A DNA stretch of 64,000 nt, from assembly GCF_007990545.2 (NCBI RefSeq), contig NZ_AP019829.2, forward strand, positions 310,001 to 374,000, written 5' to 3'. This document shows, piece by piece, positions 1-64,000 of this stretch. The translations under genes were made by a program, and so were the position numbers. The notes under the pieces are model-generated. The model made no database searches. It was not told where the DNA came from and saw nothing but the letters and a program-made list of their open reading frames with translations. This stretch comes from Leptotrichia wadei (GTDB taxonomy: Bacteria; Fusobacteriota; Fusobacteriia; Fusobacteriales; Leptotrichiaceae). The number at the start of each line of letters is the position of its first letter. Position 1 is the first letter of the stretch.

Positions 1-108
1 GATGTATGGGCTTTAGCAGATGAATACAAAGTAGATTTAAGAAATGCCGCTTATATGAAGAGTATTGAAAGAATTTCAAAAGCAATGAAATTAAGAGGAT
101 GGTATTAA
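1..108 (+). CDS. gdhA: Glutamate dehydrogenase, C-terminal end (partial)
   Basis: The window opens inside this gene; only the last 35 codons and the stop are present. The tail (AAYM-x-SI-x-RI-x-KAMK-x-RGW) matches the C-terminal helix of hexameric NAD(P)-dependent glutamate dehydrogenases, which interconvert glutamate with 2-oxoglutarate plus ammonium in the cytoplasm. Catabolic glutamate dehydrogenase is common in amino-acid-fermenting Fusobacteria. A strong intrinsic terminator follows. The family call rests on a short tail, so the cofactor preference cannot be judged. Confidence 0.72.
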   Translation, partial: DVWALADEYKVDLRNAAYMKSIERISKAMKLRGWY

Positions 109-153
109 TTTTTTAAGTTTTTGATAGTTTAATAGTAAGTTAAATATGAAAAT

Positions 154-200
154 AAAGAACCTGTTTCTATTTTTGTTAATTATAGAGCAGGTTCTTTTTT
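154..200 (+). terminator. Intrinsic terminator of gdhA
   Basis: A 10-bp stem (AAAGAACCTG / CAGGTTCTTT) with a loop of about 24 nt is followed by a T run. It lies 46 bases after the gdhA stop. Confidence 0.85.
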
Positions 201-358
201 ATTTATTGAATTAATATACTTAGAATAATTTAAATTCTATTCCTGAACTATCTAAATTAATAATTATTTCACTTAGAATCTGTTTATTTATATTAATTCG
301 CTGGATTAAGTTAGATAATTCTAGATAAATACGTAATTCTAAAAATACTTTTTATTAT

Positions 359-655
359 TTATTTAGAATACTTTTCAAATTCTTTATCAAGTAGTGCAGG
401 TGTAAATTCAGTTACCACAGTTTCAATTAGATTATTTTTATAATAAGGGTCTTCCTTTAATATTTCTTCAAGCTCTTCCCTTGTTACGTTATATGCCAAG
501 ATAAGTCCTCCTGTTGACGGATTTTGACGTCCTCCTGCAATAAATTTTCCAGCATCAATATTTTTTTGGATAAATGCAAAGTGATCTTGTCTAAATTTTC
601 CCACTTCTTTCAATGGCTTTGTATAAGTTGTAGCTACGATAAAAATTTGTTTCAT
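359..655 (-). CDS. YciI-like (YCII domain) protein
   Basis: A 98-residue protein made almost entirely of one YCII-type ferredoxin-like domain: an N-terminal strand (MKQIFIV), a His in the first helix (RQDHFAF), a glycine-rich turn (AGGRQNPSTGG), and the typical xDPYxxxNL segment near residues 70-77. YCII proteins are small dimeric cytoplasmic proteins; some are dehydrochlorinases or muconolactone-isomerase-like enzymes, but most have no assigned reaction. It is monocistronic and convergent with gdhA. No promoter was assigned. Confidence 0.75.
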   Translation of the reverse strand: MKQIFIVATTYTKPLKEVGKFRQDHFAFIQKNIDAGKFIAGGRQNPSTGGLILAYNVTREELEEILKEDPYYKNNLIETVVTEFTPALLDKEFEKYSK

Positions 656-809
656 AATTCTATTTTCCTTTCTAAATTATCTTTTATATTTTACAATATA
701 TTTTAGAATAATCAATAAAAATATTTTATTTGTTAGTAAAACTATAATAAATTTATTTAGTATAATTAATTTTGTAAACAAATATTTTTATATACAAAAT
801 AATCTAAAA

Positions 810-838
810 TTGAATTTTATCTGTGATTATGATATACT
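810..838 (+). promoter_or_regulatory. Sigma70 promoter for the acyl-activating fusion gene
   Basis: TTGAAT and TATACT are separated by exactly 17 bases, and the start codon lies 30 bases after the -10. AAGGAGG precedes the ATG. Confidence 0.7.
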
Positions 839-867
839 TAATTGAAATGTAAAAAAGGAGGAAAATT

Positions 868-3348
868 ATGTTTTTAGAAAGAACAGAAAGATTGGCGTTA
901 GTTGATTTTGAGAATAAACATATTAATTATATTGACTTGATAAATAATATAAAATATTTTTCTGAATATATAGTTGATTTAGGAAGTGAAAAATTTGGGC
1001 TGATTGTTATGGAAAATCGTCCAGAATGGATTTACAGTTTTTTTTCCGTATGGGATAAAAGATCTGCTGGAATTGCTATTGATTCCAACAGTAATCCAAA
1101 TGAAATTTTATACGTGCTGGAAGATTCACATCCAAATGTAATTTTTTGTTCAGATGAAACAGAAAAAAATGTTTTGGAAGCAGTTGAAAAATATAGCTTA
1201 AAAGGTAGCATAAAATTAGTAAATGTGGATAAAATTACTATTGAACAGGAAAAAATGGATGTTATAAAAAATATGCAATTTGAGCTGGATAATCCGACTG
1301 GAGATGAAACAGCCGCTATGCTTTATACTTCGGGAACAACAGGGAATCCAAAAGGAGTAATGCTGTCGTTTAATAATTTAAATACTGAAATGGAAGGAAT
1401 TTATGAAAAGGGAATATTTGATTATAGAGATCAGATTTTAGCAATATTGCCATTTCATCATGTTTTGCCTTTAACTGCGAGCGTGCTTTTGATGATGAAA
1501 TATCAGACATCAATCGTATTTGTAAAAAAAATTGCAAGTAAGGAAATATTTGAGGCACTTGAAAAAAATAGAGTAACTGCTATAATTGGAGTACCTAGAG
1601 TATTTAAGTTATTTTATGATGGGATAAAGCAGCAAATCGATGCAAAATTTATTACAAGATTTATTTATAAAATGATGAGTAGTGTAAAATCATTGAAAAT
1701 AAAAAGAAAAGTTTTTGCGAAAGTTCATAAAAAGTTTGGAGGTCACCTTGATTTTATCGTCGTTGGTGGAGCAAAGATGGACCCTGAAATTTCAAAATTT
1801 TATGAAACATTGGGATTTTATGCTTTGGAAGGTTATGGACTTACTGAAACTTCGCCAGTTATTGCTGTAAATTCAAAAAAAGAGCGAAAAATTGGAACTG
1901 TTGGGAAAAAGCTGTATAATGTGGATATAAAAATTGTAGATGAAGAATTGTGGGTTAAGGGACCAATTGTTATGAAGGGATATTACAATAAGCCTGAAAA
2001 GACAGCAGAAGTAATTACTGAAGATGGATGGTTCAAAACAGGAGATTTAGTGACAATTGATGAAGAGGGATTTGTTACAATTCGTGGAAGAAAAAATACG
2101 ATGATTGTCTTGTCAAATGGTAAGAATATTGATCCAGAAACGCTTGAAAATAGAGTAATTGCAAAAAGTAATGGCTTAATTAAGGAAATTGGGATTTTTA
2201 ATTATCAGAATAAACTGACTGCAATAATTGTTCCAGAATTGCTAGAATTTAGAAAACGTGGAATTACAAATACAAAGGCTTATATTAGAAATATTGTAGA
2301 AGATTATAATTTGAAGGCACATAATTATGAAAAGGTTCTCGATTATAAGTTATTTGAAGAAGAATTGCCAAAAACTCGGGTTGGGAAAATACGTAGATTT
2401 ATGTTGCCTGATTTATATGAAAAAAATGAAATTACAAAAAAAGAAAAAACACCTGAGCCAACAGATGAAGCATACAAAATATTAAAGGAATATGTCAAGA
2501 AAAATAAAGGAATTGAGCCACAGCCAGAAGAAAATCTGGAACTTGAAATTGGAATGGATTCACTTGATATTGTAGAATTTTTTGCATTTATTGAAAATAG
2601 TTTTGGAATTCAGCTAGATGAAGAAAAATTTGCTGAAATGCCAAATTTAAAATTATTATCTGAATATATTGACCAAAAAGCCACAAAATTTGAAGATAAC
2701 GATGTAGACTGGAAAAAAATTATTAGTGAGACAAAACCGATACAAGATAATAAAAAACGATGGGTAACAAGATTACTAAAAGTATTTCAGCCAATTGTTG
2801 ACTTATATTTCAGAGTAAGAAAAATTGATAAGAAAAAATTAACTAATGAGCCACAAATTTTTGTATCAAATCATCAAAGTTTTGTAGACCCTTTAATTTT
2901 AGGTTCATTATTTCCTAGAAAAATTGTTTTTAATACATTATTTTTAGCAATTGACTGGTATTTTAAAAAAGGTGTGATGAAATTACTTGTCTCAAACGGA
3001 AATGTCGTGTTAATTGATATTAATAAAAATATTAGAAAAAGTGTAGAAGAAATTGTAGGATATTTAAAAAGCGGGAAAAGTATTGTAATTTTTCCAGAAG
3101 GTGCAAGAACAAAAGATGGAAAAGTTGCTCATTTTAAGAAAGTATTCGCCATTATAGCAAAGGAATTAAATGTGGATATTCAATGTATTGGTATAAAAGG
3201 GGCATTTAAAGCATATTCAAGATATATGAAGTTTCCAAAACCGAAAAAAATAGAAGTAGCAGTATTGGAAAAATTTACACCAGAAGGAGCTTACGATGAA
3301 ATAACTCAAAAGGCAGAGAAAATTATAAAAGAATATGTTGAAAAATAA
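868..3348 (+). CDS. Fused acyl-ACP/acyl-CoA synthetase, acyl carrier protein and PlsC-type acyltransferase
   Basis: An 826-residue three-domain enzyme. Residues about 1-525 are an AMP-forming acyl-activating domain: P-loop YTSGTTGNPKG at 153-163, then GYGLTETSPV and FKTGDLV. Residues about 535-605 are an acyl carrier domain with the phosphopantetheine serine at 565 in the context GMDSLDI. Residues about 640-826 are a PlsC/LPLAT acyltransferase with NHQSFVD (668-674) and FPEGARTKDG (from 742). The domain set suggests that free fatty acids are activated, held on the internal carrier and transferred to a lysophospholipid or glycerol-phosphate acceptor at the inner membrane. E. coli Aas combines the two enzymes in the opposite order without an internal carrier. 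All signature residues are present, so the gene looks intact. Confidence 0.88.
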   Translation: MFLERTERLALVDFENKHINYIDLINNIKYFSEYIVDLGSEKFGLIVMENRPEWIYSFFSVWDKRSAGIAIDSNSNPNEILYVLEDSHPNVIFCSDETEKNVLEAVEKYSLKGSIKLVNVDKITIEQEKMDVIKNMQFELDNPTGDETAAMLYTSGTTGNPKGVMLSFNNLNTEMEGIYEKGIFDYRDQILAILPFHHVLPLTASVLLMMKYQTSIVFVKKIASKEIFEALEKNRVTAIIGVPRVFKLFYDGIKQQIDAKFITRFIYKMMSSVKSLKIKRKVFAKVHKKFGGHLDFIVVGGAKMDPEISKFYETLGFYALEGYGLTETSPVIAVNSKKERKIGTVGKKLYNVDIKIVDEELWVKGPIVMKGYYNKPEKTAEVITEDGWFKTGDLVTIDEEGFVTIRGRKNTMIVLSNGKNIDPETLENRVIAKSNGLIKEIGIFNYQNKLTAIIVPELLEFRKRGITNTKAYIRNIVEDYNLKAHNYEKVLDYKLFEEELPKTRVGKIRRFMLPDLYEKNEITKKEKTPEPTDEAYKILKEYVKKNKGIEPQPEENLELEIGMDSLDIVEFFAFIENSFGIQLDEEKFAEMPNLKLLSEYIDQKATKFEDNDVDWKKIISETKPIQDNKKRWVTRLLKVFQPIVDLYFRVRKIDKKKLTNEPQIFVSNHQSFVDPLILGSLFPRKIVFNTLFLAIDWYFKKGVMKLLVSNGNVVLIDINKNIRKSVEEIVGYLKSGKSIVIFPEGARTKDGKVAHFKKVFAIIAKELNVDIQCIGIKGAFKAYSRYMKFPKPKKIEVAVLEKFTPEGAYDEITQKAEKIIKEYVEK

Positions 3349-3415
3349 AAGATAGAAATAAATTATTTGAATAAATTTTTTTTTAAAATAGAAATTTAAT
3401 ATTATTATCAAAGAG

Positions 3416-3446
3416 CCGTCTCATAATTATGAGATGGTTTTTTTTA
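3416..3446 (+). terminator. Intrinsic terminator after the acyl-activating fusion
   Basis: A 9-bp stem (CCGTCTCAT / ATGAGATGG, with one G-T pair) and a 4-base loop are followed by eight T residues, 67 bases after the stop. A second, weaker hairpin (GACTGTTTTA / TAAGACAGTC) lies at about 3478-3510. Between it and the tRNA promoter I see nothing else. Confidence 0.85.
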
Positions 3447-3591
3447 GGACTAAACTTTTTTATAAAATTAAAAAAAGACTGTTTTAAAAAATTACTTTAT
3501 AAGACAGTCCTTTATTATTAAGCATTAAAATATAATATTATTTAATAAAAATATATTTTTTGAAGAAAATGTAAAAAAATAGAAAAAAGTG

Positions 3592-3620
3592 TTGACAATA
3601 TAATTTGAATATGATATACT
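3592..3620 (+). promoter_or_regulatory. Promoter of tRNA cluster 1
   Basis: TTGACA and TATACT with a 17-base spacer form a near-consensus sigma70 promoter 40 bases before the first tRNA. The second tRNA cluster has the same style of promoter. Confidence 0.85.
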
Positions 3621-3659
3621 AATTGAGTAGTTATAAATAAAAATAATAAAGTTGCCAAT

Positions 3660-3747
3660 GCCTTGGTGGCGAAATCGGTAGACGCACAGGACTTAAAATC
3701 CTGTGGGAATTTATCCCGTGCCGGTTCAAGTCCGGCCCGAGGCACCA
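3660..3747 (+). tRNA. tRNA-Leu (anticodon TAA)
   Basis: The acceptor stem GCCTTGG pairs with CCGAGGC (one T-G pair). The long variable arm is typical of class II tRNA, the anticodon loop is CTTAAAA, and CCA is encoded. Confidence 0.95.
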
Positions 3748-3763
3748 CGAAAAAATATATTAT

Positions 3764-3839
3764 GCGGGAGTAGCTCAGTTGGTAGAGCGTCAGCCTTCCA
3801 AGCTGAATGTCGCGAGTTCGACCCTCGTCTCCCGCTCCA
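3764..3839 (+). tRNA. tRNA-Gly (anticodon TCC)
   Basis: The acceptor is GCGGGAG / CTCCCGC, the anticodon loop is CTTCCAA, and CCA is encoded. An identical gene lies at 45556-45631. Confidence 0.95.
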
Positions 3840-3845
3840 AAATAT

Positions 3846-3921
3846 GAGCCATTAGCTCAGTCGGTAGAGCACTTGACTTTTAATCAAGGTGTCACTGGTT
3901 CGATCCCAGTATGGCTCACCA
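3846..3921 (+). tRNA. tRNA-Lys (anticodon TTT)
   Basis: The acceptor is GAGCCAT / ATGGCTC, the anticodon loop is CTTTTAA, and CCA is encoded. An identical gene lies at 45747-45822. Confidence 0.95.
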
Positions 3922-3936
3922 TTTAAATAACCATAT

Positions 3937-4013
3937 GTGCCTGTAGCTCAGTTGGATAGAGCAACGGCCTTCTAAGCCGTGGGCCAGGAGTTCGAATCTC
4001 TTCAGGCACGCCA
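3937..4013 (+). tRNA. tRNA-Arg (anticodon TCT)
   Basis: The acceptor is GTGCCTG / CAGGCAC, the anticodon loop is CTTCTAA, the discriminator base is G, and CCA is encoded. Confidence 0.95.
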
Positions 4014-4016
4014 TAT

Positions 4017-4093
4017 GGATCCATAGCTCAGCTGGTTAGAGCACTCGGCTCATAACCGAGCGGTCGCTGGTTCAAGTCCAGCTGGATCCACCA
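4017..4093 (+). tRNA. tRNA with CAT anticodon (elongator Met, or Ile2)
   Basis: The acceptor is GGATCCA / TGGATCC, the anticodon loop is CTCATAA, and CCA is encoded. The fully paired first acceptor base argues against the initiator. Elongator Met and lysidine-modified Ile cannot be separated by eye. Confidence 0.9.
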
Positions 4094-4104
4094 TTTGAAT
4101 TTAT

Positions 4105-4179
4105 GCGGCCTTCGTCTAGTGGTTAGGACTCCAGGTTTTCATCCTGGCAACAGGGGTTCGATCCCCCTAGGCCGTACCA
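4105..4179 (+). tRNA. tRNA-Glu (anticodon TTC)
   Basis: The acceptor is GCGGCCT / AGGCCGT with a terminal G-T pair. The anticodon loop is TTTTCAT and CCA is encoded. Confidence 0.94.
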
Positions 4180-4259
4180 TTTATTCTTTTAGAACCATAA
4201 TTTAAAATTGTGGTATTTTTTTTAAAAAGTTTATAATATTAATATTTTAATAGAGTTGT

Positions 4260-4346
4260 GGGTGGATGTCCGAACGGCTAAGGGACCGGTCTTGAAAACC
4301 GGCGAAATCGCAAGATGTCTGGGTTCGAATCCCAGTTCACCCGCCA
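4260..4346 (+). tRNA. tRNA-Ser (anticodon TGA)
   Basis: The acceptor is GGGTGGA / TTCACCC, there is a class II variable arm, the anticodon loop is CTTGAAA, and CCA is encoded. An 80-base AT-rich spacer separates it from the Glu gene. Confidence 0.94.
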
Positions 4347-4350
4347 TTAT

Positions 4351-4426
4351 GCCCAGATAGCTCAGTCGGTAGAGCAAGGGACTGAAAATCCCTGTGTCCG
4401 TGGTTCGATTCCGCGTCTGGGCACCA
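4351..4426 (+). tRNA. tRNA-Phe (anticodon GAA)
   Basis: The acceptor is GCCCAGA / TCTGGGC, the anticodon loop is CTGAAAA, and CCA is encoded. It is the last tRNA before the integrase module, so it is the natural candidate for the integration target. Confidence 0.95.
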
Positions 4427-4452
4427 TTAGAATAGCTAAAAATGTGATATAT

Positions 4453-4489
4453 AGTGCAAATCAGTGTTTATGCTGAATTGCACTTTTTT
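4453..4489 (+). terminator. Terminator of tRNA cluster 1
   Basis: A stem AGTGCAA..TCAG / CTGA..TTGCACT with a short loop is followed by a T run. Confidence 0.88.
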
Positions 4490-4562
4490 CTTTTATTTAT
4501 AGTACTTTGCAGTTTTATCCTGTCTTAATCTGTTTCTATTTATTTCAACACATTAAAAATTT

Positions 4563-4595
4563 ATTGGCAACTTACTGGCAACTTATTGGCAACTA
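4563..4595. repeat. Three 11-bp direct repeats next to the integrase (candidate arm-type sites)
   Basis: Units ATTGGCAACTT, ACTGGCAACTT and ATTGGCAACTA run head to tail with an 11-bp period, immediately before the integrase stop codon. Short tandem direct repeats between an attachment site and an integrase gene are typical arm-type binding sites of tyrosine integrases. The assignment is inferred from position. Confidence 0.6.
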
Positions 4596-4597
4596 TT

Positions 4598-5617
4598 TTA
4601 ATAGACTAATTTATTTATAACATCTCTTAATTCTTTGATAGTCCAATGAGTGTATACACCATCTGTAATGTCTTTTTCCTTATGTCCAACAATTTTTTTT
4701 ATTTTTGAAGCTGATTCATTTTTTAAACGTCGCATTTTAGTTATGAATGTATGCCTAATTGAATGTAAATTACCCGAAGTATTGTATTCTGAAAGAATTT
4801 TATCAAATTGATACTTTAAAGAATCATATTGTTCTTTAAACAAATACTTGTCATCATTCATAAATTTTTTTATAATAGGAAAAATTAAATGATGAATAGG
4901 AATTTGCCTATTCATTCCGGCTTCGGTTTTTGATCCTGTTACAAAGTATCGCTCTTTTAAGTTAATATTTTTATTTTCTATTCTAAGTAGATCTGCACTT
5001 CTCATTCCAGAATAGAATAACATCAAAATCATAGCACTATACCTATCTTTAGTATTTTCATATCTTTTCCATAAAAGTCTTACAAAATTATCTTCAAACA
5101 CTACTCTTTCAACAGTTTTGGTAATTTGTGATGAAGATTCTAAATATAGTGGGATATTTTCTGATACAATTTTATTCTTTATTGCATCTACATATATTGA
5201 TTTTAAAACTGTAAGAGCTGCTTTTCCTTTATTTTTAGCATACTTATCAAGTCTTGTCTGATAATCTTTATAATCAAGAAATATAAATTTATATTCTAGT
5301 ATATCTTCAAATATACTTTTGAAATCAGTAGAATATCTGTAAAATGTTTCTTCTGTTTTTATATTTTTAACGTGATTTGATTCAGTCCAGCGATTAAATA
5401 AATCAATTAATTTTAAATCGGCATAATCAACATTTAAATTTCTTGAATTAAATTCAAAAAGTATTTTTTTGGCTTCTTTTAAGGTTTCAGCACTTCCTAT
5501 AATAGGTCTTTTATATTTCCCTTCTTCTGTTAAATAAGCAGCTGCTCGTACAATATATGGCTTTCTTGATTTCCCTTTCTTCTTAAAAATACTTCCTGTT
5601 CCGTTAGGATTTCTCAT
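4598..5617 (-). CDS. int: Tyrosine recombinase (phage/ICE-type integrase)
   Basis: A 339-residue integrase. Residues about 1-60 form an arm-binding N-terminal domain, 65-165 a SAM-like core-binding domain, and 170-335 the catalytic domain. The catalytic residues are visible: R206 (SGMRSADLL), K230 (TGSKTEAG), H285 and R288 (HSIRHTF), H312 (GHKEK) and the nucleophile Y322 (VYTHW). It is therefore likely to be active. It starts 2 bases after the stop of the upstream hypothetical gene, so the two are probably co-transcribed. Its 3' end faces the tRNA-Phe gene across three direct repeats, the usual geometry for site-specific integration at a tRNA. Confidence 0.92.
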   Translation of the reverse strand: MRNPNGTGSIFKKKGKSRKPYIVRAAAYLTEEGKYKRPIIGSAETLKEAKKILFEFNSRNLNVDYADLKLIDLFNRWTESNHVKNIKTEETFYRYSTDFKSIFEDILEYKFIFLDYKDYQTRLDKYAKNKGKAALTVLKSIYVDAIKNKIVSENIPLYLESSSQITKTVERVVFEDNFVRLLWKRYENTKDRYSAMILMLFYSGMRSADLLRIENKNINLKERYFVTGSKTEAGMNRQIPIHHLIFPIIKKFMNDDKYLFKEQYDSLKYQFDKILSEYNTSGNLHSIRHTFITKMRRLKNESASKIKKIVGHKEKDITDGVYTHWTIKELRDVINKLVY

Positions 5618-5619
5618 TG

Positions 5620-5994
5620 TTAAACACCTGCCTTGCTTGAAAGTGTTTTTAATAATAAAGAAATACTTTCAGATTTAAATTTTTTATTTTCAATGATGTT
5701 CCACACTTGAAGATGATAAATTAAATTATTTTTGTTTAATTTAAATTCAAAGAAAGTATTTTTTCCGTAACTTTGATTACCATAAATTAGAATATAAAAA
5801 TTGAGCCATTTCAATTCTTCAAAATTTAAATTTTGATACAGAATAACATAAATTTTTTGATTGTGAAAAATAATTCTAGCTTCTCTTTTTTCATTTGTAT
5901 TGAAATCATTTATAATTTCAACTTTATCATGCATAACTTTAAACACCTCTTTTCTGCCAGTGTTTTCAGTTACTTTTTTAAAATTTCTTTCCAT
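5620..5994 (-). CDS. Hypothetical protein of the integrase module
   Basis: A 124-residue protein with no recognised motif; alternating charged and aromatic residues suggest a small soluble alpha/beta fold. A clear AGGAGG-type site precedes the ATG. It sits between the XRE repressor and the integrase with a 2-base gap to int. In this position it could be an excisionase-like or regulatory accessory protein, but it shows no HTH of the Xis type, so no function is assigned. Confidence 0.6.
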   Translation of the reverse strand: MERNFKKVTENTGRKEVFKVMHDKVEIINDFNTNEKREARIIFHNQKIYVILYQNLNFEELKWLNFYILIYGNQSYGKNTFFEFKLNKNNLIYHLQVWNIIENKKFKSESISLLLKTLSSKAGV

Positions 5995-6044
5995 AAGAAA
6001 TCCTCCTTGTATAATATATTTATACAGAGTAGAATTTCTTAAAG

Positions 6045-6407
6045 TTATTCAATATTTTTTATGATAAATTTATAGTATTTTTTTAAAAATTTTTTTATTT
6101 CCTCACTATCTATTGACAGGGACTCTAATAATTGTTTATTTACAAGCATTATTGCATTAATATCTTCAATGTTATGTATATTTTCATTATGAGATTTTAT
6201 ATTTTTATCATTATCTAAAAGAAAATAATTGGGATCTTTTTTATAAATTTTAGATAATAGTAGTATTTTGTCTGAAGGAATATTCTTTATCTTTTCTGTT
6301 TCATAGTCGTGTAAAGTAATTCTATGTAAACCAGTTAATTCAGATAGTTCATTCAAGGTATATCCCTGTTTTTCTCTTTCGAATTTTAATTTTTCATGTA
6401 GTTTCAT
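6045..6407 (-). CDS. XRE-family transcriptional regulator (element repressor)
   Basis: A 120-residue protein. Residues about 5-60 are a Cro/C1-type helix-turn-helix (KLKFEREKQGYTLNELSELTG, then LHRITLHDYE). The C-terminal half is helical and polar and lacks a LexA-like peptidase, so it is not obviously cleavable. It lies upstream of the hypothetical and integrase genes on the same strand and is the likely regulator of this module. The genes that would normally be divergent from it are missing: the sequence breaks into an unrelated fragment about 40 bases upstream. Confidence 0.82.
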   Translation of the reverse strand: MKLHEKLKFEREKQGYTLNELSELTGLHRITLHDYETEKIKNIPSDKILLLSKIYKKDPNYFLLDNDKNIKSHNENIHNIEDINAIMLVNKQLLESLSIDSEEIKKFLKKYYKFIIKNIE

Positions 6408-6446
6408 TTGTCCTCCCGACTAAAAAAATTATAATAGCTTCTCTAA

Positions 6447-7079
6447 TTTTATACGGGCAAGGCGGGATTAAATGGCTCACAGCTTGGGAATTTTACTGGA
6501 AATGTTGTTAGTGCAGGAGGCTCAGCCGTAGGAGGGATTACATCTTTATTGGGAAGTGCGGCAGTTGGCGGACTAGGTGCGGCAGTTGGTGCAGTTGTTG
6601 GCGGAGTGTCTACTGGAGGAGCAGGAGCAATAGCAGGTATGAAGACAGGAGCGAAAATAGGCTCTAAAATAGGGAAATATCCTGGAAATCTGACTGCTTC
6701 GGCTGCTGAAAATGCAGGAAAGGCAATAAAAGTAATGACAATGAACTTTGATCCGATTGCTTCAGGCGGAAAAGTAAAAAATATGGCCAGTGATGGAATT
6801 AAAAAATTTATGGGCAATAAAAAAAATGATACGAAAGATACCGAAGAAAATAAATCAGGAAATGCGGATAGAACAGCTGATACAAAAGAGGCTGAAGAAA
6901 AAATAAGAAGTGATAATAGCAAGAATGCCTCAAATAAGGATTTTCAAAAACAGACAAACGAAGGAAATAAAGACACGCAAAAACATTCAGAAAATACAAA
7001 AACAAAAGACACTAAGAACAGTAATAACGAGACTTTTGCAGAATCTGAAATGAGGAGAGAAAAGGACAGCAAGAAATAA
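6447..7079 (+). pseudogene. C-terminal fragment of a large Gly/Ala-rich protein (possibly conjugal-transfer or secretion-related)
   Basis: The frame is open from 6447 without any start codon or ribosome site; three stops lie just upstream. It begins with a Gly/Ser/Ala-rich stretch, continues through a membrane-like Gly/Ala segment (repeated GG and AG pairs, residues about 25-60), and ends in a highly charged, Lys/Asn/Asp-rich tail of about 80 residues. Such a hydrophobic Gly/Ala block with a charged low-complexity tail occurs at the C-terminus of TrbL/VirB6-like conjugation proteins, but this is a weak resemblance. It is best read as a gene cut at the junction with the repressor module. Confidence 0.5.
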
Positions 7080-7132
7080 AATATGTAAGGACAATGACAA
7101 TAGAATATTAATCTAGTCTTAAAAAATTCAGA

Positions 7133-7160
7133 TTGAAAAAACTATTAGATATGATATAAT
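7133..7160 (+). promoter_or_regulatory. Promoter for the small GNAT-associated pair
   Basis: TTGAAA and TATAAT with a 16-base spacer, 39 bases before the ATG at 7199. Confidence 0.6.
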
Positions 7161-7198
7161 ATTATTGTAAAAATAGAAATTTAAAAGATGTGATAAGA

Positions 7199-7384
7199 AT
7201 GGCAACTTCAAGTTTTACAACAGAATTAAAATTTGATACAGAGGAAAAAGTTTCATTATTTTTAGAAGCTATTGAAAATGCAAAAAATAATAAACCGCTA
7301 GATATAGATGTAGAATATGAATTTATTAAGGGGAATGATATTAAAAAATTTTTTGAAGAAACTTCTGAAAAGAAAGGAGAATAA
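7199..7384 (+). CDS. Small protein paired with a GNAT gene (candidate antitoxin)
   Basis: A 61-residue acidic protein starting at ATG 7199 (an earlier in-frame start at 7190 lacks a ribosome site). The N-terminus (ATSSFTTELKF) and the helical middle are typical of short proteins encoded immediately upstream of GNAT acetyltransferases in Firmicutes and Fusobacteria, where such pairs are often predicted toxin-antitoxin modules. Its stop codon overlaps the start of the next gene (TAATG), which indicates translational coupling. Function is inferred from this arrangement. Confidence 0.6.
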   Translation: MATSSFTTELKFDTEEKVSLFLEAIENAKNNKPLDIDVEYEFIKGNDIKKFFEETSEKKGE

Positions 7385-7602
7385 TGAAATTTACTACGTT
7401 TTCTTTAACAGGAAATAAAATTTTAAAAATTGCGTATGAGTTATTGTTAGAAATTAGACAGAAAATTAGAGTAAAATTTATTTGGCTTGAATGTCAAAAT
7501 AATGAAAAAATTTTGAATTTTTATCAAAATTTTGGATTTTCTAAAATAGATAATTTTATTTCTGAAAGTGGCTATAATGTAATGATAATGGAATTAAAAT
7601 AG
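7384..7602 (+). pseudogene. GNAT acetyltransferase remnant (internal deletion)
   Basis: The 72-residue product keeps a GNAT-like N-terminal start and then jumps directly to the C-terminal part of the fold: FIWLECQNNEKILNFYQNFGF, the usual beta5-alpha4 segment. The acetyl-CoA binding V/I-x-x-x-Q/RxxGxG/A loop and the first three strands are missing. A full GNAT would be about 150-170 residues. The toxin half of this apparent pair is therefore probably inactive while the partner gene remains intact. Confidence 0.65.
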
Positions 7603-7625
7603 TTATCATAAAGAATAGGAGAATA

Positions 7626-8071
7626 ATGAAATTATATGAAAGAATAATACCAAAAACTTCTTCAACAAGTTATATATCTGGATGGGAAGCATTGAATATT
7701 CCTGATGAAAATAGAAATACTGCTGACTGGCATCCAAGGACTTATTTATTTTCTTATGATAAAGACAAGGCAATAAATCTGTATAACACGACAAATGTTT
7801 TAGGAAATTCTGGAATAAAGAAAAGAATAATAATTATCTAAACAAAAGGGAAGTGTATATTGCTAATTTTCCAAGAGCAATTGCAGATTTGGTATTAACA
7901 ATGAAAGATTACCAGTTATCTTCGCTTCATAACTGTTGCAATGATTTTTTAAATGAGGATGAAACAGAACATCTTTATCAATATCTTAGAAGTATAAAGG
8001 ATAATCCAAGAGTGGATGAGTTTCTTAAATATGAATTTACTGTAAGATATTTTAATGATAAAAAATTATAA
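7626..8071 (+). pseudogene. Hypothetical protein gene with a one-base frameshift
   Basis: Two consecutive reading frames make one protein when joined at about 7822-7828. Frame one gives the N-terminal part ending at GNSGIKK; the -1 frame continues as NNNYLNKREVYIANFPRAIA to the stop at 8071. Together they encode about 148 residues with no motif I recognise. The shift corresponds to the loss of one base in an A-rich stretch. It follows the GNAT pair by 23 bases and could belong to the same small module. Confidence 0.6.
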
Positions 8072-8278
8072 TTGAATATTGTAAAAATAAAAATTTATAA
8101 AGAGATGAAATGTCGCAATTAATATTGCAATTTATGATATTTTAGAATGTAACTTATTTAGATTAAATAATTTTTAAGTGTTGCCCTTTTCTTTTTTTTG
8201 TTGTATATTATAGTATGTTTTATTGTTTCTTTTTTTTGGATTTAATCGTTTTTTGTTTACTAAGAAAGGAAAAAATTT

Positions 8279-9934
8279 ATGAATAAAAAGGCAGTTCCAG
8301 TAGGGGTGGAAAATTTTGAAAGAATAATAAAAGATGGATATTATTATGTGGATAAATCATTATTAATAGAAAAAATACTTGAAAATAGAACTCCTGTAAC
8401 ACTTTTTACAAGACCAAGAAGATTTGGAAAAACGCTTAATATGTCAATGATTAAATATTTTTTTGATGTCAAAAATAAAGATGAGAATAAAACACTTTTT
8501 GAAAATTTAAAAATATCTGATAGTAAATATATGAGTGAACAAGGAAAATATCCTGTAATATTTATTTCGTTAAAGGATTTGAAAGCGGATACTTGGGAAA
8601 TGTGTCGTTTAGAAATAAAAAAAGTAATTTCAAAACTTTATCGTGAATTTCAATATATTACAGAGAAGATGGATGAAGATGATAAAGAGATATATAATTC
8701 CATTAAAAATAGAAAAAATGATATTGATCTCAATACTTCACTGGAACTTTTGTCTGATTTTCTTTGTGAATATTATGGGAAAAAAGTAATAGTTTTGATA
8801 GATGAATATGATTCTCCAATAATAAATGCTTTTGATAAAGGTTATTACAATGAAACGATAGAATTTTTTCAAGTATTTTATAGTTCTGCATTAAAGACAA
8901 ATGATTCATTGAAATATGGCATTCTTACGGGAATAACAAGGATTATAAAGGAAGGAATTTTTTCAGGATTAAACAACCTTTATGTGAATACTGTACTTAG
9001 CAAAAATTATGCAGAATACTTTGGGCTTTTGGAAAGCGAAGTAATTGAAATGCTTGATTACTTTAATATGAAATATAAAATTGAAGAAGTGAGAAGCTGG
9101 TACAACGGCTATCTTTTTGGAAATGAGCAAATATACAATCCATGGTCTATTGTCAATTATTTAAGAGAAAAAGAAATAAAATCATACTGGGCAAATGTTT
9201 CTGGAAATACACTTTTAGAAAATATGCTTGAGAATGCTGGAGAAAGTGTTTATGCTGATTTAAAGAAATTTACTGACGGAGAAAGCATTGAAAAATATAT
9301 TTCGGATGGGACTACAATAAAAAGTCTTTTGAGTAATGATGATGAGATTTGGCAGTTGTTTTTATACAGCGGGTATTTGACAAAAGCTGAAAAACAGGCA
9401 GAAAGAACAGAATCCAAAAATACTTATAATTTAAAAATACCGAACAGAGAAATAAGAAGTTATTTTGGAGATTTATTTTTGAATAGATTTTTTGGAACAG
9501 AAGTAAAGACAAAGACTTTAATAAAAGCTCTTGAAAATGGAGATATTAGAAAATTTGAGAAAACATTGAGTGAAATAATGATAAACATGTTAAGCCATTT
9601 TGATTTAGACAGTGAAATGGAAAAAATTTATCAGGTATTTATGATAGGGCTTGTAGGATTTCTTATGGGAAGATATGAAATTATCTCAAATAATGAGAGC
9701 GGATATGGAAGATATGATTTGGCGATGATACCAATAAAAAGCAATGAGAAGGCATATCTTATGGAATTTAAAATTTCAAAGACTGAAAAAGGAATGAGAG
9801 CAAAGGCAGAAGAGGCTTTGAAGCAGATAGATAAGAAAAAGTATGATACAAGGTTGAAGGCTAGAGGAATAATGAATATTTTGAAGATTGGGATAGCGTT
9901 TTATGGTAAAAGTGTGAAGGTTGTTAGTAAATAA
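8279..9934 (+). CDS. AAA-ATPase-like protein with C-terminal PD-(D/E)XK nuclease domain
   Basis: A 551-residue protein of the AAA-ATPase_like / PDDEXK_9 architecture. Near residue 45 is the Walker A-like TRPRRFGKT, near 168-173 the Walker B VLIDEYDSP, then the family segments WYNGY-FG and NPWSI around 275-300. The C-terminal nuclease-like block has YGRYDLAMIP and, about 15 residues on, MEFKISK, the D and E-x-K of the PD-(D/E)XK fold. The family is abundant in Fusobacteria, Bacteroides and Clostridia; proposed roles are DNA binding/cleavage or mobile defence, none firmly established. A paralogue lies at 29604-31310. It looks intact although surrounded by broken genes. Confidence 0.85.
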   Translation: MNKKAVPVGVENFERIIKDGYYYVDKSLLIEKILENRTPVTLFTRPRRFGKTLNMSMIKYFFDVKNKDENKTLFENLKISDSKYMSEQGKYPVIFISLKDLKADTWEMCRLEIKKVISKLYREFQYITEKMDEDDKEIYNSIKNRKNDIDLNTSLELLSDFLCEYYGKKVIVLIDEYDSPIINAFDKGYYNETIEFFQVFYSSALKTNDSLKYGILTGITRIIKEGIFSGLNNLYVNTVLSKNYAEYFGLLESEVIEMLDYFNMKYKIEEVRSWYNGYLFGNEQIYNPWSIVNYLREKEIKSYWANVSGNTLLENMLENAGESVYADLKKFTDGESIEKYISDGTTIKSLLSNDDEIWQLFLYSGYLTKAEKQAERTESKNTYNLKIPNREIRSYFGDLFLNRFFGTEVKTKTLIKALENGDIRKFEKTLSEIMINMLSHFDLDSEMEKIYQVFMIGLVGFLMGRYEIISNNESGYGRYDLAMIPIKSNEKAYLMEFKISKTEKGMRAKAEEALKQIDKKKYDTRLKARGIMNILKIGIAFYGKSVKVVSK

Positions 9935-9976
9935 AAGTTAGAAATTAAAATCAAATTTCAAAAATTTGCAATTTAG

Positions 9977-10399
9977 AACGTAAAAGGACAAGGAGAAGAA
10001 ATTTTATTAGAAAAGGAAAGCATCTTGGATGTTAAATTTCTTTCAGAATCACCTGATGATTCAAATGCAAGAGCAGCTGATTTAGGAATTATTCTTGAAA
10101 TCAAAGGAAAAATTTTGGCAGTTGCAAATGGAGATGCTGAAGATGATACAAGAAAGGTTGCTCAATGGTCATTAGTACCTGCTGAATCAAGCGACGCATA
10201 CAGAACTGTGGCATTAGAAGTAATATCTGCAGGGCAAATGGTAAGAAAAATTGATATGACAAATGCGTTTGTTGTTGATTACGAAGAATCTTATGGAGAT
10301 CAAGCAGGAACTGGAACATTCTCGTTGAAAATCAAACAGAAAAAAGAGAAAGTTAAGGAAGTTGCAATTGAAGGTGGATATGCTGCTCAGGAAGCATAA
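9977..10399 (+). pseudogene. Hcp/TssD-like tube protein, 5'-truncated
   Basis: The frame is open after a TAG at 9974 and lacks an ATG; the only in-frame start (TTG 10025) has no good ribosome site. The C-terminal half (residues about 75-125: RTVALEVISAG, KIDMTNAFVVDY, GTFSLKIKQKK) is an Hcp-like beta-barrel end and aligns with the tail of the larger Hcp-like protein at 12676-13569 (FELYFPKMYVSGF, GYFELELKQ). Hcp forms the inner tube of contractile injection systems and also chaperones small effectors. The first strands appear to have been lost at a junction just after the AAA-ATPase gene. Confidence 0.6.
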
Positions 10400-10460
10400 T
10401 GTGACACAAGGAGGTAGACAATCCCGTCTATCTCCTTTTATTTTTATAGGAGGAAAAACA

Positions 10461-11030
10461 TTGATATACATAAAAATTATTAACCTATTAATATTTTTTT
10501 CTATATTTGTTAATATAAAACCAAATATTTTTATTATTATAATATTAACAATATTTTTTTCAATAATAAATTCTATGAAAAAATCAGATTTAAAACTTTA
10601 TATTGATAAAGAATTATTAATATTTCAGATAATAACCTCATTTTTTTTGTATAGGAAAACTAATTTTTTTGAAATAGATATGAAATCTTACATGTTTTAT
10701 TTTTATAATTATGCAAAACTATTATTTTTAGGTATAAATATAGCAATGATAATTTATTTTTTTAAAAGAAAAACAAAAGATTTTTATTATTACTATTTTT
10801 ATATAATATTTTTATTTCTTTTAATATTTGAAAATAGATTTGATATATCTTTTCTTTCATTATTGGAATTTTTTATTCATATAATAGATTTGCTATATTC
10901 ACAGTACTTGTTAGATTTAATAATGTTATTTATAATAATAAAATTTTGTGTAGTAAAAAAAAGTAAGAATAGTTTATATTTATTTCTTTTATTAAATATA
11001 TATATAAAATTAAAAATATTTATTGTTTAA
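10461..11030 (+). CDS. Multi-pass membrane protein, hypothetical (candidate immunity protein)
   Basis: A 189-residue protein starting at TTG 10461, 6 bases after AGGAGG. A longer frame opens at 10362 but overlaps the previous gene. The sequence is extremely rich in Phe, Ile, Leu and Tyr, with about five to six predicted membrane segments and short basic loops. No motif is recognised. It is sandwiched between an Hcp-like fragment and a candidate effector, the position where T6SS loci often keep immunity proteins; that role is inferred only from the neighbourhood. Confidence 0.6.
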   Translation: MIYIKIINLLIFFSIFVNIKPNIFIIIILTIFFSIINSMKKSDLKLYIDKELLIFQIITSFFLYRKTNFFEIDMKSYMFYFYNYAKLLFLGINIAMIIYFFKRKTKDFYYYYFYIIFLFLLIFENRFDISFLSLLEFFIHIIDLLYSQYLLDLIMLFIIIKFCVVKKSKNSLYLFLLLNIYIKLKIFIV

Positions 11031-11043
11031 GGAGGATAATTTT

Positions 11044-11828
11044 TTGAGTAATAAGAAAGAAGAAACAAATAATTTTGTAAAGAGAAAAGGTACAAAAGAT
11101 GAAAATAATGATATAAAAATGAGTAAACTAAATATTTCATTGAAAGAAAAGGATGCAAATTTTTTAATTAAAATAATTGTTAATGAAGTGTTAAAAGTAG
11201 CATCGCCTGTATCTGTTGCGGCTAAATGTTTAAGATATTATTTGGCATATCCTTTGCGTATATCCAACCAGAAATATAAAGCTGGACAATTATTAGGATT
11301 ACCAAAAGGGAAATTATACGATATATGTAAAAAAATATATCCTGAACCAAGAGATTATTTGTCCTTAGGTTATAGTTTTTGGAAAAGAGGAGATTTAAAT
11401 ATACATATAGATATTGTAAAAAACTATTTAATTAATAATGTAAGATGGGCTCATAATAATAATAATATTCCAAAAGAGAAAATACTTTCATTTTATAGTT
11501 ATAGAGAAGTTAAAAGTTTTTTTAGAGATAAGGATAGAACAAATAAAGCTGCAGCAACAGATTTGTATTATGCAATTGGGGATGGAAATCATTTATTTGG
11601 AAAAGTTCATACTATTGATATGAAGAGAAGAAGGTTTCAAATACTATTAGTTTTATTTGACGAATATAATTGGGATAACAGTGCTACTTATTTTATGAAG
11701 ATAAAAAAAATACGAATGATCCATATTTGCTATCAGTAGAAACAAAATGGTTTAAAGAATTAGAAAGGAAACAATTAGCAAAACCTTTTATAACATTTTT
11801 CATTGATCCAATAACGGTAAGTTATTAA
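11044..11828 (+). pseudogene. Candidate injected effector, frameshifted near its C-terminus
   Basis: Translation probably starts at TTG 11044, 8 bases after AAGGAGG. The first frame runs to about residue 215; a one-base loss at 11691-11694 (TTTT where TTTTT is expected) then truncates it. In the -1 frame the protein continues through TNDPYLLSVETKWFKELER to a stop at 11828, giving about 261 residues. The C-terminal region has an AxGDGxxxFG segment followed by a hydrophobic strand and DEYNWD; a similar glycine strand plus D-x-Y-x-[FW]-D pattern occurs in several bacterial toxin domains including colicin-M-like ones, but the match is too loose to name it. No signal peptide is seen. It follows the membrane protein by 13 bases. 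Confidence 0.5.
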
Positions 11829-11863
11829 AAAATATTTAAAACGAAAGGAATTATTTTAAAGGA

Positions 11864-12639
11864 ATGTTTATAAATAAATATCCAGTTTTTAAAAAAGGAA
11901 ATGTGCTGGAAAAGGAAGATTTAGATTTATTAAGGGATAACCCGCTTGAAGTATTGAGCTTGATGTATTCTGACAAAAGTAATGGAATAATAAAAGGGTT
12001 CGACTTGATACCCAATTACAGCGAGAGAATAGTGACAATTACAAAAGGAATGGCAAAATGCAACGGGGAACTTTTTTGGATGAAGGAAGATTATATATTT
12101 GATATGCCAAAACAAGAGGAACGATATATATTAAAACTTAAATTAGTGTCAAATATAGAAGAAAGAAAATATTATGTAAGGGAAGGACGTTTTGTGCTGG
12201 AGCTTGGTGAAAATGTTAATGAAGATGAAATTGAGATAACAAGGTTTATCACAAGAGAAGGGGCTGAATTGAGGAATGATTATCAAAATTTCAGAGATTT
12301 GAGAAGAGATTTTAACTTGATGGAGATTATAAATACAAAATATTCTTCAGCACATAAATGGGGAACTTTTCATCCACATGTATTAAAACTATGGGGAAAG
12401 GAAGTTTCGAAAATCTTGATATTTTTGATATAAATTTCTATGTAACCTGTCTACAGCAGGATGTTATAGAACGAGATGTTATAACTTCATATATAAATGC
12501 AAAACTTAATTTGACAGATGAAAATTATACAAATGAACAAATGTTCAGACATTTATTGACAATATTAGATAATTTAGGAACAGAAAGAAAAAAAGTTGAG
12601 AAAAAACGAATAATACCTAGAAAAATAATAGTAGAATAA
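11864..12639 (+). pseudogene. Injection-system-associated conserved protein, frameshifted
   Basis: Two frames overlap and join at about 12393-12397 (GGGG run): the first ends in HPHVLKLWG and the -1 frame continues as KGSFENLDIFDINFYV to the stop at 12639. Joined, they encode about 258 residues. The N-terminal part has an IKGFDLIPNY...VTITKGMAKCNGELFW segment, a strand-rich pattern found in tail-fibre- or baseplate-associated proteins of phage-like particles, and the C-terminal part is helical. It lies directly upstream of an Hcp-like gene. The family is not one I can name. Confidence 0.5.
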
Positions 12640-12675
12640 AAATTTAAATAAAAGAAATAAACAGGAGGAAAAATT

Positions 12676-13569
12676 ATGAAATTTAGAGTAAGTATAGCTG
12701 GAGGAAGTAACAATACATCAAATAATCCATTTGGAGGACTTGGTAATGTTTCGGTTCCAAGTGTGGCAATGAACTTTGTATCAAATGGAGAAAATAAAAA
12801 TCCAATTTCAAATGCAATGGGAGGACTGACACAGCAAGGCGGAGTAATTCTTTCAAGTGATGAAATACTGGAAGTATCTTACAGCACAAACCCAATATAT
12901 GGTGAAACGATGAGTGCTTCTCAAAGCCAAGTGACATTAAGAATTGTAGGAAGACTACTTCCCACAGCTTCGGAAAACAATAGTCCTGAAGATGAAGGCG
13001 AAGGGATAGTTAGCGGAATAATGGGAACACTTGGTATGGGAACATTATTTAACCAATATAAAAGTGTAAAACACTTATTTGACAAAGATAACGAAGCAGG
13101 AGAAGAACTTCCAGAAGCCTCGTTAAGCAGCAACCTTTTATCATCAAGCGGAATTACTGAACCAGTCGCTAAAAAAGCAAAAGAAAGCAGTAAAAGCAAA
13201 CTTGTTTCTCAAGTTTTAGGAGTAAGCTCAACACTGCCAATGACAAATTCATTTACAAATGGCATAGGAAACAGTCTGAAAGGAATGTTCGGAGGACTTG
13301 GAAATTTTGGAGAAAGTAATTTATATGATCAAAATAAGCAGAATGTGAAAGAATTATCATTGTGGGCGATGACTTACGGAGATGAAAAATCAACTAGGGA
13401 TGTAATGGTGCAGACAGATTTAGGGGGAGGGAAGACGTTTGAACTTTATTTTCCTAAAATGTATGTTTCTGGTTTTGATCAAAGATTTAATACTAGAGCT
13501 GGAGAAGGATATTTTGAATTAGAATTAAAACAGACAGCTTTCAATGAAAGTGATATAAATTTAAATTAA
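12676..13569 (+). CDS. Hcp-like tube protein with long insertion (contractile injection system)
   Basis: A 297-residue protein with a perfect AGGAGG site before the ATG. Residues 1-100 are strand-rich (GGVILSSDEILEVSYS..., then QSQVTLRIVGRL). Residues about 100-215 are a low-complexity Gly/Ser/Asn-rich insertion. Residues 220-297 form an Hcp-like C-terminal barrel half (SLWAMTYGDEKSTRDV, KTFELYFPKMYVSGF, GEGYFELELKQ). Classical Hcp is about 160-170 residues, so this would be an extended version. The family call comes from the C-terminal pattern shared with the 9977-10399 fragment and from linkage to VgrG-like and Tae4-like genes. Its last 383 bp are duplicated at 15343-15725. Confidence 0.6.
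   Translation: MKFRVSIAGGSNNTSNNPFGGLGNVSVPSVAMNFVSNGENKNPISNAMGGLTQQGGVILSSDEILEVSYSTNPIYGETMSASQSQVTLRIVGRLLPTASENNSPEDEGEGIVSGIMGTLGMGTLFNQYKSVKHLFDKDNEAGEELPEASLSSNLLSSSGITEPVAKKAKESSKSKLVSQVLGVSSTLPMTNSFTNGIGNSLKGMFGGLGNFGESNLYDQNKQNVKELSLWAMTYGDEKSTRDVMVQTDLGGGKTFELYFPKMYVSGFDQRFNTRAGEGYFELELKQTAFNESDINLN
13187..13569 (+). repeat. 383-bp direct repeat, copy 1 (3' part of the Hcp-like gene)
   Basis: The partner is 15343-15725, at an offset of 2156 bases with no insertion or deletion. The first three quarters differ by scattered single bases only, while the last 36 codons differ strongly. This suggests an older duplication with selection or exchange at the 3' end. Confidence 0.88.
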
Positions 13570-13585
13570 AAGGAAGTTATAGCAT

Positions 13586-14275
13586 ATGAATAGAAAAGGT
13601 AAAATAACAGCAATAGAAATTAATGAAATAAAAAATGCTTTAAAGTATGGTTATATACATTATAGAGAATTAGATAGTTTTTTTAGAAATAATCTTTTAG
13701 GCTCAGATCCATTAATGATAAGGACTTATGTTGAAGAAATTACATTTAAAGTAGTAAAAACTATAGAAGATAATATAAACCCAACTAAACTTCCTGATAA
13801 TGCTACGAGAAATTATTATTATAAACTATACCAATATATTAAAAGATCAGGTACAATTTTTAGAATCATAGATGATGATGATAAATTAAGAGAAGTAAGA
13901 AACGGTCGAGAAGTTTATGAACATTTATCTTATTTATTGGCAGAAGGGAAATATAATAAAGAAGTTAGAAAGAGTAATAAAATAACCAAAATTATTCAAA
14001 GCATTATAGAAAAAGGTTTACAAGAAATGCAAAAAAAAGTTTCTTCATTTGTTTTTGGGCTTTTAGAAATAAAAGAAGTAGAAAACCAAAGAGATTTATT
14101 AATAATTTATGTATTATCTACTTTATCAGTTGATCAAAAAGAGATAGAAAGAATAATAAAAGAACTAGATTCAGAATTAAGAAAAGGAAAAGATGCTAAT
14201 AACAATAATAAATATTTATTTCAAAGACGGATTCTTATAAAAATATTAGATATATATAAAAATTTTTTGAATTAA
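13586..14275 (+). CDS. Hypothetical helical protein (candidate effector cargo)
   Basis: A 229-residue, mostly helical soluble protein without signal peptide or recognised motif. It begins 16 bases after the Hcp-like gene with its own AGGAAG site, so the two are probably translated together. It is followed immediately by two membrane-anchored paralogues. The order tube - cytosolic protein - exported small proteins resembles tube-linked effector/immunity cassettes, so a cargo role is possible. This is purely contextual. Confidence 0.55.
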   Translation: MNRKGKITAIEINEIKNALKYGYIHYRELDSFFRNNLLGSDPLMIRTYVEEITFKVVKTIEDNINPTKLPDNATRNYYYKLYQYIKRSGTIFRIIDDDDKLREVRNGREVYEHLSYLLAEGKYNKEVRKSNKITKIIQSIIEKGLQEMQKKVSSFVFGLLEIKEVENQRDLLIIYVLSTLSVDQKEIERIIKELDSELRKGKDANNNNKYLFQRRILIKILDIYKNFLN

Positions 14276-14288
14276 GAGGAAATATAAT

Positions 14289-14723
14289 ATGAAAAAATGT
14301 ATAACTATAGTATTAATTTTTTTCTCATTAATTATTGTATTTATAATTAGAGAAAAACAAAATAATATAAAATGTAAAATAAATTCATTAGAAGAAGAAA
14401 AAGAATATTACTTTAATTCGTATCAAGAACTTAAAAAGAAAAATATAAAGTTATACAAGTTAGACGATAACCAAAATTTGGTGGAAGTAAAAAGTAGCTG
14501 GGATATCATAGTTTCTTTAGGAATGATTCTAAGTTATGGTGAAAGTAAACGAAATTTTTTTGATTCTAAAAAAGTTGTTTTAAGTAAAATGTTGGGGTTA
14601 GAAAAAAATGAAAAAAATATTTTAATTTATATTCCAAAAGAAAAAGAAAAAGATATACTTTCTAAAGCTTCGAAATATCAAAAAATGAATGCATGTAGTC
14701 TAATGGAAATATTAAAAAACTAA
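14289..14723 (+). CDS. Membrane-anchored hypothetical protein, tandem paralogue 1 (candidate immunity)
   Basis: 144 residues: an N-terminal hydrophobic anchor at about 5-22 (ITIVLIFFSLIIVFII), then a soluble domain predicted to lie on the outer face of the inner membrane. It shares layout and motifs with the next gene (YYFNSYQELKKKNIKLYKLDD here; EYYQKNYKIFKERNIKFYIDD there; both end in C-x-L-[MV]-E-[IV]-L-K). Tandem divergent copies of a periplasm-facing protein next to an Hcp-like gene are typical of immunity genes. No known family is recognised. Confidence 0.6.
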   Translation: MKKCITIVLIFFSLIIVFIIREKQNNIKCKINSLEEEKEYYFNSYQELKKKNIKLYKLDDNQNLVEVKSSWDIIVSLGMILSYGESKRNFFDSKKVVLSKMLGLEKNEKNILIYIPKEKEKDILSKASKYQKMNACSLMEILKN

Positions 14724-14738
14724 AAGAGGAAATCAACT

Positions 14739-15215
14739 ATGAATAAATTTTTTAAATTAACATTATTGTTTGTTTCCATTATTGTGGTTATCTTACTTTA
14801 TAAAAATCATTCAAAAAGAGTAAAAGTAAATGTGTCCGATTGCCCAAATAATCGCTATATGGCAAACAGAAAAGAATACTACCAAAAAAATTATAAAATT
14901 TTTAAGGAAAGGAACATAAAATTTTATATAGATGATGAAAATGGAAAAATGCGAGAAATTACTAATCAAGATGAGTTTTTTACTTCATTAAGAGAAGCCA
15001 AAGATTATGCTTATGAAATAGTTGGGAAAAAATGGTTTTATACAAAAAGAAAGTTATTTGGGATAGCATTTGGAATTGATAAGGAAGCAAAAATAAAATA
15101 TATTTTAGTACCAGAAGAAGAAAAGAAAAATATATTAAAAAATATAGACAAATATCCTGAAAAGAATATAGAAAATAGATGTGTATTAGTAGAAGTGTTA
15201 AAAGGTAATTATTAA
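14739..15215 (+). CDS. Membrane-anchored hypothetical protein, tandem paralogue 2 (candidate immunity)
   Basis: 158 residues with an N-terminal anchor at about 6-22 (KLTLLFVSIIVVILLY) and a soluble domain related to the preceding gene. It carries extra Cys residues (DCPNNRY, NRCVLVEVL) that could form a disulfide outside the cytoplasm. It starts 15 bases after its paralogue, so the pair probably arose by tandem duplication and forms one transcription unit with the Hcp-like gene. Confidence 0.6.
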   Translation: MNKFFKLTLLFVSIIVVILLYKNHSKRVKVNVSDCPNNRYMANRKEYYQKNYKIFKERNIKFYIDDENGKMREITNQDEFFTSLREAKDYAYEIVGKKWFYTKRKLFGIAFGIDKEAKIKYILVPEEEKKNILKNIDKYPEKNIENRCVLVEVLKGNY

Positions 15216-15294
15216 GAATATTAGAACTAAAATTAACTTTGGATTTTAAATTAAAAAGTAAAAATGAAATATTAAAACTGAAAAGGGAGAATAT

Positions 15295-15375
15295 ATGACA
15301 GATTATTATAAAATACTAGGTGTTTCAGAAGATGCTGATGCAGCAGTAAAAGCAAACTTGTTTCTCAAGTATTAG
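15295..15375 (+). pseudogene. J-domain protein, N-terminal stub fused out of frame to Hcp-like sequence
   Basis: The first 16 codons ([16 protein letters not shown]) match the start of the intact J-domain gene at 17546 base for base except for isolated changes (offset 2251). At 15343 the sequence switches to the 3' part of the Hcp-like gene, in a different frame, and stops after 26 codons. The switch occurs at a shared GCA trinucleotide. A ribosome site (AAAGGGAG) is still present. It is a recombination scar, not a functional gene. Confidence 0.85.
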
Positions 15376-15725
15376 GAGTAAGCTCAACATTGCCAATGAC
15401 AAATTCGTTTACAAATGGAATAGGAAATAGCCTAAAAGGAATGTTTGGAGGACTTGGAAATTTCGGAGAAAGCAATTTATATGATCAAAATAAGCAGAAT
15501 GTGAAAGAGCTATCATTGTGGGCAATGACTTACGGAGATGAAAAATCAACTAGAGATGTAATGGTGCAGACAGATTTGGGAGGAGGAAAGACGTTTGAGC
15601 TTTATTTTCCTAAAATGTATGTGGATAGTTTTAATCAAAGTTTTAGTGTTAGAGGTGGAGAAGGGTATTTTGTTTTAAATTTAAAACAAACAGGATTTAA
15701 TGAAGATAATAATACTTTAAAATAA
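15343..15725 (+). pseudogene. Hcp-like C-terminal fragment (repeat copy 2)
   Basis: This is copy 2 of the 383-bp repeat. It encodes the last 127 residues of the Hcp-like protein and lacks the N-terminal barrel half. An in-frame TTG at 15390 could start a 111-residue product, but no ribosome site is visible. The end (MYVDSFNQSFSVRGGEGYFVLNLKQ) differs from copy 1 at about half the positions over the last 35 residues, so it may carry an alternative C-terminal variant stored as a silent cassette. Confidence 0.75.
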
Positions 15726-15752
15726 AAATTATAAAAGTAATGGAGATAAGTG

Positions 15753-16898
15753 ATGAAAATTAGAAAAATATTAATAAAAAATATAATTATAATATTATCT
15801 ATTTTAATTTTTTTTATTAATTGTACTAAAAAAATAAATAATAAGAATTTAGAAAAAAGAAATAGTACAGTAGATTTAAAAGAAAAGTATTTAAATTATG
15901 GAATAGATTTAGAAAATGTAAAAGATAATTTAGTGATATTAAAAAAAATAAATAATAATTATTTTATAAATTTTAAAGATCCTATTTTAGTAACTTGTAA
16001 ATATAATAATAATAATATTGAAAAAATTTTTTTTGAAAATGTTAATTTAAACGAAATTTATAATATTGATTGTATTTCAAATTATGATAAGAATAGAGAA
16101 TATTTAAAATGGTTTATTAATTTAAAAAGTATAGAAAATTATGAATCCAAAGATTTAAAAAATTTACCTCCTAAACTAAAAAAACAAATAGAAACAATAT
16201 CAATTGATGAGTTCTATAGAGGAGATACCTTTGATATTAATGAAATTATTGAGTTTAAAAATTTAAAAAATATTGCAGTGGCAGATAAAAAATTAAAAAA
16301 CTTTAATAAAATGGAAAATTTTTTAGAAATAGAAGAAATTAATTTAGATTCAGTAGAAATAGTAGATAGTGATTTAAGTATTTTTGATAATAAGTTAAAT
16401 AATTTTACTAAATTGATGAAGTTTAAAATTTTTGATGTGAAAGAATTTAAAAACATAAACATATTAAATAATTCCCCTAATTTAAAAATTTTAAACATTG
16501 CTGGAGTTGAAAACATCAAAGATATAGATATTTTAAAAAATTTTAAAAATTTAGAAGAAGTTGATATTTCTAATAATAAAATAAGTGATATTTCTCCATT
16601 AAAAAATTCTAAAAATATTAGAATACTATCAATAAGTAATAATTTAGTTAAGGATATTGAGGTAATAAAAAATTTTAAAAATTTAAAAGAAATTTATATT
16701 CCTCACAATAAAATAAAAGATTTAACTCCCTTGAAATCTTTAGAATTTTTAGAATACATTCTTTTAGATGATAAAATAAGTATAACAGAAATTAAAAAAA
16801 ATTTACCTAAAAGATTATATAAAAATGCAAAAATATACACAGATGACGCTGCCTATTTAGGATTAATAGAAGTGTCTTATGAAAAAGGAGAAAATTAA
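15753..16898 (+). CDS. Leucine-rich-repeat lipoprotein
   Basis: A 381-residue protein starting at ATG 15753 (GTG 15750 is possible). The signal peptide ends in a lipobox-like LIFFINC, Cys at about residue 25. From about residue 170 to 350 there are internalin-type leucine-rich repeats of about 22 residues, for example LKNLEEVDISNNKISDISPL and LKEIYIPHNKIKDLTPL. It is likely an envelope-anchored binding protein. It ends 2 bases before the Tae4-like amidase gene, so the two are co-transcribed; it could be the amidase's immunity partner or an unrelated surface protein. Codon use is extremely AT-rich. Confidence 0.75.
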   Translation: MKIRKILIKNIIIILSILIFFINCTKKINNKNLEKRNSTVDLKEKYLNYGIDLENVKDNLVILKKINNNYFINFKDPILVTCKYNNNNIEKIFFENVNLNEIYNIDCISNYDKNREYLKWFINLKSIENYESKDLKNLPPKLKKQIETISIDEFYRGDTFDINEIIEFKNLKNIAVADKKLKNFNKMENFLEIEEINLDSVEIVDSDLSIFDNKLNNFTKLMKFKIFDVKEFKNINILNNSPNLKILNIAGVENIKDIDILKNFKNLEEVDISNNKISDISPLKNSKNIRILSISNNLVKDIEVIKNFKNLKEIYIPHNKIKDLTPLKSLEFLEYILLDDKISITEIKKNLPKRLYKNAKIYTDDAAYLGLIEVSYEKGEN

Positions 16899-16900
16899 AA

Positions 16901-17388
16901 ATGTATAATATAGTAAAAAATTATCCAAGATATGAGACTATTAATAGTAAAGATTTAGTAAAAAAACTATTTAATTCAAGAAGATTACTAGATTTACCAG
17001 CTCCTAATACATGTGCAATAAGAGTATCAGAGGCTTTAAATAAAGCAGGTTTTATAATAGACGGTACTATTTTACCTAAAAATGAATATGAAAAAGGGAA
17101 AAATGATAAATGGTATGTATTAACAGCTATGGGAATGAAAAGATATTTAGAAAAAAAATATGGAGGGCTTGCTAGATATTCTGTTAATACTCCTGAATTA
17201 TATAGAAGATTTCGTCAATATATTGATGTACTAGGATCAGGAATTGTTATATATTACAGTCAAATTCTAAAAGCTTTACAGGACATGCTGATATATGGTT
17301 TGAAGAAAAATTTGTTGGAAAGAATTATATACATAATAAATGGGTTAAAGAAGTTTATATTCTTCCAAGCTTTAAACTAAAAAAATAA
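16901..17388 (+). pseudogene. Tae4-family T6SS peptidoglycan amidase, frameshifted
   Basis: The N-terminal part holds the nucleophile Cys38 in PNTCAIRVSEALNKAGF, matching the N-x-C-x-IRMS-x-x-L-N-x-[ST]GF motif of Tae4 NlpC/P60-like amidases, followed by the KWYVLTAMGMKRYLEKKYG segment. In the first frame the C-terminus is nonsense. A one-base loss near 17261-17266 restores, in the -1 frame, SFTGHADIWFEEKF (catalytic His codon at 17284) and VKEVYILPSF to a stop at 17388. Tae4 enzymes cut the D-Glu-mDAP bond of peptidoglycan after delivery to the periplasm. There is no signal peptide, as expected for an injected effector. As sequenced it would be inactive. Confidence 0.82.
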
Positions 17389-17545
17389 ATTTAATATTGC
17401 AAACTATAAATAAAATAAAAAACTAGATGATAGCAGCAATATATTTTAGTTATGAATATTTTTTATTTCATTGTATATTAAATTGTATAGATAGAAGTTT
17501 TTAATATTTTAAATAAAAAAAATGAAAAGGAGTGGAGTTTTTATT

Positions 17546-17980
17546 ATGACAGATTATTATAAAAGACTAGGTGTTTCAGAAGATGCTGATGCAAAAGAGA
17601 TAAATGCAAAATACAGAAAATTAGCCATGAAATATCATCCAGACAGAAATCCTGATGATAAGAAGGCTGAGGAAATGTTTAAGACAATCAGCGAGGCGTA
17701 TGAGATACTTGGTGATGAGAATAAAAGAAAAGAATACGATGAGAAAAGGAAGAATAAGGGAAATACTGGAAGTCAAAGATTTGGTGAGAAGAAATCAAGC
17801 AGGGCAGAGCAGAACAGTGAATCAGCTAAAAGGGGGGCTGAGGCATTTTTCCGTAATTTTTCAGCAAATCCAAATGATATAAAGAATATGTTTGAAAGTG
17901 CTAAGGATGGTTTAAAGGAAGGGGTGAAAAATGAAGAAATTTATTTTGATAATCTTTTTTTGTTTGTTAATAGGATGTAG
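17546..17980 (+). CDS. Small J-domain (DnaJ-like) protein of the injection island
   Basis: 144 residues starting at ATG 17546 ([10 protein letters not shown]), 8 bases after TGGAG; an upstream in-frame ATG at 17522 precedes that site. Residues 1-68 are a J domain with the HPD motif ([10 protein letters not shown]), the part that stimulates Hsp70 ATPase. The rest is a polar, Ser/Arg/Glu-rich tail without zinc fingers or the DnaJ C-terminal domain, so it is not the housekeeping co-chaperone (that is at 21031-22218). It overlaps the lipoprotein start by 50 bases. Its own 5' end is also present as a stub at 15295, which ties it to the mobile cassettes. Confidence 0.85.
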
Positions 17981-19157
17981 AAATCAAGGAAATGATGTGG
18001 TAATAAAAGATATTGATGATGTTTATTTTTATCTGGAAAATAAGAAAAATCCTGAAAAAGCTCAATTAATGGCAAGAATTGTTTTTGAACTGGAAAGGGA
18101 AAACTATGAAGAAGCAGAAAAGTATTTTTTAAAACTGGCAAAATACGATAAAACCGCTTATGTTTCGCTTGCAAATATGTATTATGAACATATTGATAAA
18201 AAAGAAGGGGAAAAGAGGTATGAAATAGCTTTTGAAAAAGGAAATAAAAGGGCAGGTACAATTTTGGGGATGATTGCTGAAGATAATAATGATTATAAAA
18301 AGGCGGAAGAATGGTACAAAAAATCGTTGGATAAAGAGAATATGTTAGGATATAAATTTTTTGCTAAATTTTTATATAAAACAAATAGGAAAAATGAGGC
18401 TGAGAAATATTTCATAGAAGCTGGAAATCTCAAAGATGCGGATTCGATGTTATACTTAATAAAAATATATTATATGAAAAAAGATACTGAAAAATTGAAA
18501 TACTGGCAAGACAAAATATTAAATACAAAGGAAATTTTTAAATTTGACGATGAAACGAATGATTTATTGAAATATAGTTTGTCAAAAGATAAGATAGATA
18601 AGGAGTTTTTTGAATTGTATATAAAAGGGGAAGAAAGTGTTTTAAAGAAAGACTATGAAGAAGCAGAAAAATATCTTGTACAAATGGAAAAGCTAAAAAA
18701 AGAAGGAATTTTATATACAGCTGATTTTTATTATCGTTTTAAGGATGAAAAAGAAAAGGGAATAGAAAAGTATAAAAGAGCATATGAAAATGGCATAAAG
18801 GAAGCAGCAGCTTTTATGGGAATTATTGAGCATAGAAACAGGAATATTGATGAAGCAAAGAAATGGTATAAAATAGCGTCAGAAGCAGGAAATACTAATT
18901 CACAAATATATTTGGCACAAATTCTGAAAGAAGAAGGCGATAAAACCGAAGCTCTAAATTTGTATTTAAAAGCGGCTGAACTAAAAGATTATAGAGCGAT
19001 AAATTATTTATTAAAATATTACTACAGAGAGAAAAATTTGAAAGAAATAAAAAAATGGGTAGATGTAGTTAAAAAATCAAATGGACTAAAAAATTATAGT
19101 GAAGTTGACAGTAGAAGAATAAAAGAATATGAAAAATTTTTAAATAAAAATAATTAA
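17931..19157 (+). CDS. TPR/Sel1-like repeat lipoprotein upstream of VgrG
   Basis: 408 residues. The signal peptide has lipobox LLIGC with Cys at about 16. The mature part is made of about nine helical repeats of 34-38 residues with Sel1/TPR signatures ([55 protein letters not shown]). It is likely a periplasm-facing protein-binding scaffold. In T6SS loci of other bacteria, Sel1-repeat lipoproteins next to VgrG act as immunity proteins to phospholipase effectors, so an immunity or adaptor role is plausible here. It starts inside the 3' end of the J-domain gene and lies 75 bases upstream of vgrG. Confidence 0.78.
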
Positions 19158-19232
19158 AATTTATAGTTAGAAAAGTTATAATTGCAAATCAATTTTAATT
19201 TAAAATAAAAAATATAAAAGGTAGGTTAAAAA

Positions 19233-20927
19233 ATGGAGAATAATTTAAATAATCAGAAGCCAGTGGAATTTTTTTCTGCTGAAAGAATAAAGATAGAAAT
19301 AGATGGACAGCAGATACTTTGGAGAGATATGAATCTTGAAATAGATTCAAAGATAGGGGAACATACAATTGGGAAAATAAAATATACGGCATCACCGAAC
19401 CAGTTAAGTTTATACGATGCCCTGATAGATAAAAAAGGCGACAAGACAATAGTAGTTACAGGAAGAAGCAACATATCGGATGAAGCGGGAAATGCTACAG
19501 ATAAAATATTCTTAAATGGAGTTATAAGCAAACTTAGGATAAAGGAAACAAAGGCAGGAGCATTGGCAGTTGAATTATTATGCAGTTCAAAGAGCATACT
19601 TCTTGACAGAATACCAAGATACCGTTCATTTCAGGATCCAACACTTACGTATACAGATATAGCACAGGAAGTGAATAAAAATTATAATGATGGGGAAACA
19701 TTGGTAAATATAGGGGAAGATATGCAGGCAGTCCCAAGAATGACAATCCAGTATAATGAAACAGACTGGGAATACTTAAAGAGAATAGCATCGTATACAG
19801 GACAGCCACTAATGGCAAATTCAAATAAAGTTCTGGTAGGATTTTTCAAGAATATGCCAGCACAGACACCAAACTTGACATATTCATATTTTGGAAAGGA
19901 AACAGAGGAGGAAAGAACATATTACAGGGTAGAGGGGACAGAAGTGTATTCAGTATCAACCCCAATAAAATTAAAAATTAGAAACAGAGTATCAGGCGAA
20001 GAAGTGGAAAATGACTACTATGTAATAGAAAGCAGAATATACAATGAAGGAAACACCTTAAAGTGCGAATACAAGCTAGGAAAGCAGACAGATTATTTTG
20101 TAGATCCAATACCGCACGAAAAGATAAGAGGAGCAGTGATAGAAGCGAGAACAGTACATATTGCAAGAACAGATGAGAGCAAGAGTGAGCATGGAAGAAC
20201 TGATGGAAGTTCGAATAATCTTGAAGGTAGAACTATGGGAATAAAGCCTGTAAATATATATGTTGCTGAGGAGCAGGAAAAAAATAATAACAGAAGTCAG
20301 GAAGTGAAAGAAAGCGATATTGCAGTTATGACAGTTGACTTGACAGAAGGGCTAAGAAAACTTGGAGGAGCAGTACAAAGTGAAGCGGATAAATATGCTG
20401 GAAAAAGTTATTTCCCATATGTAACTCCATACAGTCAGACAAATACAGGATTTACGCCTGCACCAGAGCCAAATGACAGGATAGCACTTTATTTTCCAAG
20501 TGAAAACGAAACGCATGCGTTGGTAATGGGAGCGGTAAATAATAACGGTAATGGAAGGTTTACTAATCCTGATAAAAGGAACTTTACATTAGGACCAAGT
20601 CAGGCAGCTAGAGGAGGAACACCTGCGAATGAAGGGAAACCGATGTACAACTTTACTTTGGATAATGAGAAGTTTATTGTTAATGTAGGAAATTTAATTA
20701 GTTTGACTTCAAATGGTACGGCACAGATGACAGCAAAAAGTAATATAGATTTAACTTCAACTGATGCTATAGCAACATTGAGAGGTAAAAGTTGTGTAAA
20801 AGCAATAGCGATTGAAAATGCAGAACTTATGGCAAAAAATGTCAATGTTGGACTTGGAGAAGGTGGAAAAGCGAATCAAACTAAGATAAAAGAAATAAAA
20901 ACTGCACTCAAAACTCAAATGAGATAA
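19233..20927 (+). CDS. vgrG: VgrG-like spike protein (contractile injection system)
   Basis: 564 residues. Residues about 1-280 resemble the gp27/phage late-control D hub, including IQYNETDWEYLKRIASYTG at about 168-186, the most conserved VgrG signature. Around 390-450 is a gp5-like OB-fold domain (YFPYVTPYSQ, DRIALYFPSENETHALVMGAV). The C-terminus (510-564) has beta-helix-like SNIDLTSTDAI repeats and then stops: no effector extension and no obvious PAAR domain. VgrG trimers cap the Hcp tube and carry effectors across membranes. It looks complete, unlike most of the island, and ends in a terminator. Confidence 0.87.
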   Translation: MENNLNNQKPVEFFSAERIKIEIDGQQILWRDMNLEIDSKIGEHTIGKIKYTASPNQLSLYDALIDKKGDKTIVVTGRSNISDEAGNATDKIFLNGVISKLRIKETKAGALAVELLCSSKSILLDRIPRYRSFQDPTLTYTDIAQEVNKNYNDGETLVNIGEDMQAVPRMTIQYNETDWEYLKRIASYTGQPLMANSNKVLVGFFKNMPAQTPNLTYSYFGKETEEERTYYRVEGTEVYSVSTPIKLKIRNRVSGEEVENDYYVIESRIYNEGNTLKCEYKLGKQTDYFVDPIPHEKIRGAVIEARTVHIARTDESKSEHGRTDGSSNNLEGRTMGIKPVNIYVAEEQEKNNNRSQEVKESDIAVMTVDLTEGLRKLGGAVQSEADKYAGKSYFPYVTPYSQTNTGFTPAPEPNDRIALYFPSENETHALVMGAVNNNGNGRFTNPDKRNFTLGPSQAARGGTPANEGKPMYNFTLDNEKFIVNVGNLISLTSNGTAQMTAKSNIDLTSTDAIATLRGKSCVKAIAIENAELMAKNVNVGLGEGGKANQTKIKEIKTALKTQMR

Positions 20928-20945
20928 GAGATGCAGTTTTTTTAG
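20897..20945 (+). terminator. Intrinsic terminator overlapping the vgrG stop
   Basis: Stem AAAACTGCACTC / GAG-A-TGCAGTTTT spans the last codons of vgrG and is followed by a run of T. It closes the island's plus-strand unit. Confidence 0.85.
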
Positions 20946-21030
20946 TTTGAGGGTGTGTAAAAATTGTTGTATAAACACAAAATATAATATAAATTTTTAT
21001 CAATCTTTGTTTTCATTTTTACCAAAATTT

Positions 21031-22218
21031 TCAATTTTCAAATTTACTGAAAAATCTTTTTATTTTATCTTTAAATGAATGTGCCTTTTTGTAATTTTTC
21101 TTATTGTCAAGCGAACCATCAAATTCACGTAAAATTTCCTTTTGCTTGTCAGTAAGATTTGTTGGAGTTTCTACTTTTATTTCTACAATTTCATCTCCTC
21201 TATTTTCGCTTCGGCTATATTTTATTCCTTCATTTTTCAATCTAAAGATTTTTCCGTTTTGAGTCCCTTCTGGAATTACAATTTTTTTCTTTCCATTAAG
21301 TGTAGGTACTTCTACTTCTCCACCTAAAATAGCCGTTGTCATTTTTAAAGGAACTTCACAACGAATGTCATATTCACTTATTCTATCAAAAATATCATGT
21401 TTTGCAACAGTTATATATACTCTTAAATCTCCAAAGATTCCACCATTTGCCCCTGCGTCTCCACATCCTCTTACTATTAATTTTTGTCCAGTTTGAAGAC
21501 CTGATGGAAATCTTACCTTTTTCGTAAATGTTTCTCTTTCCAAACCTGTTCCATGACAAGTATGACATTCTTTTTCAGGTATTTTTCCAGTTCCATGACA
21601 CTTATCACATTCCTGTATTCCACTTGCCATTCCAAATAATGTTCTTTGTTGAATTTTTATATGCCCTGAACCATTACATTTGTCACATGTTTTTGTACCG
21701 TGTCCAGGTTCAGCACCGCTTCCATGACAAGTGTGACATTGTCCATTTCTTTTATATTTTAATTCTTTTTCTACACCAAAAGCTACTTCTTCAAGAGTTA
21801 ATGTTAAATTGTATCTTAAATCATCCCCTCTATGTACTCTTGGTCCTTGACTTTGTTGACCTCTTCCACCAAAAAAACTTCCAAAGCTTCCAAAAATATC
21901 TCCTAAATCTTCAAAATCAAATCCGCCAGCACCGCCAAAACCTTGTCCTCCGAAGCCTTGTCCACCAAAGCCGCCAGCTCCAGCTCCTCCATTTTCAAAT
22001 GCTGCATGTCCATACTGATCATAAGCTGCCCTTTTTTGCGGATCACTTAACACTTCATTTGCTTCCTGTACTTCCTTAAATTTGGCTTCAGCTTCAGGAT
22101 TATCCTTATTTCTATCTGGATGATATTTTTTTGCCATACTCCTGTACGCTTTTTTTATATCCTGTTCTGAAGCGTTTTTGGGTACGCCAAGTACTTCATA
22201 ATAATCTCTTTTTGCCAT
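21031..22218 (-). CDS. dnaJ: Chaperone DnaJ
   Basis: 395 residues, full-length housekeeping DnaJ: J domain with HPD in KYHPDRNKD (about 32-34), a Gly/Phe-rich linker (about 75-115), four zinc-binding CxxCxGxG repeats ([32 protein letters not shown]), and the C-terminal substrate domain. It stimulates DnaK ATPase and delivers unfolded proteins. It is separated from dnaK by four unrelated genes, and no CIRCE is visible in front of it, so it may be transcribed from its own promoter or by read-through. Confidence 0.97.
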
Positions 22219-22329
22219 TTTCTATCTTTTATCCTTTCCACTTCTGCAAATTTTATTTTATCTGTTTTTATTTTTATAAATTATAATTATTTATTCAAAA
22301 ACTTTAATTTCATTTCTTATATAATAAAT

Positions 22330-22812
22330 TTAAATACTTCCAATTAAACTTATTAATCCAAATAATATTAACATTTCATTAGTTATATTTTCTACACCCC
22401 TAAAGTATAATATAGAACCTGAATTTTTATAAAATATAAATAACACTGTTAAAGCAATTAATAAATATAAAACTCCTGTAATGGGATCCTTTCCTTTCCC
22501 AGACTCTCTTATTTTATTAAAAACGGAACTAATTGAAATAAATATGAAAACTCCATATAAAAATGATTTGAAACTTACATCCAATTGAAATATATGAATT
22601 AAAACTAATAAAAAAGTTTCAATAATCGCATTTTCAAATCCTGCTTTTAGCGATTTACCAACAAAAAAACAAATGCCTAACACAATTAGAAAATATATAA
22701 ATATATTTAAATTTGAAAAGTTAATGCCATAATTATAGAATAATCTTCCAAATGAAAATGCACCTACAAAAATTGCAAACTTTTTAAAATTATTTTTTAG
22801 TATTTCTAACAT
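22330..22812 (-). CDS. Hypothetical membrane protein
   Basis: 160 residues from ATG 22812 (GAAGGAAG site upstream; a GTG at 22818 is also in frame). Four to five membrane segments are predicted. No conserved motif or polar active-site pattern is visible. It lies between dnaJ and the aldose-epimerase-like gene. Confidence 0.6.
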   Translation of the reverse strand: MLEILKNNFKKFAIFVGAFSFGRLFYNYGINFSNLNIFIYFLIVLGICFFVGKSLKAGFENAIIETFLLVLIHIFQLDVSFKSFLYGVFIFISISSVFNKIRESGKGKDPITGVLYLLIALTVLFIFYKNSGSILYFRGVENITNEMLILFGLISLIGSI

Positions 22813-22865
22813 TTTCACTTCCTTCTATTATAATTCCAAAAAATATTTTTTAATTTGTCAGGAAC

Positions 22866-22937
22866 TTATAATTTTTTAGTTTTATAGCTGGCATCCAAAA
22901 AATTATAATCATCTAATAATTGGCTTTACAGCTAATT
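22866..22937. other. Two inverted repeats between the aldose-epimerase-like gene and the membrane protein gene
   Basis: TATAATTTTTT / AAAAAATTATA (22866-22908) and AATTGGC / GCTAATT (22916-22937) can fold on either strand. Neither has a clear T tail on the minus strand, so a terminator role is doubtful. Confidence 0.35.
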
Positions 22938-22992
22938 GAATATATTATAACCTAATTTGTCAATAAAACCAATAAAAAATTTAAATTTTTGT

Positions 22993-23874
22993 TTATTTTT
23001 TTCCTTCAATAACTAATTTTGCAAAAAATTCCTCTCCAGCTTCCAATTTCAAAATTCCAATTTTTTCTTCTAATTTCCCGCTTGTATTCTCAAAATCAGA
23101 AATTCCATACCAAGGCTCTATGCACACAAATGGAGCTTTCGGCTTGCTCCAAAATGCGACATAAGGAAAACCTTTATATTCAACACTTAATTTTTTTGAA
23201 TTTTTACTATTTTTTATCACAACCTTTTCTGATTTCAAGCCTTCAAAAATTATCGCATCATCATCAAATACATTTTCAGTAATCTGCAATTTATTCTCAT
23301 TATTCAAGCAATCAGCCTTTTCATCTAAAACAAGCCCTTTTTCATTCAATTTATATTTCTTTGAAGTCTCATTTTTCTCAAATTCCAAATAATAATCACT
23401 CAATTTTATATTATCATTTACATCAAGTGCAAATGCAGGATGTGTTCCAAGTGAAAAATACATATCAGAATCATTTTTATTTACAACATTGTACTCAATT
23501 TCCAAAGCATTTCCAGCAATTGTATAAGTTATAAACAATTCAAAATCAAACGGATACTTCTCTAAAGTTTCCTTATTTGAAGAAAATCTAAACTTCAAAG
23601 AGTTTTCAGTTTTCTCAACCAGTTCAAAATTCTCAGTCCGAGCAAACCCATGCCGTGTAGAAATTTTATACTCTTTTCCGTTGTAACTATAAACCCCATT
23701 TTTTATAGTCCCAACAAACGGAAATAGCACAGGCGAACTGGCAGCCCAAAATTCAGGCTTCCTATCCCATATAAACTCTTCTCCATTTACTTTATAACTT
23801 TGTAATTCCGCTCCTCTATCCGCAACTATAATTTCAATATTTCCATATTTTAGAATGTTTATTGTACTTTCCAT
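22993..23874 (-). CDS. Aldose 1-epimerase family protein (LacX-like)
   Basis: 293 residues from ATG 23874 (a GTG three codons upstream is also open). A galactose-mutarotase-type beta-sandwich is suggested by GAELQSYKVNGEEFIWDRKP near the N-terminus, PVLFPFVGT, the RHGFAR-x-x-x-F histidine motif, and LGTHPAFALD containing the second conserved His. The family interconverts sugar anomers or binds hexose phosphates. LacX-type members usually sit in sugar operons; here it stands alone beside heat-shock genes. Confidence 0.83.
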   Translation of the reverse strand: MESTINILKYGNIEIIVADRGAELQSYKVNGEEFIWDRKPEFWAASSPVLFPFVGTIKNGVYSYNGKEYKISTRHGFARTENFELVEKTENSLKFRFSSNKETLEKYPFDFELFITYTIAGNALEIEYNVVNKNDSDMYFSLGTHPAFALDVNDNIKLSDYYLEFEKNETSKKYKLNEKGLVLDEKADCLNNENKLQITENVFDDDAIIFEGLKSEKVVIKNSKNSKKLSVEYKGFPYVAFWSKPKAPFVCIEPWYGISDFENTSGKLEEKIGILKLEAGEEFFAKLVIEGKK

Positions 23875-23904
23875 CTTTAGCACATCCTTTTTTAAAGATT
23901 TTAT

Positions 23905-24075
23905 TTATTTTGATTTTTCACTTTCATATTTGTACCAAATTTCCTTCACAACCTCATTATCCCAATCTAAATCTATTTTTTCATATTTTCCTTTGTAGTT
24001 TAAAAATAATTTTGCAATACTGCTCAATTCTTTTTCTTCTAATTTCTTTACTTTTGATTTTAAATTTTTGCTCAT
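23905..24075 (-). CDS. Small hypothetical protein (56 aa)
   Basis: An ATG at 24075 follows AAAAAAGGATAAAAATTATT, a good ribosome site, and encodes 56 charged residues (MSKNLKSKVKKLEEKELSSI...). It has helical, Lys/Glu-rich composition with three Trp/Tyr near the end. It lies 30 bases upstream of the aldose-epimerase-like gene on the same strand, so it is probably the first gene of that unit. No family is recognised. Confidence 0.5.
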   Translation of the reverse strand: MSKNLKSKVKKLEEKELSSIAKLFLNYKGKYEKIDLDWDNEVVKEIWYKYESEKSK

Positions 24076-24124
24076 AATAATTTTTATCCTTTTTTATATT
24101 ATGAAAAGAATAGAGAATAAATCC

Positions 24125-25114
24125 CTATTCTTCAATTTTTTCATTTTCGTTAATCCAACTATTTAATAGTAATAAAGAAAATAATAAATAAATTCCTGAA
24201 TGTATTTCGTTAAATCTATTGAATTTTATTTCATGATCATAATAATAAATAATTAAAACTATTGATAAAATTATCCCTATAATTAAAAATGCTATTTTAA
24301 ATGGATATAATTCAATTGGATCTTTTATTTGAACTTTTTCAATAATTTCCTGCGATTCATTCAAATTAACTTCCATTTTTTTTAAAGTTTTTTTAATGTT
24401 ATTTTCTGTTTTTACAGATTCTTTTTTAACTTCTTTTTTAACTTCTATAAGTTTTAATTTCAATTCCTTTAAATTTCTTTTCACTTCTTTCATATCTGGT
24501 AATTTTTCTAAATTTCCTTCTACACATACACTTTCTTTTAACATAGTTAAATCGTTTAATTTCTCTGATATTTTCATAAGAATTTTATCTATTTTTTTTA
24601 ATTTTTCTTTTATTTTTTCTATATCTAAATATTTTGATATTTTAGGAAGTAACTCTTCTTCTATTTCCGTTACTCTATCTGAACACTCTATTAAAATTTC
24701 TTTTTTTACATTACTTATTTTATTTAATTTTTGCGACCGTCTTTTTTCTAAAATAACATCGTTAAAAAAAGTACTAAGTAAATAAAATAATGAAATTCCT
24801 AATAATACATCATTTATTTTTGATAAAATATCGTTTTTTATAAGAGAAGATACAGCTGGAAAAACAAATATCATAATCCCAAATATAACGTACTGTCTGT
24901 AATCTTCTTTAAATTTTTTAATAGAACAATATCCTAAAATTATTGATAATATAGTTATTATTATAGCTATTATTATAAATATGTTTATTTTAAATATAAA
25001 TATATTTTCAACAAAAGAAATTTTTAGATAAAATAAACCTAGAGATAATGCTCCAAAAAAAGATTTATCTATGTCTAAATAATCTGTCAAGTTTTTTACT
25101 GAAGCTACATTCAT
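24125..25114 (-). CDS. Membrane protein with central coiled coil, hypothetical
   Basis: 329 residues. Four hydrophobic segments lie in the first 120 residues (about 24-36, 43-63, 73-90, 103-120), a Lys/Glu-rich coiled coil spans about 140-260, and two more membrane segments lie near 272-290 and 305-320. This layout would place a coiled coil of roughly 140 residues on one face of the membrane. It begins 2 bases after the dnaK stop and must be co-transcribed with it, yet has no known chaperone motif. Confidence 0.65.
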   Translation of the reverse strand: MNVASVKNLTDYLDIDKSFFGALSLGLFYLKISFVENIFIFKINIFIIIAIIITILSIILGYCSIKKFKEDYRQYVIFGIMIFVFPAVSSLIKNDILSKINDVLLGISLFYLLSTFFNDVILEKRRSQKLNKISNVKKEILIECSDRVTEIEEELLPKISKYLDIEKIKEKLKKIDKILMKISEKLNDLTMLKESVCVEGNLEKLPDMKEVKRNLKELKLKLIEVKKEVKKESVKTENNIKKTLKKMEVNLNESQEIIEKVQIKDPIELYPFKIAFLIIGIILSIVLIIYYYDHEIKFNRFNEIHSGIYLLFSLLLLNSWINENEKIEE

Positions 25115-25116
25115 TT

Positions 25117-26958
<1,842 letters not shown>

Positions 26959-26983
26959 TTATTTTTGTTTGTATTTTCATATA

Positions 26984-27091
26984 TTAACCATTTTCTCCAC
27001 ATGGTGTAATTAATTTATCTATATCTGCTTGTGTTACTTCATCTTCATTCTCTTCTTCTTCGTTGAGAAAGTTTTTTCTTTTATACTTCAT
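26984..27091 (-). CDS. 35-residue acidic peptide upstream of dnaK
   Basis: ATG at 27091 has a strong AAAGGAGAATTCAA site. The product has a basic start (MKYKRKNFLN), an acidic run (EEEENEDE), and the end VTQADIDKLITPCGENG with a single Cys near the C-terminus. It lies in the transcription unit between the membrane protein and dnaK, 24 bases after the former and 40 before the latter. The good ribosome site and tight spacing support translation; no homologue is known to me. Confidence 0.55.
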   Translation of the reverse strand: MKYKRKNFLNEEEENEDEVTQADIDKLITPCGENG

Positions 27092-27114
27092 TTGAATTCT
27101 CCTTTATTTTTTTG

Positions 27115-27636
27115 TTAAAATGAAACATAGAAAAAAAATGAAATTAAAAATATCAACAATATCGTTATTATTCTTTTTAGAATTTCAGCATTTTTTTTAT
27201 GCAACTTTCTATGTTGTTCTATTATATCTCTATACATAAATATTAATAATTTCAATAATTTTTTTCTGCTTTGTTTTAAAAATTCATCATTAATTTCTTT
27301 TATTTCTAAATTATTGTAGAATTTTATATTTATCATCTGAAACACGCTAAAACATATAAAAATTAACGAAATAATTAATATAATACCTGATAGAATTTTA
27401 ATTAGTATTCCAAAAGTCAAATTAATATTAAATAAGTTTATTGTATTTTTTAAATTGAATTTTTCAATTACCGAAATAATAATCGCTGAAAGAAAAGCAA
27501 TAATAAAACCCGCTCTAGTTTCAAAACTATTTTTTTTATTTCTTTCCATTTGATATTCTAATTTTATTGTTTCTAAAATTTCTTTTAATTTTTCATATTC
27601 ATGAATCTCATCATCTTTTTTTTGTTGTTCTTTCAA
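27115..27636 (-). CDS. Four-segment membrane protein inserted between grpE and dnaK
   Basis: 173 residues: an acidic/basic N-terminal helix (about 1-40), two adjacent membrane segments (about 44-62 and 73-103), a helical cytosolic stretch and a C-terminal segment (about 153-172). It is similar in layout to small SLATT or Pycsar-effector-like membrane proteins, but without a decisive motif. It starts 27 bases downstream of the grpE stop and would be under hrcA-operon control. Confidence 0.6.
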   Translation of the reverse strand: MKEQQKKDDEIHEYEKLKEILETIKLEYQMERNKKNSFETRAGFIIAFLSAIIISVIEKFNLKNTINLFNINLTFGILIKILSGIILIISLIFICFSVFQMINIKFYNNLEIKEINDEFLKQSRKKLLKLLIFMYRDIIEQHRKLHKKNAEILKRIITILLIFLISFFFYVSF

Positions 27637-27663
27637 AGTAAATCTACCTCTGACTAAATATAA

Positions 27664-28239
27664 TCATTTCTTATTAACCGTAACCATCGCTGGTCTTATA
27701 ACTTTCCCTTTCAATTTATATCCTTTTTGGAACACTTTCACAATAACATCATTGTCCAAATCTTCAACATTTTCAGTCATCATCGCTTGATGTTCGTAAG
27801 GATTAAATTTTACGCCTTCTGCTGCTTCCAATTCTTCAACACCTTCTTCAGTCAAAAGATTTCTCAGATTTCTCAAAATCATATTAACTCCTTCAACCAA
27901 TGCGTCAAAGTTTTTAGTTTCAGCAGAAGCTTGTTCAGCTCTTTCTAAATTATCAATATTATCTAATAATTTTGTAATAATACCTTCCGAAGCATATTTT
28001 TTCATTTCAGCAACTTCATTTTCTTTTCTTTTTGTAAAGTTTTGAAATTCAGCTAATTTTCTTGTATAAGAACTCTTCCATTCTTCCAAGTCCTTTTCAA
28101 GTTTTGCGATTACTTCTTCAGGTGTTTCTTCTTTAACTTCTTTTTCAGAATCATCAGCTTTAGCTTCTTTAGTTTCTTTATCTAGCGTTTCTTTTGATTC
28201 ATTGTCTTTTGCTTCTTTTTCTAAATCTTTTTCAGACAT
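27664..28239 (-). CDS. grpE: Nucleotide exchange factor GrpE
   Basis: 191 residues: an acidic, Lys/Glu-rich N-terminal extension (about 1-45), the long dimerising coiled coil with WKSSYTRKLAEFQNFTKRKENE, and a C-terminal beta domain ending QKGYKLKGKVIRPAMVTVN, the family signature. It releases ADP from DnaK. It starts 18 bases after the hrcA stop. Confidence 0.97.
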   Translation of the reverse strand: MSEKDLEKEAKDNESKETLDKETKEAKADDSEKEVKEETPEEVIAKLEKDLEEWKSSYTRKLAEFQNFTKRKENEVAEMKKYASEGIITKLLDNIDNLERAEQASAETKNFDALVEGVNMILRNLRNLLTEEGVEELEAAEGVKFNPYEHQAMMTENVEDLDNDVIVKVFQKGYKLKGKVIRPAMVTVNKK

Positions 28240-28257
28240 TTAAAAACCCCGCTCTCT

Positions 28258-29271
28258 TTATTGTTTATTTTTTTGATTTAATAATTGATTTACTTCCTCT
28301 GCCACATACTCAACGAGTCCAACCGTCTTTGAATATTCCATCCGCTTTGGTCCAATCACACCGATAATTCCCTTCGCATTATTAAGCGTATAAACCGAAA
28401 ATACGAATGAGAAATCCTCAAGCCCTGCAATTTTCAAATCTTCTCCAAAAATTACATTTACTTCTCCATCTTGAAATTCCTCCATTTGCAAAAACTGTGA
28501 AAATACATTTCGCAAATCATTCGGATTGTTAAACAGTTTTACACGATTTATAATGTTCATTATATCAGATGTATTGTTTTCAATAAGATTCGTTCCGCCT
28601 TCAAAAAATAATTTTCCTTCATCTGAAATCCCATTGCCTTGGAAATCGCTTTGTGAGAATAGATTTGTATTTGTAAAAAAATCTTTTAAATCAGATAGTG
28701 TAAAATACTGACTATTTGTAATTTTTTCATTTAAAAAATCGTTTATTTTCTCAACTTCATTTTCAGTTACAGGATTTTCCAAAAAAATATTCAAATTTTT
28801 TGTAAGAGAAGAATTCATTATAACCACAGCAAGTACGGTCGTGTCATTAATATGCACCAGCTTTACCTTTCTTACACCTTCCTGCGTAAATGCTGGCTCC
28901 AAAACAACACCAGCATATTGACTAATCTTTGACAATAACCTGGATGTTTCTTCAAATATCACATCAATTTGATTCATCCGTTTATTGTACGCCTGCATGA
29001 CTTTCGCCTTTTCCTCTTGGGAAATATCCCTAATTTTCAAAAGCTCATCGACATACAGCTTATATCCTTCACTTGTCGGAATACGTCCAGAAGATGTATG
29101 TGTTTTTGCAATCAGACCCTTATCTTCCAAATCTGCCATTGTATTTCTGATAGTGGCTGAAGACACTCCAATATTATATTTCTTCTCAAGTGTCCGTGAT
29201 CCCACGCTCTCGCCAAATTCCAGATAATGTTTGATAATAGCCTTTAAAATTAATTGCTCTCTATCATTCAT
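28258..29271 (-). CDS. hrcA: Heat-inducible transcription repressor HrcA
   Basis: 337 residues from ATG 29271 (MNDREQLILKAIIKHY), preceded by GGAAGG. A longer frame would start inside the CIRCE operator and is rejected. The N-terminal winged helix (about 1-75) carries SSATIRNTMADLEDKGLI. The rest is the GAF-like and dimerisation domain, ending GVIGPKRMEYSK-type and YVAEEVNQLL. HrcA binds CIRCE and represses the heat-shock operon; GroEL normally assists its folding. Confidence 0.97.
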   Translation of the reverse strand: MNDREQLILKAIIKHYLEFGESVGSRTLEKKYNIGVSSATIRNTMADLEDKGLIAKTHTSSGRIPTSEGYKLYVDELLKIRDISQEEKAKVMQAYNKRMNQIDVIFEETSRLLSKISQYAGVVLEPAFTQEGVRKVKLVHINDTTVLAVVIMNSSLTKNLNIFLENPVTENEVEKINDFLNEKITNSQYFTLSDLKDFFTNTNLFSQSDFQGNGISDEGKLFFEGGTNLIENNTSDIMNIINRVKLFNNPNDLRNVFSQFLQMEEFQDGEVNVIFGEDLKIAGLEDFSFVFSVYTLNNAKGIIGVIGPKRMEYSKTVGLVEYVAEEVNQLLNQKNKQ

Positions 29272-29294
29272 CTCGGCACCTTCCTTATTTTTTG

Positions 29295-29321
29295 TTAGCA
29301 CTCTCTAACTTAGGTTGCTAA
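29295..29321 (-). promoter_or_regulatory. CIRCE operator
   Basis: TTAGCACTC, nine bases, then GGTTGCTAA. The left half is the perfect consensus; the right half differs at two positions from GAGTGCTAA. It lies between the promoter and the hrcA start, so HrcA would control its own operon. Confidence 0.93.
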
Positions 29322-29331
29322 CTGCAAATAT

Positions 29332-29360
29332 ATAATATTACATTTTTTCAAATTTGTCAA
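29332..29360 (-). promoter_or_regulatory. Sigma70 promoter of the hrcA operon
   Basis: On the minus strand, TTGACA and TATTAT are separated by 17 bases. CIRCE starts 10 bases after the -10, the usual place for repression. The remaining 240 bases up to the next gene are AT-rich with nothing further recognisable. Confidence 0.9.
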
Positions 29361-29603
29361 CCCTTTTTTTAAAAATTTTTTCATTTTTTTTAAAAAATTT
29401 AATTAAAATCAAAAAAGCATTATAAATAGACTATTTGCAATAGGTTTAAATAATCAAATAAATAATTATTTCCAATTGATATACTAAAAAATCATAAAAA
29501 AATTTCATAATAAATTTACTAAAAAGTATCAAATAATGTAATTGACAAAATGTTTATATTTTTGATAAAATTAAAAAAAAGATTTAAAAAGTGGGGAATT
29601 ATT

Positions 29604-31310
29604 ATGAAAAAAAGGAAAAAGAAATTACCGATTGGATTATCTGATTTTAAAGAAATTATAGAATACGATTACTATTATTTTGACAAAACTAAATTTATTG
29701 AAAATATTTTAGAAGATCGTTCAAAAGTAAAATTATTCACTCGTCCAAGACGATTTGGGAAAACATTAAATATATCGATGTTGAAATATTTTTTTGATGT
29801 TAAAAATAAAGATGAAAATAGAAAATTATTTGAAGGACTTAATATTTCTAAAAGTGAGTATTTTGAAAAGCAAGGGGAGTTTCCTGTAATTTCTGTTTCA
29901 TTTAAAAATTATAATAAAAATGATTGGGAAAGTGGTTTTAAGTCGATAAAGTCGACGATTTCAGATATTTATGCAAAATTTGAAGATTTAATGGAGCATT
30001 TGAATAAGAGAGAATTGAAAAAATTTGAAGATATTTGGCTAGAGAAAGATGAGGGTGACTGGGAGAAATCTTTGTTAAATTTGACAAAATATTTGTATAA
30101 TTATTATGGGAAAAAAGTGGTTGTGTTGATTGATGAATATGATCAACCAATAATAAATTCGTATATAAAAGGTTATTACAATAAAATTATCGATTTTTTT
30201 AAAAATTTTTATGGAGCAGTTTTGAAGGATAATGAATATCTTGAAATGAGTATTATAACAGGAATTCTAAGAGTTGCAAAAGAAAATATTTTTTCTGGGT
30301 TGAATAATATAAAAGTTCATAGTATTCTTAATAAACAGTTTACAGAATATTTTGGAATTTTGGAGAATGAAGTTGAAGAGGCACTGATAAAAGATTTTAA
30401 CTTGGAATATGATTTGCTAGATGTTCAAAAATGGTATAATGGTTATTTATTTGGAGATATAAAAGTATATAATCCTTGGTCGGTAATTAACTTTTTAGAT
30501 GAAAAAAGGCTTGAAGCTTATTGGGTGAATACGAGTGGAAATGGATTGATTAAATTATATTTACAGAAATTAAAAGATGAAATATTTGATGACTTTTCAA
30601 AATTGTTAAATAAAGAAAGTGTTTTAAAAAGAGTTAATGACAGTATGACTTTTGAAAATTTAGAAGCTAATTTTGAGAAAAATATTTGGAATTTATTTTT
30701 TCATAGTGGGTATTTGACTCTGGCTGAGAAATATGATGGAAATAGAGAAGAAATTTATTTAAAGATTCCAAATGAAGAAATTTTAAAGATGTTTTCAGAA
30801 ATGTTTATTGAGGTATATTTTAAAAATTATGAAATTTTTTCGGATATGACATTTGCACTAAAAAATGGAAATATTGAAAAATTTAAATTTGAACTGAATA
30901 AAATTTTATTGGAAAATACTGGAATTTTTGATGTAAATGGAAATTATAAAGAGCAATTTTATCACGGACTTATACTTGGATTGATTTTGAAATTAAGAAA
31001 TGAATATGAAATTACGTCGAATGGCTTTGCTGGAAAAGGTCGATATGATTTGCTTTTGAAACCTAAAAATATTTTAGGAGGAAGAGAAGGAATAATTTTT
31101 GAGTTAAAAATTGTGAATTTAGTTGAAAAATTAGAAAAAGATAATTTAGAAAAAAAACTTGAGAAAGAATGTGAGATTGCATTAAGACAAATTGATGAAA
31201 AAAAATATTCTTCAGTTTTGAGAAACGCTGGGGTTGAGAAAGTTTTAAAGATTGGGATTGCATTTTTGGGGAAAGAATTTGAAGTGAAGTCTGAAATAGA
31301 TTATTGTTAA
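29604..31310 (+). CDS. AAA-ATPase-like protein with C-terminal PD-(D/E)XK domain (second copy)
   Basis: 568 residues from ATG 29604, after GTGGGG; the open frame extends 18 codons further without a site. It has the same architecture as 8279-9934: Walker A-like TRPRRFGKT, Walker B VLIDEYDQP, WYNGYLFG, NPWSVI, then GKGRYDLLLKP and FELKIVN (D and E-x-K of the nuclease fold). The second copy has a slightly longer, Lys-rich C-terminal region. The two proteins share the same blocks throughout but differ enough to be old paralogues. It is a single-gene unit between hrcA (divergent) and a terminator. Confidence 0.85.
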   Translation: MKKRKKKLPIGLSDFKEIIEYDYYYFDKTKFIENILEDRSKVKLFTRPRRFGKTLNISMLKYFFDVKNKDENRKLFEGLNISKSEYFEKQGEFPVISVSFKNYNKNDWESGFKSIKSTISDIYAKFEDLMEHLNKRELKKFEDIWLEKDEGDWEKSLLNLTKYLYNYYGKKVVVLIDEYDQPIINSYIKGYYNKIIDFFKNFYGAVLKDNEYLEMSIITGILRVAKENIFSGLNNIKVHSILNKQFTEYFGILENEVEEALIKDFNLEYDLLDVQKWYNGYLFGDIKVYNPWSVINFLDEKRLEAYWVNTSGNGLIKLYLQKLKDEIFDDFSKLLNKESVLKRVNDSMTFENLEANFEKNIWNLFFHSGYLTLAEKYDGNREEIYLKIPNEEILKMFSEMFIEVYFKNYEIFSDMTFALKNGNIEKFKFELNKILLENTGIFDVNGNYKEQFYHGLILGLILKLRNEYEITSNGFAGKGRYDLLLKPKNILGGREGIIFELKIVNLVEKLEKDNLEKKLEKECEIALRQIDEKKYSSVLRNAGVEKVLKIGIAFLGKEFEVKSEIDYC

Positions 31311-31445
31311 ATTTTAATACTATTTCCTATTGGAGTAATAGATTTATTATAAATTCTGTTTAATAAGAGGTTTTAATTCGTTGCCATAAAGAAATAAATA
31401 AAATATAATGGGATTTAGTATAAATAAGGTTAGATGTTAGGAAAC

Positions 31446-31475
31446 AAAGGCTGTTTTGGAATTAGCAGCCTTTTT
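31446..31475 (+). terminator. Intrinsic terminator after the second AAA-ATPase-like gene
   Basis: AAAGGCTG / CAGCCTTT stem, 12-base loop, then T residues. It lies 135 bases after the stop; the gap shows nothing else. Confidence 0.83.
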
Positions 31476-31566
31476 AAAGTGAAAAAAATTTTTGGATTTT
31501 AAGAAATATTATTTTATTTTTAAAAATTAAATAATGAGGTATAATATTAGTGAATTAATCTTTATA

Positions 31567-31599
31567 TAAAAAAAGTCTGCCAATTATGACAGCTTTTTT
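31567..31599 (-). terminator. Probable bidirectional terminator after the amidase gene
   Basis: AAAAAAG-T-CTG / CAG-CTTTTTT with an imperfect stem and T or A runs on both sides. It lies 26 bases past the stop of the minus-strand amidase gene. Confidence 0.6.
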
Positions 31600-31624
31600 A
31601 TTATTTAATTAAAATAAATTTTGA

Positions 31625-32311
31625 TTATTTTTCTCTAAAATACTTTTCAATTCCATTTACAATCCCTTTTACCATCACATTTTGAAAGTCAGGAGAAGCC
31701 ATTTTTCTATCTTCTTCAGGATTTGTCATGAATCCCATTTCTAGTAATGTGTTTGTAACTGTTGACCAGTTTGTTCCTGTCAGGTCATCTCTGTAGGAAA
31801 CGCCTCGGCTTTTGAATCCTGTTGCTTTTGTGTATTCTGATAGGATTGCTTTTGAGAATTTATCGCTTGATTGTTGTACACTTTTTGTGTACGGATTTTT
31901 AGATGATGATGTAAGTACAGTTGCTCCTCTGGTACTGCTTCCTCCTGCATCTGCGTGTAATCTTAAATATACATCACAGCCTTCTTTATTTGTCATTAAG
32001 GCTCTTTCTTTGTTGCTTATGTTTACATCATTTTTTTCTCTTACCATAAATACTGAATAGCCTTTAGCTTTTAGAGCATCTCTTAGTTTTAAACCTATTT
32101 CAAGGGCTAGCTGGTATTCAGGCTTTTTAGTTGCAACACCTCTTGTTCCATAAGCTACTTTTGTTTTTCTCTTGCTTGAACCAGGGGCTACTTCTTCTGT
32201 TTGCATATTTCCCTTTGCTTGGTGTCCTGGATCGATACATACTTTTTCAGCTGCATTTGCAAATCCTGAAACGCTGCTAATTAAAATTGCTAATTTTAAT
32301 AATAATTTCAT
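31625..32311 (-). CDS. N-acetylmuramoyl-L-alanine amidase (Amidase_3), exported
   Basis: 228 residues from ATG 32311, 10 bases after AAAGGA; an earlier ATG at 32332 has no site. The signal peptide ends ANAA (about residue 21). The Amidase_3 domain has zinc ligands in CIDPGHQ, the Glu in PEYQLALEIGLKL, and His in LRLHADA, plus the catalytic TLLEMGFMTNPEED segment. It cleaves the amide between MurNAc and L-Ala in the periplasm, acting in cell separation or wall turnover. No SH3 or AMIN targeting domain is present. Confidence 0.92.
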   Translation of the reverse strand: MKLLLKLAILISSVSGFANAAEKVCIDPGHQAKGNMQTEEVAPGSSKRKTKVAYGTRGVATKKPEYQLALEIGLKLRDALKAKGYSVFMVREKNDVNISNKERALMTNKEGCDVYLRLHADAGGSSTRGATVLTSSSKNPYTKSVQQSSDKFSKAILSEYTKATGFKSRGVSYRDDLTGTNWSTVTNTLLEMGFMTNPEEDRKMASPDFQNVMVKGIVNGIEKYFREK

Positions 32312-32429
32312 AGTTATTATTCCTTTCTTCATAATAAAGTTCAGTATAAATTTCTGTATTTTAATAATTATCGTTTGGTAAAAATAAGAAATTTTTAAAA
32401 TTATTAAAAGACATTGAAATTTTTTATTT

Positions 32430-32675
32430 TTAATGTTTCATATATAGATATGTAGCACCTGTGAAATATAAATTTCTGTATCCGTTTCCTTCAAAGTATA
32501 CTCTATAAACACTTCCATATTGAATATCTTCAAAAACATATTTACTAAAGTTAAATCTTTTCCCTGAATCTAAACTTACGCAAGTATCATCTTCTACTAC
32601 TTTACAACGTTCCACGTATCTTGAAAAACCAAGAACACCAAATAATAAAAATATTCCTAATATTAACTTTTTCAT
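32430..32675 (-). CDS. Small exported hypothetical protein
   Basis: 81 residues with a signal peptide (MKKLILGIFLLFGVLGFS) and a mature domain with two Cys (RCKVVEDDTCVSL) likely to form a disulfide, then aromatic strands. GAGGAG precedes the ATG. No recognised family. Confidence 0.6.
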   Translation of the reverse strand: MKKLILGIFLLFGVLGFSRYVERCKVVEDDTCVSLDSGKRFNFSKYVFEDIQYGSVYRVYFEGNGYRNLYFTGATYLYMKH

Positions 32676-32881
32676 AATTAATCACTCCTCAATATATTTT
32701 TATGGGGTATTATAATTAATATATTTAATAATTTTAAATTCGTGATTAATTTTTACCAAACAATAAAAAGTATTCCTCAAATTTTAAGTATACAAAAATT
32801 AAGGCATGTTATATTATATCTTAATTTTATTTGATTGTCATTTTAATTTTATTATATAAAAATTAATAAAAAGAATAATTT

Positions 32882-33358
32882 TTATTTTACAAAATATCTC
32901 ATTAAATATCGTTCAATATTATCTCCATATTCATTATCCAAATTACCTACTATTTCAAATCCTAATTTTTCATAAATTCTTTTTGCAATAAAATTATCCA
33001 TATCAACAGTAAGTTCTATTTTTTTTATTTTCATTTCCTTTAAAGTTTCCATCACAAATTGAAGAAGTATTCTTGCATATCCATGTTTTTGAAATTTTGG
33101 CACAGTGGAAACTCCATAAACATAAGCCACTTCCCTGTCAAAGCTGCTTAGAACTTCAATAACCGACATTAATTCATCTTTAGTATTTTCATCATCGCTT
33201 AACATTGCAAAAACTTTTCCATATTTAGTAAATGGCTTAATATTCCAGTTTCCAACTGTTGCTTCTCCAAAAACTTCATTTTCATGTTCTACGATTTTAA
33301 ATAATAAATCTGAATCTTTTTTTGCATCTAGTATTTTTATTTTATAATTTTTTTTCAT
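32882..33358 (-). CDS. GNAT-family N-acetyltransferase
   Basis: 158 residues. The central acetyl-CoA site reads VYGVSTVPKFQKHGYARILLQFV (Q/R-x-x-G-x-A loop), and the C-terminal strand-helix is IELTVDMDNFIAKRIYEKLGF. These are complete GNAT motifs, so it is probably active. The substrate is unknown. It ends a minus-strand pair with truA; the gap of 36 bases suggests co-transcription. Confidence 0.88.
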   Translation of the reverse strand: MKKNYKIKILDAKKDSDLLFKIVEHENEVFGEATVGNWNIKPFTKYGKVFAMLSDDENTKDELMSVIEVLSSFDREVAYVYGVSTVPKFQKHGYARILLQFVMETLKEMKIKKIELTVDMDNFIAKRIYEKLGFEIVGNLDNEYGDNIERYLMRYFVK

Positions 33359-33394
33359 AAAATCTTTATTTCTCCTTCTTTTTTATAATAATTT

Positions 33395-34153
33395 TTAATA
33401 ATTTACTTTATATAAATATAGTCCTTCTGAAGGTGCTAAAATCTTTTTATTATCAGCATTAGGATTTTCTAGCCTTTTTTCAATATAATCTTCTTTTTCT
33501 TTGCCAAAATAAATGGCAAGTGCTGAGCCAATCATAATTCTGACCATAGTTTTTAAAAATCCGTTTCCACAAATTTTGATATTTACTTGGTTTTTTCCAA
33601 ATTTTTCATCATAATAACATTTTATATAAAAGATTTCCCTTATACGATTTCTATAAGCCTTGTCTTTTTTCATAAAACTGCTAAAATTGTGTTTTCCAAT
33701 AAAAGAATCCATTATTTTCTGAAACTTTTCCACATCTACTTTTTCATAAAGACCAGTCACGTAATTCGCCTCAAATGGCGTAATATCTTCTTCTGCTCTC
33801 ATAATATACAAATAAGTCCGATTTTTTGCATCAAAACGTGCATTAAAATCTTCACTCACTTCTGTAATCTTTAAAATTTTAATTTCGCCTTTTAAAGATT
33901 TGTTAATTTGTCTTTTTATTGCTTTCAAAGGAATGTTGTCATCAATTAAAAAATTGGAAACTTGCTCTATAGCATGAACTCCCTTGTCAGTTCTTCCTGA
34001 AGAAATCATATTTATTTTTTGGGAAAATGTTTTTAAAATTACTTTTTCAATTTCTCCTTGAACAGTTTTTACATTACTGTGTTTTTGCCTTTGAAATCCT
34101 AAAAATTTACTTCCATCATATTGATAAATGATTTTTACATTTCTTTTTTTCAT
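33395..34153 (-). CDS. truA: tRNA pseudouridine(38-40) synthase TruA
   Basis: 252 residues, about the normal length. The catalytic Asp is D56 in SSGRTDKGVHA, the TruA signature; other family blocks include YQYDGSKFLGFQRQ at the N-terminus and CGNGFLKTMVRIMIG near 195. It modifies uridines 38-40 in the anticodon arm of many tRNAs. Confidence 0.96.
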   Translation of the reverse strand: MKKRNVKIIYQYDGSKFLGFQRQKHSNVKTVQGEIEKVILKTFSQKINMISSGRTDKGVHAIEQVSNFLIDDNIPLKAIKRQINKSLKGEIKILKITEVSEDFNARFDAKNRTYLYIMRAEEDITPFEANYVTGLYEKVDVEKFQKIMDSFIGKHNFSSFMKKDKAYRNRIREIFYIKCYYDEKFGKNQVNIKICGNGFLKTMVRIMIGSALAIYFGKEKEDYIEKRLENPNADNKKILAPSEGLYLYKVNY

Positions 34154-34267
34154 ATTTTTCCTTTTTGTATTTTATCTTTTTTGTTTCTTTTTTATATTGT
34201 ATCGTTAATTCTGTTTAAAGTAAAGATAAAAATAAAAATTTAGAAGGATTAATGTAAAAAATCCATC

Positions 34268-34296
34268 TTGTAATTTAAAATAAAAAGTTATATAAT
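34268..34296 (+). promoter_or_regulatory. Promoter of the HMA/P-type ATPase operon
   Basis: TTGTAA and TATAAT are separated by 17 bases; the first start codon is 30 bases further on. No metal-regulator palindrome is obvious nearby. Confidence 0.72.
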
Positions 34297-34325
34297 AAAT
34301 TAGAAAAAAGTGTAAGGAGTCGGTT

Positions 34326-34811
34326 ATGTTACAAAGTTTTTATGGCATTATTCAAGTGAAACATTATCAAAATGGACGTTTGCGACTGCAAACAGAAATA
34401 TTGAAAGATAATGAGGAATTGAAGGAGGAATTTTTGCATAATATTCGGCGAATATCTGGGATAAATTCTACAAAAGTTAATTCTATTACTGGGAGTATCT
34501 TGATTTATTTTGATGAAAAAGTTATTGAAGGTTCTTTTTTGTATTTAGTGGTGCTAAAATTACTTCATTTGGATGAAGAAGCCTTGAAGAATAAATCTGG
34601 GAAAATAAAAGAGTTATTAAAACAAGTATTTGAATCAACAGATATGGCTATTTATAATAAAAGTAAGGGTTATTTGGATTTGAAGACATTAACTGCAGGA
34701 ATTTTTATTTTTTATGGAATTAAAAAATTGTGGAAAGTTCCAGGATTGCCTAAAGGGGCTACATTGTTATGGTGGGCTTCCAGACTTTTATCAGATGAGA
34801 AAAGAAAATAA
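34326..34811 (+). CDS. HMA-like (HMA_2) protein, first gene of the P-type ATPase operon
   Basis: 161 residues. The first 80 residues resemble an HMA fold without the metal-binding CxxC: GRLRLQTEIL, helix, GINSTKVNSITGSILIYFDEK. After a linker a hydrophobic stretch (TAGIFIFYGIKKL) suggests membrane contact, and the end is basic. Such proteins accompany P1B-type ATPases lacking CxxC domains and are thought to regulate them or present metal; here that is inference. Genes follow at 26, 29 and 36 bases. Confidence 0.7.
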   Translation: MLQSFYGIIQVKHYQNGRLRLQTEILKDNEELKEEFLHNIRRISGINSTKVNSITGSILIYFDEKVIEGSFLYLVVLKLLHLDEEALKNKSGKIKELLKQVFESTDMAIYNKSKGYLDLKTLTAGIFIFYGIKKLWKVPGLPKGATLLWWASRLLSDEKRK

Positions 34812-34837
34812 AAGACAAAAGATTGAAAGGGAAAAGG

Positions 34838-35209
34838 ATGTTAGAAAATTTTTTTAAAGCAACATATCTGATGCTTAATCAGATAAGGGTAGTGCACAGT
34901 ATTCCTGGAAGACTTAGGCTTTTTGTTCCAAATTTATCAAAAGTTCCAGAGGAATTGAAAAAATATGATGGTGAGGTTAAGAAACTTATTTTGTCAAAAA
35001 AAGGTCTAAAAAGTGTTGAGTATTCGTATATAACGAATAAAATTTTGCTTTATTACAATTCAAATTTGATTTCAGAAAAGGAAATATTGGAATGGATAAA
35101 TAAAGTTTGGAAAACTGTGATTGAGCATTCTGAATTGTATGAAAATAAATCATTGAAGGAAGTAGAAGATAATTTAGAAATTTTTTATGATTTAATAAAA
35201 AAAATTTGA
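34838..35209 (+). CDS. Second small HMA-like protein of the P-type ATPase operon
   Basis: 123 residues from ATG 34838, placed 7 bases after AAAGGG; a TTG at 34823 is also in frame. The core IRVVHSIPGRLRLFVPNLS..., LKSVEYSYITNKILLYYNS repeats the same betaalphabeta pattern as its neighbours (a [HS]xxPGR[LI]R motif then a YxxxTxxxLIxY strand) and again lacks CxxC. No membrane segment is seen, so it may be cytosolic. Confidence 0.65.
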   Translation: MLENFFKATYLMLNQIRVVHSIPGRLRLFVPNLSKVPEELKKYDGEVKKLILSKKGLKSVEYSYITNKILLYYNSNLISEKEILEWINKVWKTVIEHSELYENKSLKEVEDNLEIFYDLIKKI

Positions 35210-35238
35210 GTTTTAACTGAAAAAGAAAGGAAAGTTTT

Positions 35239-37422
35239 ATGGCTAGTAGAAATTATTTGCTGAGTTGTGAGATTTTACATGAAATTCGTGGAAGAATTAG
35301 AATTCGTTCAAGAGCATTAAAACATATTGGCATTTACAAAGAAGAAATAACAAAGCGTTTAATGAAAATTCATTATATAAAAAATGTTGAAATTTCAACT
35401 ATTACAGGTTCTGCACTTATTTATTTTAATAATTTTTCGCTAACTGGAGAAAATTTTGTGTCTTTGCTTCAAAATATATTGAATGCATATTTGGTGGATA
35501 TTTATAAAAATGAAAAAAAGGAAACATCGAATAAATATGTGATAGAAAGACGATTGCAGGAAGAATCGCCAAAAGAAATTATGAAAAATATCGGAGCTGC
35601 AGTATTGCTGCTTTTACTTCCAGGCCCAAAAACTAAATTGACTGGGATTAGAAGATTATTTAACTACAAAACAATTTCAACTATTTCTTTAGCAATACCT
35701 GTTTTAAAAAATGGAATTTTTTCATTAATTAAAAATAAGCGTCCAAATGCAGATACATTGAGTTCTACAGCGATTATAAGCAGTATTGCTTTAGGAAGTG
35801 AACGAACAGCGTTGACAATTATGATTTTAGAGAGAATTGCTGAACTTTTGACGGTTTATACGATGAAAAAAACTCGTGGTGTAATTAAGGATATGTTAAG
35901 TGTCGGAGAAAGCTATGTTTGGAAAATATTTGAAGATAAAGACCAAGCAGCTAAGAAAGTTCCAATTGAAGAAATAAAAAAAGGAGATTTGATTCTTGTT
36001 CAAATTGGAGAAAAAATAAGTGTTGACGGAACGATTGAAAAGGGTAACGCAGTAATTGATCAGTCGGCGATTACTGGAGAATATATGCCTGTTAAAAAGG
36101 AAACTGGACAGGAGGTTTTTGCTGGAACGCTTTTAAAAAGTGGAAATATCACTGTGAGAGCTGAAAAAGTTGGAGATGATAGAACTGCTTCAAGAATTAT
36201 AAAATTGGTGGAAGATGCTTCCTTTAACAAAGCAGACATCCAATCTTACGCCGATGCATTTTCAGCACAGTTGATTCCGTTAAATTTCCTTCTTGCTGGA
36301 ATAGTTTACGCTTCGACTAGAAATTTACAAAAGGCGTTGAGTATGCTTGTAATTGATTATTCGTGTGGAATAAGATTGTCGACAGCAACAGCATTTTCTG
36401 CTTCAATTAATACAGCTGCTAAAAATGGAATTTTGATTAAGGGAAGTAATTACTTGGAAGAACTTTCAAAGGCTGATACAGTAATATTTGATAAAACTGG
36501 AACAATTACAGAAGGAAAACCTAAAGTTCATACAGTAAAAACTTTTGCTAAAAACATGAGAGATGATAGAATGATTGCATTAGCAGCAGCGGCTGAAGAA
36601 ACTTCTACACATCCTTTGGCAAGTGCAATTTTAAATGAAGTCAGAAATAGAGGGTTAAAAATACCACGACATAAAGAAGATATAATTAAAGTGGCAAGAG
36701 GAATTGAAACTTATGTAAATAAGGACATTATTCGTGTGGGAAGCAGAAGATACATGGAAGAAAATAATATTTCGGTAGAGATGTCATTTGACGTGGTAAA
36801 AGGAATGCAAAATAACGGAGAAATTGTTATTTATGTGGCTAAAAATGAGAATTTAATCGGTGTAATCGGAGTTTCTGATCCGCCAAGGGAAAATATCAAA
36901 AAAGCTATGAACCGTTTGAGAAATCAAGGAATAGATGACATTGTACTACTTACAGGAGATTTGAGACAACAGGCTGAAACTATTGCAAATAGTATGTCGA
37001 TGGACAGATATGAATCAGAATTGTTGCCAGAAGATAAGGCAAAGGATATTTTAAAATTCCGTTCAATTGGATCCAAAGTTATTATGATTGGAGATGGAAT
37101 AAATGATGCTCCAGCTCTTTCTTATGCAAATGTGGGAATAGCACTTGGAAGCAGTAGAACAGATGTTGCAATGGAAGCTGCCGATGTTACAATAACTTCT
37201 GATGATCCGTTGTTAATACCAGCTGTAGTTGGTTTAGCTAAAAATACTGTAAAAATTATAAAGCAAAATTTTGCGATGGCAATTGGAATAAACAGTTTTG
37301 CACTTGTATTAGGTGCGACAGGATTGTTACCAGCAATATATAGTTCAGTTTTACATAATTCAATAACAATTTTAGTAGTTGGAAATTCATTAAGACTTCT
37401 AAAATATGATGTCAACAAATAG
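35239..37422 (+). CDS. P1B-like cation-transporting P-type ATPase with SCG motif
   Basis: 727 residues. N-terminal HMA-like domain about 1-85 (LHEIRGRIRIRSRAL, SALIYFNN) without CxxC; transmembrane helices between about 115 and 200; actuator domain with SAITGEYMPV; membrane motif DYSCGIRLS with Cys376, where metal ATPases normally have CPx; phosphorylation D418 in FDKTGTITEG; HP motif (STHPLA); hinge GDGINDAPAL from G618. The catalytic parts are intact. The SCG triad without proline places it outside the usual Cu, Zn/Cd classes, and the transported ion cannot be stated. It is the core of a five-gene operon. Confidence 0.88.
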   Translation: MASRNYLLSCEILHEIRGRIRIRSRALKHIGIYKEEITKRLMKIHYIKNVEISTITGSALIYFNNFSLTGENFVSLLQNILNAYLVDIYKNEKKETSNKYVIERRLQEESPKEIMKNIGAAVLLLLLPGPKTKLTGIRRLFNYKTISTISLAIPVLKNGIFSLIKNKRPNADTLSSTAIISSIALGSERTALTIMILERIAELLTVYTMKKTRGVIKDMLSVGESYVWKIFEDKDQAAKKVPIEEIKKGDLILVQIGEKISVDGTIEKGNAVIDQSAITGEYMPVKKETGQEVFAGTLLKSGNITVRAEKVGDDRTASRIIKLVEDASFNKADIQSYADAFSAQLIPLNFLLAGIVYASTRNLQKALSMLVIDYSCGIRLSTATAFSASINTAAKNGILIKGSNYLEELSKADTVIFDKTGTITEGKPKVHTVKTFAKNMRDDRMIALAAAAEETSTHPLASAILNEVRNRGLKIPRHKEDIIKVARGIETYVNKDIIRVGSRRYMEENNISVEMSFDVVKGMQNNGEIVIYVAKNENLIGVIGVSDPPRENIKKAMNRLRNQGIDDIVLLTGDLRQQAETIANSMSMDRYESELLPEDKAKDILKFRSIGSKVIMIGDGINDAPALSYANVGIALGSSRTDVAMEAADVTITSDDPLLIPAVVGLAKNTVKIIKQNFAMAIGINSFALVLGATGLLPAIYSSVLHNSITILVVGNSLRLLKYDVNK

Positions 37423-37458
37423 AATTTTTGTGTTTTATCTGATTTTGGAGGAAATTAT

Positions 37459-38205
37459 ATGAAAAAATTAACTTTGACGGTATTGCATAAATTACCAAAT
37501 CGTGTCAGATTTAAAATTTCGCACGAAATTATTGACATAAAAAAATTTTTTGAAACAATAAAAGTTGGAGCAAAAAGTACAGCTTTACGATATAATCGAA
37601 CTATAAATACATTACTTATAACTTTTGAGCCAGAGGAAATTACGATTGATGAAATGATTTATCGAACTGCTACAGCATTATCAGTTGAGCGTGACATGAC
37701 TTCAGTAAAATTGGTGGAAGATTTTGAAGAAAAATCAATAGATTCGTTATCTGTGTATTCTGGAGCTGCGATATTGCTTTCTTTCTTGTACGGACTTGGA
37801 AAAAGTAAAATTGAAAAATTACAGCTGGATATAAATAATTTTACTGCAGGACTTACAACAGCGGCAATTATGGAACATGCCTACATGGAAACGCGGCGAA
37901 AAGGTTTTTTTGACATTGAAATATTACCCGCTTTGTATTTATTAAGATCCTATATGTCAAATAGATCAGTTACGGCGATAGCACTTATGTGGTTTACAAC
38001 TTTTGGACGACATCTCGTGTTGAATAATGTATCAAATAAAGAGGTTAGAATTTATCGGTTAAAAGCTGACAATGGGAAATTTCATTATGTTGTAGATGTA
38101 AAAAATGATAATTCAATTGAAAATTTGAGCGATTTAATAGATCATATATTTTTTAATAAACAAGCGAATATGGAATTAGATGATAAATATATACCATTAA
38201 AATAA
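37459..38205 (+). CDS. HMA-like membrane protein downstream of the P-type ATPase
   Basis: 248 residues. The N-terminal 85 residues follow the HMA_2 pattern (TVLHKLPNRVRFKIS, then NTLLITFEPEE). Two to three hydrophobic segments lie around 115-130 and 155-190. A short strand-rich C-terminal domain follows (EVRIYRLKADNGKFHYVVDV). It resembles the N-terminal half of the neighbouring ATPase without its catalytic domains, so it may be a degenerate half-ATPase or a regulatory partner. Confidence 0.65.
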   Translation: MKKLTLTVLHKLPNRVRFKISHEIIDIKKFFETIKVGAKSTALRYNRTINTLLITFEPEEITIDEMIYRTATALSVERDMTSVKLVEDFEEKSIDSLSVYSGAAILLSFLYGLGKSKIEKLQLDINNFTAGLTTAAIMEHAYMETRRKGFFDIEILPALYLLRSYMSNRSVTAIALMWFTTFGRHLVLNNVSNKEVRIYRLKADNGKFHYVVDVKNDNSIENLSDLIDHIFFNKQANMELDDKYIPLK

Positions 38206-38311
38206 TTATACATAACAAAGGATTACTTTTTGCTAGAAAGTGTCCATCTAGTTGAAATTATTGGACAAATAATAAAAAAAATAAATAAATTAAAAATTTG
38301 GAGGTAAAAAA

Positions 38312-38599
38312 ATGATAAAATTTGGAAGTGTAAAAAAAGAACATTTAGTAGGAGCAGCAATTGGAGTGGGAACAGTTGCAGTTGGTTATTATCTATACAA
38401 AAAAAATCAAGGTAAAGTTGATAGATTTTTACGAAAACAAGGGATAAATATAAAAACATCTTCTCAAACAGCTTATGATAATATGAATTTGGAAGAATTG
38501 GTAGCAACGAAAGAACACCTTGAAGATTTGATTGCTGAGAAAGAAATGTCTACAAATAATGATATTTCTGAAACAGTTGTGGAAGTTGAAGCAAAATAG
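38312..38599 (+). CDS. Small membrane-anchored protein closing the P-type ATPase operon
   Basis: 95 residues: one membrane segment about 13-27 (VGAAIGVGTVAVGYYLY), a basic stretch, then an acidic helical tail ending VVEVEAK. GGAGG precedes the ATG. It lies 107 bases after the previous gene. Small single-pass proteins with this GxGxxAxGYYLY look occur beside HMA-like P-type ATPases in Firmicutes and Fusobacteria; the role is unknown. Confidence 0.6.
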   Translation: MIKFGSVKKEHLVGAAIGVGTVAVGYYLYKKNQGKVDRFLRKQGINIKTSSQTAYDNMNLEELVATKEHLEDLIAEKEMSTNNDISETVVEVEAK

Positions 38600-38650
38600 T
38601 CAGTTTTTTATAATGAAAATAATAGGAATTGGTTAAAATTAAAGTTTGGA

Positions 38651-38700
38651 TAATAGAGTAGTCGCAACTTTTGAGTTCGATTTTATAGTGGTTTTACTAT
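38651..38700 (+). repeat. Dispersed repeat copy A (inverted relative to copy B)
   Basis: TAGAGTAGTCGCAACTTTTG-AGTTCGATTTTATAGTG-GTTTTACTAT. Reverse-complement relatives lie at 39579-39700 and, more diverged, at 57683-57724. Confidence 0.75.
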
Positions 38701-38801
38701 AATCAAATATTAAAAAGTTTATAAGTAATACAAAATTTTTATGTTTTTGAACATAAAATAGTGATATTAATATTAAAAATTTTTATTCTAGGAGGAAAAT
38801 T

Positions 38802-39488
38802 ATGAAATTAGTATTAATCAGACATGGTGAAAGCCAATGGAATTTGGAAAACAAATTTACTGGTTGGAAAGATGTGGATTTAAGTCCTAAAGGAGTTGAA
38901 GAAGCAAAAGCTGGAGGAAAAGCGTTAAAAGAACAAGGTTTAGTTTTTGATGTTGCTTATACTTCTTACTTAAAAAGAGCTATAAAGACTTTAAATTATG
39001 TTTTGGAAGAATTGGATGAATTGTATATTCCAGTTTACAAATCTTGGAGACTTAATGAAAGACATTATGGTGCATTACAAGGTTTAAATAAAGCAGAAAC
39101 AGCTAAGAAATATGGAGATGACCAAGTGCTTATCTGGAGAAGAAGTTTTGATGTTGCACCACCTGCAATTGACAAATCAAGTGAATATTATCCAAAATCA
39201 GACAGAAGATACGCAGATTTAACTGACGAAGAAGCACCACTTGGAGAAAGCTTGAAGGATACAATCGCAAGAGTGTTGCCTTACTGGCATTCAGATATTT
39301 CAAAAAGCTTACAAGAAGGGAAAAATGTTATTGTAGCAGCTCACGGAAACAGTTTGAGAGCATTAATAAAATATTTGTTAAATATTTCAGATGAAGATAT
39401 CTTGAAATTAAACTTAACAACTGGAAAACCTTTAATTTTTGAAATTGATGAAAACTTGAACGTGGTTTCATCACCAGATTCTTTTTAG
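38802..39488 (+). CDS. gpmA: 2,3-bisphosphoglycerate-dependent phosphoglycerate mutase
   Basis: 228 residues. Catalytic H8 lies in [12 protein letters not shown], and the second His in [26 protein letters not shown] and [15 protein letters not shown] are GpmA blocks. It converts 3-phosphoglycerate to 2-phosphoglycerate in glycolysis. AGGAGG precedes the ATG. It is a single-gene unit with a terminator, flanked on both sides by inverted copies of the dispersed repeat. Confidence 0.97.
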
Positions 39489-39508
39489 TCAAAGTACAAT
39501 AAATTTTA

Positions 39509-39543
39509 GCAAGGATAAATTTTAGTAGTCCTTGCGTTTTTTT
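39509..39543 (+). terminator. Terminator of gpmA
   Basis: GCAAGGA / TCCTTGC stem with a 13-base loop, then G and seven T. Confidence 0.9.
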
Positions 39544-39578
39544 GTATTTTTTGGAAATATAAATTTGCATATGATGCC

Positions 39579-39700
39579 ATAGTAAAACTACTTGACAATA
39601 TCTCAGATTTAAATAGTAAATTTTTGACTATTAAATAAATAGAATATTATTATGAATTTTAGTATAAATTGAACTCAAAAGTTACGACTATTCTATTATT
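39579..39700 (-). repeat. Dispersed repeat copy B (long form)
   Basis: It starts ATAGTAAAACTAC and ends in TTGAACTCAAAAGTTACGAC-TATTCTATTA, with about 85 bases between that are missing from copy A. The remaining 190 bases before the next gene are plain AT-rich sequence with nothing I can name. Confidence 0.7.
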
Positions 39701-39893
39701 TAGATTCTAATTTTAATTAATTTTTATCAGTTTGATTTTAAGGGTTCAGAAATATTTTTTATTTAATAATAGATTTTTATAAATTTTTATTTGGCATTAT
39801 TTTAAAACTTTTTGTTATCAAACAAATAAAATATTTTTCTATTTTTTTAATAAATTTTAGAATAAAAATAAATTTTAAGGGAAGGTGAAAAAT

Positions 39894-40289
39894 ATGACTT
39901 TGGAAATAACTACACCTGCGGTTCTTTTTCCTACAGTATCCTTACTTTTACTTGCATACACAAACAGATTTCTAGCACTTACAGCAATTGTTAGACAAAT
40001 GGATTCAAGTGGAGAAGTGGAGCATGAGTTTTATCAAGTTAAAAATTTGAGGAAAAGACTGAATTATATAAAAAGAATGCAATATTTTGGAGTTTCAAGT
40101 TTATTAATGTGTGCCATTTCTATGTTATTTTTATTTTTTCAAATGGATTTTATTGGGAAAATAAGTTTTGGAATAAGTCTTGTGTCACTAATAATTTCAC
40201 TGCTGTTTTCACTTTTGGAAATTCAGATTTCGCTGGAGGCTTTGAGGATTCATTTAAATCATAATAGTGAGAATGAAGAAAAAAAATAA
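39894..40289 (+). CDS. DUF2721-type membrane protein
   Basis: 131 residues from ATG 39894, 8 bases after AAGGGAAGG; a GTG at 39885 overlaps the site. Three membrane segments (about 8-28, 68-90, 95-115) flank a polar loop containing RFLALTAIVRQ and LRKRLNYIKR, the signature of small DUF2721 proteins. The function is unknown. Confidence 0.75.
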   Translation: MTLEITTPAVLFPTVSLLLLAYTNRFLALTAIVRQMDSSGEVEHEFYQVKNLRKRLNYIKRMQYFGVSSLLMCAISMLFLFFQMDFIGKISFGISLVSLIISLLFSLLEIQISLEALRIHLNHNSENEEKK

Positions 40290-40353
40290 AGCTCTTAGAT
40301 TTGTTCCATTTTATTATACAATTTATCATAAACAAAAAACTTTTTTTTACCAT

Positions 40354-40382
40354 TTGAATAAATTAGAAAAAATTGATATAAT
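40354..40382 (+). promoter_or_regulatory. Promoter of the glmU-prs-sua5 unit
   Basis: TTGAAT and TATAAT with a 17-base spacer, 69 bases upstream of glmU. Confidence 0.75.
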
Positions 40383-40451
40383 TAGGATATAAAGTAGAAT
40401 ATTAATTTTATAGCTTGAGTAGAAGTTGAAGATAAAATTGAAGGAGGAAGG

Positions 40452-41795
40452 ATGATTTCGGTAATTTTGGCAGCTGGAAAGGGGACTAGGATGAAGTCTG
40501 GGCATTCTAAGGTTTTACACAAAGTAAATGGTGTTCCTATGATTAGAAGAGTTGTAGATGTTCTTGAAAGTATTGGAAATAAAAAAAATGTTTTTGTTTT
40601 AGGGTATAAAAAGGAAGATATACTGGCTGAAATGGGGGATGTTGACTTTGTTACACAAGAGGAACAACTTGGGACAGGGCATGCAATTTTGATTGCGAAA
40701 GATAAAATTAAAAGTTATGGTGAAGATGTAATTATCACTTACGGAGATACTCCACTTCTAAAGGAAGAAACATTGAAAAAGTTAAAAGATATGTTTAATG
40801 GAAAAAATCTCGACTGTATTGTGCTTTCCTGCAAGGTTAAAAATCCGTTTGGATACGGGCGGATTGTTAAGGAAAATGGAAAAATTTCAAATATTGTCGA
40901 AGAAAAGGAAGCAGATGAAAATGAGAAAAAGATAGATGAAATTAATACTGGAGTCTATATTTTTAAAAATGAAAGTTTGCTTTACGCGATAGAAAAAATT
41001 GACAATAACAATTCAAAAGGTGAATATTACTTGACTGATGCCATAAAAATTTTGACAAGTGAAGGCTACAACGTTGACAGTTTTCAAATTGAAGATGAAG
41101 ATGAAATTTTAGGAGTAAATTCTAAGGTTCAGTTGGCACAGGCAGAGAAAATTTTGAGAAATAGAAAAAATACTGAACTTATGGATAATGGAGTAATTTT
41201 GATTGATCCAGATGTGACTTACATTGAAGATAATGTTCAAATTGGACAAGATACTGTAATTTATCCAAATGTTATAATTCAAGGAAATACAAAAATTGGG
41301 AAAAATTGTAAAATTTTGGAAAATACTAGGATTGAAAATTCTGTAATTGCTGATAACGTTAGAATAGAGGCTTCTGTTGTGGAACAATCAACTCTTGAAG
41401 AAGGAGTAACTGTAGGACCGTTTGCACATTTACGTCCGAAAGCATATTTAAAACAAACTGTGCATGTTGGAAACTTTGTGGAAATAAAGAATGCTATTCT
41501 TGAAAAAGGTGTGAAAACAGGACATTTGACTTATATTGGAGATGCTGAAATTGGGCAAGATACAAATGTGGGTGCTGGAACTATTACTTGTAATTATGAC
41601 GGAAAAAATAAACATAAGACAAAAATTGGGAAAAATGCATTTATTGGAAGTAATTCAATAATTGTGGCACCTGTAGAAATAGGAGATGAAGTTTTAACGG
41701 CTGCAGGTTCAGTTATTACAAAGGATATCCCTGATGAAACACTTGCTTTTGGAAGGGCAAAACAGGTAAATAAAGAGAAAAAAATAAATAATTAG
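40452..41795 (+). CDS. glmU: Bifunctional GlmU: N-acetylglucosamine-1-phosphate uridyltransferase / glucosamine-1-phosphate acetyltransferase
   Basis: 447 residues. The uridyltransferase domain begins VILAAGKGTRMKS; QLGTGHAIL and YGDTPLL are substrate-binding blocks. From about residue 250 the left-handed beta-helix of hexapeptide repeats carries the acetyltransferase, with GPFAHLRP, THVGNFVEIK-like and GAGTITCNYDGKNKHKT, where the catalytic His equivalent lies in VGNF...K. It makes UDP-GlcNAc for peptidoglycan and lipopolysaccharide. GGAGGAAGG precedes the ATG. Confidence 0.97.
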   Translation: MISVILAAGKGTRMKSGHSKVLHKVNGVPMIRRVVDVLESIGNKKNVFVLGYKKEDILAEMGDVDFVTQEEQLGTGHAILIAKDKIKSYGEDVIITYGDTPLLKEETLKKLKDMFNGKNLDCIVLSCKVKNPFGYGRIVKENGKISNIVEEKEADENEKKIDEINTGVYIFKNESLLYAIEKIDNNNSKGEYYLTDAIKILTSEGYNVDSFQIEDEDEILGVNSKVQLAQAEKILRNRKNTELMDNGVILIDPDVTYIEDNVQIGQDTVIYPNVIIQGNTKIGKNCKILENTRIENSVIADNVRIEASVVEQSTLEEGVTVGPFAHLRPKAYLKQTVHVGNFVEIKNAILEKGVKTGHLTYIGDAEIGQDTNVGAGTITCNYDGKNKHKTKIGKNAFIGSNSIIVAPVEIGDEVLTAAGSVITKDIPDETLAFGRAKQVNKEKKINN

Positions 41796-41865
41796 AAATA
41801 TGGAAATGTCAGAAAATAAAAAGTTAATAAAAATAAAAAATATTAATGAGAGAAAGGGAAATAAA

Positions 41866-42858
41866 ATGATAACATTAACCAAAGAAGATAAAGACAAAAT
41901 TAGAGTATTTGCGGGGACATCAAGTAAAAAATTAGCAGAAAAAATTGCAAAATACTTGGATATGGATTTATCAGCTGCTGAAATTGTAAGATTTGCTGAC
42001 GGAGAAACTTTTGCAAAAGCAAAGAAAAGCGTACGTGGTTGTAAAGTATTTATCGTTCAGTCTACTTCAAAACCTGTGAATGAAAGCCTTATGGAACTTT
42101 TAGTTTTCATTGATGCGATTAGAAGATCTTCAGCTAAGGAAATTATAGCTGTAATTCCTTATTATGGATATGCGAGACAAGATAGAAAAGCAAGCCCACG
42201 TGAGCCGATTACATCTAAACTTGTTGCAAATTTATTGACAGTAGCTGGAGCTACAAGAGTAATTACTATGGATTTACATGCAAGACAAATTCAAGGATTT
42301 TTTGACATTCCAGTTGACCACATGGAAGCATTGCCAATTTTGGCCAAAAACTTTATAAAATATGGATTCAGCCCAGAAGATACAGTTGTAGTATCACCTG
42401 ACGTTGGTGGAGTAAAAAGGGCGAGAGGACTTGCAAACTGGCTACATACACCACTTGCAATAATTGATAAAAGACGTGCAAAGGCAAATGTTTCAGAAGT
42501 TATGAATATTATTGGTGATGTAAAAGGTAAGAAGGCTATTTTGATTGACGATATGATTGATACAGCTGGAACAATTTGTAATGCTGCACAAGCTTTAATT
42601 GATAAGGGTGCATTGGAAGTTTATGGATGTGCAACACATGCTGTTTTCTCTAATCCAGCAGTTGAAAGATTGAAAAATTCAGCATTTACAGAAGTTGTAG
42701 TAACTGATACAATCGAATTGCCTGAGGATAAAAAATTTGATAAATTAAAAATATTGACAACAAGTAAAATGTTTGCAGAAATAATAACTAGAATAGCTAC
42801 AAATAACCCAATAAGTGGTTTATTTGAAATGCCAGTTGATGATGGAAATGATGACTAA
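41866..42858 (+). CDS. prs: Ribose-phosphate pyrophosphokinase
   Basis: 330 residues from ATG 41866, 6 bases after AAAGGG; a longer frame from 41800 lacks a site. Signatures: QSTSKPVNESLMELL, YYGYARQDRK, the metal/ATP loop MDLHARQIQGFF, and the PRPP-binding AILIDDMIDTAGT. It makes PRPP for nucleotide, His and Trp synthesis. It follows glmU by 70 bases, a gene order known from many bacteria. Confidence 0.97.
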   Translation: MITLTKEDKDKIRVFAGTSSKKLAEKIAKYLDMDLSAAEIVRFADGETFAKAKKSVRGCKVFIVQSTSKPVNESLMELLVFIDAIRRSSAKEIIAVIPYYGYARQDRKASPREPITSKLVANLLTVAGATRVITMDLHARQIQGFFDIPVDHMEALPILAKNFIKYGFSPEDTVVVSPDVGGVKRARGLANWLHTPLAIIDKRRAKANVSEVMNIIGDVKGKKAILIDDMIDTAGTICNAAQALIDKGALEVYGCATHAVFSNPAVERLKNSAFTEVVVTDTIELPEDKKFDKLKILTTSKMFAEIITRIATNNPISGLFEMPVDDGNDD

Positions 42859-43477
42859 AATTAAGAAAAATAAAAAAAAAGAAATTGAAAAGGCTGTGGA
42901 AATTTTAAAAAATGGAGGAGTTGCCGTATTCCCCACAGATACCGTTTATGGGATCGGTTCTCTTCCTGAAAAAGAATCTGTGGAAAAAATTTATAAAATA
43001 AAAAAACGTGATTTTTCTAAGAAAATAATTGCATTAATTAATGATAGGAAAATTTTAAAGAATTTAGTAAATGAAACTGAAGAAGACATGAAAAAATTTT
43101 CTAAAATTTTTGATGAATGTTGGCCGGGGGAACTAACAGTCATTTTTCGTGTAAATTGTGATTTTACTAAAAAATTTGATGAAAAAATGAAGACTATTGG
43201 GATTCGTATTCCGAAAAATAAAATTGCTTTGGAAATAATAGAAAAATCTGGTGGAGTAGTGCTGACCACAAGTGCTAATATTTCAGGTGAAAGTGCAGTT
43301 AAAAGAATTGAAGATTTAAGTAAAGAATTGATAAAAAATGTAGATATTGTTATTTCAAATGAAAAATCAGAATTAACAGGAAAACCGTCGACAATTGTAA
43401 AATTTGAAAATGGAGGACTCACGTTGTTAAGAGAAGGCAATATTTTATTTGAAGAAATAGTAAAAAAATTAAAATAA
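42851..43477 (+). CDS. L-threonylcarbamoyladenylate synthase (Sua5/YrdC/TsaC family)
   Basis: 209 residues if started at ATG 42851, overlapping the prs stop by 8 bases; ATGs at 42839, 42842 and 42848 are alternatives. The YrdC fold shows GGVAVFPTDTVYGIG, a K-R-x-x-x-K motif (KKRDFSKK), a WPGELTVIF block and TTSANISGE. It makes the threonylcarbamoyl-AMP used for t6A37 of ANN-decoding tRNAs. The length fits the single-domain YrdC class without the Sua5 C-terminal domain. Confidence 0.92.
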   Translation: MTKIKKNKKKEIEKAVEILKNGGVAVFPTDTVYGIGSLPEKESVEKIYKIKKRDFSKKIIALINDRKILKNLVNETEEDMKKFSKIFDECWPGELTVIFRVNCDFTKKFDEKMKTIGIRIPKNKIALEIIEKSGGVVLTTSANISGESAVKRIEDLSKELIKNVDIVISNEKSELTGKPSTIVKFENGGLTLLREGNILFEEIVKKLK

Positions 43478-43516
43478 TAAAATAATAAAATAATAAAAAA
43501 ATAGAAAGGAGAATTT

Positions 43517-43990
43517 ATGGCGAAAATGGTAAATCCTAATACAGTTAGTAATATGGATTTGATAAATGCAAAATCACAAGCTAAAATGCAACAGCTTGTG
43601 CAAAAAATTGGAAAAGGGAAAAGAAAAGTTAATGTTACATTCTCTAAAATGTCGAGAAGTTATTTGGCAAAAATGATTGAGGAAATGAGGAAAATGATGA
43701 GCCAATATGAAAAACAGCTGCCAAATGTATTTAGTTTCTTTAAATATTTAGAAAATGAAGTTAAAATCACAAAAGTAAATAAAAAGGAAAAAACTAAAAA
43801 TGTAAAATTATCTTATGAAGAAGTTGACTTTTTTAAATTGCAGTTAAAGGAAACCTTAAAAGGGATTGACACTCAACGTGCGGCTTTAAAATGGTATAAT
43901 TTAATCAAAAAAGGATTGTTTAAAACGTTGAAAAAACAGACAGAATTAGTGTTGGAAGAGTTTAATAGTGGAACTGTGAAGAAGAAATAA
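43517..43990 (+). CDS. Conserved hypothetical basic protein
   Basis: 157 residues, highly basic and helical, Met- and Lys-rich with no membrane segment. AAAGGAG precedes the ATG. It lies between sua5 and the ATPase gene with 39- and 37-base gaps, so it is probably part of the same unit. No motif is recognised; the charge would suit nucleic-acid binding, but nothing proves it. Confidence 0.6.
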   Translation: MAKMVNPNTVSNMDLINAKSQAKMQQLVQKIGKGKRKVNVTFSKMSRSYLAKMIEEMRKMMSQYEKQLPNVFSFFKYLENEVKITKVNKKEKTKNVKLSYEEVDFFKLQLKETLKGIDTQRAALKWYNLIKKGLFKTLKKQTELVLEEFNSGTVKKK

Positions 43991-44027
43991 TTTAAAATAA
44001 AAAAAATATAAAAGTGGGAAGGGAAAA

Positions 44028-45230
44028 TTGAGGACAATGAATGAAAAAATAATTGAAAAGACAAATTTAAAGGATATTTCTGATAATAAAAAAAATAATT
44101 TGTTATCAAAAGATACTGTTTCATATTTAAATGAAATTATAAAGGCTGGATTTAAAGAACGAGCTAGTGATATTCACGTGAAATTTGACTTGCTAGAGGG
44201 AATAGAAATAAAGTATCGGGTTGATGGTTATCTTAAAGAAAGTCAGAAATTATATGAAATAGTGAGTAAAAAAATTCTTGAAAAAAATATTACAGAAATT
44301 ATTGCCAGAATGAAAATTTTGGCTGGAATGAATGTTGCAGAGAAAAGAAAGCCACAAGATGGCAGCTTTTCTTTTTTATTAAATACGAAAAATACTAATA
44401 AACGTTATGATATTAGGGCCGCTTATATGCCAACAGTTAATGGAGAAAGCATGGTTTTACGTATTTTAGAAAATTATCTGAAAGATACGAAGCTTGAAAC
44501 ATTGGGATTTTCAACTCAAAGTATTAGAATGTTAAATGAAATTTTAGATAGAAAATACGGAATGATTCTTGTAAGCGGACCTACAGGCTCTGGAAAATCT
44601 ACAACATTGAAATCTTTAATAAATATGTTAAATGATGGAAGAAAAAAAATCATAACTGTGGAAGATCCTGTTGAAAATAAAATTGATGGGACTGTTCAAA
44701 TACAGGTAAATCAAGAAATTGGAGTAACATTTTCTGAAGTTTTGAAAGCCACTTTAAGAAATGATCCTGATATTATTGTAATTTCTGAAATTAGAGATGA
44801 AGTTACGGCAGAAATAGCTGTAAGAGCTGCATTAACAGGACATCTTGTGATTTCTACAATTCATACAAATGATGCAGTTTCTACGTTAATTAGACTAGTG
44901 GATATGGGAATTCCAAAATATCTAATATTAGATTCATTAATTGGAGTAATCAGTCAGCGATTAGTTAAAAAGAAATGCCAGAAGTGTATGGGAGAAAGTT
45001 GTGATGAGTGTTCTAGTGGCTATAGCGGAAGAATTACAATAAATGAAGTACTTGTGTTAAATCAAGATGTACGGAATATTTTAAAGGAAGATAATCATCT
45101 TGGCTCTGAAACTAAAAATAAGTTGAAAATGCTAAATCAGAAATGTTTTATTAATTTTGTGGAAGATGCGAATGAAAAAATTGAAAATGGACTTATTTCT
45201 GAAAGAGAGAAGGTAACTATTATTTTTTAA
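44028..45230 (+). CDS. GspE/PilB-like secretion or pilus ATPase
   Basis: 400 residues from TTG 44028, 4 bases after GGAAGGG; ATG 44037 is an alternative. It contains SDIHVKFD-x-x-EGIEIKYRVDG (N2 domain), Walker A GPTGSGKST at 184-192, an Asp box EDPVE, Walker B-like DIIVISEIRDEVTAEIA, the His box GHLVISTIHTND, and a zinc tetracysteine CQKCMGESCDEC. These ATPases drive type IV pilus or type II secretion assembly. It lacks the GspE N1 domain, and no pilus, pseudopilin or secretin gene is seen nearby, so its partner complex must be elsewhere. Confidence 0.87.
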   Translation: MRTMNEKIIEKTNLKDISDNKKNNLLSKDTVSYLNEIIKAGFKERASDIHVKFDLLEGIEIKYRVDGYLKESQKLYEIVSKKILEKNITEIIARMKILAGMNVAEKRKPQDGSFSFLLNTKNTNKRYDIRAAYMPTVNGESMVLRILENYLKDTKLETLGFSTQSIRMLNEILDRKYGMILVSGPTGSGKSTTLKSLINMLNDGRKKIITVEDPVENKIDGTVQIQVNQEIGVTFSEVLKATLRNDPDIIVISEIRDEVTAEIAVRAALTGHLVISTIHTNDAVSTLIRLVDMGIPKYLILDSLIGVISQRLVKKKCQKCMGESCDECSSGYSGRITINEVLVLNQDVRNILKEDNHLGSETKNKLKMLNQKCFINFVEDANEKIENGLISEREKVTIIF

Positions 45231-45280
45231 AAATTAATCTTAAAAATAAATAAGCTAGTTTTATAAATTATATTTATTTT

Positions 45281-45321
45281 ACTCAAACTCCAAATTTATT
45301 ATATCTCAAAGGAGTTTGAGT
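45281..45321 (+). terminator. Large hairpin after the GspE-like gene (probable terminator)
   Basis: A perfect 11-bp stem ACTCAAACTCC / GGAGTTTGAGT with a 19-base loop. The tail is only weakly T-rich, so factor-dependent or other roles remain possible. Confidence 0.6.
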
Positions 45322-45384
45322 ATAGTTTTCAAATTTAAATTTTAGTTAAATTTGAATAAATGTAAAAAAAATCAAAAAAAAGTG

Positions 45385-45413
45385 TTGACATTTTTTTTGA
45401 ATTATGGTATTAT
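45385..45413 (+). promoter_or_regulatory. Promoter of tRNA cluster 2
   Basis: TTGACA and TATTAT with a 17-base spacer, 52 bases before tRNA-Pro. Confidence 0.87.
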
Positions 45414-45465
45414 ACTTCTTGTCCGAGAGTGATTAGAAAAATAAGAAAGTCGCTTGTTAAAGGGA

Positions 45466-45542
45466 CGGTGTATAGCGCAGTTCGGTAGCGCACCTGCCTT
45501 GGGAGCAGGGGGTCGCAGGTTCAAATCCTGCTACACCGACCA
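45466..45542 (+). tRNA. tRNA-Pro (anticodon TGG)
   Basis: Acceptor CGGTGTA / TACACCG, anticodon loop CTTGGGA, encoded CCA. Confidence 0.95.
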
Positions 45543-45555
45543 TCTTAGAAATTTT

Positions 45556-45631
45556 GCGGGAGTAGCTCAGTTGGTAGAGCGTCAGCCTTCCAAGCTGAAT
45601 GTCGCGAGTTCGACCCTCGTCTCCCGCTCCA
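45556..45631 (+). tRNA. tRNA-Gly (anticodon TCC), second copy
   Basis: Identical to 3764-3839. Confidence 0.95.
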
Positions 45632-45663
45632 TTTTATTTAAAAAGAAAATTTTTCATATATAT

Positions 45664-45740
45664 GGTGATCGTAGTTCAGTTGGTAGAGCGCCAGTTTGTG
45701 GCACTGGTTGTCGCGGGTTCAAGTCCCGTCGATCACCCCA
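45664..45740 (+). tRNA. tRNA-His (anticodon GTG)
   Basis: Acceptor GTGATCG / CGATCAC with the additional G at position -1 opposite the C discriminator, anticodon loop TTGTGGC, encoded CCA. Confidence 0.95.
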
Positions 45741-45746
45741 TAATAT

Positions 45747-45822
45747 GAGCCATTAGCTCAGTCGGTAGAGCACTTGACTTTTAATCAAGGTGTCACTGGT
45801 TCGATCCCAGTATGGCTCACCA
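45747..45822 (+). tRNA. tRNA-Lys (anticodon TTT), second copy
   Basis: Identical to 3846-3921, with the same AATAT immediately upstream. Confidence 0.95.
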
Positions 45823-45845
45823 TTTGTTAAAATAAAATATTATTT

Positions 45846-45929
45846 GCGAGAGTGGCGAAATTGGTATACGCACTAGACTTAGGATCTAGCGTCTTCGACA
45901 TGTGGGTTCGAGTCCCACCTTTCGCACCA
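45846..45929 (+). tRNA. tRNA-Leu (anticodon TAG)
   Basis: Class II tRNA with acceptor GCGAGAG / CTTTCGC, anticodon loop CTTAGGA, encoded CCA. Confidence 0.94.
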
Positions 45930-45966
45930 TAAAAGCTCCCACGAAATAGTGGATTAGTTCAATAGT

Positions 45967-46001
45967 AATATCAGCACTTCTAAAGGTTGATATTTTTTTT
46001 T
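45967..46001 (+). terminator. Terminator of tRNA cluster 2
   Basis: AATATCA / TGATATT stem with a 14-base loop, followed by a run of T. Confidence 0.8.
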
Positions 46002-46130
46002 ACAAATATTTGCCCTTTAACATTCTCAACTCATCTTTATAAATTATTCAACTAGTTATTTTTTATAAATTATGATAAAATAAATTCAATGAATTAAATA
46101 AAAATTTAAATCGTAAATGGAGGAAAGACA

Positions 46131-48296
46131 TTGGATATTTTAAAAAATGTGGCAAGTGAGCTAAATTTTAATGAGTCACAAGTGGAAAATACAATAAAAC
46201 TTTTTGATGAAGGGTCGACTGTGCCGTTTATTGCTCGTTATAGAAAAGAAGTTACGGGAAATTTGGACGAGGAGCAAATTAGAGATGTAATTGAGAAAGT
46301 TACTTATTACAGAAATCTAGAAAAGAGGAAAGAGGAAGTCTTAAGGCTTATAGAAGAGCAGGGGAAATTGACTGACAAGCTTAAAAGCAGCATAACTTGT
46401 GCAACAAAACTTCAGGAAGTGGAAGACCTTTATTTGCCTTACAAGAAAAAGAAAAAAACAAAGGCGGATATTGCAAAAGAGCAAGGATTAGAGCCTTTGA
46501 CAGAATTTGCGTTGCTTTCGACAACTACTTTTGAAGAGTTACAAAAAGAAGCAGAAAAATATTTGAGTGAAGAAGTTGTATCGGTTGAAGATGCGATTAA
46601 TGGAGTGCATTTGATTATTGCTCAAAATATTTCGGAAGATGTGAAAATAAGGGAATTTTTGAGAAATAAAATTTCAGAATTTGGAATTTTGACTTCAAAA
46701 GTTGTGGAAAAAAATAAAGAAAACGATGAAAAAGGGGTTTATCAGGATTACTATGAATATTCGGAGCTTATTAAAAAAGCGGCTTCTAATAGAATTTTGG
46801 CGATAAATCGTGGTGAAAAAGAAAAAATATTAAAAGTTGATATTGAAATTGACGAAAAAACTGAAAAATTTATAATGGACTTTATTTTGAATACTTTTGA
46901 AAATAAAAATTTAGTTGAATTTTTGAGTGAAGTTATAAAAGATTCGCTGGATAGACTGGCTTATCCGTCGATAAAAAACGAAGTGAGAAATATTTATACT
47001 GAAAAAGCTGAGGAAGAAGCGATTAATATTTTTTCTGAAAATTTAGAAAAACTTCTTTTACAGCCGCCTTTGAGTAAAAAAACATTGATGGGCCTTGATC
47101 CTGGTTACAGAACTGGTTGTAAATTGGTAATTATTAACAAAGATGGCTTTTATGAAACAAACGATGTACTTTTTCTGGTTGAAGAGATGCACAATTCAAA
47201 GCAGCTTGCAACCGCAAAGAAAAAAATCTTGGACTACATCAAAAAATACGATGTTGATATCATTGCAATTGGGAATGGAACCGCTTCTCGTGAAACTGAA
47301 AGTTTTGTGGCAGATGTTATAAAGGAAGCATCAAAACCTGTGTCATATTTGATTGTAAGCGAGGCGGGAGCTTCAGTTTATTCAGCTTCAAAAATTGCGA
47401 TTGAGGAGTTTCCTGATTTGGATGTAACGGCTAGAGGAGCAATTTCGATTGCTAGAAGAATTCAGGATCCGATGGCTGAGCTTGTGAAGATAGATCCAAA
47501 ATCAATTGGAGTCGGAATGTATCAGCACGATGTGAATCAGAAAAAATTGAATGAAACTTTGGAACAGACAATTGAGCATGTTGTAAATAATGTTGGAGTC
47601 AATATTAATACAGCTTCGTGGGCATTACTTAGTTTTGTATCTGGAATTAAGAAAAATGTAGCTAAAAATCTTGTGGATTATAGGCACGAAAATGGAGATT
47701 TTAAGGACAGAAAAGAGCTTAAGAAAGTAAAAGGCTTGGGAGCGAAGGCTTTTGAGCAGATGGCTGGATTTGTTGTTGTGCCTGATAGTGAAAATCCTCT
47801 GGATAATACGATTATTCACCCTGAGTCGTATCACGTTGCCGAAACTATTTTAAAAGAGGCTGGATGTAAAGCTAGTGATTTGAAGGATAATTTGAAAGAA
47901 GTTAGACAAAAATTGAAAAATGTTGATTTGAAAAAAATTATATCTGAAAATGAATTTGGGAATGAAACGGCAAAAGATGTATATGAGGCTCTTTTAAAGG
48001 ATAGAAGAGATCCGCGTGATGAATTTGAAAAACCTCTTTTGAGATCAGATATTTTGAAGATGGATGATTTGCAAGAGGGAATGGTTTTGGAAGGAACTGT
48101 GAGAAATGTGGCAAAATTTGGGGCTTTTGTGGATATAGGACTAAAAGGGGATGCACTGCTTCATATTTCTGAAATAGCTGAGAAGTTTGTTTCAGATGCT
48201 ACAAAGGAACTTTCTGTGGGACAGATTATTAAAGTTAAGATATTGTCACTGGATAAAGAGCGTGGAAGAGTGGGGCTTACGAGAAAAGGGTTATAA
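46131..48296 (+). CDS. tex: Tex-family S1 RNA-binding protein (YhgF homologue)
   Basis: 721 residues starting at TTG 46131, after GGAGG. The N-terminal HTH-like region (TVPFIARYRKEVTGNLDEEQIRD) is the Tex signature; a YqgF-like RNase H fold follows (MGLDPGYRTGCKLVIIN), then helix-hairpin-helix segments (KNLVDYRHENGDFKDRKEL, KVKGLGAKAFEQMAGF) and a C-terminal S1 domain (GMVLEGTVRNVAKFGAFVDIGLKGDALLHISEI). It binds nucleic acid and influences transcription and RNA handling. Confidence 0.95.
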   Translation: MDILKNVASELNFNESQVENTIKLFDEGSTVPFIARYRKEVTGNLDEEQIRDVIEKVTYYRNLEKRKEEVLRLIEEQGKLTDKLKSSITCATKLQEVEDLYLPYKKKKKTKADIAKEQGLEPLTEFALLSTTTFEELQKEAEKYLSEEVVSVEDAINGVHLIIAQNISEDVKIREFLRNKISEFGILTSKVVEKNKENDEKGVYQDYYEYSELIKKAASNRILAINRGEKEKILKVDIEIDEKTEKFIMDFILNTFENKNLVEFLSEVIKDSLDRLAYPSIKNEVRNIYTEKAEEEAINIFSENLEKLLLQPPLSKKTLMGLDPGYRTGCKLVIINKDGFYETNDVLFLVEEMHNSKQLATAKKKILDYIKKYDVDIIAIGNGTASRETESFVADVIKEASKPVSYLIVSEAGASVYSASKIAIEEFPDLDVTARGAISIARRIQDPMAELVKIDPKSIGVGMYQHDVNQKKLNETLEQTIEHVVNNVGVNINTASWALLSFVSGIKKNVAKNLVDYRHENGDFKDRKELKKVKGLGAKAFEQMAGFVVVPDSENPLDNTIIHPESYHVAETILKEAGCKASDLKDNLKEVRQKLKNVDLKKIISENEFGNETAKDVYEALLKDRRDPRDEFEKPLLRSDILKMDDLQEGMVLEGTVRNVAKFGAFVDIGLKGDALLHISEIAEKFVSDATKELSVGQIIKVKILSLDKERGRVGLTRKGL

Positions 48297-48314
48297 GAAA
48301 ATTTAAGAAATATT

Positions 48315-48372
48315 AAAAAAAGTGCAAATATCGTAAAAACAAATTTTTTTAAAAAAATATTTGTACTTTTTT
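48315..48372 (+). terminator. Terminator of tex
   Basis: A long A-T-rich stem AAAAAAGTGCAAATAT / ATATTTGTACTTTTTT with a loop of about 24 bases and a T tail. Confidence 0.75.
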
Positions 48373-48686
48373 GAAAAATTTGATAATATATAAGTGAGAA
48401 ATTTGGGTTATTAAAAAGTTATAAATATTATTTTAAATTAGAAATGTTTAGAAACTTGTGATTTCATTTATATCAAATAGTTAAGTCATTTTATCAAAAG
48501 ATTATTATACTAAAAAAGTAATAGTTATCAAACAAATCTAATAAAGTATAACCTAAAAAATTAAAGAATTTTTAAAGAACTAAATTGATTTAAAAAATAA
48601 AATGTTTTATATGTTTTAATTTTTAAAAAAAATTTTTCTTTTTAAAACTTTTTTAAAAAAAATATAAAGAGAAGGAAGGTTCAGGA
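48373..48686. other. Intergenic region upstream of the lactate permease
   Basis: 314 bases of AT-rich sequence. Apart from GAAGGAAGG just before the permease start I see no convincing promoter pair, hairpin or operator. Confidence 0.5.
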
Positions 48687-50246
48687 ATGGAATTTTTAGT
48701 TGGATTAGTGCCAATAGTTGTATTTTTGATATTGCTGACATTTTTAAAAAAATCAGCAATGTTTAGTGCGTATGCCAGTTTAGTAGTGGCAATTATTTTA
48801 AATTTTGTTATGCCAGGGTGGAGAATGCCGATTCAAGGGGTTTTCGCTTCAATTATTGAAGGATTTGCGACAGCATGGATGCCTATAGGATTTGTAGTAT
48901 TTGCAGCGCTATTTGCTTACGATTTATCAGTAAAAACTGGTAAAATTGAAACAATCAAATCAATGTTAGGAAGCATTTCAACAGATAAAAGAGCTCAAGC
49001 ATTGATATTAGCTTGGGGATTTGGTGGATTTATAGAAGGTATTGCAGGATATGGGACAGCAGTTGCGATTCCAGCGGCAATTATGGTTTCATTAGGATTT
49101 ACTCCGCTAAGTGCAGCTTTAATTTGTCTTATTGCAAACTCAACACCAACAGCGTTTGGAACAGTTGGACTGCCAGTTACAACAATGATTTCAAACTTTA
49201 AATTGAATGCTGGAGAAACAGCATTTTATACATCATTATTGTTGTTAGTTTTGACATGTATTATACCATTTATCTTGGTAATAATGGCTAATAAAGAAAT
49301 TGATGGTGGAAAAAATGCAGCATTTGGAAGAGGAATTTTACCTGTAGTTATTGCTTCAATTATTGGTTATTTAACACAACCATTTATCGCAAAAGCAATG
49401 GGTGCTGAATTGCCAACAATTTTATCAAGTTTATTTGCAATGATCTTAATGATAGTTGCTACTAAAATCTTTATTAAAGAAGATGAAAGTGCAAAATCTA
49501 ATAAAGGTCAAGCTATTACTGGAAAAGATGCATTTATGGCTTGGGTTCCATATATTTTAATGATAATCTTAATTATTGGAACAAGTCCAGTTGTAGAAGC
49601 TGTTCATAAAGCTTTAGAACCAACGACTACACATTTCAATTTTGCTTTGGGGCATGAAGCTACATGGTTTAAGGATAAAGGAGATCCGAGTGTAATATTC
49701 AAATGGATTTTAGCGCCAGCTGCACCATTATTTGTTGCAACTGTTATAGCAGGATTTATTCAAGGTGTAAAACCAAAAGTTATGGCTGAAACATTAAAAG
49801 AGACAATTTTAAGTAAATTACCTTCAGTTGTGGTAATTATGGGAATTGTGGCATTATCAGTAGTAATGAAACATAGTGGGATGATTGAAAGTATAGCAAA
49901 AGGATTTGCTGCAACAGGTAAATTCTTCCCAGTAATTTCGCCATTCTTAGGAACTATCGGTACATTCGTAACAGGAAGTGACTTGGCATCTAACTTGTTA
50001 TTCGGTGGAGTTCAAGTAAATATAGCAGGATCAAACGAAGCATTGAAAGCATTGTATATCGCCGCTGGTACAGGTGGAGCGACAGGAGGAAAAATGATTT
50101 CTCCGCAAAATATTGCAATTGCCGCTTCAACAGTTGGATTAATGGGTAAAGAAGGAGATATGCTTAAATTCACTGTTAAATATTCAATAGCTTATGCAGC
50201 TGTTTTAGGTATTTTAACATTCATTGGAGCAGGAATGCTTCATTAA
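48687..50246 (+). CDS. lctP: L-lactate permease (LctP family)
   Basis: 519 residues with about 12-13 membrane segments. Family blocks: FATAWMPIGFVVFAALFAYDLSVKTGKIE, GFIEGIAGYGTAVAIPAAIM, GLPVTTMIS, and the C-terminal GSDLASNLLFGGVQ and TGGATGGKMISPQNIAIA. It moves lactate with protons across the inner membrane. It is monocistronic; no lldD-type or L-lactate-utilisation genes are nearby, so import or export of the fermentation product are both possible. Confidence 0.93.
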   Translation: MEFLVGLVPIVVFLILLTFLKKSAMFSAYASLVVAIILNFVMPGWRMPIQGVFASIIEGFATAWMPIGFVVFAALFAYDLSVKTGKIETIKSMLGSISTDKRAQALILAWGFGGFIEGIAGYGTAVAIPAAIMVSLGFTPLSAALICLIANSTPTAFGTVGLPVTTMISNFKLNAGETAFYTSLLLLVLTCIIPFILVIMANKEIDGGKNAAFGRGILPVVIASIIGYLTQPFIAKAMGAELPTILSSLFAMILMIVATKIFIKEDESAKSNKGQAITGKDAFMAWVPYILMIILIIGTSPVVEAVHKALEPTTTHFNFALGHEATWFKDKGDPSVIFKWILAPAAPLFVATVIAGFIQGVKPKVMAETLKETILSKLPSVVVIMGIVALSVVMKHSGMIESIAKGFAATGKFFPVISPFLGTIGTFVTGSDLASNLLFGGVQVNIAGSNEALKALYIAAGTGGATGGKMISPQNIAIAASTVGLMGKEGDMLKFTVKYSIAYAAVLGILTFIGAGMLH

Positions 50247-50302
50247 AAATTTAAAACTAAAAATTATGAAGTTTAAAAAAAGTAAATGCAATAGTTAATG
50301 AA

Positions 50303-50350
50303 AAGGAGAATACTGAAGTTAGAAAAATTTTGGTATCTCCTTATTTATTT
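50303..50350 (+). terminator. Terminator of lctP
   Basis: AAGGAGAATAC / GTATCTCCTT stem (one bulge) with a loop of about 20 bases, then an AT-rich tail. The rest of the gap before ileS shows a TATAAT at 50441 with no good -35, and no T-box motif. Confidence 0.65.
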
Positions 50351-50501
50351 AAAAAACTAGATTTTGCTGCCAAATAAAATATTATTTTATTTTTTAAACG
50401 GGATTTAGCGAGAGTTATTTAAAAATGTATAAAATTGTGATATAATAAAAGACATAAAAAAAGTAAAAAAAAATAATTTAAAATAAAAATAGGAGGAAGT
50501 A

Positions 50502-53291
50502 ATGTCAGAAAACAACAATCCAGAAAAAGTGGATTATGCAAAAACGCTTAATTTGCCAAAGACGAGCTTTAAAATGAAAGCTAATTTGGCACAAAAAGAA
50601 CCTTTAACATTAAGGGACTGGAAAAAAGCTGAAATTTATGAAAAATCACTGAATGAAGGGGCACCATTTTTTGTGTTACATGATGGACCTCCATATGCAA
50701 ATGGAGATATTCACATTGGGCATGCATTAAATAAAATATTGAAGGATATTATCTTAAAATATAAAAGATTAAGAGGTTATAATGCACCATATATTCCAGG
50801 ATGGGATACACATGGTCTTCCTATCGAGTGGAAAATAATGGAAGAACTTGGAGAAAAAGCAAAAAATATGACTCCATTGCAAATTAGACAAGAATGTAAA
50901 AAGTATGCACTAAAATGGGTGGAAAAACAAAAAGAAGGATTTAAAAGACTTGGAATTTTAGGAAACTGGGATAATCCTTATATCACTTTAAGACCTGAAT
51001 ATGAAGCAGAACAACTAAAAGTATTTAAAGAAATTTATGAAAATGGATATATTTATAAAGGGCTAAAACCAGTATACTGGTCACCAACTACTGAAACTGC
51101 ACTTGCAGAAGCAGAAATTGAGTATAAAGATGTAACTTCTCATTCAATTTATGTGAAATTTGAAGGGGAAAAAGATTTGGCTGATAAATTAGGTGTGGAT
51201 GAAGCAAGTATTTTAATTTGGACAACAACACCTTGGACATTACCAGCAAATTTGGGAGTATTTTTACACCCTGAATTTGATTACGGATTGTACAAAACTG
51301 AAAAAGGAAATTTGATTGTTGCAAAAGAATTAGCTGAAGATGTATTCAAAACATTGGACTTGTCGTATGAATTATTAAAAGAATTTAAAGGGACAGAATT
51401 GGAGTACACTCATTACAAGCATCCGTTCTTAGATAGAAAAGGATTAGTAATGAATGCTGATTATGTAACAGTAGATGCAGGTACAGGAGCAGTTCATACA
51501 GCGCCTGGGCACGGGGCAGATGACTATAATTATTCACTAAAATATAACATTGGAATTTTGTCGCCGGTAGATGATAAAGGGCAGATGACTAAAGAAGCTG
51601 GAAAATATGAAGGAATGTTTTATGCAAAAGCAAGTAAAGCGATTGTTGAAGACTTGACTGAAAGCGGACATATGTTGTACCACACAACTTTCGTTCACTC
51701 GTATCCACATGATTGGAGAAGTAAGAAGCCAGTTATTTTCAGAGCGACTGAACAATGGTTCATTAGCATTGACGAAAGTGATATTAGGGAAAATGCAATA
51801 AAGGCATTGGAAAATGTTGAATTTGTGCCATCTTGGGGTAAAAATAGAATTGGTTCAATGTTAGAAACTCGTCCAGACTGGACTATTTCAAGACAAAGAG
51901 TATGGGGAGTGCCAATACCATTATTTTATAACAGAGCGACTGATGAAGTTATTTATGAGCCAGAAATTATGGATAGAATAATTGAATTGGTTAAAAAAGA
52001 AGGAACTGATATTTGGTGGAAATACGAAGCCAAAGAAATTATCGGGGATGAACTTTTGGAAAAATATAACTTGAAAGATGTGGATATTAGAAAAGAAAGA
52101 AGTATAATGGATGTCTGGTTTGATTCTGGAGTTTCGCATAGAAGTGTGCTAGTGCCAAGAAACTTGCCAAGACCAGCAGATTTATATCTTGAAGGAAGTG
52201 ACCAGCACAGAGGTTGGTTCCAGTCTTCATTATTGACATCAATCGCAAGTACAAAAGATGCACCTTACAAGAGAATCCTAACTCATGGATTCACAATGGA
52301 TGGACAAGGAAGAAAAATGTCTAAATCACTTGGAAACACAATACTTCCAAAAGATATTACAGAAAAATATGGAGCAGATATTTTAAGATTGTGGGTATCT
52401 TCAGTAGATTATAGAGAAGATGTAAGAATTTCGGAAAATATTTTACAGCAAATGTCTGACGCATATAGAAGAATCAGAAATACAGCTAGATTTTTAATGG
52501 GTAACTTAAATGATTTTGATTATGCAAATGATAAAGTTGACTACAAGGATATGTTTGAAATTGACAAGTGGGCAATGCACAAACTGGAAGAATTGAAGGC
52601 TAAAACAACAGAATTTTACGATAAATACGAATTTTACAGTCTATTCCAGGAAATTACATATTTCTGCTCAATGGAAATGTCTTCATTCTATCTAGACATA
52701 GTAAAAGACAGACTTTACTGCGAAGGGACAACTTCAATTGAAAGAAGAAGCACACAGACTGTATTGACAGAAGTTCTGAAAGTGCTAGTAAGAATAATTG
52801 CCCCAGTATTGTCGTTTACGGCTGATGAAATCTGGGAAAGAATTCCAGAAACGCTAAAAGAAGAAGAAAGTGTGCATTTATCAAAATGGATTGAAGCAAG
52901 ACCTGAATACTTAAATAAAGAATTAGCACAAAAATGGGATAAAATCGCACGTCTAAGAAGAGAAGTAAACAAAAAGTTGGAAGCAGAAAGACAAAATGGA
53001 TTAATAGGGCATTCTCTTGATGCGAGAGTTCTTTTAAATATTGCTAATGATGAATATTCATTTATAAAAGATTACACAGAAAATGAAGTTTCTGACTTGT
53101 TTATCGTATCACAAGTTAAATTTGTAAGTGATAATTTAGCAGAAAGCGAAATCGAAGGAATTAACATCGCTGTGGAAAAAGCGTCTGGAGAAAAATGTGA
53201 AAGATGCTGGAAATACGATGAGGAAGTTGGACACAATCACAATCATCCAGATGTATGTCCAAGATGTGCAAGCGTTCTGGAAAAAATGTAA
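50502..53291 (+). CDS. ileS: Isoleucyl-tRNA synthetase
   Basis: 929 residues, normal length. HIGH motif at 71-74 ([14 protein letters not shown]), editing domain with [17 protein letters not shown] at 605-609, tRNA anticodon-binding domain, and a C-terminal zinc site [14 protein letters not shown]...CPRCA. It charges tRNA-Ile in the cytoplasm. It has AGGAGG before the ATG and is followed by lspA, a gene order common to many bacteria, although a terminator hairpin separates them here. Confidence 0.98.
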
Positions 53292-53314
53292 CATAAAATT
53301 TATTTTGTAAAATA

Positions 53315-53360
53315 GGACTAAATATAGCTAAATAAAAATAACTTATTTAGTTCGTTTTTT
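53315..53360 (+). terminator. Terminator-like hairpin between ileS and lspA
   Basis: GGACTAAATA / TATTTAGTTC stem with a 19-base loop and six T. It may reduce read-through into lspA. Confidence 0.75.
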
Positions 53361-53397
53361 ACAAATATGTGTTAATAAAAAATGTGAGGAGAAAAAA

Positions 53398-53862
53398 ATG
53401 CCTTATATAATTATTATTTTGGTTTTAGCTGCATTAGATCAGATTACAAAGCAGTCGATGTTCAATGTATCAGGTGGAGTGCAAGGTTTTTCTATACCAA
53501 TAATAGATAAATTCTTTCACTTGACTTATGTTGAAAATCATGGCGGAGTTTTTGGTCTATTGCAAGGAAAAATCAATTTATTTACAATAGCAAGTGCAGT
53601 TCTAATTATATATGTAATCGCTGTAGAGTACAAAAACTTTAAGAATTACAGCAAATGGACAAAAATAGGAGTAGCAGTAATTGCCGCTGGAGCTACGGGA
53701 AATATGATTGACAGAATTCTTCGTGGATATGTAATTGACATGATAGATTTTCGAGGAATCTGGGCTTTCGTATTCAATGTAGCAGATATGTATGTACATA
53801 TTGGTATTTATATTATTATAATTGATTATTTAGTGAAAAAATATTTGAAAAAAAATAGGTGA
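53398..53862 (+). CDS. lspA: Lipoprotein signal peptidase (signal peptidase II)
   Basis: 154 residues with four membrane segments. Catalytic Asp residues lie in GNMIDRILRGYVIDMID (about 101-117) and FNVADMYV (D130); VENHGGVFGLL is the first conserved block. It cleaves the signal peptides of diacylglyceryl-modified lipoproteins such as the lipobox proteins of the island. Its stop is 6 bases before the next start. Confidence 0.96.
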   Translation: MPYIIIILVLAALDQITKQSMFNVSGGVQGFSIPIIDKFFHLTYVENHGGVFGLLQGKINLFTIASAVLIIYVIAVEYKNFKNYSKWTKIGVAVIAAGATGNMIDRILRGYVIDMIDFRGIWAFVFNVADMYVHIGIYIIIIDYLVKKYLKKNR

Positions 53863-53868
53863 TAATAT

Positions 53869-54579
53869 ATGTTTGGAGCGGTATATTTGGCAATGATGCT
53901 ATTTTGGGTTTTAGTTGTGATTATTGCTGTTATGGCTATTATTATTTCGGTTTCTAAAAATAAGTTAAGAACAATATTTGGAATAGATATTGCGATATTG
54001 ATTTTTACAGTTTTGTTTTTCTTTGTGTGGTTTCCAGTTAAGGAAAATACAGTTTTGAATTTAAAAAACGGATATTCAGTGAGTACAGAGTATAACGAAG
54101 CGATTCCAGAAGTGAACTATTATTTGTCAAATATAGGATATTTGGGGAAATTAGGAAAAATAAAAGGTAGCTGGGTAGGATATGTGTACAATGCCAACGA
54201 AGCGATTGCTGAAGTTTTTTATGTAAATGCAGATTTTGACTTAATGGAAGATGAAAAAAACAAACAGGAAGAAATGAAGGAAATTGATAAAAAATCAGGA
54301 TATTTTATTATTAATTCAAAAGAACAGACACTGTATTTAACAGAAGAACAAGTAAAAGAAAAACTGAAAATAAAAAAAGTTAATCTGAAAAATCCCAAAA
54401 AAATTGTAAGAAAATATGGAGAAAAGAAAGAATTATCAACTTTCTATAAAATAGCAGAGGATTATTTTTTGCCAAAGAAAATAGGTGCTACAGCATTTAA
54501 TGTTATCAAATACGTTATTATTTCACTGCTGATTTTAGTAGCAGTGTATTTAAAAAAACGTTTGAATAAGAAAAAATAG
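53869..54579 (+). CDS. Hypothetical membrane protein downstream of lspA
   Basis: 236 residues: two N-terminal membrane segments (about 7-28 and 37-55), an extracytoplasmic domain of about 150 residues (strand-rich, with SVSTEYNEAIPEVNYYLS and SKEQTLYLTEEQVKEKL), and one C-terminal segment (about 212-230). The start overlaps the lspA ribosome region, so it is co-transcribed. No known motif. Confidence 0.65.
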   Translation: MFGAVYLAMMLFWVLVVIIAVMAIIISVSKNKLRTIFGIDIAILIFTVLFFFVWFPVKENTVLNLKNGYSVSTEYNEAIPEVNYYLSNIGYLGKLGKIKGSWVGYVYNANEAIAEVFYVNADFDLMEDEKNKQEEMKEIDKKSGYFIINSKEQTLYLTEEQVKEKLKIKKVNLKNPKKIVRKYGEKKELSTFYKIAEDYFLPKKIGATAFNVIKYVIISLLILVAVYLKKRLNKKK

Positions 54580-54606
54580 TAAAATATAGAGAAAGGATAG
54601 AGAAAA

Positions 54607-55479
54607 ATGACTTTTCAGGAAATTATATTAACTCTTCAAAAGTTCTGGGGAGATAAAGGGTGTATAATATCAAATCCGTACGATATTGAAACAGGTGCGG
54701 GAACGTTTAATCCAGACACTTTTTTAATGTCGTTAGGTCCTGAGCCTTGGAATGTTGCCTATGTTGAGCCATCACGTCGTCCAAAAGATGGAAGATACGG
54801 TGAAAATCCCAACAGAGTGTATCAGCATCATCAGTTTCAGGTAATTATGAAACCATCGCCAGAAAATATTCAGGAACTTTACTTAGAAAGTTTAGTTGCA
54901 TTAGGAATTAATCCTAAGGAACATGACATAAGATTTGTGGAAGACAACTGGGAAAGTCCTACACTTGGAGCGTGGGGATTAGGATGGGAAGTTTGGCTGG
55001 ATGGAATGGAAATAACACAGTTTACATACTTCCAGCAAGTTGGAGGACTGGAAGTTGACATAGTTCCATCTGAAATAACTTACGGACTTGAAAGAATTGC
55101 ACTTTATTTACAAAATAAGGACGATGTAAAAGATTTGGAATGGACAAAAGGCGTAAAATACGGAGAAAGAAGATTCCAGTTTGAATACGAATTATCAAAA
55201 TACAGCTTTGAAGTAGCAGACGTTCCAATGCACTTCCAACTTTTTGATATGTACGAAAAGGAATCTAAAAATTGTCTAAACAACGATTTAGTATTCCCAG
55301 CTTATGAATATGTTCTAAAATGCTCACATACATTTAATAACCTTGATGCAAGAGGGGCAATTAGTACAACAGAAAGAATGTCTTATATTTTAAGAATTAG
55401 AGATTTGGCTAAGAAATGTGCAGAGAAATTTGTGGAGGCAAGGGAAAGATTGGGATTCCCATTGTTGAATAAAAAATAA
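54607..55479 (+). CDS. glyQ: Glycyl-tRNA synthetase alpha subunit
   Basis: 290 residues, the usual length. The class II catalytic core shows [42 protein letters not shown], and [20 protein letters not shown] with motif 3 [10 protein letters not shown]. It forms an alpha2beta2 enzyme with GlyS, which lies 136 bases downstream. Confidence 0.98.
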
Positions 55480-55615
55480 ATGGGGAATATTTTTTCAGTA
55501 AAACAAATATTTAATTACTAAAGAAAAATTTCTTAAAAAATGTAATATTATAGATATTATTTAGAGAAAAAATAGTTAAAAGAAAAATGTAAATTTGTAA
55601 AGGAGAGAATTAATT

Positions 55616-57652
55616 ATGAATTTTCTTTTTGAAATAGGATTGGAAGAATTGCCTGCACGATATGTGGATCAGGCGGAAAAAGATCTGAAAAAAATAATAG
55701 AAAATGAATTGAAATCTGAAAGAATCAAGTTTTCAGAAATTGAATCGTTTAGTACACCTAGAAGAGTTACTGCGATTATAAAGGATTTGGCTGAAAAACA
55801 GGATGATTTGGATAAAAAAAGCGTAGGACCTTCGGTTGAGATTGCGTATAAGGATGGGCAGCTTACGAAAGCTGGAGAAGGGTTTGTGAAGTCGCAAGGT
55901 GCTACGATTGATGATATAAAAATTATTGAAAATGAAAAAGGAAAATATATTTCGATTGAAAAATTTATTGCAGGAAAAAATACTAAGGAGATTTTACCTG
56001 AAATATTGAAAAATGCGATAAAGAAAATAGAGTTTGAAAAGTCAATGAAATGGGCGGACAGAACATTCAGATTTGTAAGACCGATTAAATGGTTTGTAAC
56101 TTTGCTTGATAATGGAGAAATTTTACCTTTTGAGTTTGAAGGTATAAAAGGTGGAAATAAGACTCGTGGAATGAGATATTTTGCTTCTCAGGACATTGAA
56201 ATTAATAATCCGCTTGATTATGAAAAAATATTACTTGAAAATTTTGTTATTGTAGATGGTGAAAAAAGACGAGAAGAAATTTTGAAAAGCATAAAAGAAA
56301 ATGGGGAAAAAGATGGAGATACTGCGATAATCAATAAATATTTATTGGATGAAGTAGTTAATGTAGTAGAATATCCTTATGCAATAAAGGGTGAATTTAA
56401 CAAGGATTATTTGCAGCTTCCTGAAGATATTATAACAATTACATTGGAAACTCATCAAAGATATTTTCCAGTAAAAGATAAAGACGGAAAATTATCAAAT
56501 AAATTTATTGTTATAAGAAATGCACCTGAATATTCGGAAACTGTAAAAAAAGGGAATGAAAAAGTTGTAGAGCCAAGACTTGCTGATGCAAAATTCTTTT
56601 TTGACGAGGATTTAAAAAATAAATTTGCAGATAATGTGGAAAAATTGAAAGAAGTTACTTTCCAGAAGGATATGGGAACGATTTTTGAAAAGGTTAAAAG
56701 AAGTGAAAAAATTGCTGAATATTTGATTTCAGAATTGAACTTGAATGACAAGAAGGAAAATATTATAAGAACAGTTGATTTGGCAAAAGCGGATCTTGTT
56801 TCAAATGTAATTGGAGAAAAAGAATTTACGAAATTACAAGGATTTATGGGTTCTGTTTATGCCCAAAAACAAGGTGAAGATAAAAATATAGCTCTTGGAA
56901 TTTTTGAGCATTACTTGCCACGTTATCAAGGGGATAAATTACCTACAACTATGGAAGGTGCAATTACTGGAATCGCTGACAAGATGGATACAATTATTGG
57001 ATGTTTCGCAGTTGGATTAAAACCAACAAGTTCTAAGGATCCTTATGCATTAAGACGTGCGACACAAGGAATTATCCAAGTTGTATTAAATTCAAAATTA
57101 TCCTTTGACTACAAAAAATTGATTGAAAAGTCTTATGAAATTTTCTCAGCAGATAAGAAAGTTTTAGAAAAGAATGTTATAAAAGATGTAACAGAATTCT
57201 TTAAACAAAGAATGATTAATGTACTTTCTGAAAAATATAAAAAAGTTCTTATAAATTATGAAATAAATCTTGAAAGTAACATTGTGAAATTAGATAAAAA
57301 ATTGGCTGAACTTTTAAAATTATCACAAACTGAAAATTTTGAAATTTTGATAAATCTTTTAAAACGTGTAAAAAATATTGTTAAAGATGAAAAAAGTGAA
57401 AATCTAAATGTTGACAATACATTATTTGGATCGGATGAAGAAAAAGCATTGTATAATTTTGTAAATCAATTGAAAAGTATTGAAAGTAAGGATTTTTTAA
57501 ATTATATTGAAATGTTATTAAATAATGCCAACACAATTAACCAATTTTTTGATAATGTAATTATTAATGTTGATGATGAGAAGTTAAAAAATAATCGTGT
57601 TGCATTATTGAAAAAATTAGAATATTCTATTGATAAGATGATAAATATATAA
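55616..57652 (+). CDS. glyS: Glycyl-tRNA synthetase beta subunit
   Basis: 678 residues. Begins FLFEIGLEELPARYV, the beta-subunit signature; later THQRYFPVKDKDGKL, VLRDAKFFFDED-like EPRLADAKFFFDEDLK, and GLKPTSSKDPYALRRATQGI. The C-terminal region is the helical anticodon-binding part. It binds and helps charge tRNA-Gly. AAAGGAGAG precedes the ATG. Confidence 0.98.
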   Translation: MNFLFEIGLEELPARYVDQAEKDLKKIIENELKSERIKFSEIESFSTPRRVTAIIKDLAEKQDDLDKKSVGPSVEIAYKDGQLTKAGEGFVKSQGATIDDIKIIENEKGKYISIEKFIAGKNTKEILPEILKNAIKKIEFEKSMKWADRTFRFVRPIKWFVTLLDNGEILPFEFEGIKGGNKTRGMRYFASQDIEINNPLDYEKILLENFVIVDGEKRREEILKSIKENGEKDGDTAIINKYLLDEVVNVVEYPYAIKGEFNKDYLQLPEDIITITLETHQRYFPVKDKDGKLSNKFIVIRNAPEYSETVKKGNEKVVEPRLADAKFFFDEDLKNKFADNVEKLKEVTFQKDMGTIFEKVKRSEKIAEYLISELNLNDKKENIIRTVDLAKADLVSNVIGEKEFTKLQGFMGSVYAQKQGEDKNIALGIFEHYLPRYQGDKLPTTMEGAITGIADKMDTIIGCFAVGLKPTSSKDPYALRRATQGIIQVVLNSKLSFDYKKLIEKSYEIFSADKKVLEKNVIKDVTEFFKQRMINVLSEKYKKVLINYEINLESNIVKLDKKLAELLKLSQTENFEILINLLKRVKNIVKDEKSENLNVDNTLFGSDEEKALYNFVNQLKSIESKDFLNYIEMLLNNANTINQFFDNVIINVDDEKLKNNRVALLKKLEYSIDKMINI

Positions 57653-57682
57653 TTTAAATTTTTAGTAATTTACACAGAAATA

Positions 57683-57724
57683 ACACTTTAAATTCAAACT
57701 AAAAAGTTATAACTATTCTAGTTA
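57683..57724 (-). repeat. Dispersed repeat copy C (diverged)
   Basis: AATTCAAACTAAAAAGTTAT-AACTATTCTA is a diverged relative of the ends of the repeats at 38651 and 39661. It lies in the 436-base gap between glyS and the OmpA gene; the rest of that gap up to the promoter is AT-rich without other signals. Confidence 0.5.
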
Positions 57725-57984
57725 AACTTAAAGTTTATTTTGATTTTTTGAGATTTTTTAATTAATATATTAGAGTATATAAAAATAAAAAAAGTAAAAA
57801 AGATAAAAATTTCAAGATGACTAATAAGTCAATAAAATCAGGTTATTTTGCAGAAAAATGTACTAAATACAATGATTAAAGTGGAGTATTACTTAATTTT
57901 TTGTTGACTTTTTATAAAAAAAATGATACCATAACTTGTAAATAGGAAGTTTTAACTATAATAATAAATTAATTAGTTAAAACA

Positions 57985-58013
57985 TTGATTTTTCTCTTAA
58001 AATGTTGTATAAT
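57985..58013 (+). promoter_or_regulatory. Promoter of the OmpA-family gene
   Basis: TTGATT and TATAAT with a 17-base spacer. The leader is about 70 bases, A-rich, with AGGAGG before the ATG, as expected for a strongly expressed outer-membrane protein. A second candidate (TTGACT/TACCAT) lies about 80 bases upstream. Confidence 0.8.
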
Positions 58014-58088
58014 CTAAAAGAGGATTAGGAGAAAAAAGTACTAATTTAGAAAAATTAGAGAAAAAAATAAAATTTAGGAGGAATTAAA

Positions 58089-59189
58089 ATGAAAAAATTA
58101 GTTATTTTAGGAACAGCTTTATTGGCTTTAAATGCTGTAGCATCTGAAGTACAAGTTAAAGGTGGATATGATTTCTACAGAAAATTTAAAGCAGGATCAA
58201 GTGAATTTAGTGAAGATTATAATCTTAAACATGGACCAACACTTGGATTAGAATATATTGTTGATAACCAAGGTGAATTTGAATGGGGATTAGGAGCAGA
58301 ATATAAATTATCATCTCACTCTGGGAAATTAATCAGAAAAGATGATAAAGCTAAATTAATGAGAAGTGTTCCAGTTTATGCATTAGGAAAATTTAACTTA
58401 ATTACAACTAACAATGGAAATGATGCATTATACGTATTAGGAAGAGCAGGATATAATTTTGCTCATGAAGCTAAAAATGTAAATGGTAAAGTTAAAGGTG
58501 GATTATATACTGCAGCAGGAATTGGTACTGAATTTGGACCAGTTTCATTGGAAGCTATTTATGAAAGATCAGGTGCTAAAATTAAAACAACTGATGCTTT
58601 AGGTAATACTGAAAGAACAAGAAATAATATTGATTCGGTAGGAGTTAGATTAGGATATAGATTTGGACAATTGAAAAATGACAGATCACCTAAAATTATA
58701 ACTCAAACAGTTACAGTACCTGTACCAACTCCAGTGCCTGCACCAGCTCCAGAACCAGCACCAATTGTTAAACCAAATACAGCAGTATTACCATTTAGTT
58801 GTTCAACTGAAGAAAAGAAATGTGTAATCAGAGGATTTAAAGTAGATGGTAGAGTACCTAACGAAGGTGAAGCTGCTGACTTGAGAACTATTGCAGGTGT
58901 AATTAACCAATTTGCTGATGGTGGATCAATTGATTTCATTGGACATACAGATTCAACTGGATCAGCTGCTTATAACCAAAAATTATCAGTAGCAAGAGCA
59001 CAAAATGTAGCTAGATTGTTAAGAGATTATGGATTGAAAAATTCTATTTCTTACGGAACAATTACTGGTCAAGGAGAAAGCAACCCAGCTGATACTAATG
59101 ATACAGTTCAAGGAAGATACAATAACAGAAGAGTTGAATTATTCTTCCAAAACGTTGACTTTAGTAACGTAAAATTCATTAATCAATAA
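58089..59189 (+). CDS. OmpA-family outer-membrane protein
   Basis: 366 residues. Signal peptide ending ALNAVAS (about residue 19); an eight-stranded-type beta-barrel from about 21 to 195 rich in alternating aromatic residues; a Pro/Val/Ala linker (TVPVPTPVPAPAPEPAP) at about 210-230; and a C-terminal OmpA peptidoglycan-binding domain with DFIGHTDSTGSAAYNQKLS and RYNNRRVEL. Two Cys (FSCSTEEKKC) at the start of that domain may form a disulfide. It links the outer membrane to peptidoglycan and is direct evidence of a diderm host. Confidence 0.94.
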   Translation: MKKLVILGTALLALNAVASEVQVKGGYDFYRKFKAGSSEFSEDYNLKHGPTLGLEYIVDNQGEFEWGLGAEYKLSSHSGKLIRKDDKAKLMRSVPVYALGKFNLITTNNGNDALYVLGRAGYNFAHEAKNVNGKVKGGLYTAAGIGTEFGPVSLEAIYERSGAKIKTTDALGNTERTRNNIDSVGVRLGYRFGQLKNDRSPKIITQTVTVPVPTPVPAPAPEPAPIVKPNTAVLPFSCSTEEKKCVIRGFKVDGRVPNEGEAADLRTIAGVINQFADGGSIDFIGHTDSTGSAAYNQKLSVARAQNVARLLRDYGLKNSISYGTITGQGESNPADTNDTVQGRYNNRRVELFFQNVDFSNVKFINQ

Positions 59190-59226
59190 TCTTTAAGATA
59201 AAAGGTTTAGAAGTAAAAGCTTTTGG

Positions 59227-59256
59227 AGAGATATTTAATTATATCTCTCTTTTTTT
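59227..59256 (+). terminator. Terminator of the OmpA-family gene
   Basis: AGAGATAT / ATATCTCT perfect stem, 6-base loop, then CTTTTTTT. Confidence 0.92.
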
Positions 59257-59292
59257 AATTAATTTTTACTTAAAAAAAAGAAGAGTTTCATA

Positions 59293-59388
59293 TTGATAAT
59301 TGGATAAAATATAATATAATTCTGTTTTCTAATACTAAACCCATTTAAATAAAATATAATTTTTGTTTTTTAAATGGAGAATAGTATT
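59293..59388 (+). other. Promoter-like site followed by a long hairpin (candidate structured RNA or leader)
   Basis: TTGATA and TATAAT are 16 bases apart (59293-59320). Eleven bases later a two-part stem begins: AATACTA / TAGTATT plus CCATTTAAA / TTTAAATGG (59331-59388) with an AT-rich loop of about 19 bases. The next gene starts only at 59606, and the 217 bases between show nothing further. It could be a long leader or a small RNA. Confidence 0.4.
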
Positions 59389-59605
59389 AACTAATGATTA
59401 TTGTTAATAAATATTTTTCTATCATAAAAAAATTTTCATCATTTGAAATAGCAGATTTGCTGTAACTATAAAAAAATTAATGAATAGACTTAATATTTAA
59501 TATTTTTTTTACAGAAAAATATTAGTTAAATATTGATTTTTAATCTAATAAATGATATTATTTAAATAGGTTTTAAGAGTTTCAAATATATTTTGAGGTG
59601 GTGTT

Positions 59606-60043
59606 ATGGATTTATCAAAAATTAAACTGGTTGTAATAATTCAATGTGAAATTGCAAAAAGACGTTGCAGCGGATATCATTGTAGCCAGTCGTTTTACGA
59701 GAGAAGTGGTGGATTTTTAAAATATCCAATGGAGCAGGATATGAGAGTCTTGATGTTCCAATGTGGAGGATGTAATGGGAAAGGAGTTAATTCACTTTTG
59801 TCAAATGTGAATAAATGTTTGAAAAAAGAAGGGAAGATTACGCCTGAAGAAGTGGCTATACACTTTGCTTCTTGTATTACGCTTGACAATCATCATTCTT
59901 CCAGATGTATGTTTTTAAATTATATGAAACAGCAAGTTTCTAAAACTCCATTTAGGGATTCAATTATTTTGGAAGACACCTGGCATTCTAAAACTGCTAC
60001 TAGAAGACGTGCAGAAGGGATTTACAAAACAAATAAAAACTAG
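59606..60043 (+). CDS. CGGC-domain protein (putative metal-binding)
   Basis: 145 residues. The CGGC motif lies at residues about 53-56 (FQCGGCNGKG). Additional Cys are in RRCSGYHCSQSF, NKCLKK, ASCITL and SRCMFL, and there is a His pair (DNHHSS), a cysteine-rich layout typical of this small family, which is predicted to bind metal. The function is unknown. It starts after GAGGTGG, 22 bases upstream of the HPr-like gene, so they are probably co-transcribed. Confidence 0.82.
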   Translation: MDLSKIKLVVIIQCEIAKRRCSGYHCSQSFYERSGGFLKYPMEQDMRVLMFQCGGCNGKGVNSLLSNVNKCLKKEGKITPEEVAIHFASCITLDNHHSSRCMFLNYMKQQVSKTPFRDSIILEDTWHSKTATRRRAEGIYKTNKN

Positions 60044-60064
60044 AAAAATCAGGAAAGGAAAGCT

Positions 60065-60385
60065 ATGAAGGAAATTATTGTAGAGATAAAAAATGAACAG
60101 GGAATTCATGCACGACCATCAGGACAGATTGTCAATATTGCAAAAAAGTATAATGCTACTTTGGAAATAGAAAAGGTTTTGGAAAATGAGCGAGCAGAGA
60201 ATAACAAAGGAAAAAATGAAAAAGTAGATGGTAAAAATGTATTTGGAGTTATGATGCTTGGAGCTGAAAAAGGAGAGAAATTAAAACTTAGGGCAATTTC
60301 AGAAAATGGGGAAAATCCAGAAGAAGAGGCTAAATTGCTGGAGGAGTTAAGACAATTAATAGAAATTAATAAATTTTTTGAATAA
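60065..60385 (+). CDS. HPr-like phosphocarrier with insertion and no Ser46
   Basis: 106 residues against the usual 85-90. Phosphorylation H15 is in the canonical QGIHARPSG. After beta strand 3 there is an insertion of about 16 charged residues (about 38-53). The regulatory helix reads DGKNVFGVMMLG where Gram-positive HPr has KSIMGVMSLG, so the HPr-kinase serine is replaced by Asn58. PTS phosphotransfer through His15 should be possible; Ser phosphorylation is not. It may instead be a specialised (non-catabolite) HPr. No enzyme I gene is adjacent. Confidence 0.88.
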   Translation: MKEIIVEIKNEQGIHARPSGQIVNIAKKYNATLEIEKVLENERAENNKGKNEKVDGKNVFGVMMLGAEKGEKLKLRAISENGENPEEEAKLLEELRQLIEINKFFE

Positions 60386-60436
60386 ATATAAAGAAGGGAG
60401 AAGGGCTGGCTTTTGTAGGCAGTTCTGAAGTACAAA

Positions 60437-62239
60437 ATGAACGAAAAAGAATTTGAGACATTATTAGAGGATTATTTACCTGAAGAAAAAAAATCTGGAG
60501 ATGTAGTCGAAGGAATTATTACAAGAAAAGAAATGGATTATGGATTTCTTGATTTAAATGCAAAAAAAGAAGGAAGAATTTATGCTAGTGAAGTTAAAGA
60601 CTTTGAAATTGGAGATAAAATTGAAGTGAAGGTTTTAAGGGAAGATGATGATAATATTATTGTTTCAAAATTTATGCTAGATAAGGCTAAAGAATTGGCA
60701 TCATTTAATGTTGATGATATTGTAACAGGAGAAATTGTAAAAAAAATTAAAGGTGGATATACTGTAAAAATTGGAAAAAATGATGCATTTTTACCATTTT
60801 CTCTTGCTAGATTTGAAAAGGATAAGGACTATACTGGACAAAAATTCAAATTTATTATAAAGGAAAAAAATAAAAGTAATATAACTATTTCAAGAATTGA
60901 TTTAATAAAAATTGAAGAGGAAAAATATTTTGAGAGTGTTAATGTTGGAGATGTAGTTACAGGAAAAGTTAAAGAAATATTTGATTTTGGAATTATTTTA
61001 GATTTAGGAGCTGCAAGTGGATTTATTCATATTTCTGAAATTTCTTGGGATCAAGTGGATAATTTACATGAAAGATATAAAATCGGAGATGAAGTAACTG
61101 CTAAAATTATTGAAAAGGATGTTGAAAAAAATAGATTAAAATTAAGTATAAAACAATTATCAGAAGATCCTTGGGTTGCATTTGAAAAAAGCCATAATGT
61201 TGGAGATGTGGTCGAGGCTGTTGTTAAAGGTATGCTTGATTTTGGGATAGTTGTAACTGTTGATGGAAATTCTGGGTTTGTACATGTTTCAGAGCTTGCT
61301 TGGCACAATGGATCTAAAGAATTGAAAAATTATAAAGTGGGAGATAAATTTCCTGCAAAAATTATTCAAATTGAAAATGAAAAGAAAAATGTTAAATTAA
61401 GTGTAAAACAACTTTCAGAAAATCCTTGGAATACAGTAAAGGAAAAATATCATATAGGAGATATTATTGAAAAACCAATAACAGAAGTATTTGATTTTGG
61501 ATTATTAATCTCGCTTGAAAAGGATATTGACGGACTTTTACATGTTTCTGACTTGTCATATAAGAGAGAATCTAACCTAACTTCAAAATATAAAGCTGGA
61601 GATTTGATTAAATTTAAAATAGTTGACTTTAATGATGAAAAAAATAGAGTTACTTTGAGTGCAAAAGCACTGCTTGATGATAAATGGGATGTTCTTGAAG
61701 AAACTTATGACTTTGATAAATCATATAAGGGAAAAGTTATGAATGTTCAGGATTATGGAATTTTTGTTGAACTTGAAAAGGGAATAGAAGTATTTATTCA
61801 CAAAAATGAATTTTCTTGGGATAAAAGAGAACATAAGGAATACAAAGTTGGCGATGAAGTTGCATTTAAAGTAATCGTAATTGACAAAATTGAAAAAAAA
61901 TTATCTGGAAGTATTAAGCAATTGGAAAAATCGCCTTGGAAGGAAGTTACTGAAAAATATAAAAAGGGAAATATTATAAACACTGAAATTGTAGAAATTC
62001 AGGAAAATTTTGTGCTTGTTAAATTGACAGACAGATTTAATGGAATTATACCAAAAAGAGAATTGACAGAGGAATTTTTGAAGGATATTTCTGAAAAATT
62101 CTCAGTTGGAGATAAAGTTGAAGCTGTTATTACAGATATTAATGAAAAGAGAAAATCTATCGCATTGTCTATAAAAAAAGTTCAAGAAATGGAAGAAAAG
62201 AAAGAAATGGATGAACTTATGAAAGTTTATGGAGTTTAA
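60437..62239 (+). CDS. rpsA: S1 RNA-binding domain protein, ribosomal protein S1-like
   Basis: 600 residues made of seven S1-type repeats starting near residues 18, 93, 175, 260, 345, 430 and 515, for example DVVTGKVKEIFDFGIILDLG and DVVEAVVKGMLDFGIVVTV. Repeats 3 and 4 are the best preserved; the first two and the last are degenerate, as in S1 proteins where repeats 1 and 2 bind the ribosome. It would help mRNA bind the 30S subunit. E. coli S1 has six repeats, so this is one more. It starts 51 bases after the HPr-like gene. Confidence 0.88.
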   Translation: MNEKEFETLLEDYLPEEKKSGDVVEGIITRKEMDYGFLDLNAKKEGRIYASEVKDFEIGDKIEVKVLREDDDNIIVSKFMLDKAKELASFNVDDIVTGEIVKKIKGGYTVKIGKNDAFLPFSLARFEKDKDYTGQKFKFIIKEKNKSNITISRIDLIKIEEEKYFESVNVGDVVTGKVKEIFDFGIILDLGAASGFIHISEISWDQVDNLHERYKIGDEVTAKIIEKDVEKNRLKLSIKQLSEDPWVAFEKSHNVGDVVEAVVKGMLDFGIVVTVDGNSGFVHVSELAWHNGSKELKNYKVGDKFPAKIIQIENEKKNVKLSVKQLSENPWNTVKEKYHIGDIIEKPITEVFDFGLLISLEKDIDGLLHVSDLSYKRESNLTSKYKAGDLIKFKIVDFNDEKNRVTLSAKALLDDKWDVLEETYDFDKSYKGKVMNVQDYGIFVELEKGIEVFIHKNEFSWDKREHKEYKVGDEVAFKVIVIDKIEKKLSGSIKQLEKSPWKEVTEKYKKGNIINTEIVEIQENFVLVKLTDRFNGIIPKRELTEEFLKDISEKFSVGDKVEAVITDINEKRKSIALSIKKVQEMEEKKEMDELMKVYGV

Positions 62240-62422
62240 TTTTAGTAAATTATTGTATAATTTAAATATTATTTTACAAGAGGTTTGTAGTTCCCTTGCC
62301 ATTTTTTAAACATATATAAAATATATAATTGAGTTAAAAAAATAAATTTTACATAATTTAAAAAAAGTGCTAAAATATAATAGTAAATATTAGAACATTG
62401 AAATTATATGGAGGTAAATTTA

Positions 62423-63364
62423 ATGGCAGGTAAAACTGAATTTATGAAATACGCATATTTCAATAAAGAAATAGTGGAATTTGAAAAGGCGACAGTAAGT
62501 ATTGCGACTCACAGTTTACAATATGGAACAACTTGTTTCGGTGGAGTTAGAGGATACTACAGAAATGGGAAAGTTGCAATTTTTAGATTGGAAGACCATT
62601 ATAAAAGACTTATGACAGCTTCAAAAATGTTAGGTTTTGAATTTTTCATGGGATGGGATGAATTTAAAAATATCGTAACTGAATTAGTTAAAAAGAACGA
62701 TATTAAAGAAGATTTTTACATGAGACCATTCATTTTCTGTAAAGAACCAAGATTATCACCAAAAAAAGCAGGACTTGATTTTGATTTAGCAATTTATATG
62801 TTACCTCTTGCAGATTATGTAAGCACAAAAGGCGGATTAAAATTAATGAGTTCAACTTATAGAAAATACAATGATTCGTCTATTCCAACTAAAGCAAAAG
62901 CAGGTGGTTCTTACATTAATTCATTCCTAGCAACAAGTGATGCACAAAGAAATGGTTATGATGATGCGTTAATGTTTGATGACACAGGAAATGTAGTAGA
63001 AGTTTCTGTTGCAAATATTGTATTAATTTACAGAGACCAAGTAATTATCCCTGATACAGGAAATGCAGCTCTTGAAGGAATCACAGTAAGATCAGCATTA
63101 GAATTATTGGAATACAATGGATATAAAGTTAATCGTGGAAAAATTGACCGTTCAATGGTATTCACAGCAGATGAGTTGTTGGTAACAGGAACAGCAATGA
63201 AAATCACTTATGCTGAATCATTAGACCAAAGACCAATCGGACAATTGGATTTCCATGCTGAACCAAAACCTGGTAAATTCTATGAATTGTTAAAAGGGGA
63301 ATATGAAAAAGTTATTAATGGAGATCACGAATTATCTAAAGAATGGTTATTTGTTGTAGAATAA
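62423..63364 (+). CDS. ilvE: Branched-chain amino acid aminotransferase
   Basis: 313 residues from ATG 62423, 8 bases after GGAGG; an upstream in-frame ATG at 62408 overlaps that site. A fold-type IV PLP enzyme: HSLQYGTTCFGGVRGY near the N-terminus, the Lys-bearing KAKAGGSYINSFLA, EVSVANIVLIYRDQVIIP and a TAMKITYAESLD loop. It transfers amino groups between Leu, Ile or Val and 2-oxoglutarate. It is monocistronic; no other branched-chain genes are adjacent, so a catabolic role is as likely as a biosynthetic one. Confidence 0.93.
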   Translation: MAGKTEFMKYAYFNKEIVEFEKATVSIATHSLQYGTTCFGGVRGYYRNGKVAIFRLEDHYKRLMTASKMLGFEFFMGWDEFKNIVTELVKKNDIKEDFYMRPFIFCKEPRLSPKKAGLDFDLAIYMLPLADYVSTKGGLKLMSSTYRKYNDSSIPTKAKAGGSYINSFLATSDAQRNGYDDALMFDDTGNVVEVSVANIVLIYRDQVIIPDTGNAALEGITVRSALELLEYNGYKVNRGKIDRSMVFTADELLVTGTAMKITYAESLDQRPIGQLDFHAEPKPGKFYELLKGEYEKVINGDHELSKEWLFVVE

Positions 63365-63466
63365 ATTAATAAATTTTTTTAAATTTTTAGCTAAAATAAA
63401 AACAAATATTTTAAAACAAGGGATTTATCCATTTTTCAAAATAAAAAATAGAATAGAAGGGAATAA

Positions 63467-63512
63467 AAATACACTGAAAGTGTTAAAAAAAGCATTAAAG
63501 GTGTATTTTTTT
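63467..63512 (+). terminator. Terminator of ilvE
   Basis: AAATACAC / GTGTATTT stem with a 26-base loop, then T residues. From here to 63800 I see no gene. Confidence 0.75.
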
Positions 63513-63800
63513 ATTTGTTAAATTACTATAAACCATCTTAATTATCTTGTAAAAATAAATTAGGCAAAAATAAGATTTGAGAAAAATAACCATAATTTTT
63601 GAAGATTGTTTTTAAAGAAATCTTTATTATAAACTTATTTTTTTTATTTCAAAAAAAACTTGTAATTGAGAGAAATTAGGAGTACAATACAATTGAAATA
63701 GGGAGAAAATAATAGTTTAAATAAATCTGAGTGATAATTGGAGATGGATAAAGAGAATATAATAATTATTGGGAAATTAAATAGTAATGTAAAATTTGGG

Positions 63801-63834
63801 AAGAGAGATGGTTGATTATAATCATCTCTCTTTT
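63801..63834 (+). terminator. Second intrinsic terminator before the antiterminated leader
   Basis: A perfect 10-bp stem AAGAGAGATG / CATCTCTCTT with a 12-base loop and T residues. No ORF precedes it, so it may end an untranslated RNA or insulate the next operon. Confidence 0.82.
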
Positions 63835-63883
63835 GAAATCATGAAGATTTTTTAAATTTAAAAAATTTTTAATTTTTTAGTTA

Positions 63884-63912
63884 TTGACAAATCTAAAAAA
63901 AGGTAGTATACT
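63884..63912 (+). promoter_or_regulatory. Promoter of the operon beyond the window
   Basis: TTGACA and TATACT with a 17-base spacer, 12 bases before the antiterminator site. Confidence 0.9.
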
Positions 63913-63924
63913 TATTTTATAAGT

Positions 63925-63952
63925 GGATTGTTACTGTTAGGCAGGCAGAACC
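63925..63952 (+). promoter_or_regulatory. BglG/LicT-type RNA antiterminator (RAT) site
   Basis: GGATTGTTACTG, four bases, then GCAGGCAGAACC matches the RAT consensus bound by BglG/SacY/LicT-family proteins at nearly every position. Its 3' end overlaps the left arm of the following terminator, so protein binding would prevent the terminator from forming. The controlled genes lie past the window and are expected to encode a PTS permease and a glycosidase. Confidence 0.9.
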
Positions 63953-64000
63953 TTGGTTAATAAATATGATTATTTTTTCGTATTTAATAATCAAGGTTTT
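63949..64000 (+). terminator. Leader terminator controlled by the RAT site
   Basis: AACCTTGGTTAATAAATA pairs with TATTTAATAATCAAGGTT (small mismatches) and is followed by T residues at the window edge. It is mutually exclusive with the RAT stem. Confidence 0.85.

Follow-up and report, generated by a model that had tools for sequence, protein, structure and literature searches.

A probable decaying satellite island of a T6SS-like contractile injection system in Leptotrichia wadei

The described contractile injection systems closest to the locus analyzed here are the type VI secretion system (T6SS), with its subtypes i-iii and the Francisella form with IglD and the DUF4280 protein IglG, and the extracellular contractile injection systems (eCIS), among them PVC, Afp and the Streptomyces CIS. 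Kinase, PP2C and FHA genes occur in the Pseudomonas T6SS, a likeness to the system described below. A haloarchaeal CIS with a T6SS mode shows that action from inside the cell is open to contractile systems other than T6SS (PMC11566945), and effector-immunity arrays of the Vibrio cholerae T6SS are described as formed by sequential displacement (PMC5361080). For Gram-positive bacteria, a 2016 commentary took DUF4280 genes as a hint that a phage-like translocation system might be functional there (PMC5349215). A 2021 survey saw no conserved genes of eCIS or T6SS next to DUF4280 plus Phage_GPD in Firmicutes and speculated on an unknown system (PMC8651086), and a 2012 survey had already listed Firmicutes for T6SS-type toxins (PMC3482391). 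Among the papers listed in our searches of the open-access literature, none described the present system; it may be described elsewhere.

The window, a 64,000-nucleotide stretch of the L. wadei genome, contains an island with the following features (comparison genomes carry handles such as G005):

9977..10399, plus strand: Hcp-family tube protein that lacks its 5' end; the open frame, 10025-10399, encodes 124 aa; over 9977-10457 the DNA is 96.9% identical to the intact G005 gene
10362..11030, plus strand: membrane protein, 222 aa, hydrophobic by eye; candidate immunity partner of the next gene
11023..11739, plus strand: candidate Hcp-linked cargo, 238 aa; frame apparently broken near the 3' end (by eye)
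11864..12639, plus strand: TssK-like baseplate gene in two overlapping frames (pieces 11864-12433 and 12358-12639)
12676..13569, plus strand: Hcp-family protein with a long insertion ("Hcp297", 297 aa), open frame intact; assigned to the Hcp family by hhalign
13586..14275, plus strand: candidate cargo gene (229 aa) directly 3' of Hcp297; 100% identical over 212 aa to a G002 gene in the same place
14289..14723, plus strand: candidate immunity gene with a hydrophobic N-terminus; 30% identical to the next gene, 99% to G002
14739..15215, plus strand: candidate immunity gene, paralogue of 14289..14723
15297..15725, plus strand: partial 3' copy of the Hcp297 gene, fused upstream to the first codons of a DnaJ gene; 93% DNA identity to the same G005 arrangement over 15279-15724
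15750..16898, plus strand: leucine-rich-repeat lipoprotein; candidate immunity protein for the amidase
16901..17380, plus strand: Tae4-type amidase (Pfam Tae4), frame broken before the C-terminal part
17522..17902, plus strand: DnaJ-domain gene of the system (Pfam DnaJ, 5.1e-27), 3' end lost by deletion
17931..19157, plus strand: repeat-containing lipoprotein, TPR/Sel1-like by eye, 408 aa
19233..20927, plus strand: VgrG spike protein, C-terminus shortened (564 aa vs 612 in G005)

An earlier note on this DNA had named three Hcp-like genes or fragments, a VgrG-like gene and a Tae4-type amidase, and all of these were recovered. As a single sequence, the 10025-10399 frame matched Pfam TssD at E 0.01, below the cut-off; its family of 35 rows matched solved Hcp1 (6bdc) at E 0.0077, the better of two matches in a PDB profile search, and Pfam TssD touched 16 of the 35 members (best E 3.4e-4). 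This family-profile match, together with an intact copy in the same genome, identifies the gene as encoding a tube protein of the T6SS Hcp type. Its start codon and first five codons are gone, with a TAG directly 5' of the first homologous codon (9977), and the next possible start is a TTG at 10025, equivalent to residue 22 of the intact relative. The same 124-aa truncated form occurs in G002 and at a second G005 island, and G001 holds a truncated match with one stop. Profile-profile alignment (hhalign) placed Hcp297 in the Hcp family with E 1.9e-15 over 124 columns, a long insertion separating the two halves; the profile of Hcp297's own family had no relevant match in the PDB.

The 3' part of the Hcp297 gene recurs at 15390-15725 as an 86%-identical copy. 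The C-terminal tail is variable and sharply bounded: across eight copies, the 50 residues up to KMYV are 93-100% identical and the next 33 are 48-91% identical. A 291-aa cargo gene lies directly 3' of the full Hcp297 in G001, whereas in G005 and G009 its 93-95% identical relatives come after a partial Hcp copy, as expected of displaced cargo. Hcp tail and cargo are not strictly paired, a reading abandoned because the partial copies of the window and of G005 share a 91% tail and carry different cargo.

For the VgrG-like protein at 19233-20927, single-sequence matches to Pfam Phage_GPD (E 2.7e-6) and NCBIfam vgr_GE (E 5.6e-6) both fell under the curated cut-offs, and a profile built from 27 relatives matched the solved T6SS VgrG 8gra at E 1.9e-22, followed by Pvc8 (4e-15) and Afp8 (1.8e-9), placing it with the T6SS VgrG spike. 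The amidase matched Pfam Tae4 at E 2.2e-10 (41.1 bits, where the cut-off is 27) over residues 36-95 only, after which the frame changes; in the complete G005 relative the match spans residues 35-137 (E 1.8e-16). The leucine-rich-repeat lipoprotein before it, which hit internalin-type models at E 4.3e-12, yet far below their cut-offs, is 96% identical to G005:1808696-1809844, which likewise precedes Tae4.

Most of the window's cargo received no name from searches of Pfam, NCBIfam and PHROGs, including 13586..14275, for which these gave no significant family match, and 11023..11739, for which Pfam gave no match up to E 1. The latter is 32% identical over 242 aa to G009:247533-248351, which comes after Hcp297 in that genome, and the membrane protein encoded before it has a weak relative (28% over 144 aa) at G009:246939-247517, adjoining the relative of its neighbor. 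The repeat-containing lipoprotein is 83% identical to G001:1011877-1013121, which adjoins a relative of a DUF4280-type gene. An integrase-like gene, called by similarity only, lies near the island at 4598-5617. No att-like direct repeat was found among exact 14-mers shared between 3601-4700 and 4701-32000, the four matches being AT-rich or unrelated in place.

The island had been described as lacking structural apparatus. No sheath gene was found in the window, in agreement with that description, but it had passed over the broken TssK-like baseplate gene, the first piece of which, compared over 183 aa, is 99% identical to the product of an intact gene of 260 aa. A search with the Pfam TssK model gave 0 of 6, and the family profile had no relevant match in the PDB. 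In contrast, the predicted structure of the 260-aa relative matched TssK 5y0e (Foldseek E 1.5e-5, prob 1.00), TssK 6n38 (4.9e-5) and IglD 8dql (1.7e-3), and VIA gave Z 9.6 to TssK (rmsd 6.5, 223 residues), the three best TssK rows aligning 204-223 of its 260 residues. The resemblance to the T6SS TssK adaptor is one of predicted fold only, and it is not exclusive: a baseplate protein of Staphylococcus phage phi812 ties by Z (Z 9.3, rmsd 2.1 over 98 residues; Foldseek E 1.1e-4 and 3.1e-4), as does a Haloferax virus tail fibre (Z 9.0), these matches covering only 98-128 residues of the model. Since the model stops at about 255, whereas the three best TssK chains align to 312-342, the C-terminal head seems to be absent from the predicted protein.

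The earlier note had further posited that the host carries an injection system of a little-studied lineage and had suggested looking for a sheath locus and a TssK-like gene in the rest of the genome. Both were found, and, with Hcp, VgrG and a regulatory operon outside the window, they support that claim. The apparatus is dispersed over four loci of the same genome (genome coordinates):

734506-734784: DUF4280 (PAAR-like) protein, over the cut-off
737011-739227: sheath-family protein, 738 aa
739285-740163: TssK-like gene adjoining the sheath gene
1058401-1058838: intact Hcp
1408871-1410415: VgrG
418807-430074: DnaJ-FHA-PP2C-kinase-Hsp70-like-HlyD regulatory operon

The DUF4280 protein would provide a PAAR-like tip of the T6SS kind. 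With Hcp, VgrG, a TssK-like fold and a Tae4-type effector all being T6SS parts, a canonical T6SS (TssB/C, ClpV, TssJLM) might have been missed through genome divergence, and because the Pfam TssK model missed the TssK-like protein, silence of Pfam is weak evidence of absence. Nevertheless, the Pfam models for TssC, TssK, TssM and TssF gave nothing over the cut-off: VipB (TssC) was found in 0/1 genome, the host's own, TssM (PF06761) in 0/8 and TssF in 0/8 (one sub-threshold row), with at least one control genome over the cut-off for each of these three models. The gp25 model likewise gave 0/8 over the cut-off (five sub-threshold rows) and nothing in the host genome. Furthermore, one chain of the modeled sheath covers the whole fold, in place of the TssB and TssC pair, and we regard an overlooked canonical T6SS as highly improbable.

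The 738-aa sheath protein had no relevant sequence match in Pfam or the PDB, nor did its family profile in the PDB, and its assignment rests on AlphaFold2 and VIA-align. The AlphaFold2 model of a 721-aa relative (82% identical to the host's copy; pLDDT 79.7, pTM 0.82) is predicted to span the sheath fold in one chain, residues 6-710. In VIA-align, the best 38 of the 50 rows shown were all contractile phage tails, tailocins, eCIS or T6SS, with Z from 22.4 to 14.2 before a drop to 6.2, although absence of other families from such lists does not exclude them. A one-chain sheath is the eCIS arrangement, and the model aligned with the Streptomyces CIS (Z 21.4, rmsd 3.5, 300 residues) and with eCIS 6j0n (Z 20.1, rmsd 4.0, 309 residues). 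Foldseek returned no match at E < 0.001 for this model, the first sheath ranking fifth with E 0.53.

These resemblances bear on whether the island is instead the remnant of a prophage, an R-type tailocin or a released eCIS, and not of a cell-anchored T6SS-like machine. The one-chain sheath resembles those of phages, tailocins and eCIS, the VgrG profile also matches Pvc8 and Afp8, baseplate and fibre proteins of phages score level by Z with TssK over the first part of the TssK-like model, and the nearby integrase-like gene points the same way. We nonetheless consider this origin unlikely: the sheath shares its fold with phage sheaths, but tblastn at 1e-5 matched it to none of 50,697 phage records and none of 72,556 plasmid records; it is TssK and IglD that match the TssK-like model over the greatest length; the presence of FHA, PP2C and kinase genes suggests intracellular control; and the core genes, though scattered, are found again as a set in 10 of 13 congeners. 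In these same ten, sheath, VgrG, Hcp, Hsp70-like and DUF4280 co-occur; all five are missing from G004 and G006, and G012 has only sheath and Hcp pieces. The 721-aa sheath relative was found in 41 of 51 chosen genomes (in G012 and G053 by fragments only).

The lineage, which the earlier note had seen as one of Fusobacteriota, is present there but is not confined to it: in Clostridia a single operon contains most of the set. The order in Clostridium frigidicarnis is sheath, Hcp, Hcp, DnaJ, FHA, FHA, PP2C, PP2C-like, 437, 231, Hsp70-like, TssK-like, 193, VgrG, 200, 174 and DUF4280, where the genes for the 437 and 231 aa proteins overlap as a pair; the families of both proteins had no fitting match in a PDB profile search. 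Neither a ClpV-like gene nor capsid, tail-fibre or lysis genes were noticed in this operon, which for the latter three further disfavors a phage origin.

By sequence, the island genes have their orthologues in a larger locus of sister species that includes a sheath gene, and the island itself lacks the sheath, the Hcp 5' end and the reading frames of several genes; homology to the sister islands stops at 17902, and a different segment begins at 17930. The island is a deletion remnant of a larger locus, which in G005 and G009 includes its own sheath, and not the clean orphan effector island first envisaged, several of its genes being truncated or frame-broken. Some of the frame breaks could be sequencing errors. 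Given the truncated Hcp, the broken TssK-like gene and amidase, the truncated DnaJ gene and the shortened VgrG, with split or truncated genes also in the G001 and G002 islands, it might be a pure pseudogene relic without present function, the core apparatus elsewhere doing all the work. This is compatible with our preferred reading, and we place it somewhat below an even call, as Hcp297, VgrG, the 229-aa gene and the two lipoproteins retain long open frames with 83-100% protein identity to the closest sister copy.

Taken together, these data suggest that the window probably contains a satellite island, now in decay, that belongs to a T6SS-like system for contractile injection. It would be an eroded spare copy of one portion of a spring-loaded machine for injecting proteins, with Hcp-linked cargo that is exchanged, and the remaining parts of the machine appear to be scattered elsewhere in the genome. 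The island's Hcp297, VgrG and 13586..14275 products may still load onto that core apparatus. In such a machine, the sheath would polymerise around the tube of Hcp, seated on a baseplate that contains TssK, and its contraction would drive the VgrG/PAAR-like tip and cargo into neighboring bacteria, where the amidase would cut prey peptidoglycan. Kinase, phosphatase and FHA proteins would gate firing, and the DnaJ/Hsp70-like pair may remodel the spent sheath, where T6SS uses ClpV. Cargo-immunity pairs would sit 3' of Hcp-like genes and be exchanged by recombination in the shared Hcp body, partial Hcp copies being putative scars of this exchange.

We read the system as T6SS-like but distinct from canonical T6SS. 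Tentatively, and just short of an even call, it may be a separate lineage of cell-anchored contractile injection machine, found in diderm Fusobacteriota and monoderm Clostridia, with a one-chain sheath and a headless TssK-like adaptor (both folds known from predicted structure only), a DUF4280 tip, phospho-signalling control, DnaJ plus an Hsp70-like ATPase in place of ClpV, HlyD-like adaptors standing in for TssJLM in diderm hosts, and cargo exchange via recombining Hcp-like genes. Its sheath, tube and TssK-like genes would supply the missing machine parts of the suspected Gram-positive system, which would become directly testable in culturable Clostridia and Fusobacteriota. Furthermore, the single plasmid record near the island's DNA (its ATPase gene) comes from an oral Leptotrichia, so that a further contact weapon may exist in oral Fusobacteriota (see also PMC12578953, on actinomycetemcomitans).

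Compared with T6SS, the system shares an Hcp-family tube, VgrG, a PAAR-like DUF4280 protein, a Tae4-type effector and a TssK-like protein matching both TssK and Francisella IglD. In contrast to T6SS, its sheath is one chain and not TssB plus TssC, its TssK-like protein lacks the C-terminal head in the model, no TssM or TssF was recognised, the C. frigidicarnis operon showed no ClpV-like gene on inspection but does include genes for DnaJ and an Hsp70-like protein, and Clostridia also carry the system. With eCIS (PVC, Afp, Streptomyces CIS) it shares the one-chain sheath and a VgrG family related to Pvc8/Afp8, but it differs in its TssK-like protein and phospho-signalling genes, with no eCIS-type operon seen around it and no fibre gene noticed. 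As in the V. cholerae arrays (PMC5361080), new cargo pairs would be inserted behind a structural gene and old ones displaced downstream, whereas in the present system an Hcp-like gene whose tail varies would serve as the anchor, and displaced cargo is marked by partial copies of Hcp. Finally, the DUF4280 plus Phage_GPD neighborhoods of Firmicutes, as given in the 2021 survey (PMC8651086) and in the commentary (PMC5349215), contain the same gene families, which are here tied to a sheath, Hcp and a TssK-like gene.

Profile searches bear out the earlier note, which from the sequence alone had read genes of Hcp, VgrG and Tae4 type in an 11-kb part of this fusobacterial genome. The profile comparison proposed there for the protein at 19233-20927 marks it as a clear VgrG family member, matching solved VgrG 8gra (E 1.9e-22) and also Pvc8 and Afp8. 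For the family of the frame at 10025-10399, solved Hcp1 was the upper of two profile matches (E 0.0077), and Pfam TssD was touched by 16 of 35 rows (best 3.4e-4). The 297-aa protein at 12676-13569 (Hcp297) belongs to the Hcp family (E 1.9e-15 by hhalign) and has a long insertion, and a further copy lies downstream:

15390-15725, partial third Hcp-like copy, after Hcp297

The window Tae4 scores above the Pfam cut-off over the first part of its domain only, because the reading frame changes; its relative in sister genome G005 has the whole domain (Pfam). The gene for a 260-aa TssK-like protein is split over two frames in the window, 11864-12433 and 12358-12639.

A search of the rest of the genome for a sheath, also proposed in the note, yielded a sheath-family gene:

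737011-739227, sheath, own genome copy, by similarity to a 721-aa protein of G005

With 26 aligned members of the 721-aa family, Pfam gave no match that fits a sheath, and a PDB profile search with the family gave no relevant match. The AlphaFold2 model of the 721-aa protein is good (pLDDT 79.7, pTM 0.82); Foldseek alone on this model was weak, with no E below 0.001. After structural realignment of the Foldseek candidates, the top 38 were all contractile-tail entries (Z 22.4 to 14.2; rmsd 3.4-7.1 over 272-344 residues), and Z falls to 6.2 at the first unrelated chain. Phage, tailocin and eCIS chains align on the model from near the N-terminus to about residue 710, and six T6SS entries only from 292-319 onward; from these extents, a single modelled sheath chain appears to take on the roles of both TssB and TssC.

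Among 51 genomes chosen by hand, 41 have a match to the 721-aa protein, G012 and G053 through fragments alone. It also matches in 34 of 98 Fusobacteriota (counting the G012 fragments and a partial match in G100) and in 9 of 391 genomes sampled from the class to which C. frigidicarnis belongs, that species counted. Most clostridial matches are 50-59% identical to the G005 protein, the most distant rows 28-30%. In a tree of 32 sheath rows, 14 of the 15 fusobacterial rows group (96/86), the placement of G025 being left open by the tree; two changes are needed between the fusobacterial and clostridial groups, with one still compatible. The island sheaths of G005 and sister genome G009 are nearly identical, which fits, short of proof, a recent island transfer. 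The divergent sheaths (28-30% identity) of loci L051 and L052, in a Robinsoniella and a Lachnospiraceae genome, lie with the same 437, 231, TssK-like and VgrG families in a different gene order; L052 has two sheath genes.

The model of the intact 260-aa G005 protein (pLDDT 85.8) retrieved TssK 5y0e (E 1.5e-5), TssK 6n38 (E 4.9e-5) and IglD 8dql (E 1.7e-3) with Foldseek, realigning with Z 9.6, 9.5 and 9.5 and rmsd 6.5, 5.9 and 4.8 over 204-223 residues. The TssK match is non-exclusive: over the first part of the model, Z values on a par with it come from a baseplate protein of phage phi812 (Z 9.3; rmsd 2.1 over 98 residues) and from a fibre of a Haloferax virus (Z 9.0; 127 residues). TssK has a C-terminal, membrane-docking head, and the model stops where this head would start.

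Apparatus genes in the own genome are dispersed over four places:

418807-430074, DnaJ, FHA, FHA, PP2C-like, PP2C-like, kinase, Hsp70-like, HlyD-like, by similarity to G005 genes
732382-740163, 1305-aa DUF4280 protein, small lipoprotein, sheath, TssK-like
1058401-1058838, intact Hcp
1403137-1410415, shorter Hcp-like, 285-aa and 425-aa proteins, VgrG, other genes interspersed

In the first of these, the FHA, kinase and HlyD names are Pfam domains on the G005 relatives, the PP2C name is Pfam on one clostridial relative, and the Hsp70-like name comes from a motif recognised by eye, Pfam giving no match. Ten of 13 congeners carry the full set of sheath, VgrG, Hcp, Hsp70-like and DUF4280 genes, and two have none of them; in G012 (C1:1178572-1178901) what remains is fragments of sheath and Hcp that contain stops, and this genome may have lost the core system recently. 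This joint presence and absence argues, at the level of gene content, for the dispersed genes being parts of one machine. VgrG matched in 20 of 40 genomes searched. The sister genomes G001, G005, G009 and G010 have copies 68-97% identical to it, and most congeners, as well as some further genomes, have a distant one at about 25%. In G005 and G009 near copies lie within a 50-56 kb locus that begins with the 721-aa protein, then Hcp, the 260-aa protein and Hcp297.

C. frigidicarnis has the majority of these families in a single operon. Across 41 loci, 38 from the VgrG search and three chosen for their position (L110 and L111 come from the same genome, and L108 overlaps L044), we saw the Hsp70-like family in 19, the 231-aa family in 18, the 437-aa family in 17 and the TssK-like family in 16; sheath (7) and Hcp (6) were rarer, often lying at the ends of the VgrG-centred stretches. 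Four rows had VgrG alone and one lacked every family.

In G005 the second island (1797410-1817353) has, in order, ATPase, truncated Hcp, 220 aa, 120-aa piece, TssK-like, Hcp297, cargo, partial Hcp, LRR lipoprotein, Tae4, DnaJ, FHA and VgrG. The window keeps this order without FHA and with a lipoprotein gene before VgrG. Its ATPase/truncated-Hcp junction is common to G001 over 8171-10456 (one match, 84.8%) and occurs in G002, whose remnant, by eye in the listed frames, lies as in the window between dnaJ and the tRNA/acyl-ligase side. A further window deletion joins DnaJ (to 17902) to the lipoprotein gene (from 17930). Given the shared junctions and this extra deletion, the island is, on sequence comparison, a deletion remnant. 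Of the earlier note's proposal, an orphan island of effectors for an injection system little studied in Fusobacteriota, the system is supported by apparatus parts elsewhere in the genome, and the orphan island gives way to a remnant.

The ATPase gene at the junction (8279-9934) borders the truncated Hcp here as it does in G001, in G002 and in the second island of G005; another copy lies inside the first G005 island, and the gene may mark a deletion or transfer event. It is one of two related AAA-ATPase-type genes in the window (the other at 29550-31310; 45% identical). A Leptotrichia plasmid gene is the only named near DNA match (78.7%). Within 3660-5617, eight clustered tRNA genes precede an integrase-like gene (4598-5617; weakly similar to a clostridial integrase). 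Exact 14-mers from 3601-4700, compared with 4701-32000, gave no convincing att repeat. Beside it, short open frames at 6549-8071, one Gly/Ala-rich, resemble the remains of an effector gene and of others. In G005, genes that are intact in one island are broken over several frames in the other (L064:870-3379 against L062; 99-100% identical), suggesting decay of one of two copies within one genome.

Across eight Hcp297 copies, a count omitting the partial G009 and broken G002 copies, identity is 93-100% for the 50 residues up to KMYV and 48-91% for the 33 that follow KMYV. A 291-aa cargo follows full Hcp297 in G001; its G005 and G009 relatives (93-95% identity) stand after a partial Hcp copy, behind other cargo. 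Tail-cargo pairing is non-strict. By gene arrangement this looks like sequential displacement of cargo, described for Vibrio (PMC5361080), but here Hcp-like genes carry it. The first DnaJ codons are fused to the middle of Hcp297 in the same way in two genomes (window 15297-15342; G005:C1:763751-764196), possibly a scar that recombination left when cargo was duplicated. The sheath-bearing G005 island also encodes a DUF4280-HINT-endonuclease protein (L061:14182-15888), a polymorphic toxin in which an intein-like cutter separates the tip from the nuclease.

Sequence or predicted fold gives directly the parts and their gene company, from which we infer the following roles. Going by their families, Hcp would form the tube, VgrG plus DUF4280 the tip, the sheath the spring and the TssK-like protein the adaptor; the amidase and other toxins would be cargo, with lipoprotein or membrane proteins as immunity partners. 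Bolder suggestions are that firing might be gated by the kinase, the phosphatases and the FHA proteins, that DnaJ and the Hsp70-like protein might recycle the sheath, and that HlyD-like and M23 proteins, both present in the G005 locus (Pfam) and neither noticed in the C. frigidicarnis operon, might fit the machine to a two-membrane envelope.

Among the open-access papers listed by our literature searches, we found no description of this system. An unknown Gram-positive system was suspected from DUF4280 genes in a 2016 commentary (PMC5349215) and likewise in a 2021 survey (PMC8651086), and a 2012 survey entered Firmicutes under T6SS toxins (PMC3482391). Pfam models of four canonical T6SS parts gave nothing above cut-off (VipB in one genome, TssK in six, TssM and TssF in eight each); the TssK model misses the TssK-like protein too, so this silence reflects divergence more than absence. 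The two-chain sheath of canonical T6SS was tested for and did not hold here, which sets the system apart from them; we think that it works like a T6SS.

What the first reader, a model, noticed from the sequence alone, without database searches (positions are those of the whole stretch)
15295..15725. Chimeric scar: J-domain gene start fused to an Hcp-like gene end at a 3-base microhomology
Bases 15295-15342 equal the start of the J-domain gene (offset +2251) and 15343-15725 equal the end of the Hcp-like gene (offset -2156), joined at GCA. This is direct evidence that cassettes were shuffled and that a tube gene lay next to a J-domain gene in an ancestor. The switch leaves a promoterless Hcp tail with a variant C-terminus.
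Basis: seen in the sequence. Interest (0 to 1): 0.65.

Follow-up and report, generated by a model that had tools for sequence, protein, structure and literature searches.

The report
Shared seam between two toxin cassettes
A short hybrid of two gene fragments, found at the same joint in four places in three Leptotrichia species, is the seam left when a second toxin/immunity cassette was spliced into a toxin-injection gene cluster; it is a genetic scar rather than a working gene, and it records how these oral bacteria stack and swap weapons.

Summary
The chimera is real: window 15295-15342 matches the J-domain gene start at 47/48 bases, and 15343-15641 matches the 3' part of the Hcp-like gene (HcpL) at 275/299. 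The last 84 bases match only 64/84. The "3-base microhomology" is not there; the parents overlap by one base.

The same joint, base for base, occurs in three more loci (two in G002, one in G004), so it arose once and is older than these copies. Each time it lies between two cassettes: HcpL - slot 1 - [J stub|HcpL tail] - slot 2 - J gene. Slot 1 differs in all four loci; slot 2 holds one of two cassette types. L. buccalis (G001) has the single-slot form HcpL - cassette - J without the chimera.

Best reading: an incoming HcpL-cassette-J segment paired with the resident HcpL at one end and was joined illegitimately at the other. The older cassette was pushed into slot 2, where the effector is absent or frameshifted in three of four loci. 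This matches a published model for Vibrio cholerae immunity arrays.

The tail has no in-frame start and one copy carries a nonsense codon, so a product is unlikely but not excluded. It is a new variant of a known process, in a divergent T6SS-like system.

The parts
12676..13569 (+). hcpL: intact Hcp-like (tube-like) gene, 297 aa; source family of the chimeric tail
   Evidence: related to the cluster's Hcp only through an intermediate homologue
13486..13569 (+). hypervariable C-terminal end of hcpL (about 27 codons), exchanged together with the cassette
   Evidence: pN 0.26 here versus 0.03 in the preceding 100 codons; identical in G012 together with the cassette
13586..14723 (+). slot-1 cassette: ORF229 (candidate effector) and ORF144 (candidate membrane-anchored immunity protein)
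   Evidence: 99.8% identical to G012. Functions inferred from position and hydrophobic N-terminus only
14739..15290 (+). ORF158 and its downstream leader, homologous to a chromosomal locus of other Leptotrichia; 30% identical to ORF144
15295..15342 (+). J-domain gene start (48 nt); opens a 26-codon ORF (15295-15375) with its own Shine-Dalgarno-like GGGAG
15342..15343 (.). seam between J start and HcpL tail, identical joint in four loci
15343..15725 (+). HcpL tail, out of frame with the stub, no start codon at its 5' end
15750..16898 (+). slot 2: leucine-rich-repeat lipoprotein, candidate immunity protein
   Evidence: LRR_4 1.4e-23; 97% nucleotide identity in L052
16901..17380 (+). slot 2: Tae4-type amidase effector gene, frameshifted here relative to the intact L052 copy
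   Evidence: (PF14113 2.2e-10 here, 1.8e-16 in L052)
17546..17980 (+). J-domain gene, source family of the stub; its 3' end diverges from relatives after 17902
   Evidence: (DnaJ 4.4e-27)
19233..20927 (+). VgrG-like spike gene downstream of the array
   Evidence: Phage_GPD 2.7e-6, just under the curated cut-off; VgrG models weak

Best explanation
The chimera is the seam of a two-slot effector/immunity array in a divergent T6SS-like (contractile injection) cluster. Inferred first step: incoming DNA carrying HcpL - new cassette - start of the J gene recombined with the resident HcpL at its 5' side by ordinary homology, while its other end, 48 bases into the J gene, was joined without real homology to the middle of the resident HcpL. 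One such event leaves a functional HcpL followed by the new cassette (slot 1), then J-stub|HcpL-tail, then the old cassette (slot 2) and the intact J gene. Shown: the seam is the same in four loci, which implies one event that then spread. Shown: the cassettes differ between loci in both slots, so they were swapped later. Inferred: the repeated HcpL tail and J start served as homology arms for those swaps. Inferred: the chimera itself makes no useful protein; what slot 2 keeps is mainly an immunity-type gene, as protection against relatives that still use the displaced effector.
For: Same joint in G000, G002 (two loci) and G004. Single-slot parental form HcpL-ORF291-ORF183-J in G001, whose contig length of 2,465,610 bp equals the L. 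buccalis type strain genome; HcpL - ORF291-like - ORF191 (resembling ORF183 by inspection) - VgrG in Sebaldella-like G027. Clusters without HcpL have ORF260 or Hcp directly followed by J, so HcpL plus cassettes entered there. The chimeric tails of L051 and L053 end in the same C-terminus (GFNEDGINLK) and are followed by the same gene ORF291 as the intact HcpL of L054, as expected if the tail plus slot 2 is the displaced old unit. The slot-2 effector is absent in L051 and L053 and frameshifted in the window; only distant ORF183 homologues (36-39%) are found elsewhere in G002 and G004. Sharp cassette/flank identity breaks. The L053 stub still carries a J-like leader upstream of its ATG. The model is published for V. 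cholerae (PMC5361080).
Against: No locus shows the moment of insertion, and a within-genome tandem duplication followed by cassette replacement gives the same product. L052 has an intact Tae4 in slot 2, so slot 2 is not always immunity only. Effector and immunity roles are inferred except Tae4 (family match). Chimeric tails show the same low dN/dS as intact HcpL (0.12 versus 0.13), which must be explained by sequence exchange with intact genes; a permutation test on site order gave no signal for that (p=0.52), although half of the informative site pairs are incompatible with one tree.
Confidence: 0.62

Rival explanations
1. Tandem duplication within one genome: a slipped or unequal exchange duplicated the segment from mid-HcpL through the cassette to 48 bases into J, producing exactly one J-start|HcpL-tail joint; homologous recombination later replaced one or both cassettes.
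For: The structure (full HcpL, cassette, seam, cassette, full J) is what a tandem duplication with these breakpoints predicts. One-base overlap at the joint is compatible.
Against: None of the four loci has the same cassette in both slots; a second replacement step is needed everywhere.
Confidence: 0.25
2. The chimera is a functional element: the 26-codon stub and/or the C-terminal half of HcpL is translated, for example as a modified tube subunit, an adaptor, or a leader that couples translation to the slot-2 immunity gene.
For: All four copies keep a ribosome-binding-like sequence before the stub ATG and a 26-codon stub ORF; three of four keep the tail frame open; dN/dS of tails about 0.12.
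Against: Tail frame has no start codon at its 5' end; an internal start would be TTG 15390 or ATG 15396, the latter 17 nt from the nearest AGGAG. The L052 tail has a nonsense codon (TAA) and L051 has G>R and other private changes. No frameshift heptamer seen at the seam. The same dN/dS is expected if tails are recently copied from intact genes.
Confidence: 0.1
3. Assembly or sequencing artefact.
For: None found.
Against: Four independent copies in three genomes, with locus-specific substitutions.
Confidence: 0.01

Closest known systems
T6SS immunity-gene arrays of Vibrio cholerae (Kirchberger et al. 2017, PMC5361080)
   Same: Cassette inserted behind a conserved secretion gene; older immunity-type gene pushed downstream and kept while its effector is lost; insertion end without homology, as in homology-facilitated illegitimate recombination; also an auxiliary hcp/vgrG cluster.
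   Different: Here the anchor and remnant are the 3' end of a tube-like gene and the 5' end of a J-domain gene, not the 3' end of the displaced effector; one identical seam is shared by four loci in three species; the host is a fusobacterium with a divergent system.
Orphan cdiA-CT/cdiI and rhs-CT/rhsI modules (PMC3150448; PMC3967940)
   Same: A 3' gene fragment without translation start, sharing a few hundred bases at over 90% identity with the full gene upstream (522 bp at 95% in the Salmonella case), followed by an immunity gene; such repeats allow recombination that loads the stored module onto the main gene.
   Different: The fragment does not itself encode the toxin; effector and immunity are separate genes behind it. 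Recombination between the repeats is not shown here.

Membership tests
T6SS effector-displacement / orphan-immunity array | different cassettes at one site behind a conserved secretion gene | tested here: met
   slot 1 differs in all four chimeric loci and in L054
T6SS effector-displacement / orphan-immunity array | displaced immunity gene kept without its effector | tested here: inconclusive
   ORF291 alone in slot 2 of L051/L053 while L054 has ORF291+ORF183; Tae4 frameshifted in the window but intact in L052; immunity function not tested
T6SS effector-displacement / orphan-immunity array | remnant of the 3' end of the displaced effector in front of the kept immunity gene | tested here: not met
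   the remnant is the HcpL 3' end, with a J-gene start before it, not an effector end
CDI/Rhs orphan module | fragment without translation start, sharing a conserved block with the full gene | tested here: met
   275/299 identity to HcpL, stop at the seam, no start codon at the 5' end of the tail frame
CDI/Rhs orphan module | fragment itself encodes a variable toxin domain | tested here: not met
   the tail encodes the HcpL C-terminus; cassette genes are separate ORFs
Hcp / TssD (PF17642) | Pfam family score above curated cut-off | tested here: not met
   HcpL: no hit; Hcp gene: 15.5-16.1 bits against cut-off 25.8. Link to HcpL only via G020:C59:2278 (2e-8 from Hcp, 3.8e-16 from HcpL)
Type VI secretion system | VgrG/PAAR-type spike, FHA protein, T6SS effector | tested here: met
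   Phage_GPD 30.5 bits in L056 (cut-off 30.1), 27.2 in the window; FHA 1.3e-7; DUF4280 9e-17 with Hint and nuclease; Tae4 1.8e-16
Type VI secretion system | TssB/TssC sheath recognisable by sequence | tested here: not met
   721-aa conserved candidate has no Pfam or NCBIfam match and only chance-level PDB hits, even as a profile
Type VI secretion system | TssJLM membrane complex and TssK | not tested
   not searched

The most novel reading that the evidence does not exclude
The repeated HcpL 3' end and J-gene start act as a standing exchange site: a dedicated cassette dock, maintained across species, through which an undescribed fusobacterial contractile injection system loads and stores effector/immunity cassettes, with the HcpL C-terminus exchanged together with its cognate effector.
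Probability: 0.2. Interest if true: 0.6.

Novelty: new variant of a known kind. Interest (0 to 1): 0.42.

Why it matters
It extends the displaced-effector model, described in Vibrio, to a fusobacterium of the human mouth, and gives it an unusually clear molecular marker: one seam, identical in four loci, that lets the order of events be read. It also shows that the exchanged unit includes the last codons of a tube-like protein, which makes it testable whether a tube's C-terminus is matched to the effector encoded behind it.

Tried and rejected
Three-base microhomology at the seam: rejected, one-base overlap. Programmed frameshift joining stub and tail: no slippery heptamer seen; not supported. 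Chimeric tails as a separate lineage: rejected, they do not form a clade and share no fixed difference with each other against intact genes in the conserved part. Permutation test for exchange among tails: no signal (p=0.52). Structure prediction of HcpL from a single sequence failed (pLDDT 31), so no fold comparison was made. Searches of plasmids, viral contigs and genome contigs found no relevant homologue; the one pattern hit, L091 in a Comamonadaceae MAG, was not examined further and is taken as a chance match of a short pattern. PDB searches for HcpL and the sheath candidate gave only chance-level hits. Papers on T6SS in Leptotrichia: none on the topic among the titles and abstracts listed.

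Full report
Observation. The stub 15295-15342 agrees with the J-domain gene start 17546-17593 at 47 of 48 bases. The tail agrees with the intact Hcp-like gene (here HcpL, 12676-13569) at 275/299 bases up to 15641 and at 64/84 beyond. At the seam the two parents overlap by one base, not three. In the window the J frame runs into the tail out of frame and ends after 26 codons ([26 protein letters not shown]). The HcpL frame meets a stop at the seam and has no start until TTG 15390 / ATG 15396.

Recurrence. A DNA search of 13 Leptotrichia species genomes found the whole chimera in four loci: the window genome G000, two loci of G002 (L051, L052) and one of G004 (L053), the other three at 90-94% identity. 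The joint is at the same base in all, with a 26-codon stub ORF and a ribosome-binding-like sequence before it. It is therefore most simply a single old event that was inherited or exchanged, not a private accident of this genome. The genus is supported by G001, whose contig of 2,465,610 bp has the published length of the L. buccalis type strain genome (PMC3035221).

Anatomy. In every case the chimera separates two cassettes: HcpL - slot 1 - chimera - slot 2 - J gene. Slot 1: ORF229/144/158 (window), ORF299/236 (L052), ORF243/150/171 (L051), ORF192/272 (L053). Slot 2: LRR lipoprotein plus Tae4 amidase (window, L052), or ORF291 alone (L051, L053). In L. buccalis (L054) there is one slot, HcpL - ORF291 - ORF183 - J, and no chimera. 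In the Sebaldella-like G027 (L132) HcpL is followed by an ORF291-like gene (37% identity), ORF191 (which resembles ORF183 by inspection; not scored) and a VgrG. In clusters that lack HcpL, the J gene directly follows Hcp (L133) or ORF260 (L134). HcpL and its cassettes therefore probably entered between ORF260 and J, and the chimera marks the boundary between a first and a second unit.

Exchange. Identity along the locus breaks at cassette borders. Window 13488-14765 (HcpL C-terminus, ORF229, ORF144, start of ORF158) is 99.8% identical to G012, while the adjoining 11863-13158 is 95.9% (Fisher p=3e-13). The last 27 codons of HcpL are hypervariable among intact genes (pN 0.26) against 0.03 in the 100 codons before them, so the left border of the exchanged unit lies inside HcpL. 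The chimeric tails of L051 and L053 end like the intact HcpL of L054 and are followed by the same gene. The stub of L053 also retains a J-like leader upstream of its ATG, while the other three stubs are preceded by unrelated cassette ends. In the window that cassette end (14704-15290, ORF158 and leader) is homologous, at 86-87%, to a chromosomal locus present in seven other species, where (in the two read in that direction, G004 and G001) the next gene begins ATGTCAGAATAT instead of the stub's ATGACAGATTAT. This is a second seam directly in front of the first.

Does the chimera make anything? The tails have the same dN/dS (0.12) as intact HcpL (0.13), which at first sight suggests selection on a product. 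But the L052 tail has a nonsense codon, the tails have no start codon of their own at the 5' end, they do not form a clade, and no site separates all chimeric from all intact copies. Re-copying from intact genes during cassette exchange would explain the pattern. I could not prove it: the permutation test was negative.

Mechanism. The parsimonious account is an insertion in which one end of incoming DNA used homology in HcpL and the other end, within the J start, was joined without homology. Kirchberger et al. (PMC5361080) proposed this for V. cholerae as homology-facilitated illegitimate recombination, leaving old immunity genes behind the new module. Loss of the effector in slot 2 (ORF183 absent in L051 and L053; Tae4 frameshifted in the window, intact in L052) fits that model. 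A tandem duplication followed by replacement cannot be excluded. The repeats also resemble orphan CDI/Rhs modules, where evidence for recombination between main gene and orphan has been reported (PMC3967940; PMC3150448). Shown here: one shared seam, two slots, differing contents, a single-slot form without the chimera. Inferred: direction and mode of the first event, effector/immunity roles other than the Tae4 family match, and the use of the repeats as recombination arms.

What system it is. Neighbouring genes include a VgrG-like spike (Phage_GPD), an FHA protein, DUF4280-Hint-nuclease and Tae4 effectors, and a conserved 721-aa protein next to Hcp. That protein and HcpL have no Pfam or NCBIfam match and only chance-level PDB hits, and Hcp matches TssD only below the curated cut-off. 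'Hcp-like' rests on an intermediate homologue in G020. The system is best called T6SS-like and divergent. The window's own copy is decaying: Hcp start lost, ORF260 and Tae4 frameshifted, J gene truncated, FHA gene missing.

Noticed in passing
window 14704-15290: ORF158 plus leader is 86-87% identical to a chromosomal locus in seven other Leptotrichia (upstream of an ankyrin-type gene in those read further); homology stops about where the J stub begins, a second seam.
   Followed up: yes
window 10457-11862: A further cassette ('slot 0': membrane protein and ORF238, whose family recurs in slot 1 of L053) between Hcp and ORF260, present in the window and L052 and cleanly absent in L051, L053, L054 and L055.
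   Followed up: partly
window 17903-19160: The J gene diverges from its relatives after 17902 and the FHA gene is missing; in its place lies a TPR lipoprotein gene 88-91% identical to chromosomal copies elsewhere, one of them in the same genome (G000:C1:1443016).
   Followed up: partly
window 10025-12640: Hcp lacks its start (stop codon in the frame), and ORF260 is split by a frameshift: the auxiliary cluster of this genome is decaying.
   Followed up: partly
L055 (G012), HcpL: HcpL has a 336-base in-frame internal deletion with a 7-base overlap at the joint, and transposase-like ORFs replace the J and VgrG part.
   Followed up: partly
L072 (G002:C1:736000-755500): The cluster with the chimera lies next to genes that look like a conjugative element (large helicase/methylase protein, topoisomerase, NlpC) and a type III restriction-like pair, suggesting it is mobile cargo.
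   Followed up: no
L051:3374-5539; hits in 24 of 33 genomes of the family: A 721-aa protein, next to Hcp where both were read together and 50-100% identical across the family (fragments only in G008), has no match in Pfam or NCBIfam and none beyond chance in PDB; candidate sheath of an undescribed contractile system.
   Followed up: partly
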